DNA from: Futiania mangrovi
GTDB taxonomy: Bacteria; Pseudomonadota; Alphaproteobacteria; Futianiales; Futianiaceae
NCBI RefSeq assembly: GCF_024158125.1
Contig: NZ_JAMZFT010000001.1
Span: forward strand, 620,001 to 684,000
Reading direction: 5' to 3'
DNA: 64,000 nucleotides
Below are positions 1 through 64,000 of this stretch, piece after piece. The notes beneath the pieces are model-generated. The model did not search any database. It was not told the origin of the DNA and saw only the letters and a program-made list of their open reading frames with translations. Within the stretch, counting starts at the first letter, position 1, and the number at the start of each line of letters is the position of its first letter. The position numbers and the translations under genes were made by a program.

Positions 1-1
1 C

Positions 2-169
2 CTTCTGATCCTCGTGCCGATCGCGCTGTTCCTGGGGCTCCTGGGTCTCGCGGCGTTCCTGTGGTCGCTGAAGAGCGGCCAGTTCGACGACCTCGACGGC
101 GCGGCACGCCGCATCCTGCAGGACGACGACCTGCCGGAGGAGCAGCGCCCGCCCCGGCAGGATCGCTGA
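2..169 (+). CDS. ccoS: cbb3-type cytochrome oxidase assembly protein CcoS (3' part)
   Basis: The reading frame enters from the left edge and gives 55 residues ending at the TGA at 167-169. A hydrophobic stretch (ALFLGLLGLAAFLWSLKSG) is followed by the acidic QFDDLDGAARRIL segment, the hallmark of CcoS. CcoS is a one-helix inner-membrane protein needed for cofactor insertion into cbb3 terminal oxidase. Only the first few residues are missing, so the rest of the cco maturation cluster should lie to the left. An oxygen-sensing FNR-type regulator 1 kb downstream fits this setting. Confidence 0.88.
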   Translation, partial: LLILVPIALFLGLLGLAAFLWSLKSGQFDDLDGAARRILQDDDLPEEQRPPRQDR

Positions 170-174
170 TCGCC

Positions 175-951
175 TCAGTGAACGGTCGCCTTGTAGGCGT
201 GCCAGGTCGCGTGCCCGATCAGCGGGAAGGCGACGGCCAGCCCGACGAAGAATGTCACCACGCCGAGAGCCATGATTCCGGCGATCAGCACCGCCCACAG
301 CAGCATCGGAGCAGGGTTGCGCACCACCGCCTGGATGCTGGTGACGACCGCGGTGAGCGTGTCCACCTCGCGCGAGACCATCATCGGGACGGAGACGACG
401 CTGATGGCGAACACGACCGCGGCGAAGAAGGCGCCGACCCCGGTCCCGACCACGAGCAGGCCGAGGCCGTGCGTCGTGAAGAGCAGCGTCGGCACGAACT
501 CCGACATCGGGGGAAAGCCGGTGCCGCTGAAGAACAGCGCGAAGAGCAGATAGGCCACCCGCATCCAGAAGAAATAGGCGAGCAGCAGAACGACGCCGAA
601 AAAGGCAAGCGACACGGGTGAGCGCGTCTTCACGAGGGCGATGGAGCCGGCTGACACGTGCTCCCCGCCCGCAAGACGCCGGCTCTTCTCGTAAAGGCCG
701 ACGGCGAGCATCGGCCCGAGCAGCAGGAGGCCACCCGCCAGTGCAAGGAAGAGGGCGGCGATGCCGCTCCACACGAGGCCGTAGAGGATGACGAAGGACG
801 CAGCCGTGAAGACGAGCCCGTAACCGATGCTGAGACCGGGGTGCGTCCACAGGTCGCGCCACCCGGCAGCAAGCCAGGCCCAGGGCGCCTCGTTGGGAAG
901 CGTTGCAACCGTTGCCATGCGGCCCGATGCGCCGGTATCTATGGCACTCAT
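175..951 (-). CDS. DUF2189 family integral membrane protein
   Basis: This 258-residue protein has about six hydrophobic segments and the DUF2189-type N-terminal motif around AGWRDLWTHPGLSIGYGL, followed by membrane helices. The start at 951 is chosen because AGGGAGG lies 6-12 bases upstream; the frame stays open far beyond it only because of high GC. It is convergent with ccoS, with five bases between the stop codons. Its function is unknown; in alphaproteobacteria such proteins are often found near respiratory genes. The family call rests on motif memory, not a search. Confidence 0.75.
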   Translation of the reverse strand: MSAIDTGASGRMATVATLPNEAPWAWLAAGWRDLWTHPGLSIGYGLVFTAASFVILYGLVWSGIAALFLALAGGLLLLGPMLAVGLYEKSRRLAGGEHVSAGSIALVKTRSPVSLAFFGVVLLLAYFFWMRVAYLLFALFFSGTGFPPMSEFVPTLLFTTHGLGLLVVGTGVGAFFAAVVFAISVVSVPMMVSREVDTLTAVVTSIQAVVRNPAPMLLWAVLIAGIMALGVVTFFVGLAVAFPLIGHATWHAYKATVH

Positions 952-1149
952 CCGTAACCTCCCTGCATTGTGTTGTTCTGCACAAGTCATGCTACCGTAA
1001 AACAAGCGTGCGGGGATAAGTTTCTCTGCGTAGGCGCACACCGCCAACGCGCTGCCGGCGTTCTGTTGGCAAAATTGCATATGTCGTGTTGAATGATTTG
1101 TGCGCCGCATCGCTGGCGTGGCTGGACACGGCTGGAAGGCTGGGACGAC

Positions 1150-1890
1150 ATGAGTGACAGATCGGAAGTTTCGGTGGCTGCGCCGGACGGTGTGGTGACA
1201 GCGGTCAAGGGCGGGCCGTCCTCTCGCTGCCATTCGTGCGGCGTCCGGCACGTCACGATCTGCGGCGTGGTCGACGACACCGTGCTGAAGGCGGTCGAAT
1301 CGATCTCGCGCACGATCGGCGTGGAGCAGGGCGAGACCCTGTTCGTCGAGGGCGACCCGGTGACGGCGGTCTACAACATCACCCGCGGGATCGTGCGCCT
1401 GTCCAAGATGCTGCCCGACGGACGCCGCCAGATCACGGGCTTCCTGTTCCCGGGAGATTTTGTCGGCCTGGGCGCGCGGATGGCCTATGGCTACACGGCC
1501 GAGGCGATGACGGCGGCCTGCCTCTGCCGGTTCGAGAAGCCGCGCCTCGACAAGCTGATGCGCGAACACCGGGAGATCGAGGACCAGCTTCTGGCCCTGA
1601 TGGAGAAGGAGGTCGACCTGGCGCAGGAGCGGATGCTGCTGCTGGGCCGCAAGACCGCGGCGGAGAAGGTCGCCTCGTTCCTGATGAGCCTGTCGGAACG
1701 CTTCGACGGCGCGGAGACGTTCCCCGTCGCCATGACCCGCGCGGACATCGCGGACTATCTCGGCCTGACGCTGGAGACGGTCAGCCGGACCCTGTCTGCC
1801 TTCCAGCGCGACGGGCTGATCTCGCTGGAGCGGGCGCACATGATCCGCCTGCTGGACCGGACCCGCCTGGAGGACATGACGGGTACGTGA
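1150..1890 (+). CDS. Crp/Fnr-family regulator, oxygen-sensing FNR type
   Basis: The 246-residue protein has an N-terminal cysteine cluster C27-x2-C30-x7-C38 and a fourth candidate at C124 or C126, the pattern FNR/FnrL proteins use to bind an oxygen-labile [4Fe-4S] cluster. A cyclic-nucleotide-binding-like beta roll is followed by a dimerisation helix and a C-terminal helix-turn-helix (TRADIADYLGLTLETVSR). The ETVSR recognition helix predicts a TTGAT-N4-ATCAA type site. The start at 1150 follows GGAAGG; an in-frame ATG at 1093 is less likely. It probably controls anaerobic or microaerobic genes such as the neighbouring cco cluster. No clear FNR box was seen in its own leader. Confidence 0.88.
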   Translation: MSDRSEVSVAAPDGVVTAVKGGPSSRCHSCGVRHVTICGVVDDTVLKAVESISRTIGVEQGETLFVEGDPVTAVYNITRGIVRLSKMLPDGRRQITGFLFPGDFVGLGARMAYGYTAEAMTAACLCRFEKPRLDKLMREHREIEDQLLALMEKEVDLAQERMLLLGRKTAAEKVASFLMSLSERFDGAETFPVAMTRADIADYLGLTLETVSRTLSAFQRDGLISLERAHMIRLLDRTRLEDMTGT

Positions 1891-2058
1891 GCCCCGCGGG
1901 CAGCGTGCGCCGGCCCCCGCGGCCGCCCCCGCCTGCGCAGGGCCTTGGGGCTTGATCGGCGCGGCGGTCTCTCCCAAGCTACCGGACGACCACGCCGTGC
2001 GGCCGGGACGCCACGCGGCATTTCAGGATGCGTTCCTCAAAGGGGGAAGGAGTTGCCC

Positions 2059-2481
2059 ATGATCAAGCACGTGCTGGCGCGCACGCTGACTGCACTCGCC
2101 ATCGTCGCGGGGTCCGCCGCCGGGGCTGCCGCCGCGGACATCGACATCGAACTGAACAAGCTGGAGCCGCAGGAAAACGGCTGCCTCGCATACATGGTGC
2201 TGAAGAACGGGCTGGAGCAGCCGGTGACGGGGCTGCGGCTCGAGACCTACCTGTTCGATGCAGACGGCATCATCGTGCAGCCGCTGACGGTGGACGTCGC
2301 CCCGATCCGCGCGTCTAGCACGGTCATCAAGCGCTTCGTCATCCCCGCGGTGCAGTGCACGGCGATCGGGCGGGTGCACCTGAACGACGTCACCCAATGC
2401 CAGATCGGCGGCAAGGACGCCGACGGCTGCATCGCGCGCATTGCCACGACGTCGCGGGCGGGCATCGACTTCACGCGCTAG
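2059..2481 (+). CDS. Small exported hypothetical protein
   Basis: The 140-residue protein has a signal peptide (residues 1 to about 25, with a hydrophobic core and an AAA-type cleavage region) and a mature part with four cysteines (NGCLAY, VQCTAI, TQCQIG, DGCIAR) that could form two disulfides in the periplasm. A strong GGGGAAGG site precedes the ATG. The fold looks all-beta, but no family with a known role is recognised; similar proteins are usually annotated as Tat-pathway signal or hypothetical proteins. It is followed 33 bases later by the GMC oxidoreductase and may be co-transcribed. Confidence 0.72.
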   Translation: MIKHVLARTLTALAIVAGSAAGAAAADIDIELNKLEPQENGCLAYMVLKNGLEQPVTGLRLETYLFDADGIIVQPLTVDVAPIRASSTVIKRFVIPAVQCTAIGRVHLNDVTQCQIGGKDADGCIARIATTSRAGIDFTR

Positions 2482-2514
2482 GCCCGCCGCGCGGGCGAAA
2501 GGGACGGCGGGCAC

Positions 2515-4140
2515 GTGCAGGACCTCGGACACTACGACTATGTGATCGTGGGGGCAGGCAGCGCGGGGTGCGTGCTCGCCAACCGCCTGTCCGCCGATCC
2601 GGAGGTGAAGGTCCTGCTGCTGGAAGCGGGCGGGCGGGACAATTACGTCTGGATCCACATCCCCGTCGGCTACCTCTACTGCATGGGCAACCCGCGCACC
2701 GACTGGTGCTTCGAGACGGAGCCGGTGCCGGGCCTCAACGGGCGCAGCCTCGGCTATCCGCGCGGGCGGGTGCTGGGCGGCTGCTCCTCGATCAACGGCA
2801 TGATCTACATGCGCGGCCAGGCGCGCGACTACGACGGGTGGCGCCAGCTTGGCAACACGGGCTGGGGCTGGGACGACGTTCTGCCCTATTTCAAGCGGTC
2901 GGAGGACAATGTCCTGGGCGCCGACGACCTGCACGGGGCGGGCGGCGAACTGCGGGTGGAGGAGATGCGCCTGCGGTGGGAGATCCTGGATGCCTTCCGC
3001 GACGCCGCCGAGACGGTCGGGATCGAGAAGATCCGGGACTTCAACCGCGGCGACAACGCGGGCTCGGCCTATTTCCAGGTGAACCAGAACAAGGGCATCC
3101 GGCAGAACACCGCCAAGGCGTTCCTCAAGCCCGCGGAGGGGCGCGCGAACCTGCGCGTCGTCACGCAGGCGCAGGCAAGCCGCCTTGTCTTCGAGGGACA
3201 GCGCTGCACGGGCGTCGAACTGTGGCGCGACGGCGAGCCCGCGGTGGCGCACGCCGACGGGGAAGTGGTGCTGGCGGCGGGCGCCATCGGGTCGCCACAG
3301 CTCCTGCAATCCTCGGGCGTCGGACCGGGGGACCTGCTGGCCGAACACGGCATCGCGCCAGTGCTGGTGCGCGAGGGAGTGGGCGAGAACCTGCAGGACC
3401 ATCTGCAGATCCGGCTGGCCTTCAAGGTCAGCGGCACGAAAACCCTGAACGAGCGGGCGAACAGCCTGCTGGGCAAGATCGGGATCGGGCTCGAATACAT
3501 CCTGACGCGGTCCGGCCCGATGAGCATGGCGCCCTCGCAACTGGGCGCGTTCGCGAAGTCCTCCGAGGCCTACGAGACGGCGAACCTCGAATACCACGTC
3601 CAGCCGTTGTCGCTGGAGAAGTTCGGGGAGCCGCTGCATCCCTTCCCGGCGTTCACGGCCAGCGTGTGCAACCTGCGCCCGGAAAGCCGCGGCCACGTCC
3701 GCATCCGCAGCGCCGACCCGCGCACGCCGCCCGCGATCCAGCCGAACTACCTGGCCACGGCCGCCGACCGGCAGGTGGCGGCGGACTCGATCCGGCTGAC
3801 CCGGCGGATCGCGGCGGCCGAGCCGCTGCGCCGCTTCAATCCGGTCGAGTTCAAGCCCGGCCCGGAGATCGAGAGCGACGCCGACCTTGCGCGCGCGGCA
3901 GGCGACATCTCGACGACGATCTTCCACCCGGTCGGGACCTGCCGCATGGGGCCGGACGCGGAGGCGGTGGTCGACCCGCGCCTGCGCGTGAACGGGATCG
4001 AGGGCCTGCGCGTCGCCGACGCCTCGATCATGCCGGCGATCACCAGCGGCAACACAAACGCGCCCACGATCATGATCGCGGAGAAGGCGGCGGACATGAT
4101 CCGGCAGGACCGGCGGGCGCGCGCGGGCGCGGTGGCCTGA
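2515..4140 (+). CDS. GMC-family FAD-dependent oxidoreductase (choline dehydrogenase-like)
   Basis: This 541-residue flavoprotein uses a GTG start. The dinucleotide-binding motif VIVGAGSAGCVLANRLS lies near residue 10. The GMC signature around GYPRGRVLGGCSSINGMIYMRGQ comes before residue 110, and the C-terminal motif HPVGTCRMG (catalytic His) is followed by ITSGNTNAP (second catalytic position). GMC enzymes oxidise primary alcohols to aldehydes with FAD. Substrate is not evident: the best-known relatives are choline and other alcohol dehydrogenases, but no betaine genes are nearby. It probably shares a transcript with the MFS transporter 57 bases downstream. Confidence 0.9.
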   Translation: MQDLGHYDYVIVGAGSAGCVLANRLSADPEVKVLLLEAGGRDNYVWIHIPVGYLYCMGNPRTDWCFETEPVPGLNGRSLGYPRGRVLGGCSSINGMIYMRGQARDYDGWRQLGNTGWGWDDVLPYFKRSEDNVLGADDLHGAGGELRVEEMRLRWEILDAFRDAAETVGIEKIRDFNRGDNAGSAYFQVNQNKGIRQNTAKAFLKPAEGRANLRVVTQAQASRLVFEGQRCTGVELWRDGEPAVAHADGEVVLAAGAIGSPQLLQSSGVGPGDLLAEHGIAPVLVREGVGENLQDHLQIRLAFKVSGTKTLNERANSLLGKIGIGLEYILTRSGPMSMAPSQLGAFAKSSEAYETANLEYHVQPLSLEKFGEPLHPFPAFTASVCNLRPESRGHVRIRSADPRTPPAIQPNYLATAADRQVAADSIRLTRRIAAAEPLRRFNPVEFKPGPEIESDADLARAAGDISTTIFHPVGTCRMGPDAEAVVDPRLRVNGIEGLRVADASIMPAITSGNTNAPTIMIAEKAADMIRQDRRARAGAVA

Positions 4141-4197
4141 GGGCCGCCCGCACCCGGCGCCCGGCAAGCGGGAGCGGCAAGGGATGAGTACCAGGTC

Positions 4198-5517
4198 ATG
4201 AGTGCGTTGGGGTCCGTCGTCGCCCTGCTGGTCAGCGTCGGGTTGCTGCTGATGGGCAACGGCCTGCAGACGACGCTGCTGCCGATCCGTGCGGCGATCG
4301 AGAACTTCTCCGGCGTCGCCATTGGCATCATGGGCTCGGCCTATTTCGTCGGCTTCGTGTCTGGCTGCGTGCTGGGGCCGCGGCTGGTGCGCCGGGCCGG
4401 GCACATCCGCGCGTTCGCGGCTTTCGTCGCGCTCGCCTCGGCGGTGGCGATCATCCATCCGCTGTGGGTCGACCCGGTGGCCTGGTGGGCCCTGAGGGCC
4501 GCGACGGGGTTTTGCTTCGCGATCCTCTATCTGGTGATCGAAAGCTGGCTCAACGAGCGGTCGACGAACGAGACGCGCGGCCTCGTGATGTCGGTCTACA
4601 TCATGGTCAATTTCGCGGCGATCGCGGTCGGGCAACTGCTGATCGTGACCTACGACCCGGCGCTCTTCCCGCTGTTCTCCATCGCCTCGATCCTCGTATC
4701 GGTCGCCTCGGTCCCGATCACGCTGAGCCGGGCGGCCGCGCCCGCGCCGATCGAGGTGGTGAGGATCCGGCCGGTGAAGCTCTACCGCTCCTCGCCGGTG
4801 GGGGTGGTCGGCTGCTTCGTCGTCGGGCTGTTCAACGGCGCTTTCTGGTCGCTGGGGCCGACGGCGGTGACGGGTTCGGGCTTCGATGCGAACACCGCCG
4901 CGGTGTTCATGAGCGCGGCGGTCGCCGGCGGGGCGCTGATGCAATATCCGCTGGGGCGTGTCTCCGACCGGATCGACCGGCGGCTCGTGCTGATGGGGAT
5001 ATGCCTCGCGGCGGCGGTCGTGTCGGGCGTGCTGTTCCTCGGCGGGTTCGGACTGCCGCTGATGGTGGCGGGCGCGCTGTTCGGTGCGGCTTCGCTGCCG
5101 GGCTACGCGATCGCGGCGGCGCACGCCTTCGACCATGCCGCTCCGGGCGAGGCGGTGGAGACCTCGGCCGGGCTGCTTCTGGCGAACGGTGCGGGCTCGG
5201 TCGTGGGACCCATCGGCGCCTCGCTGGTGATGGAGGGGGCGGGCGCCTTCGGGCTGTTCGCCTTCACCGCGGCGATGCAGGTGATGCTCGCTGTGTTCGT
5301 GGCGGCGCGGATGCGGGTGCGCGCGGCACCGGCGCAGGAAGAGAAGACCGATTTCAGCCTCGCCAACGCCGCGGCCGTGATGGTCGCGGTCGAGCCGGAG
5401 CAGCAAGCCCCCGACACCCCGCCCGACTTCGATGTCGACGAGGTGCTCCCCCCGCCGTTCGAACCGCGCGAGCATCCCTCGGACGAGGAGGGCGATGCGA
5501 CCCGCCCGGGCGCATAG
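4198..5517 (+). CDS. MFS transporter, YcaD-like
   Basis: The 439-residue protein has 12 predicted membrane helices. It contains GPRLVRRAGHIRAF in the loop 2-3 position and the second-half equivalent GRVSDRIDRRLVLMG, both typical of the major facilitator superfamily. The overall pattern resembles E. coli YcaD/UMF2-type transporters. A hydrophilic, acidic and proline-rich tail of about 50 residues is unusual for the family and probably cytoplasmic. Substrate is unknown. It follows the GMC oxidoreductase and may move that enzyme's substrate or product. Confidence 0.85.
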   Translation: MSALGSVVALLVSVGLLLMGNGLQTTLLPIRAAIENFSGVAIGIMGSAYFVGFVSGCVLGPRLVRRAGHIRAFAAFVALASAVAIIHPLWVDPVAWWALRAATGFCFAILYLVIESWLNERSTNETRGLVMSVYIMVNFAAIAVGQLLIVTYDPALFPLFSIASILVSVASVPITLSRAAAPAPIEVVRIRPVKLYRSSPVGVVGCFVVGLFNGAFWSLGPTAVTGSGFDANTAAVFMSAAVAGGALMQYPLGRVSDRIDRRLVLMGICLAAAVVSGVLFLGGFGLPLMVAGALFGAASLPGYAIAAAHAFDHAAPGEAVETSAGLLLANGAGSVVGPIGASLVMEGAGAFGLFAFTAAMQVMLAVFVAARMRVRAAPAQEEKTDFSLANAAAVMVAVEPEQQAPDTPPDFDVDEVLPPPFEPREHPSDEEGDATRPGA

Positions 5518-5637
5518 GGCCCTTGCGCGCGTCTGCGGCCCATCGCGTTTGACAAGCGCTTTGCCCACGCGCGACATGAGCGCACGCATGGGAAACTGCA
5601 TGCACGCGACATGGGACGAAACATGGGGAGGAACGGG

Positions 5638-6099
5638 ATGCGCGGTCTCTATTTCGAGGAGTTCGAGCCGGGCCAGGTGTTCGAGCATGCGCTGACGCGC
5701 ACGATCACCGAGGCCGACAACATGTGGTTCTCGTGCATGACGCTGAACCCGCAGCCGCTGCACATCGACGCGCATTTCGCGGCGGGGGAGGAGTTCGGCA
5801 AGCCGCTCGTCAACTCGCTTTTCACGCTGGGGCTGCTGATCGGGATGACGGTCGCGGACACGACGCTCGGCACGACCGTCGGCAACCTCGGCATGACGGA
5901 GGTGAAGTTCCCGAACCCGGTCTTCCACGGCGACACGCTGCGGGTCCGCACGACGGTGAAGTCGGTGCGCGCGTCGAAGTCGCGCCCGCACAACGGGCTC
6001 GTGGAGTTCCTGCACGAGGGCTTCAACCAGGACGGCAAGCTGGTCGCAAGCTGCGTCCGCACCGGCCTGATGAAGCGCAAGCCGCAGGAGGCCGTGTGA
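5638..6099 (+). CDS. MaoC-family (R)-hydratase-like protein
   Basis: This 153-residue single hot-dog domain protein starts after GGGGAGG. The hydratase-2 region reads EADNMWFSCMTLNPQPLHID; the usual catalytic Asp of the GDxNPxH motif is replaced, while the NP..H part remains. Homologues of this type commonly sit beside CitE-like lyases in alphaproteobacteria, as here: its stop overlaps the next start (TGATG). The likely role is hydration or dehydration of a C4-C5 enoyl- or hydroxyacyl-CoA feeding the lyase, but the changed motif leaves the exact chemistry open. Confidence 0.82.
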   Translation: MRGLYFEEFEPGQVFEHALTRTITEADNMWFSCMTLNPQPLHIDAHFAAGEEFGKPLVNSLFTLGLLIGMTVADTTLGTTVGNLGMTEVKFPNPVFHGDTLRVRTTVKSVRASKSRPHNGLVEFLHEGFNQDGKLVASCVRTGLMKRKPQEAV

Positions 6100-6956
6100 T
6101 GCGCAGCTTTCTCTTCGTTCCGGGCGACAGCGAGAAGAAACTCGGCAAGGCCATGGGCACGGGCGCCGATGCCCTCATCGTCGACATGGAAGACAGCGTC
6201 GCGCTGAGCCGCAAGGACGCCGCGCGCGAGATCACGCCCGCCTTCGTGGCGGAGAACCGGGGCAAGGGCGTCGCGCTGTTCGTGCGCGTCAACGCCTTCG
6301 ATACGGGCATGACTTTCGGCGACCTCGCCGCCGTCATGTCCGCGAAGCCCGACGGCATCATGCTGCCGAAGGCCGTGGGGCAGGGGGACGTCGACCGGCT
6401 CGCCATTGCGCTATCGGCGCTGGAGGCGCGGGACGGGATCGAGGATGGTGCGACCCGCATCTTCACCGTCGCGACCGAGACGGCGGAGGCGGTCCTGTCG
6501 CTGGGCCAGAAGATCGTCCACCCGCGCCTTGCCGCCATGACCTGGGGAGCGGAGGATCTCTCGGCCTCGCTTTCGGCGCAGGTCAAGCACGGGGCGGACG
6601 GGCAGTATCTCGCGCCCTTCCTCCATGCCCGCAACATGTGCCTGTTCGCGTCGCGCGCATCGGGTGTCCTGCCGGTCGACTCCGTCTACCCCGACACGCG
6701 TGACCTTGCCGGGCTCGAGGCGGAGACGATCGCCGGCCGCGATATCGGCTTCGGTTCGAAATGCGCGATCCATCCGGCGCAGATCGAGGTGATCAACCGC
6801 GTCTATACGCCGACGGAGGAGCAGCTTGCCTGGGCGCGCAGGATCAAGGCGGCCTTCGATGCCGAGCCGGACGCGGGCGTGCTGAACCTCGACGGCCAGA
6901 TGATCGACCGCCCGCACCTGCGCCTGGCGGAGCGGCTGCTGCTGCTCGCGCCCTGA
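6099..6956 (+). CDS. CitE-like CoA ester lyase or thioesterase (HpcH/HpaI family)
   Basis: The 285-residue protein has the CitE TIM-barrel signatures: LFVPGDSEKKLGKA near the N-terminus, VDMEDSV, the arginine in FVRVNAF, FTVATETAEAV with the metal-ligand Glu, WGAEDLSASL with the acidic ligand, and GFGSKCAIHPAQIEVIN. Relatives cleave malyl-, beta-methylmalyl- or citramalyl-CoA, or hydrolyse (3S)-malyl-CoA (Mcl2 type); the length matches the latter short group. It is translationally coupled to the MaoC gene, so the pair probably acts on one CoA intermediate. Confidence 0.87.
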   Translation: MRSFLFVPGDSEKKLGKAMGTGADALIVDMEDSVALSRKDAAREITPAFVAENRGKGVALFVRVNAFDTGMTFGDLAAVMSAKPDGIMLPKAVGQGDVDRLAIALSALEARDGIEDGATRIFTVATETAEAVLSLGQKIVHPRLAAMTWGAEDLSASLSAQVKHGADGQYLAPFLHARNMCLFASRASGVLPVDSVYPDTRDLAGLEAETIAGRDIGFGSKCAIHPAQIEVINRVYTPTEEQLAWARRIKAAFDAEPDAGVLNLDGQMIDRPHLRLAERLLLLAP

Positions 6957-6963
6957 GCGGGCC

Positions 6964-8760
6964 TCAGAACCCGTCGTCGGGGATGTCCAGGTGCGGGGCG
7001 TCCCCGGCGGCGAGCATGGCCGCCCACGCCTCCACGAACGGCAGTTCGTGCGCGAAGAACCAGCGAGCGGCGGCGATCTTGCCTTGAAGGTAGGTGGCTC
7101 CGCCCGCGCTCTCGTCCATACTCGCGCGCGCTACGAGCGCCTGCTCCAGCCACACCCACGCGATGACGGTGTGGCCCGCGAGGCGCAGGAAGTCCCATGC
7201 ATTGGCGAGCATCGCGCCCGCCCCCTGCGCCGCGCCGCGCTTTGCCAGCGTCACGGCCACCCGGTCGGCGGTGTCCATCGCCGCGGCCAGCGCTGCGCCG
7301 AGGTCCGCGAGGCCGCCGCCCTCCGCGCGTTTCGCCGTCGCGCGCACCAGTTTCCCAAGCTCCCGCCAGTCCGCGCCATCGCGCAGGCCCAGTTTCCGGC
7401 CCAGAAGGTCGATGGCCTGGATGCCGTTCGTCCCCTCGTGGATCGGGTTCAGCCGGTTATCGCGGTAAAGCTGCTCGACGGGGAAATCGCGCGTGTAGCC
7501 CGCGCCGCCGAGGATCTGGATCGCCCAGAAGTTCGCCTCAAGCCCGTAATGCGAGGTCCAGGCCTTCATGACCGGCGTCAGGAGGTCGAGAAGGCCGGTA
7601 AGCCGGGCCCGTTCCGCCCGATCCTCCGCTGTCTTCTGCTCGTCGATCAGCCGCGCGAGCCAGAGGCCGAGTGCAAGCCCGCCCTCCGCATAGGCCTTCT
7701 GGGCGAGCAGCATCCGCCGTACATCGGCGTGCGCGATGATCGGCACGGGCGGGGCGGCAGGGTCTTTCGCGTCGACCGGGCGGCCCTGCGTGCGCTCGCG
7801 GGCGTAGTCGAGCGAGATCCGGTAGCCTGCACAGGCCTGTGCCGCCGCCGACAGTCCGACGCCGAGGCGGGCCTCGTTCATCATGTGGAACATGGCGAAG
7901 AGGCCGCGATGCTCCTCGCCCACCAGCGTGCCGATGCAGTCCGCGTCCTCGCCGAAATTCAGCAGCGTGTTGACTGTCCCGCGATAGCCCATCTTGTGGT
8001 TGAGCCCGGCGAGCGTCACGCCATTCGCCTCGCCCGGATTGCCGTCCGCGTCGAGGCGGTAGCGCGGCACGGCGAAGAGCGAGATGCCTTTCACGCCCGC
8101 GGGCGCGCCCTCGATCCGGGCAAGGACCAGATGCACGATGTTGGGCGCAAGCTCGTGCTCGCCGCCCGAGATCCACATCTTGGTGCCCTTCAGCCGGTAG
8201 GTGCCGTCGCCCGCGGGAACCGCGCGCGTGCGGATGTCGGCAAGCGAGGAGCCCGCATGCGGTTCCGACAGGCACATGGTTCCGAAGAAGCGCCCCTCGA
8301 TCATCGGCTGCATGTACAGGCGCTTCTGCGCGTCCGTACCGAAGACCTTGAGCAGATTCGCCGCTGCAATGGTCAGGAAGGGATAGGCGAAGGTCGCCTG
8401 GTTCGCCGCGGAGAACAGCGTGCAGACCGCCTGCGTCACCACCCACGGCAGGGCGAGGCCGCCGTCCTCGGCGGCAAAGCTCATGCCGAAGAAGCCTGCA
8501 TCGCGGAAGGCGGCGATGGCGTCGGCGGCCTCCGGCACGAGGCGCACGCGGCCGTTCCCGACGCGCGGTTCCTCCGCGTCGGCCTTCGCAAAGTGTGGCC
8601 AGAAGCGGTCCGCTGCCAGCGCGCGGGCCAGGTCCAACGTCTGGCCGATGGTTTCCCGGTCCGCGTGGGCGTAGGCTTCGCGGGAGGCGAGGTCCGCGAC
8701 CCGCAGCCAGTCGTGCAGCAGGAATTCCATCTCGCGCGCGGTCGGCATCGGATCGGTCAT
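6964..8760 (-). CDS. Acyl-CoA dehydrogenase, DmdC-like
   Basis: The 598-residue protein is longer than classical acyl-CoA dehydrogenases (about 380) and matches the long DmdC-type group with an extra C-terminal domain. FAD/substrate motifs include MCLSEPHAGSSLADIRT and MWISGGEHEL; the C-terminal YRDNRLNPIHEGTNGIQAID carries the likely catalytic Glu. DmdC oxidises 3-methylmercaptopropionyl-CoA in DMSP demethylation, but close relatives act on other acyl-CoAs, so the substrate is not settled. It converges on the MaoC/CitE pair with seven bases between, suggesting a linked but separately transcribed CoA pathway. Confidence 0.88.
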   Translation of the reverse strand: MTDPMPTAREMEFLLHDWLRVADLASREAYAHADRETIGQTLDLARALAADRFWPHFAKADAEEPRVGNGRVRLVPEAADAIAAFRDAGFFGMSFAAEDGGLALPWVVTQAVCTLFSAANQATFAYPFLTIAAANLLKVFGTDAQKRLYMQPMIEGRFFGTMCLSEPHAGSSLADIRTRAVPAGDGTYRLKGTKMWISGGEHELAPNIVHLVLARIEGAPAGVKGISLFAVPRYRLDADGNPGEANGVTLAGLNHKMGYRGTVNTLLNFGEDADCIGTLVGEEHRGLFAMFHMMNEARLGVGLSAAAQACAGYRISLDYARERTQGRPVDAKDPAAPPVPIIAHADVRRMLLAQKAYAEGGLALGLWLARLIDEQKTAEDRAERARLTGLLDLLTPVMKAWTSHYGLEANFWAIQILGGAGYTRDFPVEQLYRDNRLNPIHEGTNGIQAIDLLGRKLGLRDGADWRELGKLVRATAKRAEGGGLADLGAALAAAMDTADRVAVTLAKRGAAQGAGAMLANAWDFLRLAGHTVIAWVWLEQALVARASMDESAGGATYLQGKIAAARWFFAHELPFVEAWAAMLAAGDAPHLDIPDDGF

Positions 8761-8957
8761 GGCGGTTTCCCGGTCTCGTGTGCTTGCTCTTGTCGGTTGG
8801 GGAAAAGCTAGCCGGGCAGGGGGGCGCGGTCCATGGCCGTCGGAAGCGCCCCATCGCTATTGAAAACCGCTTGCAACTGATCATATGGACTGGTATTGAG
8901 AACTACAGGCAATTGCTGTTGCCCTTTCTACGCCTCACGTAACCCCGAGGAGATGAC
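8761..8957. other. Divergent intergenic region between the acyl-CoA dehydrogenase and fbpA-like genes
   Basis: The 197 bases hold the promoters of two divergent genes. The right half (about 8865-8930) is clearly richer in A+T than its surroundings. It contains ATTG and CAAT half-sites separated by 11 bases, which is too weak to call a Fur or Irr box. CGAGGAG just before 8958 is the ribosome-binding site of the iron-binding protein. No gene is seen. Confidence 0.5.
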
Positions 8958-9998
8958 ATGTTTGGCATGAAAGTCGGCGCCGCGATGATCGCGGCCACAA
9001 CGTTCCTGGCCGGCGCCGCGCACCAGGCTGCGAGCGCGGCGGACGAGGTGAATGTCTACACCTACCGTCAGCCGGAGCTGATCGAGCCGATCTTCGACCG
9101 CTTCACCGCCGAAACCGGGATCAAGGTCAACGTCCTGTTCGCCAAGAAGGGCCTTCTGGAGCGCATCCAGGCGGAAGGTGCGAACAGCCCGGCCGATCTC
9201 GTGATCGCGCCCGAGGTCGGGCTGCTGATCCGCATGAAGGAAGCGGGCGTCACCCAGCCCGTGCAGTCCGGTGTGCTCGAAGATGCCATCCCCGCGAAGT
9301 TCCGCGACGGCGAGGGGCACTGGGTCGGCCTGACCAGCCGCTCGCGCGTGTTCTTCGTGGCGCCGGAGCGGGTGGAGGCAGGCGCCCTCGACACCTACGA
9401 GGATCTGGCCGATCCGCAGTGGAAGGGCCGCATCTGTATCCGTTCGGGCCAGCATCCCTACAATATCGCGCTCTTCTCCGCGATGATTGCGCGCGATGGC
9501 GTGGAGAAGACCGAGGAGTTCCTGCGCGGCCTGAAGGCCAATCTCGCGCGCAAGCCGCAAGGCGGCGACCGCGACCAGATCAAGGCTGTGGCGGCGGGCG
9601 AGTGCGACGTGGCCGTCGGCAACACCTACTACTATGGCGGCATGCTGGCGTCGGAGGATCAGCGCGCGGTGGCCGAGCAGGTGAAGCTCGTCTACCCGGC
9701 GCAGGACGCCTATGGCGCGCACATGAACGTGTCCGGCGCGGTGATGGTGAAGTCCGCTCCGAACGCCGGGGCCGCGCTCAAGCTGCTCGAGTTCATGGTC
9801 ACCGACGAGGCGCAGAAGATCTACGCCGAGGCGAACTACGAATACCCGGTCAAGCCGGGCGTCGAGCAGGCCGAGATCGTCAAGGCCTGGGGCGACTTCA
9901 TGGAGGACGACATCGCGCTCGACCGCATCGCGGAGTTCCAGGCGGAAGCCGTGAAGCTCGTCGACAAGGTGCAGTTCGACGAGGGTCCGTCCTCCTGA
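8958..9998 (+). CDS. Periplasmic ferric-iron binding protein of an ABC transporter
   Basis: The 346-residue protein has a signal peptide (cleavage near ASAADEV), then VNVYTYRQPELIEPIFDRF, the start typical of FbpA/FutA/IdiA Fe(III)-binding proteins. The tyrosines in NTYYYGGML match the iron-binding tyrosine cluster. It would capture Fe3+ in the periplasm. The permease and ATPase that normally follow are absent; a strong terminator-like hairpin and a Fur-family regulator come next, so the rest of the transporter must be encoded elsewhere. Confidence 0.9.
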   Translation: MFGMKVGAAMIAATTFLAGAAHQAASAADEVNVYTYRQPELIEPIFDRFTAETGIKVNVLFAKKGLLERIQAEGANSPADLVIAPEVGLLIRMKEAGVTQPVQSGVLEDAIPAKFRDGEGHWVGLTSRSRVFFVAPERVEAGALDTYEDLADPQWKGRICIRSGQHPYNIALFSAMIARDGVEKTEEFLRGLKANLARKPQGGDRDQIKAVAAGECDVAVGNTYYYGGMLASEDQRAVAEQVKLVYPAQDAYGAHMNVSGAVMVKSAPNAGAALKLLEFMVTDEAQKIYAEANYEYPVKPGVEQAEIVKAWGDFMEDDIALDRIAEFQAEAVKLVDKVQFDEGPSS

Positions 9999-10043
9999 TC
10001 GCGCCGCGCGCGGCGTCTGCAACGGCTTATCCACGCACATCGG

Positions 10044-10085
10044 CGGTCCGGCGGGTTTACACCACCTGCCGGACCGTTATGTTTG
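10044..10085 (+). terminator. Strong hairpin after the iron-binding protein gene
   Basis: The arms 10044-10056 and 10064-10076 pair over 13 positions (one G-T wobble) around a 7-base loop, and TTATGTTTG follows. This fits an intrinsic terminator for the fbpA-like gene, 45 bases after its stop. Its near-perfect symmetry also leaves room for a protein-binding site upstream of the Fur-family gene. Confidence 0.65.
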
Positions 10086-10119
10086 CGGGAGAGACGAGAC
10101 TGGATCTCCGGGGTATGGC

Positions 10120-10560
10120 ATGGGCGATCTGACGCGGGAAATCGAGCGGTTGTGCGACGAGAAGGGCCTCCGCATGACGGAGCAGCGCCGTGTGATCGCG
10201 CGCGTCATTGCGGAATCCGATGACCACCCGGACGTGGAGGAGCTGCACCGCCGCGCCTCCGCCATCGACCGGCGCATTTCCATCTCCACCGTCTACCGCA
10301 CGGTTCGCCTGCTGGAAGAGGCCGGCATCATCGAGCGGCACGACTTCAAGGACGGCCGCTCCCGCTACGAGGAGGCGGGCGAGGATCATCACGACCACCT
10401 CATCGATTTGCAGTCGGGCGAGATCGTGGAGTTCGTGAACGAGGAGATCGAGCGGCTGCAGGAGCGAATCGCGCGGGAGCTGGGCTACCGCCTCGTCGAT
10501 CACCGGCTGGAGCTTTACGCCGTTCCTCTCGACGCCAAGGACGTACCGGTCAAGAAGTAG
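10120..10560 (+). CDS. Fur-family metalloregulator (Fur/Mur type)
   Basis: The 146-residue protein has the Fur winged-helix (GLRMTEQRRVIARVI, then DRRISISTVYRTVRLLEEAGI) and the metal-site segment EDHHDHLIDLQSGEIVEF. It lacks the CxxC structural zinc pairs of enterobacterial Fur. HHDHLID is typical of alphaproteobacterial Fur/Mur proteins, several of which respond to manganese. It probably controls iron or manganese uptake, including the adjacent ferric-binding protein. It is not an Irr: the haem regulatory motif is absent. Confidence 0.9.
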   Translation: MGDLTREIERLCDEKGLRMTEQRRVIARVIAESDDHPDVEELHRRASAIDRRISISTVYRTVRLLEEAGIIERHDFKDGRSRYEEAGEDHHDHLIDLQSGEIVEFVNEEIERLQERIARELGYRLVDHRLELYAVPLDAKDVPVKK

Positions 10561-10568
10561 CGGCGGGA

Positions 10569-10592
10569 GGCCCCGGAACGCAGTCCGGGGCC
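10569..10592 (+). terminator. Hairpin downstream of the Fur-family gene
   Basis: Nine-base arms (10569-10577 and 10584-10592) pair perfectly around a six-base loop, eight bases after the stop codon. No U-tract follows, so termination would be weak or Rho-assisted. Confidence 0.5.
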
Positions 10593-10658
10593 CGGCCGTT
10601 GAGTATGGGTGCCGCCGGTCGCGGCGGGCCTTCGTAACCCTCGCAATGGAGTAGACTT

Positions 10659-10850
10659 ATGGGGTTTGCGTCTGGTTGGACGGGCATAATCGGACTGATC
10701 CTGCTGGTCCTGAACATCTGGGCCATCGTCAGCGTGATCCAGTCGCGCGTCAGCACCGGCGCCAAGGTCATGTGGATCGTGGCGATCTTGATCTTCCCGC
10801 TTCTGGGCTTCATCGCCTGGCTGATCTTCGGGCCGCGCAGCGCGCGCTGA
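10659..10850 (+). CDS. Small two-helix membrane protein (PLDc_N-like)
   Basis: The 63-residue protein consists of two transmembrane helices (residues about 7-27 and 35-56) ending in IAWLIFGPRSAR. The pattern matches the phospholipase D / cardiolipin synthase N-terminal (PLDc_N) module found alone in many bacteria. No catalytic HKD motif is present, so it is not an enzyme. It stands alone between the Fur-family gene and the convergent pfkB. Confidence 0.75.
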   Translation: MGFASGWTGIIGLILLVLNIWAIVSVIQSRVSTGAKVMWIVAILIFPLLGFIAWLIFGPRSAR

Positions 10851-10889
10851 GGCCTCTCTGCCCCGCGGTTGTGGCAGGCGGGGGTGGGC

Positions 10890-11834
10890 TCAGCCCTCCA
10901 CCCCCTCGCGGACCGCGACCTCCGGCAGGATTTCCCACACGTCGCGGGGCCGGCACAGTTCGGTCGCGGGCGTCAGCACCGCCGCCGTGCCCGCCGCCGC
11001 GCCCAGGCGCAGCGCGTCGCGCAGGTCGCGCCCGTGCGAGAAGCGCAGCAGTGCCGCGCCCATGAAGCTGTCGCCCGCGCCGATCGTGCTCACCGGCTCT
11101 ACCTTCGGCGCGGTCACGATGTATTCCGCCTCGCGCGTGAAGCCGGCGGCCCCGCCCGCGCCCAGCGAGACCATGACGATCTCCGCCTTGCCCTCGGCGA
11201 CGATGCGGCGAGCGGTCTTGCGCCAGTCGTCCTCGCCGTGCAGCGCGCGGCCCGCCTCCGTCATCTCCCGCTCGTTCGTCTTGAGCAGCCAAAGCGGCGC
11301 GCCCAGCGCCCCCAGCAGCGACGGCCCGCGCGTGTCGAGCGCGAAGCGCGAGCCCTGCTCGTGCACGCAGGCCGCGACGCGGGCATAGGTGTCGGCAGGC
11401 GCGCCCGGCGGCAGGCTTCCGCTCGCCGCGACGATATCGCCATAGGCCTTCATCCGGCACAGGCGGTCGAGGAGCATGGACATCTCCATCTCCTCCACCG
11501 GCGCGCCGGGCAGCACCAGGCGGAACTGATTGCCCGTCTCCGATTCGGTGACGGAGATGTTCTGGCGCGTCGTGGCCGCGATCTCGTGCATCCGGCTCGG
11601 CACGCCCTCGTCGTCGAGCAGGCCGTGCAGCAGGCGCGCCACCGGCCCGCCGCCCGCGAACCAGGCCAGCGTCGCGCCGCCCAGCCGGTGCACGACGCGG
11701 GCGACATTTATGCCGCCGCCCCCCGGGTGGTAGACGGGGTTGCGGCAGTCGATCTTCTGATCGGGCTCCAGGCGGTCGGCCGTCAGCGCGACGTCGACCG
11801 CGGGGTTCAGCGTGAGTGTGATGATCGGCGACAT
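10890..11834 (-). CDS. pfkB: 1-phosphofructokinase/6-phosphofructokinase family sugar kinase
   Basis: This 314-residue ribokinase-fold protein has LTLNPAVDVAL at the N-terminus, YHPGGGGINVARVVHRLGG in the substrate region, LKTNEREM, and the catalytic anion-hole motif STIGAGDSFMGA. The N-terminal form matches E. coli PfkB/FruK-like kinases that phosphorylate fructose-6-phosphate, fructose-1-phosphate or tagatose-6-phosphate. No PTS genes adjoin it, so 6-phosphofructokinase activity is the more likely role. It lies 16 bases after an XRE regulator on the same strand, which may control it. Confidence 0.87.
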   Translation of the reverse strand: MSPIITLTLNPAVDVALTADRLEPDQKIDCRNPVYHPGGGGINVARVVHRLGGATLAWFAGGGPVARLLHGLLDDEGVPSRMHEIAATTRQNISVTESETGNQFRLVLPGAPVEEMEMSMLLDRLCRMKAYGDIVAASGSLPPGAPADTYARVAACVHEQGSRFALDTRGPSLLGALGAPLWLLKTNEREMTEAGRALHGEDDWRKTARRIVAEGKAEIVMVSLGAGGAAGFTREAEYIVTAPKVEPVSTIGAGDSFMGAALLRFSHGRDLRDALRLGAAAGTAAVLTPATELCRPRDVWEILPEVAVREGVEG

Positions 11835-11850
11835 GTCCGCCGTTCTAGCG

Positions 11851-12252
11851 TCAGTCCGCTTCTACCGCCAGTTGTTGTTCGAGCCTGGCGACACGCGATT
11901 TCACCCGCGCCATCGCGGTGGCGAGCGCGCCCTGCAGGTGTTCCACCTCGCGCAGGTCGGCTTGCAGCAGCGCCAGTTCCTCCCGCGCGACGGGGGCGGC
12001 GGGCCCTTCGCCGCGACCGGTCAGCAGCCATGTCGGGCTGACCCCCAGCATGCCTGCGAGCATCGAGAGCCGGTTCGCGCGGGGCTCCGACCGCCCGGCC
12101 TCCCAGTCGTGCAGTGTGCGGGTGCGCACGCCGAGGCGGCGGGCAAGCTGGGCGGGGGTGAGGCCTGCGGCCCCGCGCGCGGCGGCGAGCCGCCGTCCGG
12201 CGCTTTCCTCCGCGGGATCGGCGCCGTCGAAAATCGTGGTCGTCTCGGTCAT
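11851..12252 (-). CDS. XRE-family transcriptional regulator
   Basis: The 133-residue protein has a Cro/CI-type helix-turn-helix (GLTPAQLARRLGVRTRTLHDWEAGRSEPRANRLSMLAG, written here only to locate residues about 34-71), then a short linker and a C-terminal heptad-rich helix that could dimerise. The ATG at 12252 is preferred; a TTG at 12288 is an alternative. It is upstream of pfkB on the same strand with 16 bases between, so regulation of sugar phosphorylation is plausible but unproven. Confidence 0.78.
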   Translation of the reverse strand: MTETTTIFDGADPAEESAGRRLAAARGAAGLTPAQLARRLGVRTRTLHDWEAGRSEPRANRLSMLAGMLGVSPTWLLTGRGEGPAAPVAREELALLQADLREVEHLQGALATAMARVKSRVARLEQQLAVEAD

Positions 12253-12369
12253 GGTCTCAGCATCCCCCGGGCCGGTCGGTGAGATCAAGCCTACAGCCTG
12301 CCCGGCCTGCCCCGCGGCCCGGAACCGACCCGGCGGCGGGCTGATGCGACCCGCCCACGGTCGAGGGGC

Positions 12370-12403
12370 AAAAAAAGAGGCCGGCCCCCCAAAGGGACCG
12401 GCC
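12370..12403 (-). terminator. Intrinsic terminator of the fasciclin gene
   Basis: Read on the minus strand, GGCCGG pairs with CCGGCC through a C/G-rich inner stem (12379-12403), followed by a run of seven T (12370-12376). It lies about 70 bases after the fasciclin stop and separates that gene from the XRE regulator. Confidence 0.82.
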
Positions 12404-12471
12404 AGTCTGGAAGGAAGCGGTGTGGGGGCGGACGCGACCGCGCGCCCGGTCCCCCGAAACGTTCGCCGGGA

Positions 12472-12999
12472 TCAGCTCCCCGGCAGGATCACGGTGTCGA
12501 TCACGTGGATCACGCCGTTCGACGCCATGATGTCGGCGCTGACGACGTTCGCGCCGTCGACGGTCACGCCGGTCCCGGTGCCGTTCACGGCAACCTCGGA
12601 GCCCTCGACGGTGGCGACCGAAAGCTCCTTGCCCGCGAGCGCGCTCGACGTCACCTCGCCCGGAACCACGTGATAGGTCAAAATCTGGACCAGCTTGTCC
12701 TTGTTTTCCGGCTTCAGCAGGCTTTCGACCGTGCCGGCCGGCAGCTTGGCGAACGCCTCGTCCGTCGGCGCGAAGACCGTGAACGGACCGTCGCCCTTCA
12801 GCGTGTCGACGAGGCCCGCGGCCTGCACGGCGGCGACGAGCGTGGTGAACGAGCCCGCGCCTACGGCGGTGTCGACGATGTCCTTCTTCATGGCGGCGAC
12901 CTGCATGGTCTCCGGCTTGGCGGCGGACCCGGCCATGGCGGGAACGGCGGTCGCAGCCGACATCAGGACGGCGAGCGAAACGGCAAGCGTGCGGATCAT
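12472..12999 (-). CDS. Secreted fasciclin (FAS1) domain protein
   Basis: The 175-residue protein has a signal peptide ending near AMAGSAA and one FAS1 domain: [19 protein letters not shown], the [11 protein letters not shown] motif (H1 box), LTYHVV, and the C-terminal [13 protein letters not shown] (H2 box). Single-domain bacterial FAS1 proteins are exported and linked to adhesion or surface interactions. The start at 12999 follows AGAGGGAG. It is transcribed alone, ending at the terminator at 12370-12403. Confidence 0.9.
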
Positions 13000-13275
13000 G
13001 GATATTCTCCCTCTGGGGTCTGTTGGACGTACCTCTCCTGTTGCCGCGCAAACCATGTCTGGCGGCCGCAGGCGATTGTTTTCGTTAAGTTTTGCGTAGT
13101 CTTACGGGGCCCGTCCCCGGGTGGATCACACACGCGCCTGCAAAAAAGCGCGCATGGCCTGCGACAGAAGTGCACATGGCCGCATGGACGTGCGCGCCCT
13201 GCGCCTGTAGACCTTGGCCAAACGGGAGACGGGCCGCCCCGTGGCGGGCGGCGGACAAGAAGAGGAAGCGCGACC
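13000..13275. other. Divergent intergenic region, no gene seen
   Basis: These 276 bases separate the fasciclin gene (minus) from the AcuI-like gene (plus) and must hold both promoters. An A/T-rich patch around 13076-13100 is the likeliest fasciclin promoter area. Only AGAGGAAG before 13276, a ribosome-binding site, is clear. Confidence 0.45.
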
Positions 13276-14259
13276 ATGCGGGGATGGCTGATCGAGAAAT
13301 CCGACGCCGGACAGACCAACACGCTGACCGAGATCGACGAGGCGGGCCTGCCCGAAGCCGACGTGACGGTCGAGGTCGCCTATTCGACCATCAACTACAA
13401 GGATGGCCTGGCCTTCACCGGCAAGGCCCCGGTCATCCGCAAGTGGCCGATGGTGCCCGGCATCGACGGTGCGGGCACGGTGATCGAGAGCCGCCACAAG
13501 GATTTCAAGCCGGGCGACGAGGTGATCCTGAACGGGTGGGGTGTGGGCGAGACGCACTGGGGCTGCCTTGCCGAGAAGGCGCGGCTCAACGGCGACTGGC
13601 TGATCCGCAAGCCCACGGGCTTCAGCGCCTACCAGACCATGGCGATCGGCACGGCGGGCTACACGGCGATGCTCTGCGTCATGGCGCTGGAGGAGCGCGG
13701 CGTGACGCCCGAGAAGGGCCCCGTCCTCGTCACTGGGTCGGGTGGCGGCGTCGGCGGCACGGCCATCGCGCTGCTCTCGAAACTCGGCTACGAGGTGATC
13801 GCCTCCACCGGCCGCGCCGACCAGGAGAGCTATTTCAAGTCGCTGGGCGCGAGCGCCATCCTCGACCGGGCGGAGCTGGAGGGCGACCCCCGGCCGCTCG
13901 CGAAGGAGCGGTGGGCAGGCGCGGTCGACAGCGTCGGCTCGAAAACGCTCGTCAACGCGCTCTCGCAGACGAAGTACGGCGGTACGGTCGCGGCCTGCGG
14001 GCTGGCGGCGGGCATGGACCTTCCGGGGTCGGTCGCGCCCTTCATCCTGCGCGGCGTGACGCTCGCGGGCATCGACAGCGTGATGGCGCCCCTTTCGCGC
14101 CGCCGCATGGCGTGGGAGCGGCTCGACCGCGATCTGGAGCGCGACAAGCTCGAACTTCTTACCTCCGTCGAGGTGCCGCTCGCCAAGGCGGAGGAGATGG
14201 GCCAGGCGATCATCGCCGGGAAGATCCGAGGCCGCGTCGTGGTCAACGTCCGCGTCTGA
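13276..14259 (+). CDS. acuI: Zinc-free MDR oxidoreductase, acrylyl-CoA reductase type
   Basis: The 327-residue quinone-oxidoreductase-like MDR protein has the AcuI/YhdH pattern: YSTINYKDGLAFTGKAPVI, PMVPGIDGAGTV, GWGVGETHWGCLAEKAR, the NADPH-binding VLVTGSGGGVGGTAIALL, and no catalytic zinc ligands. AcuI reduces acryloyl-CoA to propionyl-CoA with NADPH and detoxifies the acrylate formed from DMSP or 3-hydroxypropionate metabolism. The length matches the family. The gene is monocistronic and converges on a crotonase gene. Confidence 0.85.
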   Translation: MRGWLIEKSDAGQTNTLTEIDEAGLPEADVTVEVAYSTINYKDGLAFTGKAPVIRKWPMVPGIDGAGTVIESRHKDFKPGDEVILNGWGVGETHWGCLAEKARLNGDWLIRKPTGFSAYQTMAIGTAGYTAMLCVMALEERGVTPEKGPVLVTGSGGGVGGTAIALLSKLGYEVIASTGRADQESYFKSLGASAILDRAELEGDPRPLAKERWAGAVDSVGSKTLVNALSQTKYGGTVAACGLAAGMDLPGSVAPFILRGVTLAGIDSVMAPLSRRRMAWERLDRDLERDKLELLTSVEVPLAKAEEMGQAIIAGKIRGRVVVNVRV

Positions 14260-14291
14260 CCCGGTACCCGCGAGGGTGGGGCAGGGGCGGC

Positions 14292-15059
14292 TCAGTCCCC
14301 GAACCGGCCCCCGCGGCCCTTGCCGTGTGCAAAGGCGGTCGCGCCCGCGACCGTCTCGCCGGAGGCGAGCACCGCGCGCCCGCGCGCAAGCTCGTTCTTC
14401 CACGCCTCCTCCCAGCCGAGCGCCCATTGCTCATGGGCCGACAGCCGGTCGCTGCGCAGGCAGGTCTGCGGGAACATGGCGAGCGACTTGGCGAGATTGA
14501 CCGCCTCCGCCAGCGCCTGCCCGCGCTCGACCAGCCGGTTGGCGAGGCCGAAGGACAGCGCCTCCTCCCCCGACACCGGCCGTCCCGTCAGGATCATGTC
14601 CATCGCCCGGCTCATCCCGATCAGGCGCGGCAGCCGCACCGTGCCGAGGTCGATCAGCGGCACCCCGAAGCGGCGGCAATAGACGCCGAACACCGCGTCG
14701 CGCGCCGCGACCCGCATGTCGCACCAGAGCGCAAGCTCCAGCCCGCCCGCGACGGCAAACCCCTCGATCGCGCCGATCACCGGCTTGCTCAGCAGCATGC
14801 GCGATGGGCCCATGGGCGCGGGCCCATCCTCCTCGACCCGGTTGAGCGCGCCCTCCGACACCTTCTTCAGGTCCGCGCCCGCGCAGAACACCCCGCCCGC
14901 GCCGGTGAACACGGCGGCGGTCAGCGTCTCGTCCTCCTCGAAGCGCGTGAAGGCGGCGACCAGCGCCTCCGCCGTGTCCCGGTCGACGGCGTTGCGCCGG
15001 TCCGGGCGGTCGATGGTCACGATGGCGATGGTCTCGTCGGTCTCGTAGCGGACGGTCAT
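14292..15059 (-). CDS. Crotonase/enoyl-CoA hydratase family protein
   Basis: The 255-residue protein has the crotonase core: IVTIDRPDRRNAV, VFTGAGGVFCAGADLKK, the oxyanion-hole glycine in GFAVAGGLELALWCD, and FGVPLIDLGTVRLPRLIG. The two catalytic glutamates of true enoyl-CoA hydratases are not at their usual places (VPLIDLG instead of a PEI..G pattern), so hydration of simple enoyl-CoAs is uncertain. It is convergent with the acuI-like gene and transcribed alone. Confidence 0.85.
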   Translation of the reverse strand: MTVRYETDETIAIVTIDRPDRRNAVDRDTAEALVAAFTRFEEDETLTAAVFTGAGGVFCAGADLKKVSEGALNRVEEDGPAPMGPSRMLLSKPVIGAIEGFAVAGGLELALWCDMRVAARDAVFGVYCRRFGVPLIDLGTVRLPRLIGMSRAMDMILTGRPVSGEEALSFGLANRLVERGQALAEAVNLAKSLAMFPQTCLRSDRLSAHEQWALGWEEAWKNELARGRAVLASGETVAGATAFAHGKGRGGRFGD

Positions 15060-15118
15060 GGCGCGCCCTCATCCCTCCCTGTTGGTCTTGGAGAGAGACT
15101 AGCCGACCTCCGCCCGCG

Positions 15119-16159
15119 TCAGGCAAGCCCTTCCGCAGCCGCCGCGTTCCCGTGCACCGCACCCGGCACCGGCGCGAGCGCGGCGAGCCATTGCCGCGCG
15201 CAGGCCTCCCACGAGAACGTCTCCGCATGTGCCCGCGCGCGCCCCCCCGGGATCGACAGTGCGCCCAGCGCCGCCATCCGCAGATCCTCGTCGAGTACGC
15301 CCGCCCCGGACGTGCCGACCACGTCGAGCGGCCCCGCCACCGGATAGGCCGCGACCGGCAGGCCGCAGGCCATGGCCTCCAGCATCACCAGGCCGAAGGT
15401 GTCCGTCCGGCTCGGGAACACGAAGACGTCGCCCGCGGCATAGTGCCGGGCCAGCGCCTCGCCGAACTGCATGCCCGCGAAGTGCACGCCCGGATAGGTC
15501 CGCTCCAGCCGCGCGCGCGCCGGCCCGTCGCCGACGATCAGCTTGCTTCCAGGCAGATCGAGCCGCAGGAACGCCTCGATGTTCTTCTCCACCGCCACCC
15601 GGCCAACATAGACGAACACCGGCCCCGGCAGGTCGAGCGCGGGGTCGAGCCCCGGCCGGTACAGCCCGGTATCCACGCCGCGCGTCCAGGCGGCGGCGTT
15701 CTTCAGGCCCATCGCCTCAAGCTCCTGCCTCACCGTCGGCGTCGCGGCCAGTACCGCCGCCGAGGGGGCGTGGAACCAGCGCATCGCCGCCTGCCCCCAG
15801 GAGACGGGCACCGGCGCCCGCGCGCTCACATATTCCGGGAACTTGGTGTGATAGCTCGTGGTGAAGGGCAGGCCGAGCTTCAGGCAGAGCCGCCGCGCCG
15901 CGAGCCCCAGCGGCCCCTCGGTCGCGATGTGGATCGCGTCGGGCGCGAAATCGTCGAACGCGCGCCGGACCCCACGGCCCGGAAAGACCGCGAGCCGGAT
16001 CTCCGGATAGGTCGGGCACGGGACGGTGCGGAAACCGTCGGGCGCGACCACACGAACCTCGTGGCCCATAGCCCTGACCTCTGCCGTGACCCGCTGCCAG
16101 GTGCGTACGACGCCATTGACCTGCGGCGCCCATGCATCGGTGACGAGCAGGATGCGCAT
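15119..16159 (-). CDS. Glycosyltransferase family 4, likely diacylglycerol glycosyltransferase (agt-like)
   Basis: The 346-residue GT-B protein starts ILLVTDAWAPQVNGVVRT, typical of GT4 lipid glycosyltransferases, and has the donor-binding region VFVYVGRVAVEKN. The EX7E-type motif reads SRTDTFGLVMLEAMACG, with Asp in the first position. It follows the metallophosphoesterase gene by six bases. In marine alphaproteobacteria the plcP-agt pair replaces phospholipids by glycolipids under phosphate starvation; this gene has the size, order and family expected of agt. The assignment is by context. Confidence 0.78.
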   Translation of the reverse strand: MRILLVTDAWAPQVNGVVRTWQRVTAEVRAMGHEVRVVAPDGFRTVPCPTYPEIRLAVFPGRGVRRAFDDFAPDAIHIATEGPLGLAARRLCLKLGLPFTTSYHTKFPEYVSARAPVPVSWGQAAMRWFHAPSAAVLAATPTVRQELEAMGLKNAAAWTRGVDTGLYRPGLDPALDLPGPVFVYVGRVAVEKNIEAFLRLDLPGSKLIVGDGPARARLERTYPGVHFAGMQFGEALARHYAAGDVFVFPSRTDTFGLVMLEAMACGLPVAAYPVAGPLDVVGTSGAGVLDEDLRMAALGALSIPGGRARAHAETFSWEACARQWLAALAPVPGAVHGNAAAAEGLA

Positions 16160-16165
16160 GTGCCG

Positions 16166-16975
16166 TCAGGCGGCCGCGCGCGGGGCGGAGAGCAGCCGCG
16201 GCCCGGCGGCCTCTTCCTCCGCCCGCATCTGCGCCCAGGGAAGGATATGGAACGCGCCCGTCTCGTCCTCCACCAGCGCGGTGCAGCTTTCCACCCAGTC
16301 GCCGTCGTTCATGTAGACGATGCCGTCGACCTTGCAGATCTCCGCATGGTGGATGTGCCCGCAGATCACGCCGTCCAGGCCGCGCCGCTTCGCCTCCGTC
16401 GCCAGCGCGCGCTCGAAATCGTCGATGTACTTGACCGCTTCCTTGACCTTGAGCTTCAGCCGCGCGGACAGCGACCAGTAGCTCCAGCCCATCCGCCGCC
16501 GCACCGCGTTGACCGCCGTGTTGAGGTTCAGCGCGCCCGCATAGGCCCAGTCGCCGATGTGGGCGAGCCAGCGGGCGTGCCGCACGATCCCGTCGAAGGC
16601 GTCGCCGTGGATTACCAGGTGGCGCCGCCCGTCCGCGCCCGTGTGGACCGCGTCTAGCGCGACCTCGATCCCGCCGAAGTGCGTGCCGCAATAGTCGCGC
16701 GCGAACTCGTCGTGATTGCCGGGAATGAACACGACGCGGGTGCCCTTGCGCGCCTTGCGCAGGATCTTCTGCACCACGTCATTGTGCGCCTGCGGCCAGT
16801 ACCACCAGCGTTTCAGCCGCCAGCCGTCCACGATGTCGCCGACGAGGTAGATCGTGTCCGCGTCGTTCCACTTCAGGAAGTCGAGCAGCAGCTCGGCATT
16901 GCACCCCTTGGTGCCGAGGTGGATGTCGGACAGGAAGATGGTGCGGTGATGCTGATGACGGATCGGTGTCCGCAT
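16166..16975 (-). CDS. Calcineurin-like metallophosphoesterase, PlcP/LpxH-like
   Basis: The 269-residue protein carries all metallophosphoesterase motifs in order: FLSDIHLGTKG, YLVGDIVDGW, FIPGNHDEFARD, VIHGDAFD and ICGHIHHAE. Such proteins are usually annotated UDP-2,3-diacylglucosamine diphosphatase, but alphaproteobacterial members of this type include PlcP, a phospholipase C that cleaves phospholipids to diacylglycerol during phosphate limitation. The adjoining GT4 gene and a PHO-box-like site 75 bases upstream favour PlcP over LpxH. LpxH in lipid A synthesis remains the alternative. Confidence 0.85.
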   Translation of the reverse strand: MRTPIRHQHHRTIFLSDIHLGTKGCNAELLLDFLKWNDADTIYLVGDIVDGWRLKRWWYWPQAHNDVVQKILRKARKGTRVVFIPGNHDEFARDYCGTHFGGIEVALDAVHTGADGRRHLVIHGDAFDGIVRHARWLAHIGDWAYAGALNLNTAVNAVRRRMGWSYWSLSARLKLKVKEAVKYIDDFERALATEAKRRGLDGVICGHIHHAEICKVDGIVYMNDGDWVESCTALVEDETGAFHILPWAQMRAEEEAAGPRLLSAPRAAA

Positions 16976-17049
16976 GACGCCCCTCCCGAGACCTTGGTCC
17001 CTGCTCTGGCCGGATCGGCCTGCATGGGGAAGGGGAGTAGGACGATTCC

Positions 17050-17067
17050 GTCACGGCTGTGTGACAG
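17050..17067 (-). promoter_or_regulatory. Candidate PHO box upstream of the plcP-like gene
   Basis: Read on the minus strand the site is CTGTCAC-ACAG-CCGTGAC, matching the PhoB consensus CTGTCAT-N4-CTGTCAT at 10 of 14 positions. It lies 75 bases before the plcP-like start. Part of it also forms a 7-base-pair hairpin (17054-17070) just after ribF, so a termination role for ribF cannot be excluded. Confidence 0.45.
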
Positions 17068-17097
17068 CCGCGCCGCAGCGCCTCCGGGGCGAGGGCT

Positions 17098-18096
17098 TCA
17101 GGGCCGGGGACCGCCGCTCAGGTAGGGGCTCGCGGGCCACGGGCCGTCCCAGGTCTCCCAGGCGAGCGTCTCGCGCGCCGCGTCGCAGTCGCGCGCGATT
17201 TGCGCCTTGAGCGCGTCGAGGCCGTCGAACTTCCGCTCGGCCCGGACGAAGTCCACCATGGCGACCCGCAGGTGACGGCCATAGAGGTCGGGCGCGCGGT
17301 CGAAGATGTGCACCTCCAGCAAGGGTTCGGCGTCCGCCCCCTCGACCGTCGGGCGCACGCCGAGGTTGGCGACGCCCGGGTGCCAGAGGCCGTCCTCGCC
17401 CTCGATCTCGACGCGGACCGCATAGACGCCATACGCCGGGCGCAGCATGTCGCGCAGCTTCAGGTTCGCGGTCGGAAAGCCGATGGTGCGGCCGAGCCTG
17501 CGCCCGCCCAGAACCTTGCCCCCGATCTCCCAGTAGCGGCCGAGCAGAAGCGCGGCCCGCGTCACCTTGCCCTCGCCCAGGTATTGCCGGACGAGCGTGG
17601 AGGAGAAGGGCTCTCCCAGGTCGCTCGTCACCGGGTCCAGCACCTCGACCGCGAAGCCCAGGCGCTCCGCCGCTGCCTCCAGGTGCGCCGGGTCGCCGCC
17701 GCGGCCCTTGCCGTAGTGGAAGTCCGGGCCGACCACGACGCCCTTCACCCCCATGTTGCGGGCGAGCACCGTCTCGGCGAAATCGTCCGCCGACAGGCTT
17801 GCGAAGGTGCGGTTGAAGGCCTGCGCATAGAGCACGTCGGCGCCCATCGCCGCGAGCAGCCGCGCCTTCGTCCTCAGCGAGGTCAGGCGAAAGGGCGGCA
17901 GGTCCGGCCTGAAGACCCGGCGCGGGTGCGGCTCGAACGTCAGCAGGCCGAACGGTGCGCCGCGCCGCTGCGCCATCTCGCGCGCCCGTGCCAGCACCGC
18001 CTGGTGGCCGCGGTGGATGCCGTCGAAATTGCCGATGGCGACGACCGCGCCGCGGGCGTCCTCGCGCAGGCTCTGGTGGTGGCGTTGGATCAGCAT
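17098..18096 (-). CDS. ribF: Bifunctional riboflavin kinase / FAD synthetase
   Basis: The 332-residue protein has an N-terminal FMN adenylyltransferase domain (VAIGNFDGIHRGHQAVL with the nucleotidyltransferase GxHxGH-like motif, then FSSTLVRQYL) and a C-terminal flavokinase domain (GRRLGRTIGFPTANL with the PTAN motif, then VEVHIFD). It makes FMN and FAD from riboflavin in the cytoplasm. Length and domain order are standard. It is transcribed toward the plcP-like gene but separated from it by 122 bases. Confidence 0.95.
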   Translation of the reverse strand: MLIQRHHQSLREDARGAVVAIGNFDGIHRGHQAVLARAREMAQRRGAPFGLLTFEPHPRRVFRPDLPPFRLTSLRTKARLLAAMGADVLYAQAFNRTFASLSADDFAETVLARNMGVKGVVVGPDFHYGKGRGGDPAHLEAAAERLGFAVEVLDPVTSDLGEPFSSTLVRQYLGEGKVTRAALLLGRYWEIGGKVLGGRRLGRTIGFPTANLKLRDMLRPAYGVYAVRVEIEGEDGLWHPGVANLGVRPTVEGADAEPLLEVHIFDRAPDLYGRHLRVAMVDFVRAERKFDGLDALKAQIARDCDAARETLAWETWDGPWPASPYLSGGPRP

Positions 18097-18151
18097 GGCA
18101 TCCGCCTATATCCCGCCTTGGCCGCCGGATCGAGAGGCAGGGAGGCAGATC

Positions 18152-19727
<1,576 letters not shown>

Positions 19728-19775
19728 AAGTTCTCGTTACATCAGGTGTTTGCGCAGAAATCCCGAGACGCGGTC

Positions 19776-20099
19776 TCAATGGGTTGCGTTGTGCGTCACG
19801 TCGTAATGGTCGCCGTGGAAGGCCCCGAACGCGCGCGCGACCGCCGGGTGCGGCACGGGATCGCCGGAGGTGTCGGGCAGCAGGTTCTGCTCCGACACAT
19901 AGGCCGTGTAGTGCGTCTCCGCGTTCACCGCGTAGAGGTGATAGAACGGCTGGTCCTTGCTCGGGCGCATGTGCTCCGGAATGGCCTGCCACCATTCCTC
20001 GGTGTTCGCAAACACCGGGTCGACGTCGAAGATCACGCCCCGGAACGGATGGATCCGGTGCCTGACGACCTGACCGATCCTGAACTTGGCAACGCGCAT
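19776..20099 (-). CDS. hspQ: Heat shock protein HspQ (YccV-like)
   Basis: The 107-residue protein begins AKFRIGQVVRHRIHPFRGVIFDVDP, the signature of HspQ/hemimethylated-DNA-binding YccV-like proteins, and continues with PFYHLYA and YVSEQNLLPD. In E. coli HspQ influences degradation of denatured DnaA and acts as a Lon specificity enhancer. The start at 20099 is preferred over an upstream one because GGAG sits at suitable distance. It is convergent with pip. Confidence 0.9.
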   Translation of the reverse strand: MRVAKFRIGQVVRHRIHPFRGVIFDVDPVFANTEEWWQAIPEHMRPSKDQPFYHLYAVNAETHYTAYVSEQNLLPDTSGDPVPHPAVARAFGAFHGDHYDVTHNATH

Positions 20100-20147
20100 G
20101 CTGCTGCTCCGCCATCCCACTGCCACTTGCGGGTCTGGCGCCCGCGT

Positions 20148-20276
20148 TCAGCCAAGGAAACTAGGCGGGACGGCGCCATCCTGCAATGCACCATTGGCGC
20201 GCGCGCCCTCCGGCCAGCAGGAGACGAGCGCCCAGAGCACCAGCATCAACGCCACGGATGGCCAGAGGAATCGCAT
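20148..20276 (-). CDS. Possible 42-residue secreted or membrane peptide
   Basis: A short frame begins with ATG at 20276, preceded by GGGAG, and starts MRFLWPSVALMLVLWALVS, a good signal peptide or single membrane helix. It continues CWPEGARANGALQDG and ends at the stop at 20148-20150. It lies just upstream of hspQ on the same strand. No family is recognised; the ribosome-binding site and hydrophobic start are the only support. Confidence 0.4.
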   Translation of the reverse strand: MRFLWPSVALMLVLWALVSCWPEGARANGALQDGAVPPSFLG

Positions 20277-20370
20277 CTGCCGCTTCTCCCGCCTGTCGGG
20301 TCTTTTGTATCGGGCTCCCAGCAATTAGGCTCTGCCGCGCCCGATGACCAGTCTCAAGGCACATGCATCC

Positions 20371-21024
20371 ATGGAACTGACGCTTCCCCCGGTATTCAGC
20401 CTCGAACTCCTGCCCGAGGGGCGCGATCCCCTCGCGGTCGCTGCTGCCGCGGCCCGTGCGGGCGTCGCGGACGGCCACGTGATCGCCGCGGAGGTGCCGG
20501 ACCGGCTCTCCTTCGCCGTCATGCTCGCGCCGGAGGACACGCTCGCCCGCACGCTCCAGGTGGGGCCGGTCGCGATGGTGGCGATGGCGGATGCCCTGGG
20601 CTCGCTGCTTCCGGCTGCGATCCCGGTGCTCTTCCGCTGGCCCGACGTGATCGAGGTGAACTCGGGCGAGGTAGGGCGCATGCGCATCGCCGCCGATACC
20701 CAGCATCCCGCCCGCCCCGAATGGCTCGCCCTCGGCTTCGAGATTGACGTGCTGTCGCCGCCCGACATGGAGTTCGGGCACGAGCGCAAGCGGACCACCC
20801 TGTTCGAGGAGGGCGCGGTCGACGTGACTCCGCCCGTCGTGCTGGAGGCGTTCTGCCGCTATTTCGCGGTCTGGGTCGCGCGCTGGCAGGATGGGGGCTT
20901 CGGCTCCGTCCGGGCCGTCTGGAACGGCCGCTGCGTGGAGGAGGCCGACCGTCTCGATGCGAAGGGCCGCACGGCGGACGGGCGGATGGCGCGCGACCGC
21001 CTCGTCACCGCCTTTCCCGGCTGA
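20371..21024 (+). CDS. Biotin/lipoate protein ligase-like protein of the FDH locus
   Basis: The 217-residue protein resembles the lipoate/biotin ligase-like family found in alphaproteobacterial formate dehydrogenase clusters. It begins LPPVFSLELLPEGRDPL and has a degenerate ligase core (FRWPDVIEVNSGEVGRM, LGFEIDVLS). A standard catalytic lysine motif is not evident, so true ligase activity is doubtful. ATG at 20344 is an alternative start. It opens a row of five same-strand genes of unknown role; involvement in FDH maturation is inferred from recurring linkage. Confidence 0.72.
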   Translation: MELTLPPVFSLELLPEGRDPLAVAAAAARAGVADGHVIAAEVPDRLSFAVMLAPEDTLARTLQVGPVAMVAMADALGSLLPAAIPVLFRWPDVIEVNSGEVGRMRIAADTQHPARPEWLALGFEIDVLSPPDMEFGHERKRTTLFEEGAVDVTPPVVLEAFCRYFAVWVARWQDGGFGSVRAVWNGRCVEEADRLDAKGRTADGRMARDRLVTAFPG

Positions 21025-21086
21025 CCTGCCGGAGGCGCGCCCCATGCGTCTTTCCGTTCGCCCCGCCGCGGACTAGGTTTGTCGCC

Positions 21087-21608
21087 ATGACGACGACACC
21101 GCGCTATCTGCCGCGCACGATCCGGCTCGATACCTCCGACCTGCACGCCTTCCCGTCGGCGGCGGAGGAGGGGGAGTGGGCGGTTTCCGGCGCCTTTGCC
21201 TTCGCCGACGCGGACCCGGAGGAGATCGTGGGCGCCTGGGCGCAGGCCTTCCGCAACGGCCTCCTCGGGACGGAGAGCTTCGGCTGGTCGACTTTTGCCG
21301 CCGTCGCCCTCATCGATCCGCTGGAGGCCGAGCAGGTCGTAACCCGTCTCGCCCGCCATTTCGTCGAGGTCTACGGTGCGCCTACGCTCGCCCAGGCGCT
21401 GCCCGTCGCGCGCGAGGAGGTGGCGTTCGCCGCGAGCCTGTGCGACGGCCACCCCGCGGGCACGCTCATCACGGTCGAGCGGTCCATGGACGACACCGGC
21501 GTGCGGGAGCATTTCCGCACCGTGAAGGACAGCCGCGGCGAGATGCACGCTGCGATCTGGGAGATATCCCCCGACATCGACCTCGACAAGGAGGATACCG
21601 GGACATGA
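21087..21608 (+). CDS. FDH-linked protein of unknown function (DUF6505-like)
   Basis: This 173-residue soluble protein begins YLPRTIRLDTSDLHAFPSAAEEGEWAVSGAFAF and has GFGWST-like aromatic patches, but no catalytic motif or membrane segment. It resembles DUF6505 proteins, which recur next to formate dehydrogenase genes in alphaproteobacteria. Its stop overlaps the next ATG, so the two are translationally coupled. The family name is from memory of the locus pattern. Confidence 0.75.
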   Translation: MTTTPRYLPRTIRLDTSDLHAFPSAAEEGEWAVSGAFAFADADPEEIVGAWAQAFRNGLLGTESFGWSTFAAVALIDPLEAEQVVTRLARHFVEVYGAPTLAQALPVAREEVAFAASLCDGHPAGTLITVERSMDDTGVREHFRTVKDSRGEMHAAIWEISPDIDLDKEDTGT

Positions 21609-22621
21609 GCGGACATGCGCTCTGGGCCTCGTCCGGCCGCCACCTCCTGGAGCACGGCGCGGGCGAACTGGTCATCACTGACGATTTCCTCCGCGCCTAT
21701 CTGCGCCGCCCGGAACTCGTGCCGCCGGAGGAGGCCTGCATGATCGAGCGCGGCCTCTACGCCGCCCTTCTGGACGCGCCCTCCGCACCCGTCGACGATG
21801 GCCGCGTTGGCGCGATGGACGACCCGGACGCAGTGGAAAACTGGCGCGTTTTCCTGCGTTTCCGCGATATTCTTCTGAAGGCGGGCACGGTCGAGGGGGC
21901 CTATCGCACGCTCTTCGCCGGCTCCATGCCGATGATCCCGCCGATGTTCGTCGACCAGCTCGTCCACGCCATCGTGCACGACATGCTGGCGGAAGCGGAC
22001 GACCCCATGCTGCCGCGCTCGGGCGAGCTTCTGTTCCGCACGCAGAAGATCTCGGTCGTCGACGCAGGCATCATGTGCGCGGACGAGGAGATCGTGGAGA
22101 TGCACGCCCGCACCGGCGGCTTCGGCGGGCTGGGCGAGTTACTGCGCGAGGCGCAGACGCCCGTGCGCACGGTCACGCTCGACGTGCTCAACCCCGAAAG
22201 CGCGGAGATCTACTGGGCGCGCGCGAACCGCTTCGACACGGTCCTCGATCTCTCCTTCGCGCGGCCGGGCCAGGATGCGTTCGCCCGCGTGCTGGAGGGG
22301 TGGGTCGCGCGCATGGCCGGTCTCGACGTCTCGATCCAGCCGGTGCAGTCGATCCGGGACGAGCGCTGGCGCTGGCACATCGGCCTCGACGCGACCGCGA
22401 CCGCGATCCTCAACGACCTCTACGAGGGGCGCGAGGTTGAGGAGGCGCGGCTCTCCCGCCTGCTCGCGCTCTTCCGCATGGAGGTGCGCGACGATTCGAT
22501 GCTGGCGGCCGACGTGCGCGGGCGGCCCATCTATCTCGGGCTTGCGATGGACAGGCAGAACGTGCTCCGCATGAAGCCGCAGAACCTGATCGTGAACCTG
22601 CCGCTCGCGCGGGCGGCCTGA
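21605..22621 (+). CDS. FDH-linked protein of unknown function (DUF6352-like)
   Basis: The 338-residue soluble protein begins SGHALWASSGRHLLEHGAGELVITDDFLRAYLRRPEL, matching the conserved start of DUF6352 proteins. It contains a mostly helical N-half and an alpha/beta C-half (EIYWARANRFDTVLDLSF, MLAADVRGRPIYLGLAMDRQNVLRMKPQNL). No cofactor motif is visible. Coupling to the upstream gene by an ATGA overlap and its constant association with FDH accessory genes suggest a role in assembly or use of the enzyme. Confidence 0.78.
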   Translation: MSGHALWASSGRHLLEHGAGELVITDDFLRAYLRRPELVPPEEACMIERGLYAALLDAPSAPVDDGRVGAMDDPDAVENWRVFLRFRDILLKAGTVEGAYRTLFAGSMPMIPPMFVDQLVHAIVHDMLAEADDPMLPRSGELLFRTQKISVVDAGIMCADEEIVEMHARTGGFGGLGELLREAQTPVRTVTLDVLNPESAEIYWARANRFDTVLDLSFARPGQDAFARVLEGWVARMAGLDVSIQPVQSIRDERWRWHIGLDATATAILNDLYEGREVEEARLSRLLALFRMEVRDDSMLAADVRGRPIYLGLAMDRQNVLRMKPQNLIVNLPLARAA

Positions 22622-22651
22622 CCCGGACTTGAGAACGAGGGAGCTTTTCCG

Positions 22652-22840
22652 ATGAACGACGAAGCCTTGAACATGAGCGTGCGCAAGTTCCTGAAGAAGG
22701 TCGGCGTGACCTCGCAGGCGAAGATCGAGGAGGCGGTGCGCGCGGCCTCCGGCGAGGGGCCGTTCGAGGCGACGATGACGCTGGAAATTCCCGCGCTCGG
22801 CCTCAAGCACACGATCGACGGTTCGATCGAGACGAAATGA
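22652..22840 (+). CDS. Small FDH-linked protein (DUF6494-like)
   Basis: The 62-residue protein reads NDEALNMSVRKFLKKVGVT near its start and ends with a beta-rich ALGLKHTIDGSIETK. It is the size and pattern of DUF6494, another constant companion of alphaproteobacterial formate dehydrogenase loci. It is cytoplasmic by prediction with no known function. It has 30 bases to the upstream gene and 13 to the next, so it is in the same operon. Confidence 0.75.
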   Translation: MNDEALNMSVRKFLKKVGVTSQAKIEEAVRAASGEGPFEATMTLEIPALGLKHTIDGSIETK

Positions 22841-22853
22841 AGGAGCGGAGGCG

Positions 22854-23141
22854 ATGACGCAGCCTTCCGGCATCGACGGCTGGCGCGGCAAGGCGGCGGC
22901 GTTCGCCGTGCTGCTCGCGGCCGTCGGCGGCATCGTCTACATCAACCGCGAGGTCCTTTTTCCGGGCCTCGTGGAGGTTCCGGTCTCGCCCCAGGACGCG
23001 GCCTTCGCCGCCTGCTTGGAGGCCCGCACCGCGCAGATCGACCAGCTTGTCGCCGACGGCATGATGGACGCCGCGCGCGCCGCCAATGCGAAGGAGCGTC
23101 TGGCCCCCGTCTGCCAGGCGCAGGTGGACGCGGCGAACTGA
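22854..23141 (+). CDS. Small membrane-anchored hypothetical protein
   Basis: The 95-residue protein has one N-terminal transmembrane helix (residues about 12-30, AAFAVLLAAVGGIVYI) and a periplasmic tail with two cysteines (FAACLEAR and APVCQAQ) spaced about 48 residues apart. A clean AAGGAGCGGAGG precedes the ATG. No family is recognised. It ends the five-gene block of FDH-linked unknowns. Confidence 0.7.
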   Translation: MTQPSGIDGWRGKAAAFAVLLAAVGGIVYINREVLFPGLVEVPVSPQDAAFAACLEARTAQIDQLVADGMMDAARAANAKERLAPVCQAQVDAAN

Positions 23142-23236
23142 GGCGGCCCGGCCACACGTTCATTGCCTGGAAACCCTGTCTGCGCTAGTCTCGCCGGCAT
23201 GACGACGTTCTGGACCCCGGCGCGGCGAATTACGGG

Positions 23237-23259
23237 CCCGGCTTCCTCTGGGAGCCGGG
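23237..23259 (+). other. Leader hairpin before the ACT-like gene
   Basis: Arms 23237-23246 and 23251-23259 pair over nine base pairs with one bulge around a four-base loop. It lies in the 160-base gap between two genes, 43 bases before an ATG. No U-tract follows; it could affect transcript stability or act as a weak terminator. No riboswitch consensus was recognised. Confidence 0.35.
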
Positions 23260-23301
23260 AAGCAACCCGTTTCGCCAACACACTGCCGGGAGAAGACCGT
23301 C

Positions 23302-23613
23302 ATGACCGCGCGCACCGCGACTGAAGTTTCCACTTCAACCCTTTATTGTTTCGAACTTTCCTTCGATGCCGTTCCGGGCTCTCTGGAGCGCGTGCTGGGG
23401 GAGTTCTCCAAGCGCGACATGGTGCCCGTGCGCCTCGGCACGCGCCCTGTCGCGCTCGAGGGCCCGGGCGATTGCGCCCTGGGGCTCGAGGTCTGGGTGG
23501 ACACCCGCGACGCCCACACCGCCGACGTGATCGCCGCGAAGCTTCAGGTGATGCCGCACATGCGCACCGTGACGCTGGCCCGCGTGGCGGGCAGCGTACA
23601 GGCGGCGGCCTGA
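23302..23613 (+). CDS. Small ACT-domain-like protein
   Basis: The 103-residue protein has an ACT-like pattern: a beta strand (YCFELSFDAVPGSLERVLGEFSKRD), the ACT-typical PGxLxRVL loop, and a C-terminal AAKLQVMPHMRTVTLARV. ACT domains bind small ligands or act as regulatory dimers. It has its own ribosome-binding site (GGGAGAAG) and converges on the polyferredoxin gene. The role is unknown; the fold call is by motif only. Confidence 0.65.
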   Translation: MTARTATEVSTSTLYCFELSFDAVPGSLERVLGEFSKRDMVPVRLGTRPVALEGPGDCALGLEVWVDTRDAHTADVIAAKLQVMPHMRTVTLARVAGSVQAAA

Positions 23614-23617
23614 GCGG

Positions 23618-25660
23618 TCAGGTCTCCCCCCCGCCGCCCTTCTTCGCCGCCTCGTCGCGTTCGCGCAGATCGTCTTCGGTCGTGCGCACGCGCGGGCGCG
23701 CGCCCGCCGCATAGGGATCGACGGCGGTTTCCATCTGCGCGATCACCCGGCAGTCGTCGCACATCTGCATGATGCGGATGCGCGCCTCGTCCTGGAACAT
23801 CGGGTGCTTGCCCGCGAGCAGGGAGACGATGCGCTCCACCGAGGACTTCACGCCGAAGTCCTTGCCGCAGCGGACGCAGGCGAAGGGCTCCTCCTCCTTG
23901 AGGATGCGCGGCTCGGCGGCCTCCGCCAGGAAGGAGAGGCGCGGGGTGAGCGAGATCACCTTCTCCGGGCACGTCGCCTCGCAGAGGCCGCACTGGATGC
24001 ACAACTCCTCCGTGAAGCGCAGCTGCGGCCGGTCCGGATTGTCGGTGATCGCCGCGGTCGGGCACGCGCCGACGCAGGAGAGGCAGAGCGTGCAGCCCTC
24101 CACGTCCACCTCGATCGTGCCGAAGGGCGCGCCCTCGGGCAGCGCCACCATGTCCGGCGTTTCCGGCGCATGGGTGCGCAGATGGCGCAAGGCGAGGCGC
24201 TGCAGCCCCCGCCGGTCGCCGCGCGGCAAATGCTTCGCTGGCGTCGCGACGCCTTTGCCCGTGGCTGACCACAGCGCGGCCTCCACTGCCTCCGGGTCGG
24301 TTTCGATCAGCATGTGCACCGGGGCGTCGAGGCCCATCGCGCCCCGCACCGCCTCCGCGATCTCTGCCTGCAGTGAAAGTCCCGCCGTCTCGTCGGCGTG
24401 CTTGGGGTCCGGCAGCAGCGTGATCCCGGCCGCGCCGTAGGACAGCGCCGAGACCAGCACGTCGAGGCCGATCTGGGTAACCTCGTTCACTTCCACCGGC
24501 AGGACATGGGCCGGGAGCCCGCGCCCGAAGCGAGCGATCATCGCCACCATCTCCGCCCCGTGGCGGCCGTCGTGGAACAGGAGGTGCGGCGTCTTTCCGC
24601 CTGCTTTCGCATAGGTGTCGAGCAGTATCCTCACCTGGTCTATGAGGTCGGAGGGGCGCGGCACGGCATAGGTCGCGGCGCCGGTGGGGCAGACCGAATT
24701 GCAGGCCCCGCAGCCGCCGCAGATCGCCGGGTCGATCGCCACGGTGTCGCCCGCGGGCGCGATGGCGGCGGCCGGGCAGACGTCCAGGCAGCGCGTGCAG
24801 CCCGTCTTGCCGCTGCGCGAATGGGCGCAGATGTCGCCCTGGTAGCGGACATAGAGCGGTTTCTCGAAGCTGCCGGTGAGCGCGCTCGCGTCAAACAGCG
24901 CGCGCGCCACCGCGCCCGGGTCGCGGGGATCGGCGCGCAGGTAGCCGTCGCGCCGTTCGTGCCCGCTCACCAGTGGCGCACCCCCCGTCATGTCGAGCAC
25001 GACGTCGAAGTCGAGGGTCGTCTGCGCCGGTCCCACGTCGAACGCCAGCGCCTCCCGGCTGGAGACGCGCATGGGCGCGAGGTTGCGCACGTCCGCCGTG
25101 AAGGCGCCGAGGTGCCCGCGCACGCCCGTCACCTTGCCCCTGAAGATCGCGACGCGGCTGCGGACCGGCGGGACGAGGCCCTCGGCCTCGGTCAGGATAA
25201 GCGAGACGGCCATGCTTGCCGACAGCCGCTCGGCGGCGTCGAGTGCGGCCTGACCCGCGCCGTGGACGAGGATCTGCCCCTCGCTCTCCAGCGTTATCGT
25301 GCCCGCGGGCTCGGCGCCGGCGGCGGCCTGCGCCATGGCGATCAGGGCGGCGATCTTCGGCCCGGAATTCGCTGCGTCCTCGCCCCAGCCTGCGGCCTCG
25401 CGGATGTTGAAGAAGGCAAGCTCGGCGGACGTTTCCAGTTCCTCCGCCACCTCGGCGAACAGCGGCGCTTCCTGCGTGCAGGCGACGCAGACGCGCCCAC
25501 CCGCGGCGGCCGCTTGCTCGAACACGTCGAGCTCGGTCCGGCAGAGCTGCCGGTGGATGCCGGTTCCCTCCGCGCCCAGCGTGCGCGCCAGCATCTCCCC
25601 GTCGATCTGCATCGTCCGTTCGCAATTGCAGACGAGTATCGTGTCGTTGCCGCGCTTCAT
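23618..25660 (-). CDS. HdrA-like polyferredoxin of the FDH locus
   Basis: The 680-residue protein starts with five cysteines (C11, C13, C40, C58, C61) in the spacing of the N-terminal cluster domain of HdrA; RVCVACTQEAPLF resembles the HdrA AxCSPRTHExxF loop. A degenerate Rossmann-like segment (ILVHGAGQAALDAAERL) follows. Then come two bacterial-ferredoxin pairs of CxxCxxC(x3)CP clusters, around residues 290-340 and 530-580. A C-terminal part has CVRCGKDF and MCDDCR. It is a soluble iron-sulfur protein that could move electrons to or from formate dehydrogenase, or take part in its assembly. The start at 25660 follows AAGGA. Confidence 0.82.
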   Translation of the reverse strand: MKRGNDTILVCNCERTMQIDGEMLARTLGAEGTGIHRQLCRTELDVFEQAAAAGGRVCVACTQEAPLFAEVAEELETSAELAFFNIREAAGWGEDAANSGPKIAALIAMAQAAAGAEPAGTITLESEGQILVHGAGQAALDAAERLSASMAVSLILTEAEGLVPPVRSRVAIFRGKVTGVRGHLGAFTADVRNLAPMRVSSREALAFDVGPAQTTLDFDVVLDMTGGAPLVSGHERRDGYLRADPRDPGAVARALFDASALTGSFEKPLYVRYQGDICAHSRSGKTGCTRCLDVCPAAAIAPAGDTVAIDPAICGGCGACNSVCPTGAATYAVPRPSDLIDQVRILLDTYAKAGGKTPHLLFHDGRHGAEMVAMIARFGRGLPAHVLPVEVNEVTQIGLDVLVSALSYGAAGITLLPDPKHADETAGLSLQAEIAEAVRGAMGLDAPVHMLIETDPEAVEAALWSATGKGVATPAKHLPRGDRRGLQRLALRHLRTHAPETPDMVALPEGAPFGTIEVDVEGCTLCLSCVGACPTAAITDNPDRPQLRFTEELCIQCGLCEATCPEKVISLTPRLSFLAEAAEPRILKEEEPFACVRCGKDFGVKSSVERIVSLLAGKHPMFQDEARIRIMQMCDDCRVIAQMETAVDPYAAGARPRVRTTEDDLRERDEAAKKGGGGET

Positions 25661-25835
25661 GCTGATCCTTGCGTCCCTGTCGTGATTCCTGCCGGTCTGA
25701 TGCCCCCAGGAACGGGTAATGTGTCCTTGTGCCGCCGGTCCGGCAAGACGCACGCACGCGCAAGCGCCTGTGCCGCACTGCAGCATTTCCGTTTCCCTCT
25801 TGCCGCGGGGCGCGCGCTCGCTACCGTCTGGTGCC
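25661..25835. other. Divergent intergenic region, no gene seen
   Basis: These 175 bases separate the polyferredoxin gene (minus) from the DUF3305 gene (plus) and must hold both promoters. No CAATCCAA element like that upstream of torD was seen here, and no RNA structure stands out. Confidence 0.4.
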
Positions 25836-26378
25836 ATGAGCCGTGTCCTGACCATTCCTCTCGGCGTCATCGTCGAGCGCCGCCCCGCGAAGAACCCGTG
25901 GGCCGACCATGTGCTGCGCGCGATCGCGGTGACGGAGGATCCGCCGCCGGACCTCGCGCCCTGGACGCTTCTCGTGCGAGAGGGCGAGGTGGAGCGCTAC
26001 CACGCCGGAACCGCGCAGATCGAACTGCATCGCAAGGAGACTGAGGCCTATCTGGAGAACTTTCTCGACGACCGGCCGCAGATCTTCGTCGTCCTGCGCC
26101 GCGACGACGAGGACGACGCATCGCCCTTCGGCTTCCACCTGTTCTGCGTCAGCGCCTCGCCGTTCTATGCGCAGAACCTGATGGATTCGGGCGAGGACAT
26201 CGTGGACCCCGTGCCGATGCCCGCCGCGGTCGCCCAGCGCGTGCGCGCCTTCGTCGACTTCCACCACGTCGAGGAGCCGTTCGCCAAGCGCAAGCGCCGC
26301 AAGGCCGCGGAGCCGGACGAAGTCTTCGCCCGCCCGCCGGGCTGGTCGCCTGCGGGCGGCGATCCCTGGGAGAACTGA
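25836..26378 (+). CDS. DUF3305 domain protein
   Basis: The 180-residue protein has the DUF3305 pattern: TIPLGVIVERRPAKNPWADHVLRA, PWTLLVREGEVERYHAG, LHRKETEAYLENF, PQIFVVLR and VSASPFYAQNLMDSGEDIVDPVPMP. It is predicted soluble, with a basic C-terminal stretch (AKRKRRKAAEP). DUF3305 and DUF3306 are adjacent in many proteobacterial formate dehydrogenase clusters; their biochemical role is unknown. The next gene starts four bases after its stop. Confidence 0.85.
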   Translation: MSRVLTIPLGVIVERRPAKNPWADHVLRAIAVTEDPPPDLAPWTLLVREGEVERYHAGTAQIELHRKETEAYLENFLDDRPQIFVVLRRDDEDDASPFGFHLFCVSASPFYAQNLMDSGEDIVDPVPMPAAVAQRVRAFVDFHHVEEPFAKRKRRKAAEPDEVFARPPGWSPAGGDPWEN

Positions 26379-26382
26379 GCCG

Positions 26383-27066
26383 ATGGCCGCCGAGGACGCA
26401 TCCCGCATGACGCGCGCCGCGCGCCGCCGCCTCGGCCTTGCCGGTGAGGAGGAGGGCAGCTTTCTCGCCCGCTGGTCGCGGCGCAAGGACGCCGCGCGCG
26501 CCGGCGCGCTTGCGGACGACGGTGTGGCCGATCCCGGCGATCTTCCCGCGCACGAAGCCGACGCCGCGCGGGCAGGCGCGCGCGGGGAGGGCAGCAGCGC
26601 CGAGGCAGCCGAACCGGAGATCCGGCCTGAGGATCTGCCCGATCCGGACACGCTGACGGCCCAGTCCGATTTCAGCGTCTTCATGCAGAAGGGCGTACCG
26701 CCCGATCTGCAGCAACGCGCGCTGCGCAAGCTGTGGCTGACCGATCCGACACTCGCGAACCTCGATGGCCTGCTCGACTATGGCGGCGATTTCAGCCAGG
26801 TCGGCAAGGCCAAGATGGCGATCAAGACCGCGTGGCAGGTGGGCAAGGGGTATCTCGCCGCGTTGGACGCCGGGGAGACGGCGAAGGCGGCCGCCGGCGA
26901 GGGCGGCGCGGATGCCGGACCGGACCGGGAGGCGGTCGCGGCGGCGGACGGCGTTACGGAATCGCCGCAAACGCATGGGGCCCCCGAATCTCCCGCGGAA
27001 GATGCGGCCGAAGTGGACGGCCGGGACGCTTCGGACGATACCCGCCCGCCGTCAGCACGCGCCTGA
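26383..27066 (+). CDS. DUF3306 domain protein
   Basis: The 227-residue protein carries the DUF3306 core: FLARWSRRKDAAR near residue 27, then DPDTLTAQSDFSVFMQKGVPPDLQQRALRKLWL (residues about 87-120) and LDGLLDYGGDF. The flanks are low-complexity, rich in Ala, Gly, Asp and Glu, and probably disordered. It follows DUF3305 in an operon. The role in formate dehydrogenase biogenesis is inferred from context. Confidence 0.85.
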   Translation: MAAEDASRMTRAARRRLGLAGEEEGSFLARWSRRKDAARAGALADDGVADPGDLPAHEADAARAGARGEGSSAEAAEPEIRPEDLPDPDTLTAQSDFSVFMQKGVPPDLQQRALRKLWLTDPTLANLDGLLDYGGDFSQVGKAKMAIKTAWQVGKGYLAALDAGETAKAAAGEGGADAGPDREAVAAADGVTESPQTHGAPESPAEDAAEVDGRDASDDTRPPSARA

Positions 27067-27120
27067 GCGTCGCGGACAGGCATCAGACTTTCGTCTTAGT
27101 CCTACAAGGGAAAACGCCGC

Positions 27121-27139
27121 CAATCCAAGCATTGGATTG
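27121..27139. promoter_or_regulatory. Perfect inverted repeat, likely regulator binding site
   Basis: The 19-base sequence CAATCCAAGCATTGGATTG is a perfect inverted repeat of 8-base arms with a 3-base centre. It lies about 200 bases upstream of torD. Spacing and symmetry fit a dimeric regulator, for example LysR-type; no such gene is within the window. Confidence 0.55.
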
Positions 27140-27215
27140 TGCGCTGCAAAATCCAGCGGGAAAATCCGCGCAGATGAAGGCTTCGGCGCACAGTCAATTC
27201 TGTTGCGCTGCAAAA
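27140..27215 (+). repeat. 12-base direct repeat pair TGCGCTGCAAAA
   Basis: TGCGCTGCAAAA occurs at 27140-27151 and again at 27204-27215. The 64-base offset is close to six helical turns, so both copies would face the same side of the DNA. A related CTGCAAAGG lies a little further downstream. Confidence 0.5.
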
Positions 27216-27262
27216 GGCTGCAGGAAACTGCAAAGGCTCTTGCGCTATTGAGAAGTATTCGC

Positions 27263-27270
27263 AATCCAAA
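27263..27270. promoter_or_regulatory. Second CAATCCAA half-site near the FDH promoter
   Basis: CAATCCAA repeats one arm of the inverted repeat at 27121-27139. A near match, CAATTCAA, lies at 27309-27316. Together they could be a low-affinity second site for the same regulator, close to the likely promoter. Confidence 0.4.
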
Positions 27271-27339
27271 CGCTTTACCGATCTTTCGTGCGCGCGTAGG
27301 ATTCTTGCCAATTCAAGGACCTGTAATGCGTCGGAAGGG

Positions 27340-28026
27340 ATGTTTCGCGTGGTGGGAACGGCAGGAACCGGGCAGGCAGCGGCGATTCCGGCGGACACAC
27401 AGGACGAGGATTTCCTGCGCGCCCAGCAGTACCGGTTCCTAGCGCGCTGGCTCGCCGCGCCGCCGGACCGGGCGTTGCTCGACCTGACGGCGCAGCTTTC
27501 CGGCGACGGATCGGAGCTTGGGCAGGCGCTGTCGGAACTCGCCGCCGTCGCGGCGGAGGCCGACCCTGCGGCGGCCGACGACGAATTTCACGACCTCTTC
27601 GTCGGGATCGGGCGGGGCGAACTCGTCCCGCACGCCTCCTATTACATCACGGGCTTCCTGAACGAGAAGCCGCTGGCGACGCTCCGGCAGCACCTGGCGA
27701 GCCTCGGCATCGCGCGTGCGGAGGGCAACCGCACGCCGGAGGATCACATTTCCGCGCTGTGCGACGTCATGGCGGGTCTCATCACGGGCGAGTTCGGGGA
27801 GGTCAGCACGACGCGCGCGCCGGGTGTGGCGGCGACGGCCAGGGGACCGGAGCCCGAGACGCTCGGACCGCAGAGCGCGTTCTTCAATGCACATCTCGCC
27901 CCATGGGCGGGGCGTTTCTTTTCCGACCTGGAGCGGGCGAAGGCCGCACGGGTCTATCGCGGGATCGGCGCGGTCGGCCGGATCTTCATGGAGATCGAGG
28001 AGGCCGCTTTCGAGATGACTGCCTGA
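27340..28026 (+). CDS. TorD/DmsD-family molecular chaperone for formate dehydrogenase
   Basis: The 228-residue all-helical protein contains the TorD-type motif FHDLFVGIGRGELVPHASYYITGFLNEKPL (residues about 83-112) and EDHISALCDVMAGLI. Such chaperones bind the Tat signal of molybdoenzymes until the cofactor is inserted. It is the first gene of the FDH structural operon. The ATG at 27340 sits too close to GGAAGGG; GTG at 27349 has better spacing and may be the real start. Confidence 0.87.
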   Translation: MFRVVGTAGTGQAAAIPADTQDEDFLRAQQYRFLARWLAAPPDRALLDLTAQLSGDGSELGQALSELAAVAAEADPAAADDEFHDLFVGIGRGELVPHASYYITGFLNEKPLATLRQHLASLGIARAEGNRTPEDHISALCDVMAGLITGEFGEVSTTRAPGVAATARGPEPETLGPQSAFFNAHLAPWAGRFFSDLERAKAARVYRGIGAVGRIFMEIEEAAFEMTA

Positions 28027-28106
28027 ACGGTTTCGGGCGGTTGCATGTGGCAGGGCCGTACCCCCGGCTTAACAGGGGGGCAGGCCCGAACCGGAGGAGG
28101 GTGACC

Positions 28107-28307
28107 ATGAGTGACAAGGACGGCACGTCCGGCGGCATCGCGCGCCGCGACCTGCTGAAACTCGGCACGCTTGGGGCCGTGGCGGCGGGTGCCGCCACCG
28201 CGCTGGGCAGCGTTCAGGCCGGCGCCGCGGAGACGGCCCCCGCGAAAGGGGCGGGCTACCGCGAGACGGGCCACGTCAAGACGTTCTACGACCTCGCCCG
28301 CTTCTGA
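28107..28307 (+). CDS. Small Tat-targeted FDH-region protein
   Basis: The 66-residue protein has a twin-arginine-type signal (IARRDLLKLGTLGAVAAGAATAL) and a short tail ending YRETGHVKTFYDLARF. It matches the 'formate dehydrogenase region TAT target' family, always just before the FDH catalytic gene; the function is unknown. A strong GGAGGAGG precedes the ATG. Confidence 0.87.
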   Translation: MSDKDGTSGGIARRDLLKLGTLGAVAAGAATALGSVQAGAAETAPAKGAGYRETGHVKTFYDLARF

Positions 28308-28376
28308 CGGGCGATCGCCGCTGGGCTGCTCCTTCGGGTGCAGCGGGCAGCGGCGGTGATTGGGAGGACAGGAAAG

Positions 28377-31262
28377 ATGCTCAAGCGGAAAGCGGCAGGC
28401 GGGGTTGCGGGACGCCCCCGGCTGGCGAAGGCCCTGGCAGGGCTCGGTGGTGGCGCGATCGACCGGCGGACGTTCCTCCGGCGCTCGGGCCTGACGGCGA
28501 TGGGTGTCACCGCGGCGGCGACGCTGGGCGGTGGCATGGTGACGAAGGCTGGCGCGCAGAGCGCGGGTGCCGCCGGCGAGGTCAGGAAGGTCAAGTCGGT
28601 CTGCACGCACTGCTCGGTCGGCTGCACGGTCGTTGCCGAGGTGCAGAACGGCGTCTGGGTCGGGCAGGAGCCCGGCTTCGACTCGCCCTTCAACCTCGGT
28701 GCGCATTGCGCCAAGGGCGCCTCGGTGCGTGAGCACGCGCACGGCGAGCGCCGCCTGAAGTCGCCGATGAAGCTTGTCGACGGCAAGTGGAAGAAGATCT
28801 CGTGGGACGAGGCGGTCAACGAGATCGGCGACAAGATGATGCAGATCCGGGAGGAGTCGGGGCCCGATTCCGTCTACTGGCTCGGATCGGCGAAGCACAA
28901 CAACGAGCAGGCCTACCTGTTCCGCAAGTTCGCGGCCTATTGGGGCACGAACAACGTGGATCACCAGGCGCGGATCTGCCACTCCACCACGGTCGCGGGT
29001 GTTGCGAACACCTGGGGCTACGGTGCGATGACCAACTCCTACAACGACATCCACAACAGCCGGGCGATCTTCCTGATCGGCGGCAACCCGGCCGAGGCGC
29101 ACCCGGTTTCCCTCCTCCACCTGCTGAAGGCGAAGGAACAGAACAACGCGCCGCTCATCGTCTGCGACCCGCGCTTCACGCGCACGGCCGCGCACGCGTC
29201 GGAGTACGTGCGCTTCCGCCCGGGCGCGGACGTGGCGCTGATCTGGGGCATCCTCTGGCACGTCTTCCAGAACGGCTGGGAAGACACCCAGTACATCAAG
29301 GAGCGGGTGTGGGGCCTCGACCAGGTGAAGGCCGAGGTGGCGAAGTGGACGCCAGAGGAGGTCGAGCGGGTGACCGGCGTGCCGGAAAGCCAGGTGAAGC
29401 GCGTCGCGCGCACGCTGGCCAACAACCGGCCGTTCACGATCATCTGGTGCATGGGCGGGACCCAGCACACGATCGGCAACAACTTCACCCGCGCCTATTG
29501 CGCGCTGGGCCTCGCGCTCGGCACGATCGGCAAGCCGGGTGGCGGCGCCAACATCTTCCGCGGCCATGACAATGTGCAGGGTGCGACCGATCTCGGCGTG
29601 CTCAGCCACACGCTGCCGGGCTACTACGGCCTCGCGGCGGGCTCGTGGAAGCACTGGGCGCGCGTCTGGGAGACCGACTACGATTACCTCCTCGGCCGCT
29701 TCGGATCGAAGGAACTGATGGAGTCGTCGGGCATCCCCGTGAGCCGCTGGTTCGACGGCGTGCTCGAGGACAAGGAGAACATGGACCAGCCCGAGAAGGT
29801 GCGGGCCATGGTCTTCTGGGGTCACGCGCCGAACTCGCAGACCCGCCTTCCGGACATGCAGAAGGCGATGAAGCAGCTCGACATGCTGGTCGTCATCGAT
29901 CCGTTCCCGACCATGACCGCGGTCATGCACGACCGGACCGACGGCGTCTACCTGCTGCCGGCGACGACGCAGTTCGAGACCTACGGGTCCGTGACCGCGT
30001 CGAACCGTTCGCTGCAGTGGCGCGAGAAGGTGATCGATCCGCTCTTCGAATCGAAAGTGGACCACGAGATCATCTATCTCTTCGCCAAGAAGTTCGGTTT
30101 CGCCGACGAGATGTTCAAGAACATCAAGGTCGAGGGGGCCGAGCCGGTGATCGAGGACGTGACGCGGGAATTCAACCGCGGCATGTGGACGGTCGGCTAC
30201 ACCGGCCAGTCGCCGGAGCGTCTGAAGCTGCACATGGCCAACCAGCACACCTTCGACCGCACGACGCTGCGGGCGAACGGCGGGCCGGCCGACGGCGACT
30301 TCTACGGTCTGCCCTGGCCGTGCTGGGGCACGGCGGAGATGGGACATCCCGGAAGCGCCGTCCTCTACAACACCGATCTCCCGGTGGCAGAGGGCGGCAT
30401 GGGCTTCCGGGCCCGCTTCGGGGTCGAGCGCAATGGCGAGAACCTGCTCGCCGAGGGCTCCTACCCGGTCGGCTCGGAGATCCAGGACGGCTATCCCGAG
30501 TTCACCTACGGCATGCTGAAGAAGCTGGGCTGGGAAGGCGATCTCACCGACGAGGAGCGAGCGACCATCCTCAAGATCGGCGGGGACAAGCCGGACGGCG
30601 TCAACTGGAAGACCGACCTGTCGGGCGGCATCCAGCGCGTCGCGATCAAGCACGGCTGCGCGCCCTACGGCAACGCCAAGGCGCGGACGGTGGTCTGGAA
30701 CTTCCCGGACCCGGTGCCCGTGCACCGCGAGCCGCTCTACACCTCGCGGCGCGACCTCGTGGCCGACTATCCGACCTACGAGGATACCAAGGCCTACCGC
30801 CTGCCGACGCTCTATGCGTCGATCCAGGAGAAGGACGTGTCGAAGGAGTTCCCGATCATCCTCACCTCCGGCCGACTGGTCGAGTACGAGGGCGGCGGCG
30901 ACGAGACGCGCTCCAACCCCTGGCTCGCCGAGCTGCAGCAGGACATGTTCGTCGAGATCAACCCGCGCGATGCCAACAACCTCGGCATCCAGGACGGGAA
31001 CATGGTCTGGGTGTACGGACCGGAAGGCGGCAAGGTGCGCGTCAAGGCCATGGTGACCGAGCGGGTGGGGACGGGCGTCGCGTTCATGCCCTTCCACTTC
31101 GGCGGCCACTTCCAGGGCGAGGATCTGCGGTCAAAATACCCCGCCGGTGCCGACCCCTACGTGCTGGGCGAGGCGAGCAACACCGCCCAGACCTATGGCT
31201 ACGACTCGGTGACACAGATGCAGGAGACCAAGTGCACGCTCTGCCGGATCGAGCGGGCGTGA
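28377..31262 (+). CDS. Formate dehydrogenase catalytic (alpha) subunit, Cys-type, Tat-exported
   Basis: The 961-residue molybdopterin oxidoreductase oxidises formate to CO2. A Tat signal (DRRTFLRRSGLTAMG, R30-R31) is followed by the [4Fe-4S] site C76-x2-C79-x3-C83-x27-C111. The active-site motif QARICHSTT has Cys201 where E. coli FdnG has selenocysteine, with the conserved His202. Other family signatures include GGNPAEAHPV, RGHDNVQGATDLG and the C-terminal molydopterin-dinucleotide binding segment around LTSGRLVEYEGGGDETRSNPW. The start at 28377 follows GGAGGACAGGAAAG. Length is close to FdnG (about 1015). Confidence 0.95.
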   Translation: MLKRKAAGGVAGRPRLAKALAGLGGGAIDRRTFLRRSGLTAMGVTAAATLGGGMVTKAGAQSAGAAGEVRKVKSVCTHCSVGCTVVAEVQNGVWVGQEPGFDSPFNLGAHCAKGASVREHAHGERRLKSPMKLVDGKWKKISWDEAVNEIGDKMMQIREESGPDSVYWLGSAKHNNEQAYLFRKFAAYWGTNNVDHQARICHSTTVAGVANTWGYGAMTNSYNDIHNSRAIFLIGGNPAEAHPVSLLHLLKAKEQNNAPLIVCDPRFTRTAAHASEYVRFRPGADVALIWGILWHVFQNGWEDTQYIKERVWGLDQVKAEVAKWTPEEVERVTGVPESQVKRVARTLANNRPFTIIWCMGGTQHTIGNNFTRAYCALGLALGTIGKPGGGANIFRGHDNVQGATDLGVLSHTLPGYYGLAAGSWKHWARVWETDYDYLLGRFGSKELMESSGIPVSRWFDGVLEDKENMDQPEKVRAMVFWGHAPNSQTRLPDMQKAMKQLDMLVVIDPFPTMTAVMHDRTDGVYLLPATTQFETYGSVTASNRSLQWREKVIDPLFESKVDHEIIYLFAKKFGFADEMFKNIKVEGAEPVIEDVTREFNRGMWTVGYTGQSPERLKLHMANQHTFDRTTLRANGGPADGDFYGLPWPCWGTAEMGHPGSAVLYNTDLPVAEGGMGFRARFGVERNGENLLAEGSYPVGSEIQDGYPEFTYGMLKKLGWEGDLTDEERATILKIGGDKPDGVNWKTDLSGGIQRVAIKHGCAPYGNAKARTVVWNFPDPVPVHREPLYTSRRDLVADYPTYEDTKAYRLPTLYASIQEKDVSKEFPIILTSGRLVEYEGGGDETRSNPWLAELQQDMFVEINPRDANNLGIQDGNMVWVYGPEGGKVRVKAMVTERVGTGVAFMPFHFGGHFQGEDLRSKYPAGADPYVLGEASNTAQTYGYDSVTQMQETKCTLCRIERA

Positions 31263-31339
31263 CGGCGGGTTCGCGGGCTGGCCGGGCTGCCGGCCGGTCC
31301 GCACCGCCGGGTCTCTAGAGAAAAGGGAGTGACACGAAC

Positions 31340-31936
31340 ATGGCGCGCATGAAGTTCCTGTGCGACGCGGAGCGGTGCATCGAGTGCAATGCCTGCGTGA
31401 CCGCCTGCAAGAACGAGCACGAGGTGCCCTGGGGCATCAACCGTCGCCGCGTGGTGACCATCAACGACGGAAAGCCGGGCGAGCGGTCGATTTCGGTCGC
31501 CTGCATGCACTGCTCGGACGCCCCGTGCATGGCCGTCTGCCCGGTCGACTGCTTCTACCAGACCGAGGAAGGCGTGGTCCTTCATTCCAAGGACCTGTGC
31601 ATCGGCTGCGGCTACTGCTTCTACGCCTGCCCCTTCGGGGCGCCGCAGTACCCGCAGGCCGGCAATTTCGGCAGCCGCGGCAAGATGGACAAGTGCACCT
31701 TCTGCAACGGCGGGCCGGAAGACGACAACAGCTCGGCGGAGTTCCAGAAGTACGGCCGCAACCGCCTGGCCGAGGGCAAGCTGCCGCTGTGCGCGGAGAT
31801 GTGCTCGACCAAGGCGCTGCTCGCCGGTGACGGGGACGTGCTCTCCGACATCTACCGGGAGCGGGTCGTGGCCCGCGGCTTCGGCTCGGGCGCCTGGGGC
31901 TGGGGCACCGCCTACCAGCTCAAGGCGGGCGGCTGA
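31340..31936 (+). CDS. Formate dehydrogenase iron-sulfur (beta) subunit
   Basis: The 198-residue protein has four [4Fe-4S] cluster motifs: CIECNACVTACKNEH, CMHCSDAPCMAVCP, CIGCGYCFYACPFGAPQ, and CTFC with CAEMC. It passes electrons from the alpha subunit to the membrane subunit. It is shorter than E. coli FdnH (294) and lacks the C-terminal membrane anchor, which fits the family seen with separate cytochrome b subunits. No signal peptide, so it probably travels with alpha by the Tat route. Confidence 0.95.
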   Translation: MARMKFLCDAERCIECNACVTACKNEHEVPWGINRRRVVTINDGKPGERSISVACMHCSDAPCMAVCPVDCFYQTEEGVVLHSKDLCIGCGYCFYACPFGAPQYPQAGNFGSRGKMDKCTFCNGGPEDDNSSAEFQKYGRNRLAEGKLPLCAEMCSTKALLAGDGDVLSDIYRERVVARGFGSGAWGWGTAYQLKAGG

Positions 31937-32063
31937 CGTCCAGATCGGCCGTTGGCGCGTAACAGGGTAGGCGGGGGCGGCGCGGAGCCGTCCCCGTTAC
32001 CGTCCCCGGTTTATGCGCGGCGGCCTCCGTGCAGGCATCTGATCCGTGAGGTGGCGACAGGTC

Positions 32064-32279
32064 ATGGCTGTGAACACCAGGCGCAGACGCCGCCGCATTG
32101 CGGCGGTCACCACGCTTCTTCTCGCAGGCGCGGCGCTGGGCGCGTGCCGGCAGGAGGAGCAGGGGCGGTTCGATCTCGAGCATCTGAACAAGGGCACCTA
32201 CCAGGGCGCGCCCGACACACCGCTCGACAATGAAACGCTCGAGGATTTGCGGGGCCGGATGAGCATCCAGGCCGGTTGA
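32064..32279 (+). CDS. Small FDH-linked lipoprotein
   Basis: The 71-residue protein has an arginine-rich N-terminus (NTRRRRRRIAAVTTLLLAG) and a lipobox LGAC, predicting lipidation of the cysteine near residue 29 and a mature peptide of about 42 residues (RQEEQGRFDLEHLNKGTYQGAP...). It lies between the beta and gamma genes. GTG at 32046 is an alternative start. Its role is unknown; the position suggests a structural or assembly part of the FDH complex at the membrane. Confidence 0.78.
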   Translation: MAVNTRRRRRRIAAVTTLLLAGAALGACRQEEQGRFDLEHLNKGTYQGAPDTPLDNETLEDLRGRMSIQAG

Positions 32280-32366
32280 CCGGGGCGGCATCCGCTGCCG
32301 CCCATGCGGTCCCCCTTGCCGCCCGCGCCGGAGCTTCCGGGTGGCCTGATCGGAGTTGGAAGAGGC

Positions 32367-33494
32367 ATGACGATGAACCAGCACCGTATTGCGGCGCGCG
32401 TGCGCGTCCTGTTCGCCACGCTGATGCTTGCCGTGGGGCTCGCGCTCGCGCCGGGCGCGGTCCCTGCCCTCGCGCAACAGTCCGCGCCGGTTGCCCCGAC
32501 CGATCCGGCGGGCTCGCTCGGGCCCCTCGGCCAATCGAGCGACACCGACATCTGGCGGGAAATCCGCCGCGGCAACCAGTTTCAGACCCAGGTGCAGAAC
32601 CAGGGCGCGGGCATCATGATCCAGTCCGAGGGCGAGGTCTGGCGCAACTTCCGCAACGGGCCCTTGCCCTATTACGGCGCGTGGGGGCTGTTCGGGATCG
32701 TCGCGCTGCTGGCGGTCTTCTTCCTCATTCGCGGACGCATCAGGATCGACGAGGGCATGTCCGGCCGCACGATCGAGCGGTTCAACACGATCGAGCGGGC
32801 GGCGCACTGGTTGCTCGCCTCGACGTTCATCATCCTGGCGATCACCGGGCTGAACCTGCTCTACGGGCGCTATTTCCTGCCGGGCCTCATTGGCAAGGAG
32901 GCGTTCGCCACGATTTCCATGTGGGGCAAGTACGCCCACAACTATCTCGCCTTCGGCTTCATGCTGGGGCTCGTGATGATCTTCGTGTTGTGGGTGAAGG
33001 ACAACATTCCCGGCTGGACCGACGTGAAATGGTTCCTGAAGGGAGGCGGCATCCTCGGCATGGGGCACCCGGATTCCAGGCGCTTCAACGGCGGCCAGAA
33101 GCTCATCTTCTGGATGGTCGTGCTGGGCGGCGCCTCGCTCAGCATGTCGGGGGTCGCCCTGATGTGGCCGTTCGAGTTCCACTTCTTCGCCGGCACCTTC
33201 GACGCGATCAACGGCATTTTCGGCACCTCGCTGCCGACCGCGCTCGGCCCGATCCAGGAGCAGCAGCTGAACGCCGCCTGGCATGCCATCGTCGGCCTTG
33301 TGATGATCGTGGTCATCATCGCCCACATCTACATCGGGTCGGTCGGCATGGAGGGCGCGTTCGACGCCATGGGTTCCGGCCAGGTCGACATCAACTGGGC
33401 GAAGGAGCATCACAACCTCTGGGTCGAGGACATGGTGCGCAAGGGCCGCGCGGACGCGCCCACCGGCGGCCATGGAACCCAGCCGGCGGAATAG
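32367..33494 (+). CDS. Formate dehydrogenase cytochrome b (gamma) subunit
   Basis: The 375-residue protein has a signal peptide, a periplasmic domain of about 90 residues, an extra helix (ALLAVFFLIRG) and then the cytochrome b561-like FDH-gamma core. That core has ERFNTIERAAHWLLASTFIILAITGL with a haem His, KYAHNYLAFGFML, and WHAIVGLVMIVVIIAHIYIGSVG. It takes electrons from beta and reduces quinone. The N-terminal extension is typical of alphaproteobacterial FDH-gamma. The start follows GGAAGAGG. Confidence 0.93.
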   Translation: MTMNQHRIAARVRVLFATLMLAVGLALAPGAVPALAQQSAPVAPTDPAGSLGPLGQSSDTDIWREIRRGNQFQTQVQNQGAGIMIQSEGEVWRNFRNGPLPYYGAWGLFGIVALLAVFFLIRGRIRIDEGMSGRTIERFNTIERAAHWLLASTFIILAITGLNLLYGRYFLPGLIGKEAFATISMWGKYAHNYLAFGFMLGLVMIFVLWVKDNIPGWTDVKWFLKGGGILGMGHPDSRRFNGGQKLIFWMVVLGGASLSMSGVALMWPFEFHFFAGTFDAINGIFGTSLPTALGPIQEQQLNAAWHAIVGLVMIVVIIAHIYIGSVGMEGAFDAMGSGQVDINWAKEHHNLWVEDMVRKGRADAPTGGHGTQPAE

Positions 33495-33518
33495 CCGCCA
33501 GAAGGGCCGGAAAAGAGA

Positions 33519-33920
33519 ATGACACCGATGAAGAGCTTGCGGACCCTGGCATTGGTTGCTCTTGCGTCGGCGGCGCTCGGCGCCGGGGCGGCGCTGGCGC
33601 TGACGGCGGAGGACGTGCGCACCCGGATCGAGGCGCAGTTCCCCCAGGTGGAGGTTCTGCGCGTCGTGGACGCCGAGACGAGCGAAGGCCGCCCGGCCTT
33701 CCTCGTCACGGTGATGAACCGGGGCGGCACCTACAACGGCGCCTTCCAGGTGACGCGCGTGCTGATCGACCGCGAGACGGGCAGCATGACGCGCATCTAT
33801 GCCCAGGGGCCGAGCGGCGTACCCGTCGGGGAGCCTCTCTCCGGTCCAGGCGCGGCGACGGAAGGGTTCGGGGAGAACCTGCGCACGCGAAGCTTCACGC
33901 CGATTCCCGGCCGTCCATGA
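33519..33920 (+). CDS. Exported PepSY-like protein
   Basis: The 133-residue protein has a signal peptide (cleavage near ALALTAEDV). A PepSY-like mature domain follows (AEDVRTRIEAQFPQVEVLRVVDAETSEGRPAFLVTVMN), with a second strand-rich part (FQVTRVLIDRETGSMTRIY). It is probably periplasmic. Its stop overlaps the start of the WD40-cytochrome c gene, so the two are made together. ATG at 33528 is an alternative start. Confidence 0.75.
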   Translation: MTPMKSLRTLALVALASAALGAGAALALTAEDVRTRIEAQFPQVEVLRVVDAETSEGRPAFLVTVMNRGGTYNGAFQVTRVLIDRETGSMTRIYAQGPSGVPVGEPLSGPGAATEGFGENLRTRSFTPIPGRP

Positions 33921-35335
33921 CCGCTGGACGGGCGCTTTCGCGGCTTGGCGCGGCGCTTGCGCGTGTCCTGCTTGCGGCGGCGCTCTGTGCGGGCGCTCTG
34001 CCGGCGGCGGCGGCGCTGCTGGGGCATGGAGGGCCGGTGCAGGCGGTCGACGTTTCCGCCGACGGGCGCCATGCGTTGACCGGCGGATTCGACTACACCG
34101 TCATTCTCTGGGACCTCGAGAGCCAGGTGCCCGTGCGCATCCTCACCGGCCACGACGGCGGCGTGAGCGCGGTGCGCTTCGTGCCCGGCAGCACGCTTCG
34201 CGGGGTCAGCGCGGGCGACGACGGCGACGTGATCCTCTGGGACCTGCACGCAGGCCGGATTCTGCACCGGATGAAGGGGCACGCGCTTCGCGCCGTGGAG
34301 CTTGCGGTCTCCCCGGACGGCCGCCTTGCCGCGTCTGCAGGGTGGGACGGGACCGTGCGGGTCTGGGATCTGGAGACCGGCACCGCGCGCCACGTCTTCG
34401 AGACGCGCGCGAACCGCATCAACACCGTTGCCTTCGCGGGCGGGGGCACGCAGGTGCTGGCAGGCGACGAGGCAGGCCAGCTTCTCGTCTGGTCGGTCGG
34501 GACGGGCGAGGCGATGCGGCCCCTGCGCGTCCACGACTTCGTGGTCAACGCGCTCGACGTCGCGGACCCGGCGGCCGCCTCCACGACGGTCGCCACGGCC
34601 AGCGTCGACCGCACCATGCGGCTGTGGTCGTGGCCCGCGCGCGAGGAACTGGTCAGCATCGAGCTGCACGACGCCGCCGTGCTCGCGCTGGCAATATCGG
34701 ACGACGGGACGCTGCTCGCCTCGAGCGGTGCGGACGGCGCCATCCGGCTCTGGTCGATCCCCGACGGCCGTCCCGCGGGCACGCTGACGGGTCATGCCGG
34801 CGCCGTCTTCGCGCTGGCCTTCGCGCCCGGAGGTCGCCTGCTGTCGGCGGGCCGCGACGAGAGCGTGCGCGTCTGGAGCCTCGCCGGCGGGACCGAGATC
34901 GCGCCTGCCGGGGCCACGAACATCCCGGCGCCCGAGACGGTGGCCGACATGACTGAGGCGGAGAAGCGCGGCCAGTGGGAGTTCCGCAAGTGCCGCATCT
35001 GCCATTCGATCACGGCGGAGGGGGAGAACCGGGCAGGGCCCACGCTCTATGGCATCGTCGGGCGCGTGGCGGGGACCGTGCCCGGCTACGACTACTCGCC
35101 CGCGCTCACCGGTACCGGCATCGTCTGGACGCCGGACATGATCGCGCGCCTTTTCGCGGACGGGCCGGACCGGGTGACGCCCGGCTCCAAGATGCCCTTG
35201 CAAAAACTGTCGAGCCCGCAGGCGCGGGACGACCTCATCGCCTATATCGAGAAAGTGACGGCGCCGAAGCCCGGCGTGCCCGTGCCCGGGCAAATGGCGG
35301 ATGCGCCCCCGGCTGGACAAGGAGCGAAGCAATGA
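33917..35335 (+). CDS. Seven-bladed WD40 propeller fused to cytochrome c
   Basis: The 472-residue exported protein has a signal peptide (residues 1 to about 33), seven WD40 repeats and a class I cytochrome c domain. The repeats end VILWDLES, VILWDLHA, VRVWDLET, LLVWSVGT, MRLWSWPA, IRLWSIPD and VRVWSLAG, enough for a closed propeller. The haem site is C359-R-I-C362-H363 (CRICH), with Met426 in GSKMP as the likely axial ligand. It could dock to the periplasmic FDH or another donor and carry electrons. Translational coupling on both sides (ATGA overlaps) places it in the FDH operon. Confidence 0.88.
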   Translation: MTAGRALSRLGAALARVLLAAALCAGALPAAAALLGHGGPVQAVDVSADGRHALTGGFDYTVILWDLESQVPVRILTGHDGGVSAVRFVPGSTLRGVSAGDDGDVILWDLHAGRILHRMKGHALRAVELAVSPDGRLAASAGWDGTVRVWDLETGTARHVFETRANRINTVAFAGGGTQVLAGDEAGQLLVWSVGTGEAMRPLRVHDFVVNALDVADPAAASTTVATASVDRTMRLWSWPAREELVSIELHDAAVLALAISDDGTLLASSGADGAIRLWSIPDGRPAGTLTGHAGAVFALAFAPGGRLLSAGRDESVRVWSLAGGTEIAPAGATNIPAPETVADMTEAEKRGQWEFRKCRICHSITAEGENRAGPTLYGIVGRVAGTVPGYDYSPALTGTGIVWTPDMIARLFADGPDRVTPGSKMPLQKLSSPQARDDLIAYIEKVTAPKPGVPVPGQMADAPPAGQGAKQ

Positions 35336-35454
35336 AAGCGTTTCTGATCGGCATAGGCCTGGCCATCGTCGTCGGCGTGGGCGCGTGGTACGCGCTGGAG
35401 CAGATGCCCTGGGACAGCGCGACCGCGACCAGCAGCGAGAACGTCCGGCTCTGA
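35332..35454 (+). CDS. 40-residue single-helix membrane peptide
   Basis: A short frame starts with ATG overlapping the stop of the WD40-cytochrome c gene and is preceded by AAGGAG. It begins MKAFLIGIGLAIVVGVGAWY, one transmembrane helix, and ends EQMPWDSATATSSENVRL. The coupling and ribosome-binding site make it very likely to be translated. No family is recognised. Confidence 0.65.
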   Translation: MKAFLIGIGLAIVVGVGAWYALEQMPWDSATATSSENVRL

Positions 35455-35477
35455 TCCCGGCCGCGCCGCCGCCCGCC

Positions 35478-36611
35478 TCAGTCCATCACGATCCGCGGGG
35501 CGGCGCGTGCCTGTCCGCGGTCGAGTTTCGCCGCCACCTTCTCCGCGATCGCCATGTAGGCCGCGGCCTGGGGGCCGTCCGGATCGGTCATCACGATCGG
35601 CAGGCCCTCGTCCGAGGTTTCGCGCACGCGGATGTCGAGCGGCACCTCTCCCAGGAAGTCCATGCCCATCTTCTCCGCCGTGCGCCGTGCGCCGCCGTGA
35701 CCGAAGATGTGGCTCTCGTGGCCGCAGTTCGGGCAGACGAAGGTGGACATGTTCTCCACCAGCCCGAATACCGGCACATCCACCTTGCGGAACATGTTGA
35801 GGCCCTTGCGCGCATCGAGCAGCGCGATGTCCTGCGGCGTCGACACGATGACGGAGCCTGCGAGCGGCACCCGCTGCGCCATGGTGAGCTGCGCATCGCC
35901 CGTGCCGGGCGGCATGTCGACGATCAGCACGTCGAGGTCGCCCCACGCCACGTCGCGCAGCATCTGCTCCAGCGCCGACATGACCATCGGGCCGCGCCAG
36001 ATCATCGGCGTGTCCTCGTCGACGAGGAAGCCCATGGACATGGCCTTCACGCCGAACGCCTCCATCGGGTTGAGCGTGCGCCCGTCCGCGCTCGGCTTGC
36101 CCTTGATGCCCAGCATGCGCGGGATCGAGGGGCCGTAGATGTCGGCGTCGAGGATGCCCACCTTCTTGCCGAGGCGTGCGAGCCCCATGGCGAGGTTCAC
36201 CGCCGTCGTCGACTTGCCGACGCCGCCCTTGCCGGACGCGACCGCCACGATGGCCTTGACGCCGGGGGCCAGGATGCGGTTGCCCGCGCCGGCCTCCGCC
36301 GCGCGTGCGCCGGGCGGGGGCGGGGCGGCCTTGCGCGCGCCCGCGGGCGGCGCTGCCTTGTCGCTGTGCGCGGTGAGGACGGCGGAGACCGAGAGCACGC
36401 CCGGCAGCGCCTCGACCGCCTTCGTGCATGCCTGGCGCAGCGGGTCGGCCTTCGGTCCGCGCTCCGGCGCAACCTCGACGGCGAAGCCCACATGGCCGCT
36501 CTTCACGACGAGGCCCGAGATCATGCCCGCGGACACGACGTCCTTGCCGCTCTCCGGGTCGACCACGCGGGCCAGCGCGCCCCTCACCTGATCGGCTGTC
36601 ACTTCGGCCAT
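35478..36611 (-). CDS. Mrp/ApbC/Nbp35-family iron-sulfur carrier ATPase
   Basis: The 377-residue protein has an N-terminal MIP18/DUF59 domain (QVRGALARVVDPESGKDVVSAGMI), a linker rich in Ala/Pro, then the deviant Walker A motif VASGKGGVGKSTTAVNLA, switch motif DADIYGPSIPRMLGI, VDMPPGTGDAQLT, and the CxxC cluster site in FVCPNCGHES. Mrp proteins deliver Fe-S clusters to apoproteins. It converges on the FDH operon, which has a high demand for clusters. Confidence 0.93.
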   Translation of the reverse strand: MAEVTADQVRGALARVVDPESGKDVVSAGMISGLVVKSGHVGFAVEVAPERGPKADPLRQACTKAVEALPGVLSVSAVLTAHSDKAAPPAGARKAAPPPPGARAAEAGAGNRILAPGVKAIVAVASGKGGVGKSTTAVNLAMGLARLGKKVGILDADIYGPSIPRMLGIKGKPSADGRTLNPMEAFGVKAMSMGFLVDEDTPMIWRGPMVMSALEQMLRDVAWGDLDVLIVDMPPGTGDAQLTMAQRVPLAGSVIVSTPQDIALLDARKGLNMFRKVDVPVFGLVENMSTFVCPNCGHESHIFGHGGARRTAEKMGMDFLGEVPLDIRVRETSDEGLPIVMTDPDGPQAAAYMAIAEKVAAKLDRGQARAAPRIVMD

Positions 36612-36734
36612 GGCTTTCCCTGTCCTCCCTCGCGCACGTCCGCCGGCACGGCGCTACAGATAGTGCGCACCGCGGTCGAGGTCATCCCTTCAAAACGGGT
36701 TGGTGTGCGGGAATGCCCACGCAGGCCCGAAGGA

Positions 36735-36992
36735 TCAGTAGATGCAGGGTGTCCGGGGCGCAGCCATGTCCGTGCTGCAGGGCGCGGCTGAGGCAGGCAG
36801 CACGTCCCCCTGCTGGATGGCGCCCGTCTCCGGATCCACGTTCAGGAGCACGCGCGCCTGGGTGCGCGTGTTGAGCAGGACCGCGTTGACAGTACCGTCC
36901 TCGATGGAGAGCACTTCTTCCACGACGAGATGGGTCAGTCCGAAAGAGGCAAACCGGCTCTTGAGTGCGCGCGCAACAGCAGCTTCGGACAT
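36735..36992 (-). CDS. Small hypothetical protein
   Basis: The 85-residue protein begins SEAAVARALKSRFASFGLTHLVVEEVLSIEDG and has a strand-rich middle (VNAVLLNTRTQARVLLNVDPETGAIQQGDV) reminiscent of PepSY-type proteins, ending with two cysteines. No signal peptide is evident. GGGGGG precedes the start. It lies divergently from the histidine kinase gene. Confidence 0.55.
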   Translation of the reverse strand: MSEAAVARALKSRFASFGLTHLVVEEVLSIEDGTVNAVLLNTRTQARVLLNVDPETGAIQQGDVLPASAAPCSTDMAAPRTPCIY

Positions 36993-37152
36993 CCGGCCCC
37001 CCTGATCTTCACCGTGGCTGACCCGTCGCCTTTCTGGCCGCCGTCTGACAGAATACTCACACGATGCCGAAAAAAACAGCACAGAGTTGTAAGATTGCTT
37101 CCGAGGGCGGGAGACGGCGCCCCGCCCGGGGATCACATTTTCGTGAGGTCGC

Positions 37153-38289
37153 GTGACGTACCAGCCTGGCCCCGACGATCCGGTTCCGCGCGAGATCCTG
37201 TCGCGCATCGTGGATTCGCTGCCCGACGCGATCTTCTTCAAGCGGCCGTCCGGCATCTACACGTTTGCCAACGCCGCCGCGGCGACACTGCTACTCGGGC
37301 GCACGGCCGAGGCGGTCGAGGTCATGGGCGAGACGGATGCGGCACTCGGCGTCGACCCCCGAATCGGGTCGCCGAGTGCCGACCGGTGGCTGACGACCAG
37401 CGACCAGCCCGTGCGCGGCGAGATCGAGGTGTCCGTGAATGGCGTGCCGCGGCGCTATCTCCTCAGCCGCAGCCGCAGCCTCGATGGCGGGGGGCGGATG
37501 CTGGGCATCATCGGGGTTGCGGTGGAGATCACCTCCCTGCGCAGTGCGGAGGAGCGGATGCGCCGGCAGGAGGCGCAGCTTGCGCATGCCGCCCGGCTGT
37601 CGCTGATGGGCGAGATGGCGTCGGGCATGGCGCACGAGCTGAACCAGCCGCTGACTGCCATCCTCAGCTATCTGCCGCCGGTCTTGCGCCGCCTCGACGA
37701 GGGGGGCGCGGACCGCAAGCTGCTTGCCGCACTCGAGGAAATCCGGGCGGAGGCGCGCCGTGCTGCCGACATCCTCGGCCGCCTGCGCGGTTTCGTCCGG
37801 CGGCAGGAGGTGCGGCGGGCGTCGGTCCGCCTGTGCCAGGCGGTCCGCGAGGCGGTGAACTTCGCCAACCACCAGGCGGAGCAGGCGGGCGTGCGCATCG
37901 CCATCGACTTCGAGGAGGGCATGGCCCCCGTCATGGCCGACGAGGTGGAACTCCAGCAGGTGCTGCTCAACCTCGTCTGGAATGCCATCGAGGCGATGGA
38001 GGCCGGAGGCGCGCCGCGCCGCGAGATCCTGATCCTGACCCAGTCCGCCGGCGCGGATACCGCGGAGGTTCTGGTCCGCGACACCGGCCCCGGATTGCCG
38101 CCGGAGGTGCTGGGCCGCCTGTTTGAGCCCTTCTTCACCACCAAGCCCAACGGCATGGGCATGGGGCTTGCCATCTGCCGCTCTATCATGGAAGCCCACG
38201 GTGGACGGCTGACAGCGACCTCCAACTGGGAAGGGGGGGCGACCTTCCGCCTGACCCTGCCTTTCGCGAAGGGAGATACCGGAACATGA
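37153..38289 (+). CDS. Soluble PAS-domain sensor histidine kinase
   Basis: The 378-residue protein uses a GTG start. It has a PAS domain (residues about 15-130) and a kinase core with phospho-acceptor His161 in MASGMAHELNQPLTAI, N box NLVWNAIEAM, G1 VRDTGPGLP, F box FEPFFTTK and G2 GMGMGLAICRSI. There is no membrane segment, so it senses a cytoplasmic signal. The organisation is FixL-like, but no proof of haem binding is seen in the PAS domain. It overlaps the next gene (ATGA). Confidence 0.88.
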   Translation: MTYQPGPDDPVPREILSRIVDSLPDAIFFKRPSGIYTFANAAAATLLLGRTAEAVEVMGETDAALGVDPRIGSPSADRWLTTSDQPVRGEIEVSVNGVPRRYLLSRSRSLDGGGRMLGIIGVAVEITSLRSAEERMRRQEAQLAHAARLSLMGEMASGMAHELNQPLTAILSYLPPVLRRLDEGGADRKLLAALEEIRAEARRAADILGRLRGFVRRQEVRRASVRLCQAVREAVNFANHQAEQAGVRIAIDFEEGMAPVMADEVELQQVLLNLVWNAIEAMEAGGAPRREILILTQSAGADTAEVLVRDTGPGLPPEVLGRLFEPFFTTKPNGMGMGLAICRSIMEAHGGRLTATSNWEGGATFRLTLPFAKGDTGT

Positions 38290-38948
38290 GCGTGCACAAG
38301 GAGACCGGGTCCGGGAGCCATCCGGTGGCGACGCCCCGCGTGGCGATCGTCGACGACGATGCGGCGGTGGTGCGCGCGGTGACCTTCCAGCTCGAGGGAC
38401 ACGGTTATTCGGTTGTCAGCTATCCGAATGCGGAGGCCTTCCTGCAGGATGCCGCGGCGCAGCTCGAATGTGCGCTGGTCGACGTGCGGATGCCCGGCAT
38501 GACCGGGCTGCAGCTCCAGGCGGCGCTCGCCAGCCAGCGGCCTGACCTGCCGCTCGTCTTCATGACCGGTCACGGCGATGTCGAGATCGCGGTCCAGGCG
38601 ATGAAGGCCGGGGCCGTCGACTTCATCGAGAAGCCGTTCGAGGAGGCGGCGCTGCTCGCCGCGCTGGAACGTGCCGTGGAACGCGGGCGCGAGGCGCACG
38701 CGGCCGCGAGGCTGCGCGAGGAGATCGCCGCGCGCCATGCAACCCTCACCCATCGGGAACGGCAGGTCATGGCGCTCGTCGTCGAGGGCCAGTCGAACAA
38801 GATGATCGCGCGCACGCTCGACATCTCGCCGCGCACGGTCGAGGTCTACCGCGCGCGCGTCATGGAAAAGATGGAAGCGCAGAGCCTCGCGGAACTCGTC
38901 CGCCTGTCGCTCGGCGCCAATCTCGAAGAGGGTGTGGACGAGGCATGA
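38286..38948 (+). CDS. FixJ-like response regulator
   Basis: The 220-residue protein has a receiver domain with acidic pocket VDDDAA, phospho-acceptor Asp66 in LVDVRMPG, T/S switch MTGHGD and conserved lysine in IEKPF, and a LuxR/FixJ-type helix-turn-helix (LTHRERQVMALVVEGQSNKMIARTLDISPRTVEVYRARVMEKM, located at residues about 157-199). It is the partner of the upstream kinase. Its stop overlaps the next gene, so the demethylase-like protein is co-translated. Confidence 0.92.
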   Translation: MSVHKETGSGSHPVATPRVAIVDDDAAVVRAVTFQLEGHGYSVVSYPNAEAFLQDAAAQLECALVDVRMPGMTGLQLQAALASQRPDLPLVFMTGHGDVEIAVQAMKAGAVDFIEKPFEEAALLAALERAVERGREAHAAARLREEIAARHATLTHRERQVMALVVEGQSNKMIARTLDISPRTVEVYRARVMEKMEAQSLAELVRLSLGANLEEGVDEA

Positions 38949-39853
38949 CGTTCGGGGCCGGCGCGCGGCCGTTCGCGCCTGCACGGGCGCGGTTCGAGAT
39001 CGGACTTGCGCCGCTCGATCTCGCCGATTGGCTGGAGATCGGGCCGGATCTCGCCGAGGTCCTGCAGGAGAAGGACAGGCTTCTGGCAAGCCGGCACGGG
39101 GACGTCTTCGCCGCGTTGCCGGGATCGGAATCGGCGCAGGCCGAAACGCTCGCCCTCGTCCGCGCATGGCTGGGCGAGCGTGCCTGCGCGACCCATCGGG
39201 TGACGCCGGACGCGGTGACGGCCGCGGGGCGGACCGTGCACACCGACGGGCACGACGGGCTTGCCCCGCTCGACGCGGCGGGCCGGCTCGTTCCGGAAGA
39301 CCTCTGCCTGCTGGAGGCGGGGGAGGGCGGCTACAGGCTGACGGCGGCGAGCCTGTGCGCGCCTGCCCACTGGCGGCTGCACGAAAAGCTCGGCCATCCG
39401 ATGATGGGTATTCACGCGCCCGTGCCCGGCTGGAGCGACCGGCTCGGCCCGCGGGTCGACCGCATCTTCGCCAATCTGAAGGTGGAGGCGCCGGTGCAGC
39501 GCCTGAACTGGGGGCTCGCAGCCTCGCCCGTGACCTTCACGCCCGAGGCGCGGCGCGACGACGACCGGCGCATGGCGCACCTGACGGCCGGCGATGCCAT
39601 CGATGCGCTCTGGCTGCGGGTGGAGCGCCAGACGCTTCGCCGCCTCGCCCGGACGGGCGCGATCCTCTTCACGATCCGCACGGTGATGACCCCGCTCGCC
39701 GAGGTTCTGGCGGGGCAGGAGGATGTGCGCGCGCTGCTGGAGGCGCTGGAGACGCTGGGTGCCGACGAGCAGCGCTACAAGGCATTCGGCCGCTACCGCG
39801 CAGCCCTCGTGGCCGCGTTGCAGGCCCGTCTCGCCAGCTATTCCGCGGGCTGA
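38945..39853 (+). CDS. Haem-dependent oxidative N-demethylase-like protein (DUF3445)
   Basis: The 302-residue protein has the DUF3445/HODM alpha-like pattern: FEIGLAPLDLADWLEIG near the start, DLCLLEAGEGGYRLTAASLCAPAHWRLHEKLGHPMMGIHAPVPG (residues about 120-165), then LRVERQTLRRLARTGAILFTIRT. HODM enzymes use haem and a PAS-like fold to demethylate secondary amines, releasing formaldehyde. The other HODM subunits are absent, so the chemistry is uncertain. It is in an operon with the two-component genes, and its end overlaps the convergent RND gene by 16 bases. Confidence 0.8.
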   Translation: MTFGAGARPFAPARARFEIGLAPLDLADWLEIGPDLAEVLQEKDRLLASRHGDVFAALPGSESAQAETLALVRAWLGERACATHRVTPDAVTAAGRTVHTDGHDGLAPLDAAGRLVPEDLCLLEAGEGGYRLTAASLCAPAHWRLHEKLGHPMMGIHAPVPGWSDRLGPRVDRIFANLKVEAPVQRLNWGLAASPVTFTPEARRDDDRRMAHLTAGDAIDALWLRVERQTLRRLARTGAILFTIRTVMTPLAEVLAGQEDVRALLEALETLGADEQRYKAFGRYRAALVAALQARLASYSAG

Positions 39854-42800
39854 GCCGCCGGGCGCCCGCGGACCCAGGCCGCGATGTAGCGCACGTCCTC
39901 CTGGATCGCGACGAGCGACGGCACGACCAGGAGCACCAGCGCCGTCCCAACCGCAAGCCCGAAGACGATGGTGATGGCCATCGGGATCAGGAACTGCGCC
40001 TGAAGGCTCGTCTCGAAGATCAGCGGCGCGAGGCCCCCGATGGTCGTGAGCGAGGTCAGCAGAACCGCGCGCAGGCGGTCGCACGATCCGTCCACGATCG
40101 CCTCGTATGGGTTTTGCGTCCGCTTGCGCTCGTCGATCGTCGTGATCAGCACGATGGAGTCGTTGATGATGATGCCCGACAGGCCGATCATCGCGATCAT
40201 CGACAGGATGGTGACGCTGAAGCCCAAAAGGTAGTGGCCGAGAAACGCCCCGATCAGGCCCAGCGGGATGGTCAGCATGACGGCCAGCGGGCGGGCGTAG
40301 CTTCCGAACACCCAGGCGAGGATCAGGTAGATCGAGACGAGGCCCAGAAGCGCGCCCGTGCGCATGTCGCCGATGGTTTCCGCCTGCTCCTCCGAACGGC
40401 CCTTGAATGTGTAGCTCACGCCGTAGGTATCGGCGATCTGGCCGAGGATGCTCCCGCGCTCCCCGCGGTCCTCCAGCCCGGGGCGCGGGGCCAGCAGGGC
40501 TTCCATCATCTGCGTGGTCGTCGTCGTATTGGCATCGAGTTCGGCCGTCACCGCGACCTGGCGGCGCCCGTCGACGCGCTGGACCTGCGCGAAGCCGAGC
40601 GTCTCGCGCCGGGTCACGACCTCCTCGAGCGGTACGTCCATGCCCATCGGCGAGCGCAGGTGCATCGTCTCCAGGATGCCGGTGTCGGTGATCTCCTCCG
40701 GATAGAGCACACGCACCGTCACCTCGTCGTCGCCGCGCGGGAAGCGCTGGGCGATGGCGCCCTCCAGCGCGCCGCGGACCTGTGCCGCGACCGATGCGGT
40801 GGTGAACCCGAGAGCCCGGCCCCGGTCGCTCAGTTCCAGGATCGTCTCCGGCTTGCCATAGGGAAGGTTGTCCTCGATGTCGCTCACGCCGGGGAAGCGC
40901 GTCAGTTCGCTGCGCAGCGCTTCTGCCGCCTGCTTCAGCGTGCCCACGTCCTGCCCGATCAGGCGCACGTCGAGATCGCGCCCGGGCGGCCCGCCGCGCG
41001 GCGCGCGCAGCGTCAGCGTCTTCAGGCCCGGGACCGGCGGGATTTCCGCGCGCCACGCCTCGATCACCTCGCGCGTGCGCACCGCGCGCCGGTCGGCAGG
41101 GGCAAGTTCGACATAAAGCCCACCCAGCGTGTCGGTCGATGTCGAGGATTGCAGCGCGGCATTCTCGCCGAAGGTCTTGCCGACGGCGCCGAGGCTCATG
41201 ACGATCAGGCTGCGGTCCGCCGCGTCTTCCGCCAGGCCGCCCTCGGCCTCCAGCCGCGCCGCGGTCCGCTCGAGCGCCGCCTCGATCGTGCGCACCGCCT
41301 CCTCGGTCGCGCTGCGCGGCGTGCCCGCCACCATCTCGACGCCCGCATAGATCACGTCCGCTTCCGGCGTCGGGAAGAACTGGAAGGTCAGCCGCCCGCC
41401 GGCCAGCAGGCCCACTGCCAGCAGCAGGCTGCCGAACGCCGCCGCGACGGTCGCGTACCGCCAGGAGATCGTAACCGCCACCAAGGCCCGGAACGGCCCG
41501 TCGCGGAACCGGGCGAAGCCCCGGTCGAAACCGGCGCGGAACCGGCTGGTCTTGTGGTCCCTCTTGCCGCGCAGGGCGTGGCGCATGTGCGTCGGCAGCA
41601 CCAGGAAGCACTCGATCAGGCTTGCGATCAGGACCGCGACCACGACGAAGGGAATGGCGGAGATGATGTCGCCGATGATGCCCCCGATCACGAACAGCGG
41701 CAGGAAGGCCGCGATGGTCGTAAGCGTGGAGGAGACGACGGGCGCCGCCATCCGCCGCGCGCCCAGCATCGAGGCGTGCAGCGGGCGCATCCCGCGCGCG
41801 GCAAGCGCGTCGGAATGTTCGCTGACCACGATGGCGTCGTCGACCACGATGCCGATGGCCATGATCAGGCCGAACAGGGAGATCATGTTGATGCTCTGCC
41901 CGCTCAGCAGCATGATCGCCATGGTGGCGAGCATCGAGACCGGGATGCCGACCGCGACCCAGAACGCGATACGCGCGTTCAGGAAGAGGAACAGCACCAG
42001 CAGCACGAGCGCGAGCCCGCCCGCGCCGTTCTCTACCAGCACCCGGATGCGGTCCCGGATCAGTTCGGCGGACACCGCGTACTGCGTGACCTCCAGGTTG
42101 GGCGGCAGGGTGCCCGCGATCTCTTCGAGATAGGTGTTGACGATGTTCGCCGTGGTCAGCGCGTCCGCCGTGACCGACCGCTCGACCCTCAGTTCGATGG
42201 CCTGGTGCGGGCCGCGCATCAGCGTCACCTGGCCGTCCTCGAAGGCGTTTCGTACGCGCGCCACGTCGGAGAGGCGGATCTGCGTGCCGTCGGCCAGCGC
42301 CTTCACCGTCAGGTCGCGCAGCCCCTCGGCATCCGTCTCCTGGCCGAGCGAGCGCACCTGCCGCTCTCCACCCGTCAGGCTGCCTGCCGGGATGTCCCGG
42401 TTCGCCTGCGCGATGGTGCCGGCGATGTCGTCCAGCGTCATGCCGAGCCAGCGCAGCGTGTCCGGCATCACCTCGACCCAGACCTCCGGGTCGCGTATGC
42501 CGGTCATCGTCACCCGGTCGATGCCGCGCGCCAGCAGCGTGTCGCGGATGCCCCGGGCGATGTGGATGAGCGAGGCTTCCGAATAGGGACCGGAGACAAC
42601 GAGCCGCGCCACCTCGTCATAGCGCACGATACGCCGGACCTCGGGCCTCTCGGCGTCCTCGGGCAGGGTGGTGACCTGGGCGACGGCGGATTCCGCCTCC
42701 GAGAGCGCCTTCTGCATGTCGCTGCCGGAGACGTATTCGATCGTGACGACGCCCACGCCCTCGGCGGCCCGGGTCGTCACCTGGTCGACGCCGTCGAGGA

Positions 42801-43077
42801 AGCGCACCTCCGGCTCGATCGCCTGCACGATGTTGGCGTCCACGTCCTCCGCCGAGGCGCCGGGCCAGGCCACCGTGATCCGGACGATCTCGATACCGAA
42901 ATCGGGAAAGAACTGCCGGTTGAGCTGGCCGAGCGCGAACAGCCCGGCAATCGCCATGATCGCCATCAGCAGGTTGGCGGCCGTCGCGTGCCGGGCGAAC
43001 AGGCCGATCAGGCCGCCGCCCTGCGCGGGATCGCTCTCTCCCGCCGGGCCCCCGCCGGGCGCCTGGCCGGTGCTCAT
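39838..43077 (-). CDS. RND efflux transporter, permease subunit
   Basis: The 1079-residue inner-membrane protein has the two-fold RND layout: helix 1 (GLIGLFARHATAANLLMAIMA), a large periplasmic loop, helices 2-6 with GIVVDDAIVVSEHSD carrying the proton-relay aspartates, then the second half ending with LIFETSLQAQFLIPMAI and FGLAVGTALVLLVV. It belongs to the AcrB/MdtB-type HAE family rather than heavy-metal CusA. It works with the upstream adaptor; an outer-membrane channel gene is not in the window. Confidence 0.95.
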   Translation of the reverse strand: MSTGQAPGGGPAGESDPAQGGGLIGLFARHATAANLLMAIMAIAGLFALGQLNRQFFPDFGIEIVRITVAWPGASAEDVDANIVQAIEPEVRFLDGVDQVTTRAAEGVGVVTIEYVSGSDMQKALSEAESAVAQVTTLPEDAERPEVRRIVRYDEVARLVVSGPYSEASLIHIARGIRDTLLARGIDRVTMTGIRDPEVWVEVMPDTLRWLGMTLDDIAGTIAQANRDIPAGSLTGGERQVRSLGQETDAEGLRDLTVKALADGTQIRLSDVARVRNAFEDGQVTLMRGPHQAIELRVERSVTADALTTANIVNTYLEEIAGTLPPNLEVTQYAVSAELIRDRIRVLVENGAGGLALVLLVLFLFLNARIAFWVAVGIPVSMLATMAIMLLSGQSINMISLFGLIMAIGIVVDDAIVVSEHSDALAARGMRPLHASMLGARRMAAPVVSSTLTTIAAFLPLFVIGGIIGDIISAIPFVVVAVLIASLIECFLVLPTHMRHALRGKRDHKTSRFRAGFDRGFARFRDGPFRALVAVTISWRYATVAAAFGSLLLAVGLLAGGRLTFQFFPTPEADVIYAGVEMVAGTPRSATEEAVRTIEAALERTAARLEAEGGLAEDAADRSLIVMSLGAVGKTFGENAALQSSTSTDTLGGLYVELAPADRRAVRTREVIEAWRAEIPPVPGLKTLTLRAPRGGPPGRDLDVRLIGQDVGTLKQAAEALRSELTRFPGVSDIEDNLPYGKPETILELSDRGRALGFTTASVAAQVRGALEGAIAQRFPRGDDEVTVRVLYPEEITDTGILETMHLRSPMGMDVPLEEVVTRRETLGFAQVQRVDGRRQVAVTAELDANTTTTTQMMEALLAPRPGLEDRGERGSILGQIADTYGVSYTFKGRSEEQAETIGDMRTGALLGLVSIYLILAWVFGSYARPLAVMLTIPLGLIGAFLGHYLLGFSVTILSMIAMIGLSGIIINDSIVLITTIDERKRTQNPYEAIVDGSCDRLRAVLLTSLTTIGGLAPLIFETSLQAQFLIPMAITIVFGLAVGTALVLLVVPSLVAIQEDVRYIAAWVRGRPAAQPAE

Positions 43078-44330
43078 CCCTGCACCTCGACCTTCACGCC
43101 CGGGCCAAGCTCGGGAAAGCGTGTCGTCAGCACCTGGGTCCCGGGCGCGATATCCGTCTGCAAAAGGACACGGCCACGGTCGCGGCCCACGATCTCGACC
43201 GGCACACGCTCCAGCCGGCCGTCCTCGCCGACGATATAGACGGTGCTGTCCTCGCCCACGGCGCGGGCTGGCAGTTCGAGCACGTTTTCATAGACCTTGT
43301 CGGACACCCGTACAGCGACGAAGGCGCCCGCCCGGATCGGCGAGGACGCGGCATCCGCACCGGCGTCGAGCCGGGCGTAGAGAGCAACGCCGCCCGCGGC
43401 GGGGTCGATCGAGGCCTCGACCCGGGCGATGCGGCCCGGGAAGGTCAGCGTGCGTGCGCCAACCTGCCAGTCGATCGCGACCTCCTGCCCCAGGGGGGCG
43501 CCGCTATCCCCGACAAGGCGGCCATAGGCGTCGTTCGGAAGCTCGAACCGGACCTCCATCCCGTCGGCGGCATAGAGCCGGGCGATCCGGTCGGTCGGCG
43601 CGGCGCGGCTGCCGGTGGCGATGGAGACGTCGCCGACCCAGGCGCGGAAGGGGGCCCGCACGGTCGTGTTCAGAACATCGCGGGTGGCACTCGCCACCGC
43701 GGCCTCGCGGCTGTCGACGGTCGCCGCCTGCTGGTCGATGCGCGCCTCGATCTGGGCGAGCGTGCGGGTCTGGATCGCCACGAACTGCTCGGCCTCGTTG
43801 ACGCGCAGCGCGGCGTCGTCGACCGACTTGTCGGAACCCGCACCCCGGCGCGCGAGGTCGCGCCGCCGCTCAAGGTCGCGGGTGAGGAGGCGCAACTGGT
43901 CGCGGCCGGAGGCGAGCAGCGCCCCGACCCCGGCCTGCTCTGCCTCGAATTCGGCAAGTTTCGCCTTGGCCTCGGCAAGACGCGCCTCGGCGTCGCGCAG
44001 CGCGACCTCGTAGGCGAAGGGATCGAGGCGGACGAGTTCCTCACCTTCCTCCACGAGAGCGCCATTGCGCAGGTTCTCCGAGACCCGCAGAACCTCCGCT
44101 GTCACCAGCGGGCGCAGGTCGGCCATGCGTGCGGCCTGCACATTGCCATAGGCGACAAGCTCCGGCTGTGCGTCGCGGAACACCGCGGGTGCCGCCGTGA
44201 CGGCCCAGACGCGCTCTTCCGGCGGCTTGGGGCGGGCCTCCGGCGCGGTGTCGCGCATGTAGACGAACCCCGCCACGGCCACCGCCAGCAGCGCCAAGGT
44301 CAGGAACAGTCTGGCCGCAGCTTTCCACAT
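43074..44330 (-). CDS. RND efflux periplasmic adaptor subunit
   Basis: The 418-residue protein has an N-terminal helix (ARLFLTLALLAVAVAGFVYM), a lipoyl-like half (QPELVAYGNVQAARMADLRPLVTAEVLRV), a long coiled-coil hairpin (residues about 110-220), a second half-motif (NTTVRAPFRAWVGDVSIATGSRA) and a beta-barrel domain. It joins the permease to an outer-membrane channel. The stop overlaps the permease start (ATGA). Substrates are unknown. Confidence 0.92.
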   Translation of the reverse strand: MWKAAARLFLTLALLAVAVAGFVYMRDTAPEARPKPPEERVWAVTAAPAVFRDAQPELVAYGNVQAARMADLRPLVTAEVLRVSENLRNGALVEEGEELVRLDPFAYEVALRDAEARLAEAKAKLAEFEAEQAGVGALLASGRDQLRLLTRDLERRRDLARRGAGSDKSVDDAALRVNEAEQFVAIQTRTLAQIEARIDQQAATVDSREAAVASATRDVLNTTVRAPFRAWVGDVSIATGSRAAPTDRIARLYAADGMEVRFELPNDAYGRLVGDSGAPLGQEVAIDWQVGARTLTFPGRIARVEASIDPAAGGVALYARLDAGADAASSPIRAGAFVAVRVSDKVYENVLELPARAVGEDSTVYIVGEDGRLERVPVEIVGRDRGRVLLQTDIAPGTQVLTTRFPELGPGVKVEVQG

Positions 44331-44698
44331 GAGATTTCCGCCACTCCGGCACGGCAGGGAGCCGGCATCACACGAACGCGGCAGCACGTCTTGTCCGTCG
44401 CATCCGGGTGGAGATACGCACACCGTCAGGGACCGGTTCATTCCGGCACCAGGGTACAACCAGAGGAGAGATGGCGCAGTTCGCGGGCAACTGCAACCCT
44501 GTCCCGGCTGCGGCATCGGGGAATGCGCTTGAGCCGGGACAGGGTCGCGTCGCCTGGAGGGCCGGCCAGCCCTCGGGGAAAGGGCAGGCAGACCGGTTGC
44601 GGAATGTCACGCCCTGGCGGGTTGGGGCGAGCGTGTGTTCCGCGCAGCAGCAACCTAAACGGGAATTTACTGCGTTCTGGTTAACGCCGGTGCGCAGA
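44331..44698. promoter_or_regulatory. Leader region of the RND operon with a long inverted repeat
   Basis: These 368 bases hold no convincing gene. They contain a perfect 14-base inverted repeat (44496-44545) and the octamer GACCGGTT twice, at 44431-44438 and 44591-44598. The promoter of the minus-strand efflux operon should be here; the A/T-rich patch around 44655-44680 is another possible promoter area. Confidence 0.5.
44496..44545. repeat. Perfect 14-base inverted repeat
   Basis: ACCCTGTCCCGGCT (44496-44509) is exactly complementary to AGCCGGGACAGGGT (44532-44545), with 22 bases between. No U-tract follows on either strand, so a simple terminator is unlikely. It may be a pair of operators or a structured leader of the efflux operon. 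Confidence 0.6.
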
Positions 44699-45631
44699 TC
44701 AGTAACCAGCCTCGCGGTCGACGAGAGATGCCGGGCGCTCGCCGCGTTCCAGCGCCTCGAACGCCTCGCGCAGATAGGCGATGCCGGTCTCGGGGCGCGT
44801 CAGGCTCGCCATGTGGGGGGTGAGCGTGATGTTCGGGTGCGTCCAGAACGGATGGCCGACGGGCAGCGGTTCCTCCCGGAACACGTCCAGCGTCGCCCCG
44901 CTCAACTGCCCGTCCGCCAGTGCCTGCAGCAGGTCCGCCTCGACGAGGTGCGGCCCGCGCCCGGCGTGGACCAGGTAGGCGCCGCGCGGCAGGGCGGCGA
45001 ACAGGTCTGCATCGAGGATGTCCTCGGTCTCCGGCGTCAGCGGCAGCAGGCAGACGAGGATCTCGCTCACCCGCAGAAAGTCCTGGAGTTCCCCGGTGCC
45101 TGCGAAGCACGTGACGCCCTCCATCTCCTTGCGCGTCCTGCTCCAGCCGCGCACCTGGAAGCGCAGGTGGACGAGGCGTTCTGCGAGGTCGCGGCCCAGC
45201 GTGCCGAGGCCCAGGATGCCGACCGTCCGGTTCGGCGCCATCGGCGCGTCGAGCGGCTTCCACACCCGCTCGCGCTGCTGGCGTTCGTAGTCTGGCGCGC
45301 GCAGGTGGTGGCGCAGCACGTGGTAGGTCACGTATTCGGTCATGCCCGTCTTCAGCGACAGGTCTGTCATGCGCACGATGGGGATGCCGGGCTTCAGCGT
45401 CGCGTCGGCGAGGATATGATTGACGCCCGCCCATTGCGACAGCACGCCCCTCAGGTTCGGATAGGTGCCGAGCGGCGTGAACTGCGGCCCCGCGACGAGC
45501 ACATAATCGATGTCCGCCGGGTCGCCCGTCTGCGGCGCGACGCGGACCTCGCAGTCCGCGAAGTGATGCAGCACAGCCTCGACCCAGGCATCGCGGCCGA
45601 AGTCCCGCCCGTCGTAAAGAAGTACCGTCAA
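44699..45631 (-). CDS. D-2-hydroxyacid dehydrogenase, GhrA-like
   Basis: The 310-residue protein has the NAD(P)-binding motif VGILGLGTLGRDLAERL, the catalytic Arg in VHAGRGPHLV, Glu in FREEPLPVGHPFW and His in TLTPHMASLT. Length and motifs match GhrA, which reduces glyoxylate and hydroxypyruvate. The start is taken as TTG at 45631, with GGAGGGAG eight bases upstream; ATG at 45655 adds eight basic residues and covers that site, so it is less likely. It is divergent from the ABC importer. Confidence 0.88.
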   Translation of the reverse strand: MTVLLYDGRDFGRDAWVEAVLHHFADCEVRVAPQTGDPADIDYVLVAGPQFTPLGTYPNLRGVLSQWAGVNHILADATLKPGIPIVRMTDLSLKTGMTEYVTYHVLRHHLRAPDYERQQRERVWKPLDAPMAPNRTVGILGLGTLGRDLAERLVHLRFQVRGWSRTRKEMEGVTCFAGTGELQDFLRVSEILVCLLPLTPETEDILDADLFAALPRGAYLVHAGRGPHLVEADLLQALADGQLSGATLDVFREEPLPVGHPFWTHPNITLTPHMASLTRPETGIAYLREAFEALERGERPASLVDREAGY

Positions 45632-45736
45632 AGCTCGCTCCCTCCGTCTTTTCATGAAACCCGGTCTGGCGCCGGATGTTTCACGCGCTATAGAGTTGCA
45701 ATGCAACATGATGAGCCGCCACGGACAACCGCGCCG

Positions 45737-47329
45737 ATGACGCAAGCCGATCCGCCCGCGCCCCTACGCCTGTCGCTGACCGGCATCACCCGCCGTTTCG
45801 GCGCGCTGGTGGCGAACGACGCGGTCGACCTCGACGTGGGGGCGGGGGAGATCCACGCCCTCCTGGGCGAGAACGGGGCCGGCAAGTCGACACTCGTGAA
45901 GATCGTCTACGGCCTGCTGCAGCCCGATTCGGGTACCATGCGGTGGGAGGGGCGACCGGTGCGGCTCGCGAGCCCGGCGGAGGCGCGGGCGCTCGGCATC
46001 GCCATGGTGTTCCAGCATTTCTCGCTGTTCGACGCGCTGACCGTGCTGGAGAACATCGCCGCGGGGCTCGACGGCCAGCGCGCGGACGCGGCGTTGGCGG
46101 CGCGCGTGCGCGACCTCGGGCGCCGCTACGGCCTCGACCTCGACCCGGACGCGACGGTGGCGGACCTCTCGGTGGGCGAGCGCCAGAGGGTCGAGATCGT
46201 GCGCGCGCTGCTGCAGGAGCCGCGCCTGCTCATCATGGACGAGCCGACGTCGGTCCTGACCCCGCAGGAGGCAGAGCGTCTGTTCGACACCCTGCGCGCG
46301 CTTAGGGCGGAAGGGGTGAGCATCCTCTACATCTCGCACCGCCTGTCGGAGCTGAAGGCGCTGTGCGACCGCGCCACCGTGCTGCGGGGCGGCAAGGTGG
46401 TCGCGACGCTCGACCCCCGCGCGGTGGAGCCCGAGGAACTCGCCGCCGCCATGATCGGGCGGGAGCTTGAGAAGGCGCAGCGCCTGACCGAACGGCGCGC
46501 CGAGCTGCACCACGCGCGCGCTGGCGGCGGGCAGCCGCCGATCCTGGAGATCGCGCATCTCTCCATGGGCGAGATCGGGCCGCACCGCACGCCGCTGCAC
46601 GACGTCAGCTTCGCCGTGCGCGCGGGCGAGGTGTTCGGCATCGCGGGCGTGGCGGGCAACGGCCAGGGCGCGCTGATGGCCGCGCTGGTGGGGGAGGCGC
46701 TCGCGCCCGAGGCAGAGATGGTGCGCATAAGGGGCGAGGCCGTGGGGCGCATGGGGGCTGCCCGCCGCCGTCACCTGCTCGCGGCCTTCGCGCCCGAGGA
46801 ACGGCTGGGCCACGGCAGCGTGCCGGAACTGACCCTGGGCGAGAACATGGTGCTGACCGATCCGGGCGGGCAGGGCGGCTTCGTGCGCGGGCGCGTCGTG
46901 CGCTATGCCGAGGCCGCGCGCAAGGCGGGCGATGTCATCGCGCGCTTCGGCGTGGTCGCCCGCGGGCCGGAGACGCCGGCGGCGAGCCTGTCGGGCGGCA
47001 ACCTGCAGAAATTCATCATCGGCCGGGAACTGGCCAAGGCGCCGGCCGTGTTCGTCGCCAACCAGCCGACATGGGGTGTCGACGCGGGCGCGGCGCAGGC
47101 CATCCACCGCACGCTGATCGACCTTGCCGATGCGGGCTCCGCCGTCGTCGTGATCAGCCAGGACCTCGACGAGCTTCTGATCCTGTCGGACCGCATCGCC
47201 GCGCTGTGCGCGGGCCGCCTCTCGCCGCCGATCCCGCGGGAGGAGGCGACGCCCGAGAAGCTGGGCCTGATGATGGGCGGCGCGTTCGAGGCCGCGCGCG
47301 AGACGGAGGCAGCCGATGCTGACGCTTGA
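45737..47329 (+). CDS. BMP-type ABC importer, double ATP-binding subunit
   Basis: The 530-residue protein has two nucleotide-binding halves. The first has Walker A GENGAGKST, signature LSVGERQRVEIVRALL and Walker B LLIMDEPTS. The second has an altered Walker A (GVAGNGQGALM), signature LSGGNLQKFIIGREL and VFVANQPTWGVD. This asymmetry is normal for nucleoside/simple-sugar importers of the BMP type. ATG at 45701 is an alternative start, with TATAGA just upstream. The stop overlaps the next gene by 14 bases. Confidence 0.93.
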   Translation: MTQADPPAPLRLSLTGITRRFGALVANDAVDLDVGAGEIHALLGENGAGKSTLVKIVYGLLQPDSGTMRWEGRPVRLASPAEARALGIAMVFQHFSLFDALTVLENIAAGLDGQRADAALAARVRDLGRRYGLDLDPDATVADLSVGERQRVEIVRALLQEPRLLIMDEPTSVLTPQEAERLFDTLRALRAEGVSILYISHRLSELKALCDRATVLRGGKVVATLDPRAVEPEELAAAMIGRELEKAQRLTERRAELHHARAGGGQPPILEIAHLSMGEIGPHRTPLHDVSFAVRAGEVFGIAGVAGNGQGALMAALVGEALAPEAEMVRIRGEAVGRMGAARRRHLLAAFAPEERLGHGSVPELTLGENMVLTDPGGQGGFVRGRVVRYAEAARKAGDVIARFGVVARGPETPAASLSGGNLQKFIIGRELAKAPAVFVANQPTWGVDAGAAQAIHRTLIDLADAGSAVVVISQDLDELLILSDRIAALCAGRLSPPIPREEATPEKLGLMMGGAFEAARETEAADADA

Positions 47330-48401
47330 GGCACGGGCTGCACCCAGCGCCGCGCTCTCGATCCTTGCGCCCGTAGTCGCGGTCGGACTGACGCTCGCTG
47401 CGGGCTATCTGCTGTTCGAGCTTCTGGGCGTCGACGGGGGCCGCGCGCTCTTCGTCTTCTTCGTGCGCCCCGTGCAGGACCTCTACGGGCTGGGCGAGCT
47501 TGCGGTGAAGGCCGCACCGCTGATCCTCATCGGCGTGGGCCTCGCGCTGGGTTTCCGGGCCAATGTCTGGAACATTGGGGCGGAGGGGCAGTTCGCGCTC
47601 GGCGCGGTCGCGGGCGGGGCGGTCGCGCTTGCCGCGCATGGGGTGGAGGGGTGGTGGACGCTACCCGCCATGATCGCCGCCGGCGCGCTGGGCGGCGCGG
47701 CCTGGGCGGCCTTGCCGGCGCTCTTCCGCACGCGCTTCAACACCAACGAGATCCTGACCAGCCTGATGCTCACTTACGTGGGAGTGCTGCTTCTCAACTA
47801 CCTCGTCCATGGGCCGCTGAAGAGCCCGGACAGCTTCAACTTTCCCGAATCCCGCCCGTTCGGCGACCTGGCGCTCCTGCCGGTCATCGTGGAGGGCACG
47901 CGCGCCCACCTCGGCGTTCTGTTGGCGCCGCTGGCGGTGCTCGGCGGCTGGTTCGTGCTCGCCCGCCTGCATCTCGGCTACCAGATCCGCGTGATCGGGC
48001 TCGCCCCGCGCGCGGGCGCCTATGCGGGCTTCTCTCAGCGGCGGATCGTCTGGGCGACGCTCCTGGGCTCGGGCGCGCTGGCGGGCCTTGCGGGCGTGGC
48101 GGAGGTCGCGGGCCCCATCGGCCAGCTTCAGCCCGCCATTTCTCCCGGCTACGGCTTTACCGCGATCATCGTGGCCTTCCTCGGCCGCCTGCATCCCGTC
48201 GGCGTGTTCTTCGCGGGCACGCTGATCGCGCTGAGTTACCTGGGCGGCGAGTTCGTGCAGATCGAGCTTGGGCTCCCGCTCGCGGTGACGGGGGTGTTCC
48301 AGGGGATGCTTCTATTCTTCGTCCTGGGGTGCGAAGTTCTGGTCCGCTACCGGATCCGGCTTGGCGGCGCGCGGCGCGCAGTGCGCGGGGGGGCTACCTG
48401 A
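47316..48401 (+). CDS. BMP-type ABC importer permease 1
   Basis: The 361-residue protein has about nine transmembrane helices and the BPD_transp_2 signature ANVWNIGAEGQFALGAVAGG, followed by FNTNEILTSLMLTYVGVLLLNYLVHGPLK, typical of nucleoside importer permeases (YufP/BmpC-like). It forms the channel with the next gene, which it overlaps (TGATG). Confidence 0.93.
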   Translation: MLTLEARAAPSAALSILAPVVAVGLTLAAGYLLFELLGVDGGRALFVFFVRPVQDLYGLGELAVKAAPLILIGVGLALGFRANVWNIGAEGQFALGAVAGGAVALAAHGVEGWWTLPAMIAAGALGGAAWAALPALFRTRFNTNEILTSLMLTYVGVLLLNYLVHGPLKSPDSFNFPESRPFGDLALLPVIVEGTRAHLGVLLAPLAVLGGWFVLARLHLGYQIRVIGLAPRAGAYAGFSQRRIVWATLLGSGALAGLAGVAEVAGPIGQLQPAISPGYGFTAIIVAFLGRLHPVGVFFAGTLIALSYLGGEFVQIELGLPLAVTGVFQGMLLFFVLGCEVLVRYRIRLGGARRAVRGGAT

Positions 48402-49321
48402 TGGACATGACCGCGGCCATTCTCGCGACCGTGGTGACGGCGGCGACACCCTTGCTGCTGGCGGCGCTGGGCGAGCTGATCGTCGAGAAATCGGGCGTCC
48501 TCAACCTCGGCGTCGAGGGCATGATGCTCGCGGGCGCGGTGGGCGGCTTCATCGCCGCCTCGCTCACCGGCTCGCTCCTGATCGCGCTGGTGGCCGCCGT
48601 GCTGGCGGGCATGGCGATGTCGCTCGTCTTCGCGGTGCTGGTGCTGGGTCTGCGCGCCAACCAGGTGGCGAGCGGACTGGCGCTGGTGCTCTTCGGCGTG
48701 GGGCTCTCGTCGCTCGCCGGGCAGGGCTATGTCGGCCAGTCGCTGGGCGCGGCCTGGCGCCTCTTCCCCGAAAGCTGGCGCGAGATCCCGTTCGTGGGGC
48801 CGGCGCTGCTGGCACATGGGCCGGTCGTCTATCTCTCGATCGCGCTGGTGCCGCTGACCGTGTGGTTCCTCTACCGGACGCGGGCCGGGCTGATCCTGCG
48901 CGCGGTGGGGGAGAACCACGACGCCGCCCACGGCCTCGGCCACGACGTCGTGCGCACGCGCACGCTGGCGATCCTCTGGGGCGGCGCGCTGGCGGGACTG
49001 GGCGGGGCCTATCTCTCGCTCGACTACACGCCCATGTGGGCGGAGAACATGACCGCCGGGCGCGGGTGGATCGCGCTCGCCCTCGTCGTGTTCGCCGCGT
49101 GGCGGCCTTGGCGGCTGATGGCGGGGGCCTATCTATTCGGCGGCATCACGATCCTCCAGTTGCATGCGCAAGGGGCGGGCTTCGGCATGCCGAGCCAGGT
49201 GCTTTCCATGCTGCCATATCTGGCGACGGTCGCCGTTCTCGTTATCATCTCGTCCAACCGGTCCCGGCTGTCGCTCGCCGCGCCGGGCTCGCTCAACAAG
49301 ACGTTCCATCCGCCGGCCTGA
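48401..49321 (+). CDS. BMP-type ABC importer permease 2
   Basis: The 306-residue protein has about eight helices and the signature EKSGVLNLGVEGMMLAGAVGGF, as in YufQ/BmpD-like permeases, plus VGENHDAAHGLGHDVVRTR and AGLGGAYLSLDYTPMW. It completes the membrane channel of the importer. The preceding gene overlaps its start, and the binding protein follows after 33 bases. Confidence 0.93.
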   Translation: MDMTAAILATVVTAATPLLLAALGELIVEKSGVLNLGVEGMMLAGAVGGFIAASLTGSLLIALVAAVLAGMAMSLVFAVLVLGLRANQVASGLALVLFGVGLSSLAGQGYVGQSLGAAWRLFPESWREIPFVGPALLAHGPVVYLSIALVPLTVWFLYRTRAGLILRAVGENHDAAHGLGHDVVRTRTLAILWGGALAGLGGAYLSLDYTPMWAENMTAGRGWIALALVVFAAWRPWRLMAGAYLFGGITILQLHAQGAGFGMPSQVLSMLPYLATVAVLVIISSNRSRLSLAAPGSLNKTFHPPA

Positions 49322-49354
49322 GGGGGCCGGTTCACGAAAGGGGAGAGGTTCCGC

Positions 49355-50443
49355 ATGACCATCACGAGACGCACCTTCACCGGGCTTGCGGCGGGCACGC
49401 TCGCCGCTGCCGCGCTGGGCCCGCGCGCCGCGCTTGCCGCGCCGAAGGTCAAGGCCGGCTTCATATACGTCGGCCCGATCGGCGATCATGGCTGGAGCTA
49501 CCAGCACAATGCCGGGCGCCTCGGCCTGATGGAGGCGCTGGGCGCGGACGTGGCCACGAGCTTCGTGGAGAGCGTGTCCGAGGGTGCCGATGCCGAGCGG
49601 GTGATCCGCCAGCTTGCAACCACGGGCCACGACATCATCTTCACCACCTCCTTCGGCTACATGAACCCGACGCTGAAGGTCGCCCGCCAGTTCCCGAAGG
49701 TGAAGTTCGAGCATTGCACGGGCTTCAATCGCGCCGGCAACGTGTCGACCTATTCCGGCCGCTTCTACGAGGGTCGCCATGTGGTCGGCCTCATGGCCGC
49801 GAAGATGACGAAGACCAAGACACTGGGCTACGTCGCCTCCTTCCCCATCCCGGAGGTCGTGCGCGGCATCAACGCGATCACGCTCGCGGCCCGTTCCATC
49901 GATCCGGAGATCACGACGAAGGTGGTCTGGGTGAACGAATGGTACGACCCGGGCAAGGAAGCCGACGCCGCCAAGGCGCTGATCGACCAGGGCGTGGACG
50001 TGCTCTTCCAGCACACCGACAGCCCGGCGCCCGTGCAGGTCGCGCAGGAGCGCGGCATCAAGACGGTTGGGCAGGCCTCCGACATGGCGCGGTTCGGACC
50101 CGACGCGCACATGACCGCGATCATCGACTATTGGGACGCCTATTACATCGAGCGGGTGAAGGCCGTCATGGACGGCACCTGGGAGAGCAAGGACACCTGG
50201 GGCGGGTTCGCCGCCGACATGGTCCACATGGCTCCGTTCAACCCGAACCTTCCTGCCGAGGTCGTCTCGATGGCCGAAGCGGCTGTCGAGGGCATCACGT
50301 CCGGCAAGATCCATCCCTTCGCCGGTCCGGTCGTCAAGCAGGGGGGCGAGGTCGTGGCCAAGGCGGGTGAAACCATCTCCGACGAGGCGTTGCTTTCCAT
50401 GAACTACTATGTCGAGGGCGTGCAGGGCGACCTGCCGGCCTGA
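49355..50443 (+). CDS. BMP-family ABC transporter substrate-binding protein
   Basis: The 362-residue protein has a twin-arginine-type signal (TRRTFTGLAAGTLAAAALG) and a BMP domain: KVKAGFIYVGPIGDHGWSYQHNAGRLG, IIFTTSFGYMNPTLKVA, LFQHTDSPAPVQVAQERGIKTVGQ. Relatives bind purine nucleosides or similar compounds. The substrate is not shown by the neighbours. It is the last gene of the importer operon, so ligand capture follows the ATPase and permeases, the reverse of the usual order. Confidence 0.92.
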   Translation: MTITRRTFTGLAAGTLAAAALGPRAALAAPKVKAGFIYVGPIGDHGWSYQHNAGRLGLMEALGADVATSFVESVSEGADAERVIRQLATTGHDIIFTTSFGYMNPTLKVARQFPKVKFEHCTGFNRAGNVSTYSGRFYEGRHVVGLMAAKMTKTKTLGYVASFPIPEVVRGINAITLAARSIDPEITTKVVWVNEWYDPGKEADAAKALIDQGVDVLFQHTDSPAPVQVAQERGIKTVGQASDMARFGPDAHMTAIIDYWDAYYIERVKAVMDGTWESKDTWGGFAADMVHMAPFNPNLPAEVVSMAEAAVEGITSGKIHPFAGPVVKQGGEVVAKAGETISDEALLSMNYYVEGVQGDLPA

Positions 50444-50463
50444 CGCGGATTTGCGTGCGGTCC

Positions 50464-50488
50464 GGGCCGTCCCCTCAGGGGGCGGCCC
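50464..50488 (+). terminator. Hairpin repeat copy 1 between convergent genes
   Basis: A 25-base element starting GGGCCGTCCCC and ending GGGGGCGGCCC folds into an 11-base-pair stem with a TCA loop. It lies 20 bases after the BMP-protein stop and could end transcription from either side. A second copy follows 42 bases on. Confidence 0.6.
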
Positions 50489-50505
50489 CAAATCCTGCGA
50501 GAAGC

Positions 50506-50530
50506 GGGCCGTCTCCTCAGGGGGCGGCCC
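50506..50530 (-). terminator. Hairpin repeat copy 2 overlapping the transporter stop codon
   Basis: This copy differs from copy 1 by one base (C to T at its ninth position). Its loop TCA at 50517-50519 is the stop codon of the minus-strand transporter gene, whose last codons form one arm. A 42-base unit may have been duplicated. Confidence 0.6.
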
Positions 50531-51485
50531 GGCGCCGGTCGCTCGCCCGCCAGACGTATTGCAGCGCCATGGGCAGCAGGTAGATCGGGAACTGCACCAG
50601 CGCGAAATAGATCCAGGTATCGTGCGGCACGGCCGCGCCCATGCTGGCGATGCCGAGGCCCATGTTCCGCATGCCGCCCGTGAACGCCAGCGTGCGCGAC
50701 GTGATCACGCCCGTCGCAGCGAAGGCGGCGCGGATCGCGCCCATCAGGCCTAGGCTCATCCCGAAGGCCAGCGCGACGAGGGCGAGCGTGAAGGCCGGCC
50801 GGTCGAGCAGGGTCCACAGCACCCCATCCATCGCTGCTACCGCGAAGATCACGATCATGACGACGGCCGCGCCGTCGATCTGCGGGCGACAGGCGGCGAG
50901 CCGCTCCGCCCCCATCCAGCCGCGGATCAGCCGCGCGCTCACTGCCGCCGCGCCAACGAGCAGGGCGAGGCGCATGGCAAGCTCCATCGAGGAGATGTCG
51001 ACCTCGAATCCCGCGAGCGCCACGACGGCTGGGACCACCAGCGGGCTCAGCGCCGTGCCGAGCAGGGTGAGGACCAGCGACAGCGCTCCGTCGAGGCCCA
51101 TCAGGTAGCAGGTGCTCGATGCCGAGACGAGCGGCGGCGCGCACGCGAACAGCACCAGGGCGAGCGCCACGTCATGCGAGATGACGTCGCCGAAGGCCGC
51201 GAGCAGGCCGACGACGACCAGCGGCGTGCCGACAGTCAGCGCCAGCATGAAGGCGATGACGAGGCCGGGCTTGCGCACGTGCTCCAGCGCGCGCACCATG
51301 TCGACGCGCACCAGCACGGTCGTCATCAGCCCGAACACCGTGACCGCGAGGAAGGGGCGCACCGCCTCCGCCGCCGGGGGGAACAGCAGCCCGACGAAGA
51401 TCGCCACCGCAAAGATCGCGGTTCCATGACGGCCGCAGCGCGCCAGCCCGCGAAGCAGCAGGTCGAGCGGCCAGGCATGCGGCAT
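50517..51485 (-). CDS. Bile acid:sodium symporter-like membrane transporter
   Basis: The 322-residue protein has about ten helices. It contains LALVLFACAPPLVSASSTCYLMGLDGALSLVLTLLGTALSPLVVP, close to the BASS-family crossing region, and SRTLAFTGGMRNMGLGIAS in the second repeat (the GMRNxxL motif). Such proteins import organic anions with sodium. The start at 51485 follows AGGAGGGGG; the upstream ATG at 51542 is unlikely. The gene stands alone, and its stop lies inside a repeated hairpin. Confidence 0.8.
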   Translation of the reverse strand: MPHAWPLDLLLRGLARCGRHGTAIFAVAIFVGLLFPPAAEAVRPFLAVTVFGLMTTVLVRVDMVRALEHVRKPGLVIAFMLALTVGTPLVVVGLLAAFGDVISHDVALALVLFACAPPLVSASSTCYLMGLDGALSLVLTLLGTALSPLVVPAVVALAGFEVDISSMELAMRLALLVGAAAVSARLIRGWMGAERLAACRPQIDGAAVVMIVIFAVAAMDGVLWTLLDRPAFTLALVALAFGMSLGLMGAIRAAFAATGVITSRTLAFTGGMRNMGLGIASMGAAVPHDTWIYFALVQFPIYLLPMALQYVWRASDRRRAAP

Positions 51486-51727
51486 CGGCGTTCCCCCTCC
51501 TGTACGGACCCGCCGTCCGAAAGGAACGGCGGCGCAAGGCATTGGCCGATCATAAGCGGAACCACCCCCCTTCTGTCTCGCGGTGTGCGGCGCATGTCTC
51601 GTCTGTGCCGGGGCGATGGGGAATTGGCGCGGGGGCAGTGAGACTGGCCGGCCGCCGCGCGTGTGCTATCTCGACGGCAGTCCCGCGACCCATGCGCGGG
51701 CGCCATCCGAGAGAGGGAGGTTTTGCC

Positions 51728-52489
51728 ATGCTCGACCGCCGCACCGTTCTGAAGGGCGCGGGCGCACTGCCGCTCGCCGCCGTGCTTGCCGACCCCGTGC
51801 TTGCCGCCGCCGTCGCCGGCTCGCTGCCCGAGGTGACGATCACCACCGCGGGCGGCCGCCAGGTCAGTGCGGCTCTCGCGCTGCCCGCGACGACACCCGC
51901 GCCGGCCGTGCTGCTGATCCACGAATGGTGGGGGCTGAACGACCAGATCAAGGCCGTGGCGGCGGAGCTTGCGAACCAGGGCTATGTCGCGCTCGCCGTG
52001 GACCTGATGGGCGGCGAGGTCGCGACCACGCCGGAGGGCGCGCGCGCCCTGACCCAGGCGGTGAAGCCGGCGGAGGCGACCGACACGCTCGTCTCCTGGA
52101 TCGGCTGGCTCCGGAGCCACGAGAAGACCACCGGCAAGGTCGCGACCATGGGCTGGTGCTTCGGCGGCGGCTGGTCGTTCAACGCTTCCGCCGCGACGCC
52201 GGTCGACGGCACGGTCATCTATTACGGCCGCGTGCCGGGAGAGGTTGCGGCGGTCTCGACCGTCGAAAGTCCCGTGCTCGGCCATTTCGCGACGCAGGAC
52301 AAGTTCATCGACAAGCAGATGGTGGATGCCTTCGCGCAAGCGATGGAGAAGGCCGGAAAGCGCCTCACCGTCCATTGGTACGAGGCCGACCACGCCTTCG
52401 CCAACCCGACCGGCGCGCGCTATGACGAGGCGGACGCGAAACTCGCGTGGGAGCGGACGGCGGCCTTCCTCTCCGAAACGCTGCGCTGA
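51728..52489 (+). CDS. Exported dienelactone hydrolase family protein
   Basis: The 253-residue alpha/beta hydrolase has a Tat-like signal ([20 protein letters not shown]). The DLH features are HEWWGLND with Glu, the nucleophile elbow [10 protein letters not shown] (Cys), ATQDKFID with Asp, and the catalytic His in EADHAFANP. Dienelactone hydrolases open lactones in chlorocatechol breakdown, but exported relatives act on unknown esters. No aromatic-degradation genes are next to it. Confidence 0.88.
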
Positions 52490-52559
52490 GGCTTGCCTGC
52501 ACGACGGGGCGCAGGGGCGCTTGCCCTTTGCGCCCCGTTTGCGCATATGTCCGCCCATC

Positions 52560-54742
<2,183 letters not shown>

Positions 54743-54816
54743 GCCTCGCCAGCCATTTTCCGGCGCATGATCGGTTGACAACCGCCCGCGGATTGCCGAT
54801 AAGCCCGGCCCACGGC

Positions 54817-54892
<76 letters not shown>

Positions 54893-54924
54893 AAAATTCC
54901 AAAGAGAATCAGGTGACTAACCGA

Positions 54925-54939
54925 GGGGCCTAAAGCCCC
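54925..54939 (+). terminator. Short hairpin after tRNA-Lys
   Basis: GGGGC-CTAAA-GCCCC forms a five-base-pair stem 32 bases after the tRNA. No U-tract follows. It may help end the tRNA transcript. Confidence 0.35.
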
Positions 54940-55522
54940 GGGGGCCGATTGTCGCCCTAGGGTAACAGCAGACACAACCCGCGCCCCCCCCCGCACCCGC
55001 CCTATAGGCAACCGCCCAGAGTGCTCCTACGGATGCCGCGCGAGGGCCGCGACGGTCACGCTAGCGCCACCTGAAACCAGCCTGGGGAGGTGCCAGAGAT
55101 GGGCGGCCTGATCGACGTTGCAGGAGAATTGACCGAGGTCGGGGGTTCGCGCCCTGAACGCGGACTTCATCAGGGCCAGCGCCATACGTGCCGCGTCAAG
55201 AGGCCGGACCCATGACCGCACCCCGCAACGCGATCAGCCAACGCTCATTTCGACCCTTGCATCAGCGGAGCCGTCCACACATGACAGCTCCCCTTCGGTG
55301 GACACACGCCAGACGAGAGGTATCATCAAGACGACCAGCTGACCTCTCCGGGGGATTCGCTGGAGAAGCCTAGTGCGGTAAGTTTTCCAGTATGATCAGG
55401 AACCAAACAATAACTTACATTCGCCGCCAGACTGTCCAAAATTTAGAGACAAGCTCTAGCTGATTTTCTCCAGAGATCATCGCTATTTGACGCGATGGAT
55501 TTCCGTTCGACGGGACATAAGG
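54940..55522. other. Gene-poor, lower-GC segment downstream of tRNA-Lys
   Basis: These about 580 bases show no convincing gene on either strand. Short frames lack ribosome-binding sites and recognisable motifs. The right part (55370-55500) is strikingly A/T-rich for this genome and should hold the promoter of the lipoprotein gene. No integrase and no second copy of the tRNA 3' end was found by eye. Confidence 0.5.
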
Positions 55523-57631
55523 ATGACTCTGACGAAGCTGATTTCCGTGGTCGCAAGCTGTGTGCTCATTCTGAGTGGTTGCGGTGGCGGTGGCACACCG
55601 CAGCCGAAGACGCCGGCGGAACCGACCGTCTTTCTCAACAACGGCCCGTTCGAACAAGGCACCGTCAGCATCTTTCAACCTTACGTAGAGGGACATAGCG
55701 GCTTCGCCCGCTTGGCCTTGGAGAAATCGCCGCTGCGGAACGCTGCTGACAGTTACAGATGGACGCAGTCTGGGAAGACAGAATACGCAACTCAGCTCGA
55801 GGTCGTCCGCTCGGGCGATGCCTTCGCGTGGCGCCTCTTCCTCTATGGCCCGGGCGTGATCGAGGCACAGGCGGCGCCTGACGGCGAGGGCTACCTCTAT
55901 GTCTGGCACATGCTCTGGCGTCCCGAAAGCACGATCACCGCCACCGAAATACTCGGCGCGGTTGAGTTCAAACGAATGCAGGCGGTCGAAACGCCAATTG
56001 GACGGGCCTTGGTCTCGGACTGGACCTGGTCTCCCGTAGCATACGCCATGCGCAAATCCACACACCCAACAGATCTTGCGTCTATGGACCAAGGCTGGCG
56101 GAGCGCTGTGCAAAGCATGTCGAAGGAGCGCCCGATCTATACGCCAGGGAAGACGCGGATCCTGATCGGCTGGGCCGATGTGGACTGGATCGCCGAACAT
56201 CACGACCGCCAAGTCTTCGGAGACGAGGCGCTCGCTGCCATAACCGAGGCTGAAACCCAGTTTGCCGTGCGTGCACCGGAAGCCGGTGGTCGTGCCAAGA
56301 TCATCATGTGGCTCAAGGAGAACTTCAATCCTGTCGCGCCCTACACGTCCCTCGAGCGCGCCTGCGGACCGCTTCCCGCCGGCTGGCGCGAAGACGGCAT
56401 CGCGCCAAGCATACTCTCGGGCGATTACAGCCTTGGCGGAGCGCGGAACCGCGCGCGTGCGCTCGACACCTACGCCGTCTGCGTCGAGAAATTCAAGGAA
56501 GCCTACGATGTCGGCCCATATGCGGCGATCTATCCGCAGGTCCTTGAAAAGATCAAGGAATGGCAGTCCCTCGGCGGCGAGTTGGTGACTGACGAGAACG
56601 TGCCCAGTGCGGGGTTTATCCGCTCCTACGCCAGTCCGGCCCCCGAGGATGTCGAATACGCTTTCGACCAGCGCATCGCCATGGCCTCCGATCCGCGCGC
56701 GAAGGTGCGAACGGAACTTGCGGAAGTCGAACGCAGTGCAGCTGCATACCGCTTCCGCGAGGCGCGGAAGCGCCAGGAGCGGAATGAGGCGGAGCGCCGC
56801 CGTCGCATCGCGCTCCAGCAGGCCTATATCGCCAATGCCATGACGCTCAACCAGATGCGTGCCGAGAACGCCCGGCTTGAGCGTCAGACCCAGCGGATGA
56901 TCGCCAGTTCGCTTAATGAGGGTCGCACGAACAACCGCTCCGGCGCAGGCTCGGGCCAGCGGAGCGCGGCGATCGGGTCCACCGGCGGGTCACCGGCATC
57001 GGGCGCTTCCGGCACCGGCGCCTCCTCCACGAGTTCGAACAGAAGTCAGCAGAACGCGCCGGGCGCGACGCAGCAGGCCGCCACGACACCCGAGGCTCCA
57101 CGCAACGACGTGCTCTTCCTGTCGACTGGAACGATGGAGAAGGGCGGCTTCGACTGGAATATCCGCAAATGCCCGCCCTCGCTGTTCACCGGTGTCGGCA
57201 TCCAGGAGGTCGCACAGCAGCGGTGTCAGATCGTGAACGAGATCAAGCTGTTCCGTCTGGGTCAACGGGCGCGCATCTGCCGAGAGCATGACGATCCGGA
57301 ACTGAAATTTCCGGAGGCCTATGGCCCTCAGACCTACACCCACATCGTGCGCATCTCGAACCTCACTTCGGAGGAATCGAGCAAACTCCTCAGCCGGTAT
57401 GGCGGTGCGAACCGCTATGCCCAGATGGCCGTGTCGAAATCCTCCGCCTCGCTTGCAACCGGGGCCGAGACCGCAATCATCAACGAGTACAACGCCAGGC
57501 ACATGCGAGCCGCAGGCGAGCCTCATCTTTTCCGAGGCTTGCCGGATATGCAGACTTTCGTTCAGAGCAAGGGGTGCCGCGGCGTGCAGTTCGTTGACGG
57601 CTTCATGAACAACGGACGCACGGGGCTTTGA
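55523..57631 (+). CDS. Orphan large lipoprotein of unknown function
   Basis: The 702-residue protein has a lipoprotein signal with lipobox ILSGC (Cys20) followed by GGGG. The N-terminal two thirds are globular without a known motif. Residues about 392-461 form a highly charged helix rich in Arg, Glu and Gln, probably a coiled coil. Residues about 462-527 are a Ser/Gly/Asn/Gln-rich linker. The C-terminal domain (about 528-702) has four cysteines (RKCPPS, QRCQIV, RICREH, KGCRGV). Its codon use is less GC-biased than that of its neighbours, suggesting acquisition by transfer. AAGG precedes the ATG. I do not recognise the family. Confidence 0.82.
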   Translation: MTLTKLISVVASCVLILSGCGGGGTPQPKTPAEPTVFLNNGPFEQGTVSIFQPYVEGHSGFARLALEKSPLRNAADSYRWTQSGKTEYATQLEVVRSGDAFAWRLFLYGPGVIEAQAAPDGEGYLYVWHMLWRPESTITATEILGAVEFKRMQAVETPIGRALVSDWTWSPVAYAMRKSTHPTDLASMDQGWRSAVQSMSKERPIYTPGKTRILIGWADVDWIAEHHDRQVFGDEALAAITEAETQFAVRAPEAGGRAKIIMWLKENFNPVAPYTSLERACGPLPAGWREDGIAPSILSGDYSLGGARNRARALDTYAVCVEKFKEAYDVGPYAAIYPQVLEKIKEWQSLGGELVTDENVPSAGFIRSYASPAPEDVEYAFDQRIAMASDPRAKVRTELAEVERSAAAYRFREARKRQERNEAERRRRIALQQAYIANAMTLNQMRAENARLERQTQRMIASSLNEGRTNNRSGAGSGQRSAAIGSTGGSPASGASGTGASSTSSNRSQQNAPGATQQAATTPEAPRNDVLFLSTGTMEKGGFDWNIRKCPPSLFTGVGIQEVAQQRCQIVNEIKLFRLGQRARICREHDDPELKFPEAYGPQTYTHIVRISNLTSEESSKLLSRYGGANRYAQMAVSKSSASLATGAETAIINEYNARHMRAAGEPHLFRGLPDMQTFVQSKGCRGVQFVDGFMNNGRTGL

Positions 57632-58069
57632 TGGCACGAATGTCTGGCAGGTCACGTCAGAAGGAAATTCGTTGAGGCCGACAAGCGACGTCCCCAGCCT
57701 CCGCGGGGGCCCAGCCCCTTCCGCTATTTCAGGACTTCGCCGAAGGTCATCCGCCTCGCGGTGGCGATGTGCGTCCGGTTCCCGCGGTTGCTCAGAGCAG
57801 GCGACTGACCGATTCAGGCTAAGCCCTTCGTTAAAACGGCGGACGGCTTAAGACTCCCTCCCCTTTATCCCCGCTTCGAAGCAGCGCGCTAAGGCAAACC
57901 CCTTGTGCGAGCCGATCGCGTTGCCTGGCGGAGAGGCGGCGCCCAAACCCAAAAACGCTTGGAAGGGTCGGCTGCTTGCTATAGAGTGAATGAACAGTCA
58001 ATCAAAAGATCGGCGCTGGGTGGCGTAGCGCTCATTCATCAACAGGCGCCGAACGAGGGGAGGACCGAC
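57632..58069. other. Intergenic region with TRAP operon promoter
   Basis: These 438 bases hold no convincing gene. The left part could contain remnants of older coding DNA. The right part carries a promoter-like TTGGAA (57959-57964) and TATAGA (57980-57985), spaced 15 bases, and the operator at 57987-58004. GAGGGGAGG before 58070 is the ribosome-binding site of the TRAP binding protein. Confidence 0.5.
57987..58004. promoter_or_regulatory. TetR-type operator candidate at the TRAP promoter
   Basis: TGAATGAACAGTCAATCA is an imperfect palindrome of 7-base arms (one mismatch) around four bases. It starts two bases after the TATAGA -10 candidate, a position from which a bound protein would block transcription. 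The same architecture occurs at 63812-63829. Confidence 0.55.
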
Positions 58070-59149
58070 ATGAGGATCACCAAGCGTTCGCGACTGGCTG
58101 TCGCATGCAGTGTGGCTGCCGTAATGGCCTTGGGAGGCTTCGCAGCAAGCGTCGGCAGCATCGCAGGCGCGCATGCTGCCGAGGTCGAGGGGCCGAAGGT
58201 GAAATGGCTGCTGTCCGCCTGGGGCAAGCGCCGCGGCATTACCGAGGGGATCGAGTCCCTGGCCAAGCACGTCTCCGATGCCACGGACGGCAATTTCGAG
58301 ATCTCCATCCAGTACGGCGGCGTTCTGTCGAAGCCGGCAGAGAACCTCGACGGCCTGAAGATCGGAGCGTTCGAGGCGGCGATGTTCTGCCCGGTCTATC
58401 ATCCGGGCAAGACGCCGGCGTTGACCGGCCTCGACCTCGCGTTCATGCCGATCTTCGACATGGAGGCCCGCGCGAAGGTGCACGAGGCCTATTTCCAGCA
58501 TCCGGTCGTGCAGCAGGAGTTCGCGAACTGGAACGCCCGCCCGTTGATCTCCGCCCTGATGCCGGGCTACGAGGTCATGGGCAAGGGCGAGCCGCCGCGC
58601 GAGATGAAGGACTGGGAGGGCCTGCGCCTGCATGCCGCGGGCGGAATGGGCGACGTGCTGCGCTCGCTGGGCGCGGTGACGACCACGCTGCCGGCGCCGG
58701 AAACCTACCAGTCGCTGGAGCGGGGCGTGATCGACGGACTGGCGTTCCCGTTCACCTATGCCTTCGCCGCCTACCGCCTGCACGAGATCTCCGACTGGTA
58801 CACGTCGGACCTGGCGCTAGGCTCCACCACGTGCCCGGTGGCGGTCAGCCAGCAGGCGTGGGACGCGCTGCCGCAGCAATACAAGGATCTGATCGAGCGG
58901 GTGAAGCCGACCGCCTACAAGGAACAGCGTGAGAAGAACGTCGAGATCGACGCGAAGAACCTCGCGGCCTTCAAGGAGGCGGGCCTGACGCCGGTCAGCT
59001 ATCCGGCAGAGGTGCGCCAGCAGATCATCGACCGGGTGGCAAAGCAGAGCTGGGAGAACTGGGTGAAGACGCGCTCCGAGCAAGGGCTGCCGGGGCAGGA
59101 ACTGCTCGACTTCATCCTCGCCGAGGCCAAGAGCGCGCAGGGAAGCTGA
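58070..59149 (+). CDS. TRAP transporter substrate-binding protein (DctP family)
   Basis: The 359-residue protein has a signal peptide (cleavage near AHAAEVEG) and the DctP fold: VKWLLSAWGKRRGITEGIESLAKHV, the substrate-contact region MLPGYE-like ISALMPGYEVMGKG with WEGLRLHAAGGMGDVLRSLGA, and ERGVIDGLAFPFTYA. The arginine of RLHAAGG is the usual carboxylate-binding residue, so an organic acid is the likely ligand. It heads an operon with both permeases and a dehydrogenase. Confidence 0.92.
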   Translation: MRITKRSRLAVACSVAAVMALGGFAASVGSIAGAHAAEVEGPKVKWLLSAWGKRRGITEGIESLAKHVSDATDGNFEISIQYGGVLSKPAENLDGLKIGAFEAAMFCPVYHPGKTPALTGLDLAFMPIFDMEARAKVHEAYFQHPVVQQEFANWNARPLISALMPGYEVMGKGEPPREMKDWEGLRLHAAGGMGDVLRSLGAVTTTLPAPETYQSLERGVIDGLAFPFTYAFAAYRLHEISDWYTSDLALGSTTCPVAVSQQAWDALPQQYKDLIERVKPTAYKEQREKNVEIDAKNLAAFKEAGLTPVSYPAEVRQQIIDRVAKQSWENWVKTRSEQGLPGQELLDFILAEAKSAQGS

Positions 59150-59163
59150 GGACAAGTGCTGCG

Positions 59164-59189
59164 GGGGCGGGTCCTGAAGGGTCCGCCCC
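59164..59189 (+). terminator. Hairpin between TRAP binding protein and permease genes
   Basis: GGGGCGG (59164-59170) pairs with CCGCCCC (59183-59189), with CC/GG continuing inside. It lies 15 bases after the stop. Such hairpins commonly stabilise the upstream message or reduce read-through, giving more binding protein than permease. Confidence 0.5.
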
Positions 59190-59312
59190 GGCCCGCAATT
59201 CACCGCTGGCCACCGCTGGCGTCCACGCCGCTACCGGCGAGGGCCGCGGCCGGTACAAGGCTACCGCGCGCCATCCCTGTTCCCGCGGCTCGAGCACAAG
59301 GGACCACGCCCC

Positions 59313-59897
59313 ATGCGGCACCCGCTTCAGGCCTTGCACGAGGGTCTCCTGCGCCTCGAGATCGGGGGCGCCCTGGTGTCGGGGGCCTTCGTCCTCGTCA
59401 TCATGCTCGCGGGCTGCGCCGAGATCGTCGGGCGGGGCCTCTTCAACGCCCCGATCCACGGCTATCTCGACATCATCGAACAGACGATGGTCGCGGTCGC
59501 GCTGTTCGGCGTTTCCTACTGCCAGGCGACCCTCGGAAACGTCCGGATGACGCTGCTGATCGGCGCGATGTCGGGACGCCCGCGCTGGGTCGCGGAAGCG
59601 GTGTCGCTGCTGGTGTGCCTGTTCGTCGCACTCATCCTGATGCAGGGGAGCTGGAACCATTTCCTGCGGGCCTGGCAGATCGGCGGCAGCACGGCGGAGA
59701 TCGACATTCCGACCTGGATCAGCACGCTGCTGGTGCCGGTGTCGTTCGCGGTGCTCTCGGTGCGCCTCGTCCTGCAGATCCTCGACGCGGTCCGGGTGGC
59801 CGTGAACCCGGACACGGACCCGCTGGTGATCCCGGTGATGGACCATGGCCACGGCGCGGCCGACGAGCCCAAGGAGGATGGCGCATGGACCCCGTGA
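59313..59897 (+). CDS. TRAP transporter small permease (DctQ)
   Basis: The 194-residue protein has four transmembrane helices and the DctQ pattern: LEIGGALVSGAFVLVIMLAGCAEIVGRGLFNAPIHGYLDIIEQTMV and VSYCQATLGNVRMTLLIGAM. It links the binding protein with the large permease. It overlaps the next gene by 13 bases. The start is approximate; AAGGGA lies 11 bases upstream. Confidence 0.9.
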   Translation: MRHPLQALHEGLLRLEIGGALVSGAFVLVIMLAGCAEIVGRGLFNAPIHGYLDIIEQTMVAVALFGVSYCQATLGNVRMTLLIGAMSGRPRWVAEAVSLLVCLFVALILMQGSWNHFLRAWQIGGSTAEIDIPTWISTLLVPVSFAVLSVRLVLQILDAVRVAVNPDTDPLVIPVMDHGHGAADEPKEDGAWTP

Positions 59898-61186
59898 CGC
59901 TGGGCTTCATCGGAGTGGGACTGCTGGTCGCGCTGATCGTGATCGGCGTGCCGGTCGCGTTCGCCGCCGCCGTCATCGGCATCGGCGGCCTCTGGTACAT
60001 GCGCGGGATCGACACGGCCATCGGGCTTTCCGGCATCGTGCCGCACGCGACCTCGACATCCTATGAATTGAGCGTGCTCCCGCTGTTCATCGCTATCGGC
60101 TTCCTGGCGCTGCACGCGGGCATCACGCGGGGCGCGTTCCAGGCGGCGCGGCTCTGGCTCGGCCGCGCCCCGGGCGGGCTCGCCACGGCGACCATCTTCG
60201 CGAGCGCGGGCTTCTCCGCGGTCTCCGGCGCGAGCACGGCGACGGCGGCGGTGTTCACGCGCCTAGCGGTGCCGGAGATGGAACAGCGCGGCTACGACCG
60301 GGCGCTGGCCGCGGGCGTGGTGGCAGTAGGGGGCACGCTGGCTGCGCTGATCCCGCCGAGCGCGATCCTGGTGATCTACGGCATCCTGGTGGAGGAATCG
60401 ATCGGCCGGCTGCTGCTCGCGGGCATCATTCCGGGCATCATCTCGATGGCCATCTACATGGTCGTCATCACCATCGTGGTGAAGCGCAACCCGTCGCTGG
60501 CGCCCAGCCTCGAACCGGTGCGGATGATCGAGAAGTTGAAGTCGCTGACGCAGGTGTGGGGCATCCTCGCGGTCGTTGGCGTGATCCTGGGCGGGGTCTA
60601 TTTCGGCTGGATGACGCCGACGGAATCAGCGGCAGTCGGCACCGCGATCATCCTCTCCATCGCCGCCACGCGGGGCATGCGCCTGGTCGATCTGAAGGCG
60701 GGCCTGCTCGAAACCGTCAAGACGACGGCCATGATCTTCATGGTGATCTGGGGCGTCCTGGTGTTCGTGCGCTTCCTCGCCTTCACGGGCATGCCGGCGA
60801 TGGTCACGGACGCGGTGCTGGAGCTGGACGTCGCGCCTTGGGTGATCCTGATGGGGGTGATCCTGCTCTATCTCGTGATGGGGATGGTGCTCGACGGGCT
60901 CGGCATGCTGATCCTGACGCTGCCGGTGATCTATCCGGCGATCATCGCGCTCGGCTACGATCCGATCTGGTTCGGCGTGCTGGTTGTGAAGATGATCGAG
61001 ATCGGCCTCATCACGCCGCCGGTGGGCCTCAATTGCTATGTCGTGCACGGGGTCCGGCCGGACATCCCGCTTGAGCAGGTGTTCCGCGGCGTCGCGCCCT
61101 TCCTCGTGGGCGAGGTGGTGATCGTCGCGATCCTCGTCCTGTTCCCGGAGGTCGTGCTGTTCCTGCCCGACACGATGATGAACTGA
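59885..61186 (+). CDS. TRAP transporter large permease (DctM)
   Basis: The 433-residue protein has about twelve helices. DctM signatures include VLPLFIAIGFLALHAGI, the SAVSGASTATAAVFTRLAVPEM motif, GTLAALIPPSAILVIYGIL, and GLITPPVGLNCYVVHGV near the C-terminus. It carries out sodium-driven solute uptake. The overlap with dctQ indicates coupled translation. Confidence 0.95.
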   Translation: MDPVTLGFIGVGLLVALIVIGVPVAFAAAVIGIGGLWYMRGIDTAIGLSGIVPHATSTSYELSVLPLFIAIGFLALHAGITRGAFQAARLWLGRAPGGLATATIFASAGFSAVSGASTATAAVFTRLAVPEMEQRGYDRALAAGVVAVGGTLAALIPPSAILVIYGILVEESIGRLLLAGIIPGIISMAIYMVVITIVVKRNPSLAPSLEPVRMIEKLKSLTQVWGILAVVGVILGGVYFGWMTPTESAAVGTAIILSIAATRGMRLVDLKAGLLETVKTTAMIFMVIWGVLVFVRFLAFTGMPAMVTDAVLELDVAPWVILMGVILLYLVMGMVLDGLGMLILTLPVIYPAIIALGYDPIWFGVLVVKMIEIGLITPPVGLNCYVVHGVRPDIPLEQVFRGVAPFLVGEVVIVAILVLFPEVVLFLPDTMMN

Positions 61187-61209
61187 GCCCGCCAGAGGGA
61201 GGGTCGCCA

Positions 61210-62121
61210 ATGCGCCAAGCGGGTTTCATCGGCCTCGGCGCGATCGGCTGGCCCATGGCTGAGCGGCTTCTGACAGCCGGCGCTTCACTCGCCGTATGGG
61301 GACGCAGCGCCGCCCGCCTTCAGCGTGCGCGAGAGGCGGGCGCCGCTCTTGCGGACGATGCCGCCGCACTGGCCCGCGACTGCGAAACGGTCTTCCTGTG
61401 CCTGACCGACACCGACGCGGTGGAGGAGGTCGTCTTTGGCCCCTCCGGCATCGCGGAAGGAGTGGGGCGCGCCGGGGCAGGGCGGGTTCTTGTCGATCTC
61501 TCGACCGTCGATCCGGGGCGGACGCGCGTCATGGCCGCAAGGTTGACGGACACGACCGGCATGGGCTGGGTGGACGCGCCCGTCTCGGGCGGGCCGGCCG
61601 GCGCGCGGGCCGGAACGCTCGCGGTCATGGCGGGCGGGGCGGCGGCGGACGTGGAGAAGGTCCGGCCTGTGCTCGCCGCGTTCGCAGGCCATGTCACGCA
61701 CATGGGGCCGGCGGGGTGCGGCCAGGCGACGAAGGCGTGCAACCAGATGATCTCGGCCAGCACGCTGGCGGGCGTGGCGGAGGCGCTGACGCTGGCGCGC
61801 GGGTTCGGCCTCGACGTGGAGAAACTGCCGCAAGCGTTGAAGGGCGGGTGGGCGGACAGCCCACTCCTCCAGGCCTACATGCCGCGCATGGCGTCGGGCG
61901 ACCTGTTCGGCCACACGCGCACGATCCTCAAGGACCTGGGGATCGCCCGTGCGCTGGCGGCGGAGCGGGGGCTGAAGCTGCCGGTGCTCGACCATCTGCT
62001 GGCGACCTATGCCCGGGTGCTGGAGATGGGACAGGCGGAGAGCGGAATCGGCGGGCTCATCCACGCCTACGACGCGGACCGGACGGGGCGTGGGAGAGGC
62101 GGCGGAGAGGGCGGGGACTGA
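61210..62121 (+). CDS. 3-hydroxyisobutyrate dehydrogenase family oxidoreductase
   Basis: The 303-residue protein has GFIGLGAIGWPMAERLL (NAD-binding), VDLSTVDPG, the substrate motif VDAPVSGGPAGARAGTLAVMAGG, and the catalytic lysine in GQATKACNQMI. Such beta-hydroxyacid dehydrogenases oxidise 3-hydroxyisobutyrate, tartronate semialdehyde and related acids. It follows the TRAP permease by 23 bases and probably acts on the imported acid. Confidence 0.92.
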   Translation: MRQAGFIGLGAIGWPMAERLLTAGASLAVWGRSAARLQRAREAGAALADDAAALARDCETVFLCLTDTDAVEEVVFGPSGIAEGVGRAGAGRVLVDLSTVDPGRTRVMAARLTDTTGMGWVDAPVSGGPAGARAGTLAVMAGGAAADVEKVRPVLAAFAGHVTHMGPAGCGQATKACNQMISASTLAGVAEALTLARGFGLDVEKLPQALKGGWADSPLLQAYMPRMASGDLFGHTRTILKDLGIARALAAERGLKLPVLDHLLATYARVLEMGQAESGIGGLIHAYDADRTGRGRGGGEGGD

Positions 62122-62136
62122 GCCGCGTCCGCCCGC

Positions 62137-62559
62137 TCAGCTCCGGGCGCGGGCGGCGAACAGCGGTCCGTCGGTGTGGGCGAGGACCACGATTTCCACG
62201 GGGGCGTCGAGCGGAATGGGGCCGTCGTCCTCCACCAGCGCGCAGCAGATGCGCAACCTCTCGTCCAGATCGACGATCCCGACATGGATCGGGGCTTGCT
62301 CCGCGAAGACCTTGGGTGCGGCGTGGATCACGGTGCGGGAATAGAGCGTGCCCCGGCCCGAAAGGGCCTCCCAGGCGTGCGCCTTCGACCAGCAGTGCGG
62401 GCAGAAGGGCTTGGGCGGGAAGGTGAAGCGGCGGCAGTCCCGGCATTTCGTGGTCTGGAAGCGGCCCTCGGCTAGCGCATCCCAGAACACGCGGGTCAGC
62501 GAGGTCGGGCGGGGCGGCCAGGCGCGGGGACGGTCGACGCGCAGGATCTCACAGGTCAT
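62137..62559 (-). CDS. DUF35 Zn-ribbon/OB-fold protein, partner of the thiolase-like enzyme
   Basis: The 140-residue protein has a rubredoxin-like zinc ribbon (C-x2-C in TTKCRDCRRF and C-x2-C in PFCPHCWSK) followed by an OB-fold (GRGTLYSRTVIHAAPKVF, VGIVDLDERLRICCAL). DUF35 proteins form complexes with SCP2-type thiolase-like enzymes and shape or cover the acyl-CoA site. Its ATG overlaps the stop of the thiolase gene, so the two are made in step. Confidence 0.9.
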   Translation of the reverse strand: MTCEILRVDRPRAWPPRPTSLTRVFWDALAEGRFQTTKCRDCRRFTFPPKPFCPHCWSKAHAWEALSGRGTLYSRTVIHAAPKVFAEQAPIHVGIVDLDERLRICCALVEDDGPIPLDAPVEIVVLAHTDGPLFAARARS

Positions 62560-63749
62560 CGGACGGCCTCCAGAATATGGACAAGGGCGGCGTTGTAGTT
62601 GCCCAGCTCGGCGCTGGTCGCGCCGATGGCGGCGCCCTTCACCTGGCGGTCCCCGGCGCGTCCCATCAGCTGCTCGAACGCCTCGACGGTATTGTAGAGT
62701 GGCGTGACATAGGCCGGGTGGCCGCGCGACATCAGGCTGCCGGAGGTGGAGACGGGGATGCGGCCGCCGAGCGCGGTCTGCCCCTCGGCCGCCTGCCGGC
62801 CGCCCTGGCCCCGGGGCACGAGGCCCATCGCCTCGGTCGCCAGCACCTCGACGATGGTGCAGGGGGCATAAAGCTCGGCGAAGGCGAGATCGGCGGGCCC
62901 GACGCCCGCCATGTCGTAGGCGGTGCGGCTCGCAGCCCTGAGCGCGCCAAGCGCGATCATGTCGTTCGGCTGCTCGCTGATCTGGTGCGCGCCCTCGTGA
63001 TGGAAGCCGCGTCCGCGCACACGGACGTAGGGCTGACCGCTGGCGCGCGCGACGTCTTCGGATGCGACAACGATGCAAACCGCCCCGTCGCCCCGCGGCG
63101 GGACCTCGTAGAGGCCCAGCGGCTCGACGATGGGGCGCTGCGCCAGAACCTCCTCCAGCGTGATGGGGTCACGGTACTGGGCAAGCGGGTTCAGCGCGGC
63201 GTGGGCGCGGTTCTTGACCGCAACGCTCGCAAGTTCCGCGCGCGACGAGCCATGCTCATGGATGTAGCGCATGGCGTCCATGGCGTACCAGGCGATGGGC
63301 GTGAGACCGAAGGGCACGTGGAAGTCGACGTCCCCGGTCGCGCGCATGGAGGAATTCATGTGCTCGCCCGAGGGGGTCGCGCTCTCGAAATTGACGCCGA
63401 GAGCCAGGGCCACGCGGGAGCGCCCGCTCTCCACGTCGCGGATCGCCTGTTCTAGCGCGATGCCGCCCGTCATGCCGTTACCCAGCACCTCCATGACCGA
63501 GCCGTCGCAGGGCAGGCGGAGATAGTGCGCCATGAAGGTCGAGAAGTATTTCTGCAGCGTGTAGGGGCGGCACTGGGCGAGAATCAGGCTGTTCACGTCG
63601 TCCTTGGCTACACCGGCTTGCGCGATGGCGTCGACCACGAGCCCCGCGAGAAGCTCGTGTTCGAGAACGTGAAGGTCGGAATCCGGCTTCGACTGGAACT
63701 TGCCGACGGGCGTCGCCGCAGCGCCGATGATGGCCACCGATTGCGTCAT
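62556..63749 (-). CDS. Thiolase-like (SCP2 family) protein without the catalytic cysteine
   Basis: The 397-residue protein has a thiolase fold. Where SCP2 thiolases carry the nucleophile (NxxCASG) it reads LGNGMTGGIALEQA (Gly92 in the Cys position). The region of the HDCF motif reads AELYAPCTIVEVL, while MSRGHPAYVT keeps the active-site His; the C-terminal Cys motif is also absent. Ordinary thiolysis is therefore unlikely. With a DUF35 partner it resembles Ltp2-type acyl-CoA retro-aldolases. The start at 63749 follows GGGGGGAG; ATG at 63809 is less likely. Confidence 0.87.
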   Translation of the reverse strand: MTQSVAIIGAAATPVGKFQSKPDSDLHVLEHELLAGLVVDAIAQAGVAKDDVNSLILAQCRPYTLQKYFSTFMAHYLRLPCDGSVMEVLGNGMTGGIALEQAIRDVESGRSRVALALGVNFESATPSGEHMNSSMRATGDVDFHVPFGLTPIAWYAMDAMRYIHEHGSSRAELASVAVKNRAHAALNPLAQYRDPITLEEVLAQRPIVEPLGLYEVPPRGDGAVCIVVASEDVARASGQPYVRVRGRGFHHEGAHQISEQPNDMIALGALRAASRTAYDMAGVGPADLAFAELYAPCTIVEVLATEAMGLVPRGQGGRQAAEGQTALGGRIPVSTSGSLMSRGHPAYVTPLYNTVEAFEQLMGRAGDRQVKGAAIGATSAELGNYNAALVHILEAVR

Positions 63750-63811
63750 GTTCTGACCGTCTCCCCCCGTGCTCACGGCGGCGCACCTTTCCAAGTGGCG
63801 CGCACTCATGT

Positions 63812-63829
63812 AGAATGAATGATCATTCA
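63812..63829. promoter_or_regulatory. TetR-type operator candidate upstream of the thiolase-like gene
   Basis: AGAATGAATGATCATTCA contains GAATGA-N4-TCATTC and also a perfect 14-base palindrome TGAATGATCATTCA (63816-63829). It lies about 63 bases before the thiolase-like start and shares arms and spacing with 57987-58004. Confidence 0.6.
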
Positions 63830-64000
63830 GCGGCGCGGGCCTGTCAACACGGCGGAACAGTGCGGGACGGGACAGTCGCAGCTGAGGCGCCGCGAGGCCC
63901 AGGATGGCAGATCGAATTGACTGTGTGTTCAGTGTGCGGTGCAGTATCGTGGCTTGAGTCGGTTGCGCCGGCTCGCCTGATGACGCAGGGTGCGCCGCCG
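63830..64000. other. Right window edge, no gene seen
   Basis: The last 171 bases hold the far side of the thiolase promoter. No convincing start codon with a ribosome-binding site or tRNA was seen; a gene divergent from the thiolase, possibly its regulator, may begin just outside. Confidence 0.4.

Follow-up and report, generated by a model that had tools for sequence, protein, structure and literature searches.

The window, a 64,000-nucleotide stretch of Futiania mangrovi DNA (assembly GCF_024158125.1, contig NZ_JAMZFT010000001.1, positions 620,001 to 684,000), encodes a 472-aa protein in which a signal peptide, a seven-bladed WD40 propeller, a linker and a class I cytochrome c domain are combined in a single polypeptide (33917..35335, + strand). 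Within the class to which the organism belongs this fusion is strongly linked to FDH3-type formate dehydrogenases (FDHs), and we hold this link with high confidence. As to its function, we judge the chances to be about evenly balanced that it is an accessory electron-exit module of this periplasmic enzyme, a proposal in which the docking, the electron transfer, its direction and the final acceptor are all predicted.

Domain architecture of the WD40-cytochrome c fusion

The frame at 33917-35335 is free of stops throughout, and its translation begins with what was judged by eye to be a Sec-type signal peptide, on the strength of which the protein is predicted to be exported. At either end 4 nt (ATGA) are shared with an adjacent ORF, the start with the stop of the preceding one (33519-33920) and the stop with the start of the following one (35332-35454), bearing out the coupling to the genes on both sides proposed in a sequence-only reading of this DNA. 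Profile searches returned 171.6 bits for Pfam WD40 (cut-off 27), and an AlphaFold2 model computed from an input of 6 sequences (mean pLDDT 80.6, pTM 0.71) contains strands enough for seven blades in residues 33-327. The propeller was delineated from this secondary structure and Foldseek as residues 33-331 (34013..34909, + strand); its model resembles solved WD40 propellers, with a TM of 0.94 on the target in the case of 5yzv. The WD repeats of the earlier reading are recovered by the profile and their number of seven by the model, and the by-eye signal peptide, the seven blades and the haem site do lie on a single 472-aa frame as it had claimed.

In its seven-bladed WD40 fold the protein is similar to other bacterial WD40 propellers, such as the WD40 domain of PkwA (5yzv), but it differs from the latter in being exported, to judge from the by-eye signal peptide, and in possessing a terminal haem c domain. 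The cd1 nitrite reductases and the quinohaemoprotein alcohol dehydrogenases likewise unite a propeller with a cytochrome c domain in one periplasmic protein, their propellers carrying haem d1 or PQQ at the active site. In contrast, the propeller in the window is a plain WD40 domain according to both Pfam and Foldseek, and for this reason a catalytic propeller of the haem d1 or PQQ type was set aside.

The propeller is followed by an unconserved linker (residues 332-349; 34910..34963, + strand), which was delimited by conservation and pLDDT, the latter dropping below 50 at residues 332-342. Beyond it lies a helical C-terminal domain that was predicted with lower confidence than the propeller in the full-length model. 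It is recognizable as a class I cytochrome c domain (residues 350-449; 34964..35263, + strand) from its match to PF00034 (Cytochrom_C; 27.9 bits, cut-off 21.3), from Foldseek and from sequence matches in the PDB, where the nearest solved structures are 2yk3 and 1hro. A separate model of this domain, with a mean pLDDT of only 75.0, has 1hro as its best Foldseek match (TM 0.78) and resembles cytochrome c2 and mitochondrial cytochrome c. Sequence and model together thus provide the N-terminal CXXCH, the C-terminal Met, the fold and the PF00034 match of class I cytochromes c; the score against the NCBIfam family of cytochrome c-550 CycA (NF043008) is 59.8 bits, below its cut-off of 240. The predicted haem c attachment site is a CRICH motif at residues 359-363 (C359-x-x-C362-H363; 34991..35005, + strand), and Met426 (35192..35194, + strand) is the predicted second axial haem ligand. 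Both sites, which had been singled out from this one protein, are kept in 37/37 aligned fused homologues, across which C359, C362, H363, M426, P427 and Q429 are invariant, the last three as part of a [KR]MPxQ signature. The soluble class I cytochrome c2 of Rhodopila globiformis (1hro) shares the fold, the CXXCH and the Met ligand region, but in the window protein the Met ligand lies within [KR]MPxQ and the cytochrome is fused to a propeller.

Measured as the mean top-residue frequency across the 37 fused copies, conservation is highest in the cytochrome domain (0.63), with blade 1 next (0.58), and lowest in blades 5 and 6 (0.41 and 0.45, respectively) and the linker (0.19). In WD40 domains the residues preceding the structural Asp face the top of the propeller and often bind partners; at these positions in blades 1-3, F58 is found in 100%, D101 in 73% and W143 in 97% of the 37 fused copies. 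As regards docking, the net charge of the cytochrome domain was not clearly informative. Identity to relatives is 29-46% for the fusion protein as against 52-84% for FdhA, a fast divergence that would be odd for a tight core subunit.

The FDH3 operon and its flanking genes

The molybdopterin subunit FdhA (28377..31262, + strand; start ATG at 28377 placed by eye) has 9vap_A as its closest solved chain (1417 bits). It scores 480.9 bits against TIGR01591 (Fdh-alpha), below the cut-off of 666.25 though still of formate dehydrogenase type, and it is therefore identified as the FDH alpha subunit through its match to 9vap_A. FdhB, the FDH3-type iron-sulphur subunit (31340..31936, + strand), scores 347 bits against NF038355 (FDH3_beta; cut-off 240) and 333 bits against 9vap_B, while FdhC, the cytochrome b gamma subunit (32304..33494, + strand), scores 139.6 bits against TIGR01583 (cut-off 115.85). 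With FdhB and FdhC above their curated cut-offs the operon is of the FDH3 type, and these scores, along with the 9vap matches of FdhA and FdhB, place on firm ground the FDH operon setting that had been read from the sequence. PDB 9vap is SoFdhAB of Shewanella oneidensis, which the sections of the source considered here describe as FdhA and FdhB only (PMC13397495). The similarity of the window to this enzyme lies in the matches of FdhA and FdhB to chains A and B; however, when the WD40-cytochrome protein was compared with the PDB its best 60 matches included no 9vap chain, and the sole PDB match of FdhC is 1kqf_C, with none in 9vap.

The alignment of FdhC with E. coli FdnI (1kqf_C) shows the retention of four histidines and an N-x-G-Q segment, which we take to be the haem and quinone-site residues of FdnI. 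The same alignment was inspected for a loss of the quinone site in FdhC, which would have proved a new exit, and showed none. Since the haem histidines and quinone-site residues are kept, quinone reduction by FdhC probably persists, and the fusion need not be the main electron route.

Between FdhC and the fusion gene lies an ORF for a small predicted-exported protein of 133 aa (33519..33920, + strand), which has no Pfam match and belongs to no known family; related ORFs occur in several other FDH3 clusters. The fusion gene is followed by an ORF coding for a conserved 40-aa one-helix membrane microprotein with VRL at its end (35332..35454, + strand), and Ser-rich relatives of ~40 aa with MKAF, a single hydrophobic helix and a terminal VRL are found at L005, L047, L060, L093 and other loci. 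Such microprotein-like ORFs come after 29 of 43 fusion copies, compared with 4 of 860 random places; they stay after the fusion gene where it is inverted (L093, L096) and come after FdhC in loci devoid of the fusion gene (L087, L090).

Upstream of FdhA are found an FdhX-like small TAT-signal protein of 66 aa, matched in other clusters by tblastn (28107..28307, + strand), a TorD/NarJ-family chaperone (27340..28026, + strand; PF02613, 103 bits), a DUF3306 protein (26383..27066, + strand), a DUF3305 protein (25719..26378, + strand) and a large 4Fe-4S ferredoxin-type protein of the FDH3 cluster (23618..25870, - strand). The region 20344-27066, upstream of the FDH genes, contains BPL-like, DUF6505, DUF6352, DUF3305 and DUF3306 genes, all of which are also present in the FDH3 cluster of S. 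meliloti. On the other side of the fusion gene is a gene for an ApbC/Mrp iron-sulphur carrier (35478..36611, - strand; NF008669, over cut-off), which is shared by some other FDH3 clusters (L090, L008, L153). Just downstream of the FDH3 cluster, at 37153-38948, a FixL-like sensor kinase is followed by a response-regulator-like ORF. Operons of the type dmsD-fdhGHI with DUF3305/DUF3306 are on record (PMC4464133), and the terms 'WD40', 'WD-40' and 'cytochrome c' are absent from the main text of that article.

This neighborhood bears on two explanations other than electron exit. The propeller might be a scaffold for maturing or anchoring exported FdhAB(C), with the haem serving to report or assist the redox state while the complex is put together, and not to conduct catalytic current. 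Scaffolding is a typical function of WD40 proteins, and many genes of the cluster (TorD family, DUF3305/3306, ApbC/Mrp, BPL-like) are likely to act in biogenesis; but such a role sits poorly with the invariance of the haem ligands, including the Met, in 37/37 copies and with a cytochrome domain more conserved than any blade, and we regard it as unlikely. Still less probable, in our estimation, is a redox sensor or regulator, wherein the cytochrome would sense the periplasmic redox state and the propeller would tune FDH3 activity or docking: the unconserved linker and the kinase and response-regulator-like ORF downstream in this window speak for it, but the fusion protein is devoid of a sensor output domain and its cytochrome is of the ordinary class I, c2-like type.

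Distribution and evolutionary history of the module

When 385 genomes from the class of the window organism were queried with the fusion protein (E ≤ 1e-40) and with the FDH3 beta family (E ≤ 1e-60), the fusion was recovered in 43/385, FDH3 beta in 55/385 and both in 41 (Fisher p ~1e-40, relatedness being ignored). In each of the 2/43 fusion genomes without FDH3 beta the fusion is on a broken contig: in one (G227) the contig starts inside the FDH cluster, with FdhC and then the WD40-cytochrome gene, and in the other (G007) the fusion lies on a 10.4-kb contig fragment. Homologues are thus not widespread without FDH; the opposite distribution is what the sequence-only reading had named as counting against itself. 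The fusion gene is in or adjoins FDH3 cluster genes at 40/44 places: 30/44 share the strand of FdhB and lie at most 5 kb downstream of it, 3/44 are convergent within 3.5 kb, 4/44 lie ~12-13 kb off in the same cluster, and 3/44 are on contigs with other FDH3 cluster genes (G001, G156, G227). The fusion and FDH3 are far apart in two genomes (85 kb in G035 and 253 kb in G347), and no linkage was seen on two short contigs (G025:C198 and that of G007). A further possibility is that the protein is a periplasmic cytochrome of general use, with other enzymes also among its partners and no more than a shared operon connecting it to FDH3; this would suit its distant placement in two genomes and its absence from some FDH3 genomes, but it is hard to reconcile with there being essentially no copies without FDH3 (2/43, both on broken contigs), and we consider it highly improbable.

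A weaker search (E up to 1e-5) of 19 genomes for further copies or remains revealed separate genes on another contig in G225, a WD40 gene only in G228 (on another contig) and G044 (inside the cluster), and, likewise inside the cluster, a divergent copy in G302 and a degenerate one in G358. The last of these (L095, 6817-7488) is a short WD40-cytochrome copy without CXXCH beside an intact FDH3 cluster, and might reflect either decay or an assembly error. At the same threshold G074, G363, G285, G051, G153 and G367 yielded no module-like match, the hits being confined to other cytochromes c and a single weak stretch of WD40; the WD40 matches of G147 and G312 lay in larger or unrelated frames, and G063 (68% complete) had no match. 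The membrane subunit may vary as well, and a loss of FdhC with the module retained was considered. In G001 (L068 8034-10248, L067) FdhB is followed by a 125-aa lipoprotein-like ORF and the WD40-cytochrome gene with no FdhC between, the assembly breaking inside FdhB, and the sole TIGR01583 match of this genome adjoins a NarI-like and a cysteine-rich iron-sulphur protein. In G312 (L108 4449-7752) the ORFs after FdhA-FdhB were judged by eye to be HybA-like and NrfD-like, and FdhC is missing there; this genome (86% complete) has no TIGR01583 match and its WD40 matches are weak and partial. It is possible that in this case the membrane module was swapped, with HybA/NrfD-like proteins in the place of FdhC.

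In a sample of 398 genomes of the phylum, partly overlapping the class sample, FDH3 beta was present in 61, 29 of which are from the window's class and 32 from other classes. The A1 profile (E up to 1e-40) was positive in 48/398 genomes, 22 of which have both domains, and these full fusions are all in the window's class (22/22) and all accompanied by FDH3 (22/22). The other 26/48 are propeller-part matches, mostly in long frames and with no FDH3 beta; the idea that WD40-cytochrome fusions are generally spread beyond FDH was hence set aside. Conversely, an FDH3 subunit would be expected wherever FDH3 is, and this is not true of the fusion: it is present in full in 22/29 FDH3 genomes of the class, 7/29 being without it, and in 0/32 FDH3 genomes of other classes with the A1 profile. 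In 20 FDH3 loci from other classes (19/32 genomes) FdhA, FdhB and FdhC are present, but neither a WD40 match nor a credible cytochrome c gene was seen within ~18 kb, the lone CXXCH candidate being unlike a cytochrome. The fusion is not a general FDH3 component but is specific to one class, and the fact that the FDH3 of other classes manages without it further weakens the case for a scaffold. The named relatives are all from Alphaproteobacteria (Rhodovibrionaceae, Hyphomicrobiales, Ruegeria, Sinorhizobium, Salipiger, Sulfitobacter, Alloyangia and Methylobacterium); in the PLSDB table the Salipiger one is annotated as 'c-type cytochrome' and lies immediately 3' of FdhC, and that of S. meliloti is annotated as 'hypothetical protein' and lies at the far end of the cluster.

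In several loci (L053, L054, L070, L079, L080, L083, L106 and contig L165) a WD40 gene and a small cytochrome c gene are adjacent on opposite strands, and in three more (L059, L073, L164) no cytochrome was found adjoining the WD40 gene, which lends some weight to the scaffold explanation. The [KR]MPxQ signature at the Met ligand is present in 37/37 fused copies and in 4/8 separate cytochromes (L053, L054, L083, L165), missing in the remaining separate ones (L070, L079, L080, L106), and seen in 0/14 other cytochromes c chosen as next-best matches. In a cytochrome tree computed by a quick method (59 sequences, 103 columns; one duplicate paralogue row, L004, dropped) all fused copies group together (SH-aLRT 99), as do the fused copies with the four signature-bearing separate cytochromes (98), and the four signature-less separate cytochromes fall outside with weak support (83-84). 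In a propeller tree of 48 sequences, where the named outgroup does not form one side of a branch, the fused copies lie on one side of a branch (90) versus the separate and WD40-only ones. The simplest reading of these trees is one fusion event from a two-gene form, with the root resting on the chosen outgroup. An FdhA tree of 59 rows, from which clusters truncated at the end of a contig (L065, L101 and L108 among them) and the near-copy L006 were excluded, calls for at least 12 changes of arrangement with four states and 14 with five, suggesting that the module was often gained, lost or moved while FDH3 stayed.

A putative second electron exit of FDH3

The invariant haem ligands, the signal peptide, the tie to one enzyme and the presence of a propeller either fused to or adjacent to the cytochrome are together best read as an electron carrier brought to the enzyme by a docking domain. 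The docking-plus-electron-transfer unit proposed earlier is in keeping with the separate propeller and cytochrome genes seen elsewhere and with the invariance of the haem ligands; as a feature universal to FDH3 it does not stand (0/32 in other classes). Further, as FdhC looks complete, the cytochrome c would be an extra exit and not a replacement of quinone reduction. The exported WD40 propeller might dock on FdhAB(C), perhaps via the conserved face of blades 1-3, with the flexible linker keeping the class I, c2-like cytochrome c near the enzyme. The cytochrome could then take electrons from the iron-sulphur chain of FdhB or the haem b of FdhC and pass them on to the pool of periplasmic cytochrome c and to its oxidases. 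Quinone would continue to be reduced by FdhC, resulting in an enzyme with two exits in which the cytochrome is a branch. That such a two-exit FDH arose by the propeller first recruiting the cytochrome as a soluble protein of its own, which was then tethered covalently on a single occasion, is a scenario we put forward more tentatively. Several observations count against an electron exit, namely the normal look of the aligned quinone route of FdhC, the occurrence of FDH3 elsewhere without the module, the fast divergence, the two distant placements, the WD40-only genes and the L095 copy devoid of the haem motif.

A partial parallel is offered by the FdhABC3 of SRB, a periplasmic FDH with a dedicated tetrahaem cytochrome c subunit for electron transfer (PMC13397495). 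Both have a dedicated c-type cytochrome on a periplasmic FDH; but the SRB enzyme, as portrayed in the same sections of that source, has a tetrahaem cytochrome and no membrane subunit, whereas the cytochrome here has one haem, is c2-like and propeller-fused, and is encoded beside a cytochrome b subunit. No account of FDH3 having a WD40-cytochrome c partner emerged from a literature search that covered few subscription journals. While WD40 domains, cytochromes c, FDH3 and the cytochrome c subunits of other FDHs are already known, the pairing of a WD40-cytochrome c protein with FDH3 is probably undescribed.

The FDH3 enzymes matter for formate respiration and C1 metabolism, and interest in them includes CO2 reduction on electrodes by way of the oxygen-tolerant Shewanella relative (PMC13397495). 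If the above proposal is true, and this class often possesses a tethered cytochrome c for FDH3, the quinone-only picture of the enzyme would be incomplete there, and the module would be a ready handle with which to wire FDH3. The separate and fused forms offer a natural series on how a propeller recruits an electron carrier.

Follow-up and report, generated by a model that had tools for sequence, protein, structure and literature searches.

A thiolase-fold/DUF35 gene pair without the thiolase cysteine in Futiania mangrovi: a candidate acyl-CoA retro-aldolase of a widespread family

The stretch of Futiania mangrovi DNA analysed here (assembly GCF_024158125.1, contig NZ_JAMZFT010000001.1, positions 620,001-684,000 of the forward strand; 64,000 nt, referred to as the window) carries a gene pair encoding a thiolase-fold protein without the thiolase cysteine and a DUF35 protein; the pair is confirmed as real, beyond chance. 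We consider it likely that the two proteins form a heteromeric acyl-CoA retro-aldolase. Their family is probably a widespread, newly recognised variant of the already known thiolase-fold retro-aldolases; literature searches returned no paper on this particular Cys-less Gly92/YAPC family. The features concerned are the following:

62556-63749, minus strand: gene of the thiolase-fold protein without nucleophilic Cys (397 aa; putative acyl-CoA retro-aldolase catalytic subunit); residue set Gly92; Tyr294-Ala-Pro-Cys297; Arg-Gly-His344-Pro; Glu381-Leu-Gly-Asn-Tyr-Asn
62137-62559, minus strand: DUF35 / ChsH2-like partner gene (140 aa; C4 zinc ribbon, CRDC...CPHC, and OB fold)
63816-63829: TGAATGATCATTCA, a perfect palindrome of 14 bp located between the divergently transcribed thiolase-like and TetR genes, in their promoter region
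58124-59149 (gene-call start; ORF 57905-59149), plus strand: TRAP substrate-binding protein DctP, weakly linked to the pair
59313-61186, plus strand: TRAP permeases (small, 59313-59897; large, within the ORF ending at 61186), weakly linked to the pair
61210-62121, plus strand: beta-hydroxyacid dehydrogenase (3-hydroxyisobutyrate / tartronate-semialdehyde reductase superfamily), in the TRAP operon and convergent with the pair

The two genes overlap by 4 bases, ATGA being both the stop of the thiolase-like gene and the start of the DUF35 gene. A DUF35 start at -4 was also found in at least 33 of 39 homologous loci (the remaining 6 were missed by the strict zinc-ribbon pattern used in this count), and a DUF35 match lies within 4 kb in 40 out of 40 loci when that of the window is included. 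The coupling noticed in an earlier sequence-only reading of this DNA recurs in the family. The Pfam models Thiolase_N and Thiolase_C_1 match the larger protein above their cut-offs, as zf-ChsH2 and OB_ChsH2_C do the smaller one. The best NCBIfam matches of the thiolase-like protein are thiolase-domain subfamilies, every one of them far below its own cut-off, so that no curated model covers it. Its AlphaFold model has a thiolase fold (pLDDT 82.8, pTM 0.88) and aligns with DUF35-paired members of the thiolase superfamily with VIA-align Z of 40-47; confidence is low in the active-site loops 135-151, 208-215 and 338-344.

Alignment with SCP2, archaeal, BbsB and classical thiolases places Gly92 at the position of the nucleophilic Cys and Tyr294 at the His of HDCF (Asn in classical thiolases). 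The HDCF region reads Y294-A-P-C297, with Pro296 at the HDCF Cys and Cys297 at the next residue, the Phe of HDCF. The cysteine of the C-terminal CxG motif is replaced as well (A380-E381-L-G); it aligns with Ala380 or Glu381, given a one-residue ambiguity of the alignment. Both the nucleophilic Cys and the second catalytic Cys (HDCF or CxG) of SCP2/BbsB-type thiolases are consequently absent, and the three peculiarities on which the sequence-only reading was built, namely Gly92, the missing C-terminal motif and a tyrosine in the HDCF-like region, all hold. One correction applies: the nucleophile, HDCF and CxG cysteines are all missing, but Cys297 is invariant in the family and lies one residue past the HDCF Cys position, so that the active-site vicinity is not cysteine-free. 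The catalytic histidine of the GHP motif of SCP2/BbsB-type thiolases is kept as His344 in RGHP in all 39 homologues, which likewise all have Gly in place of the nucleophile and Tyr at the HDCF His. In every sequence examined the Gly/Cys and Tyr/His swaps coincide: all those with Cys at 92 have His at 294 (Asn in classical thiolases).

The family is conserved across a wide taxonomic range. Its homologues in Proteobacteria and Actinobacteria are 57-79% identical across classes and phyla, and GNG[M/C]T, YAPC, RGHP and ELGNYN are each present in 39/39 loci; two Burkholderiales proteins (L008 and L009) have Cys at position 93 (GNGCT), the sole exceptions to Met. A genome scan yielded 35 homologues (63-79% identity), chiefly from Burkholderiales, with further carriers in Rhodococcus, Pseudarthrobacter, Citricoccus, Streptosporangiales, Solimonas and Steroidobacter; plasmid searches added homologues from Roseomonas, Achromobacter, Cupriavidus and Pacificitalea (57-70%). 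The nearest homologue of the window protein is from Burkholderiales and a close copy occurs in only 5 of 385 sampled genomes of the class to which the window belongs (its source genome included), a patchy distribution which suggests horizontal transfer. Two to three thiolase-like/DUF35 pairs lie within 17 kb in Verticiella sediminum (L036) and in two further loci (L013 and L024; Pseudacidovorax, Comamonadaceae), adjoined by KstD-like flavoenzymes and, in L013 and L024, by a Rieske oxygenase.

With five (or three) classical thiolases of the same genome as the root, and TbSLP left out, the trees place all Gly/Tyr proteins in one clade (support 97/90, 98/95 and 99/94), which keeps an SH-aLRT value of 91 after removal of the active-site columns. 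This clade consists of two deep branches. One contains Ltp2, Sal, IpfD, the Sphaerobacter protein 4u4e and three paralogues from the window genome; the other contains the window family together with haloarchaeal proteins bearing TGGTSGG/YAPF. The window family is not inside the Ltp2/Sal/IpfD clade and is sister to it, each branch being supported at 100/99 or better. In an AU test, the one alternative topology in which the family joins the Cys thiolases was not rejected (P = 0.12), and a deep sister relation to the Ltp2/Sal group is for that reason favoured, not proven. Two independent losses of the nucleophilic Cys were considered and are not favoured, with the same P value as a reservation. 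The likeness to Ltp2-ChsH2 enzymes to which the sequence-only reading had pointed stands in part: the protein groups with Ltp2, Sal and IpfD and not with Cys thiolases, but on a sister branch, lacking both YDxF and Tyr344.

The three paralogues on the Ltp2/Sal side of the tree (L048, L049 and L050), which are also Cys-less and Tyr-bearing, bring the number of such genes in the window genome to four in 3.4 Mb; one of them is Ltp2-like, 43% identical to 6ok1. Their genomic positions are:

C1:554513-555664: Cys-less paralogue
C1:338291-339454: Cys-less paralogue
C2:1057623-1058780: Cys-less paralogue

The haloarchaeal sister proteins, encoded on plasmids (L063, L065, L084 and L092), also lack the nucleophilic Cys and have YAPF as well as a separate sequence motif; in three of these loci an annotated DUF35 gene comes next (L063 carries no annotation), and the neighbourhood differs.

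The genes accompanying the pair are those of acyl-CoA catabolism. A divergent operon lies immediately outside the window, upstream of the thiolase-like gene and 296 bases from its start; it encodes a TetR regulator, an ADP-forming acyl-CoA ligase, a MaoC hydratase (GDxNPxH motif), an acyl-CoA dehydrogenase, a class-III CoA-transferase, a membrane protein without assigned family and an enoyl-CoA hydratase. A 486-aa product of this operon was considered as an aldehyde dehydrogenase and rejected, as it had no Pfam match and resembles a membrane permease. The same gene set recurs in other phyla, in annotated form on Roseomonas gilardii plasmid 3, Achromobacter pA82 and Pacificitalea pDY25-B, and in unannotated actinobacterial loci (L010-L012, L017 and L023). 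Among 30 loci representative at 90% identity, DUF35 was found in 30, CoA activation in 28, an acyl-CoA dehydrogenase in 23 and MaoC in 20, the last two together in 19; an SDR or 3-hydroxyacyl-CoA dehydrogenase was found in only 5. The latter enzymes accompany 7/40 family loci versus 7/13 Cys-containing relatives (Fisher P = 0.025), and only 1/13 of those relatives has MaoC plus acyl-CoA dehydrogenase (P = 0.0003 versus the family), both P values being descriptive because the loci are related and the Cys-containing controls were picked by plasmid similarity. Activation is provided by either a ligase or a CoA-transferase, which suggests a single pathway whose entry steps can be exchanged. An aldehyde dehydrogenase gene is seldom a neighbour (3/40 loci), so that the surroundings give no indication of aldehyde products. 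In Roseovarius indicus (L091, plasmid pRIdsm_01) the same ligase-MaoC-acyl-CoA dehydrogenase-thiolase-DUF35 operon occurs with TRAP genes beside it, but its thiolase-like protein belongs to the Ltp2/4u4e side of the tree, i.e. the module exists with either lineage.

A beta-hydroxyacyl-CoA that is made, an oxidising enzyme that is usually absent and a nucleophile-less thiolase fold as the last component are best explained by retro-aldol cleavage. The ligase or CoA-transferase would activate an imported acid, the acyl-CoA dehydrogenase would yield a 2-enoyl-CoA and the MaoC hydratase would add water to give the beta-hydroxyacyl-CoA, whose C2-C3 bond the thiolase-fold subunit would split without a covalent acyl-enzyme. 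By analogy with Ltp2 and Sal, where the Tyr of YDxF is the base and the backbone NH of the Gly binds oxygen (PMC12329534), Tyr294 would take the beta-hydroxyl proton and the backbone NH of Gly92 would hold that oxygen. The acyl-CoA enolate may then be protonated by His344, the best candidate, or by Cys297, the second. This proton-donor half of the mechanism is guesswork because the known general acids, Ltp2 Tyr344 and Sal Cys304, are both absent, their columns being occupied by His344 and Pro296; the Y-D-x-(F/Y) motif of Ltp2/Sal/IpfD-type aldolases is likewise replaced by YAPC in 39/39 homologues. In agreement with the literature (PMC12329534), Ltp2 Tyr344 pairs with Sal Gln352 in our alignment, and both fall in the His344 column. 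The products would be acetyl- or propionyl-CoA and an aldehyde or ketone, and the DUF35 protein may, as it does for Sal and Ltp2, give the substrate pocket its shape. The proposal of an acyl-CoA retro-aldolase in the sequence-only reading is supported in kind by the clade and by the neighbours that would make a beta-hydroxyacyl-CoA, with the reservation that one rival topology was not rejected. SDR genes are present further along the acyl-CoA gene island of the window genome itself and may allow beta-oxidation to a ketone, which would speak against retro-aldol cleavage.

A rival reading is a thiolase or Claisen-type acyltransferase acting on 3-ketoacyl-CoAs, in which the displaced Cys297 (or Glu381) replaces the lost nucleophile. 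Invariance of Cys297, retention of the GHP histidine, the thiolase-side topology left open by the AU test and the presence of DUF35-paired true thiolases and PhlC acyltransferases among the nearest folds found by VIA-align all speak for this. However, residue 297 is Phe in the haloarchaeal sister proteins, the matching residue in Sal (Tyr305) is not essential (PMC12329534), position 297 lies outside the nucleophile loop and the module mostly lacks a 3-hydroxyacyl-CoA dehydrogenase, so that we regard a displaced nucleophile as improbable. The neighbourhood also bears on a forward aldolase or other enolate enzyme, such as a decarboxylase, by which a C-C bond would be made rather than broken. The enolate chemistry would be identical and the relative TbSLP has trace malonyl-CoA decarboxylase activity, but Sal has no such activity (PMC12329534) and the surroundings (transporter, CoA activation, dehydrogenase, hydratase) are catabolic, making this option highly improbable. 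Loss of both thiolase cysteines might finally indicate a catalytically dead scaffold binding acyl-CoA for the neighbouring enzymes; with Tyr294, Cys297, His344 and ELGNYN invariant across phyla as new active-site residues and a catalytically active sister branch (PMC12329534), we find this scarcely credible.

The pair apparently works in an uncharacterised, non-steroid pathway common to Proteobacteria and Actinobacteria. We infer a non-steroid substrate, and tentatively suggest, as possible though rather unlikely in this specific form, an acid whose beta-carbon is not oxidisable to a ketone, e.g. a cycloalkylacetic acid. A tertiary beta-carbon chemically demands a retro-aldol exit, as at C17 of the Ltp2 substrate. 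A KstD/ChcC-like flavoenzyme, akin to the dehydrogenases of 3-ketosteroids and of 4-oxocyclohexanecarboxylate, lies within 4 kb in 12/40 loci; it would act on a cyclic ketone, and its occurrence beside many homologues points to alicyclic acids. The window genome contains no close relative of it (best match 29% identity), which weakens the alicyclic guess here and led us to reject the flavoenzyme as a core part of the module. Cyclohexylacetic acid is degraded by Cupriavidus metallidurans KUA-1 (PMC4547698). Another strain, C. metallidurans CH34, carries a family member, and this is circumstantial support for that substrate. An activity of a fitting kind is EC 4.1.3.35, (1-hydroxycyclohexan-1-yl)acetyl-CoA lyase, an orphan enzyme for which we know of no gene. 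Taken together, the family might represent a third thiolase-fold retro-aldolase lineage with its own residue set (Tyr294/His344/Cys297/ELGNYN), serving a module of 'retro-aldol beta-oxidation' that spreads horizontally and handles acids with a beta-carbon unable to form a ketone, e.g. cycloalkylacetic (naphthenic) acids, and possibly supplying the gene for EC 4.1.3.35; as a whole, this combination is speculative and we think it unlikely.

The sequence-only reading had tied the substrate to the TRAP transporter next door. This link is weak because the transporter genes are convergent with the pair, TctC-type transporters are commoner than TRAP beside the homologues (most of which adjoin transporters other than TRAP) and the TRAP binding proteins found beside a few of them are only 24-30% identical to that of the window. 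Involvement of the beta-hydroxyacid dehydrogenase with the pair is uncertain. About 20 kb downstream, the same acyl-CoA gene island ends with the gene of another TRAP binding protein, which shares 46% identity with the window's (L047:11027-12067; genome C1:704027-705067). As to regulation, the 14-bp palindrome in the promoter region is a candidate TetR operator, and a likely one. A 79%-identical locus with a TetR gene beside the pair (L008) has TGAACCATGGTTCA at the equivalent intergenic place before the thiolase gene, and both, perfect palindromes of 14 bp, follow the pattern TGAA-N6-TTCA. A genome-wide search for a regulon found TGAATGATCATTCA at a single site, even with one mismatch allowed.

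Databases label genes of this type 'thiolase' or 'acetyl-CoA acetyltransferase', and their pathways are wrongly annotated as a result. If the proposed reaction is correct, C-C cleavage by thiolase-fold aldolases would not be confined to steroids but would serve Proteobacteria and Actinobacteria as a general and mobile way out of beta-oxidation. The defined residues and gene neighbours give a starting point for a substrate search and for tests of mechanism.

Among known systems, retro-aldolase activity has been proven biochemically for Sal and for Ltp2 (PMC12329534). The steroid C3 side-chain aldolase Ltp2-ChsH2 (PDB 6ok1) shares with the window pair the thiolase fold, the DUF35 partner, the Gly, the Tyr at 294 and an upstream acyl-CoA dehydrogenase and MaoC-type hydratase (ChsH2 being a DUF35-MaoC fusion). 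It differs in having YDHF instead of YAPC and the acid Tyr344 instead of His344, RGHP being kept in the window protein; the window family is a sister clade, with DUF35 as a separate single gene and no sign of a steroid substrate. The bile-acid aldolase CtSal-CtShy (9myr) has the same fold, partner, Gly and Tyr, but reads YDCY, its essential Cys304 aligning with Pro296 and its Gln352 with His344, and the zinc finger of CtShy is C3H1 versus C4 in the window DUF35 protein. IpfD/IpfE of Rhizorhabdus wittichii pIBU218 belong to the ibuprofen-CoA pathway, outside steroid metabolism, and likewise pair a Cys-less thiolase-like protein with an OB-fold protein; genetic evidence shows that ipfD is needed for growth on ibuprofen, whose pathway includes a retro-aldol step (PMC9195938). 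IpfD, however, falls inside the Ltp2 clade (98/96) and acts after a ring dioxygenase, not after an acyl-CoA dehydrogenase and hydratase. The putative thiolase 4u4e of Sphaerobacter thermophilus and its Roseovarius indicus relative are also Cys-less and Tyr-bearing, and the Roseovarius gene has the same ligase-MaoC-acyl-CoA dehydrogenase-DUF35 arrangement, but both belong to the Ltp2/Sal side of the tree and have a YDSF motif. Benzoylsuccinyl-CoA thiolase BbsAB (7pxp) and similar DUF35-paired thiolases share the fold and the partner, whereas they keep the nucleophilic Cys and HDAF, and their plasmid relatives mostly have an adjacent SDR dehydrogenase.
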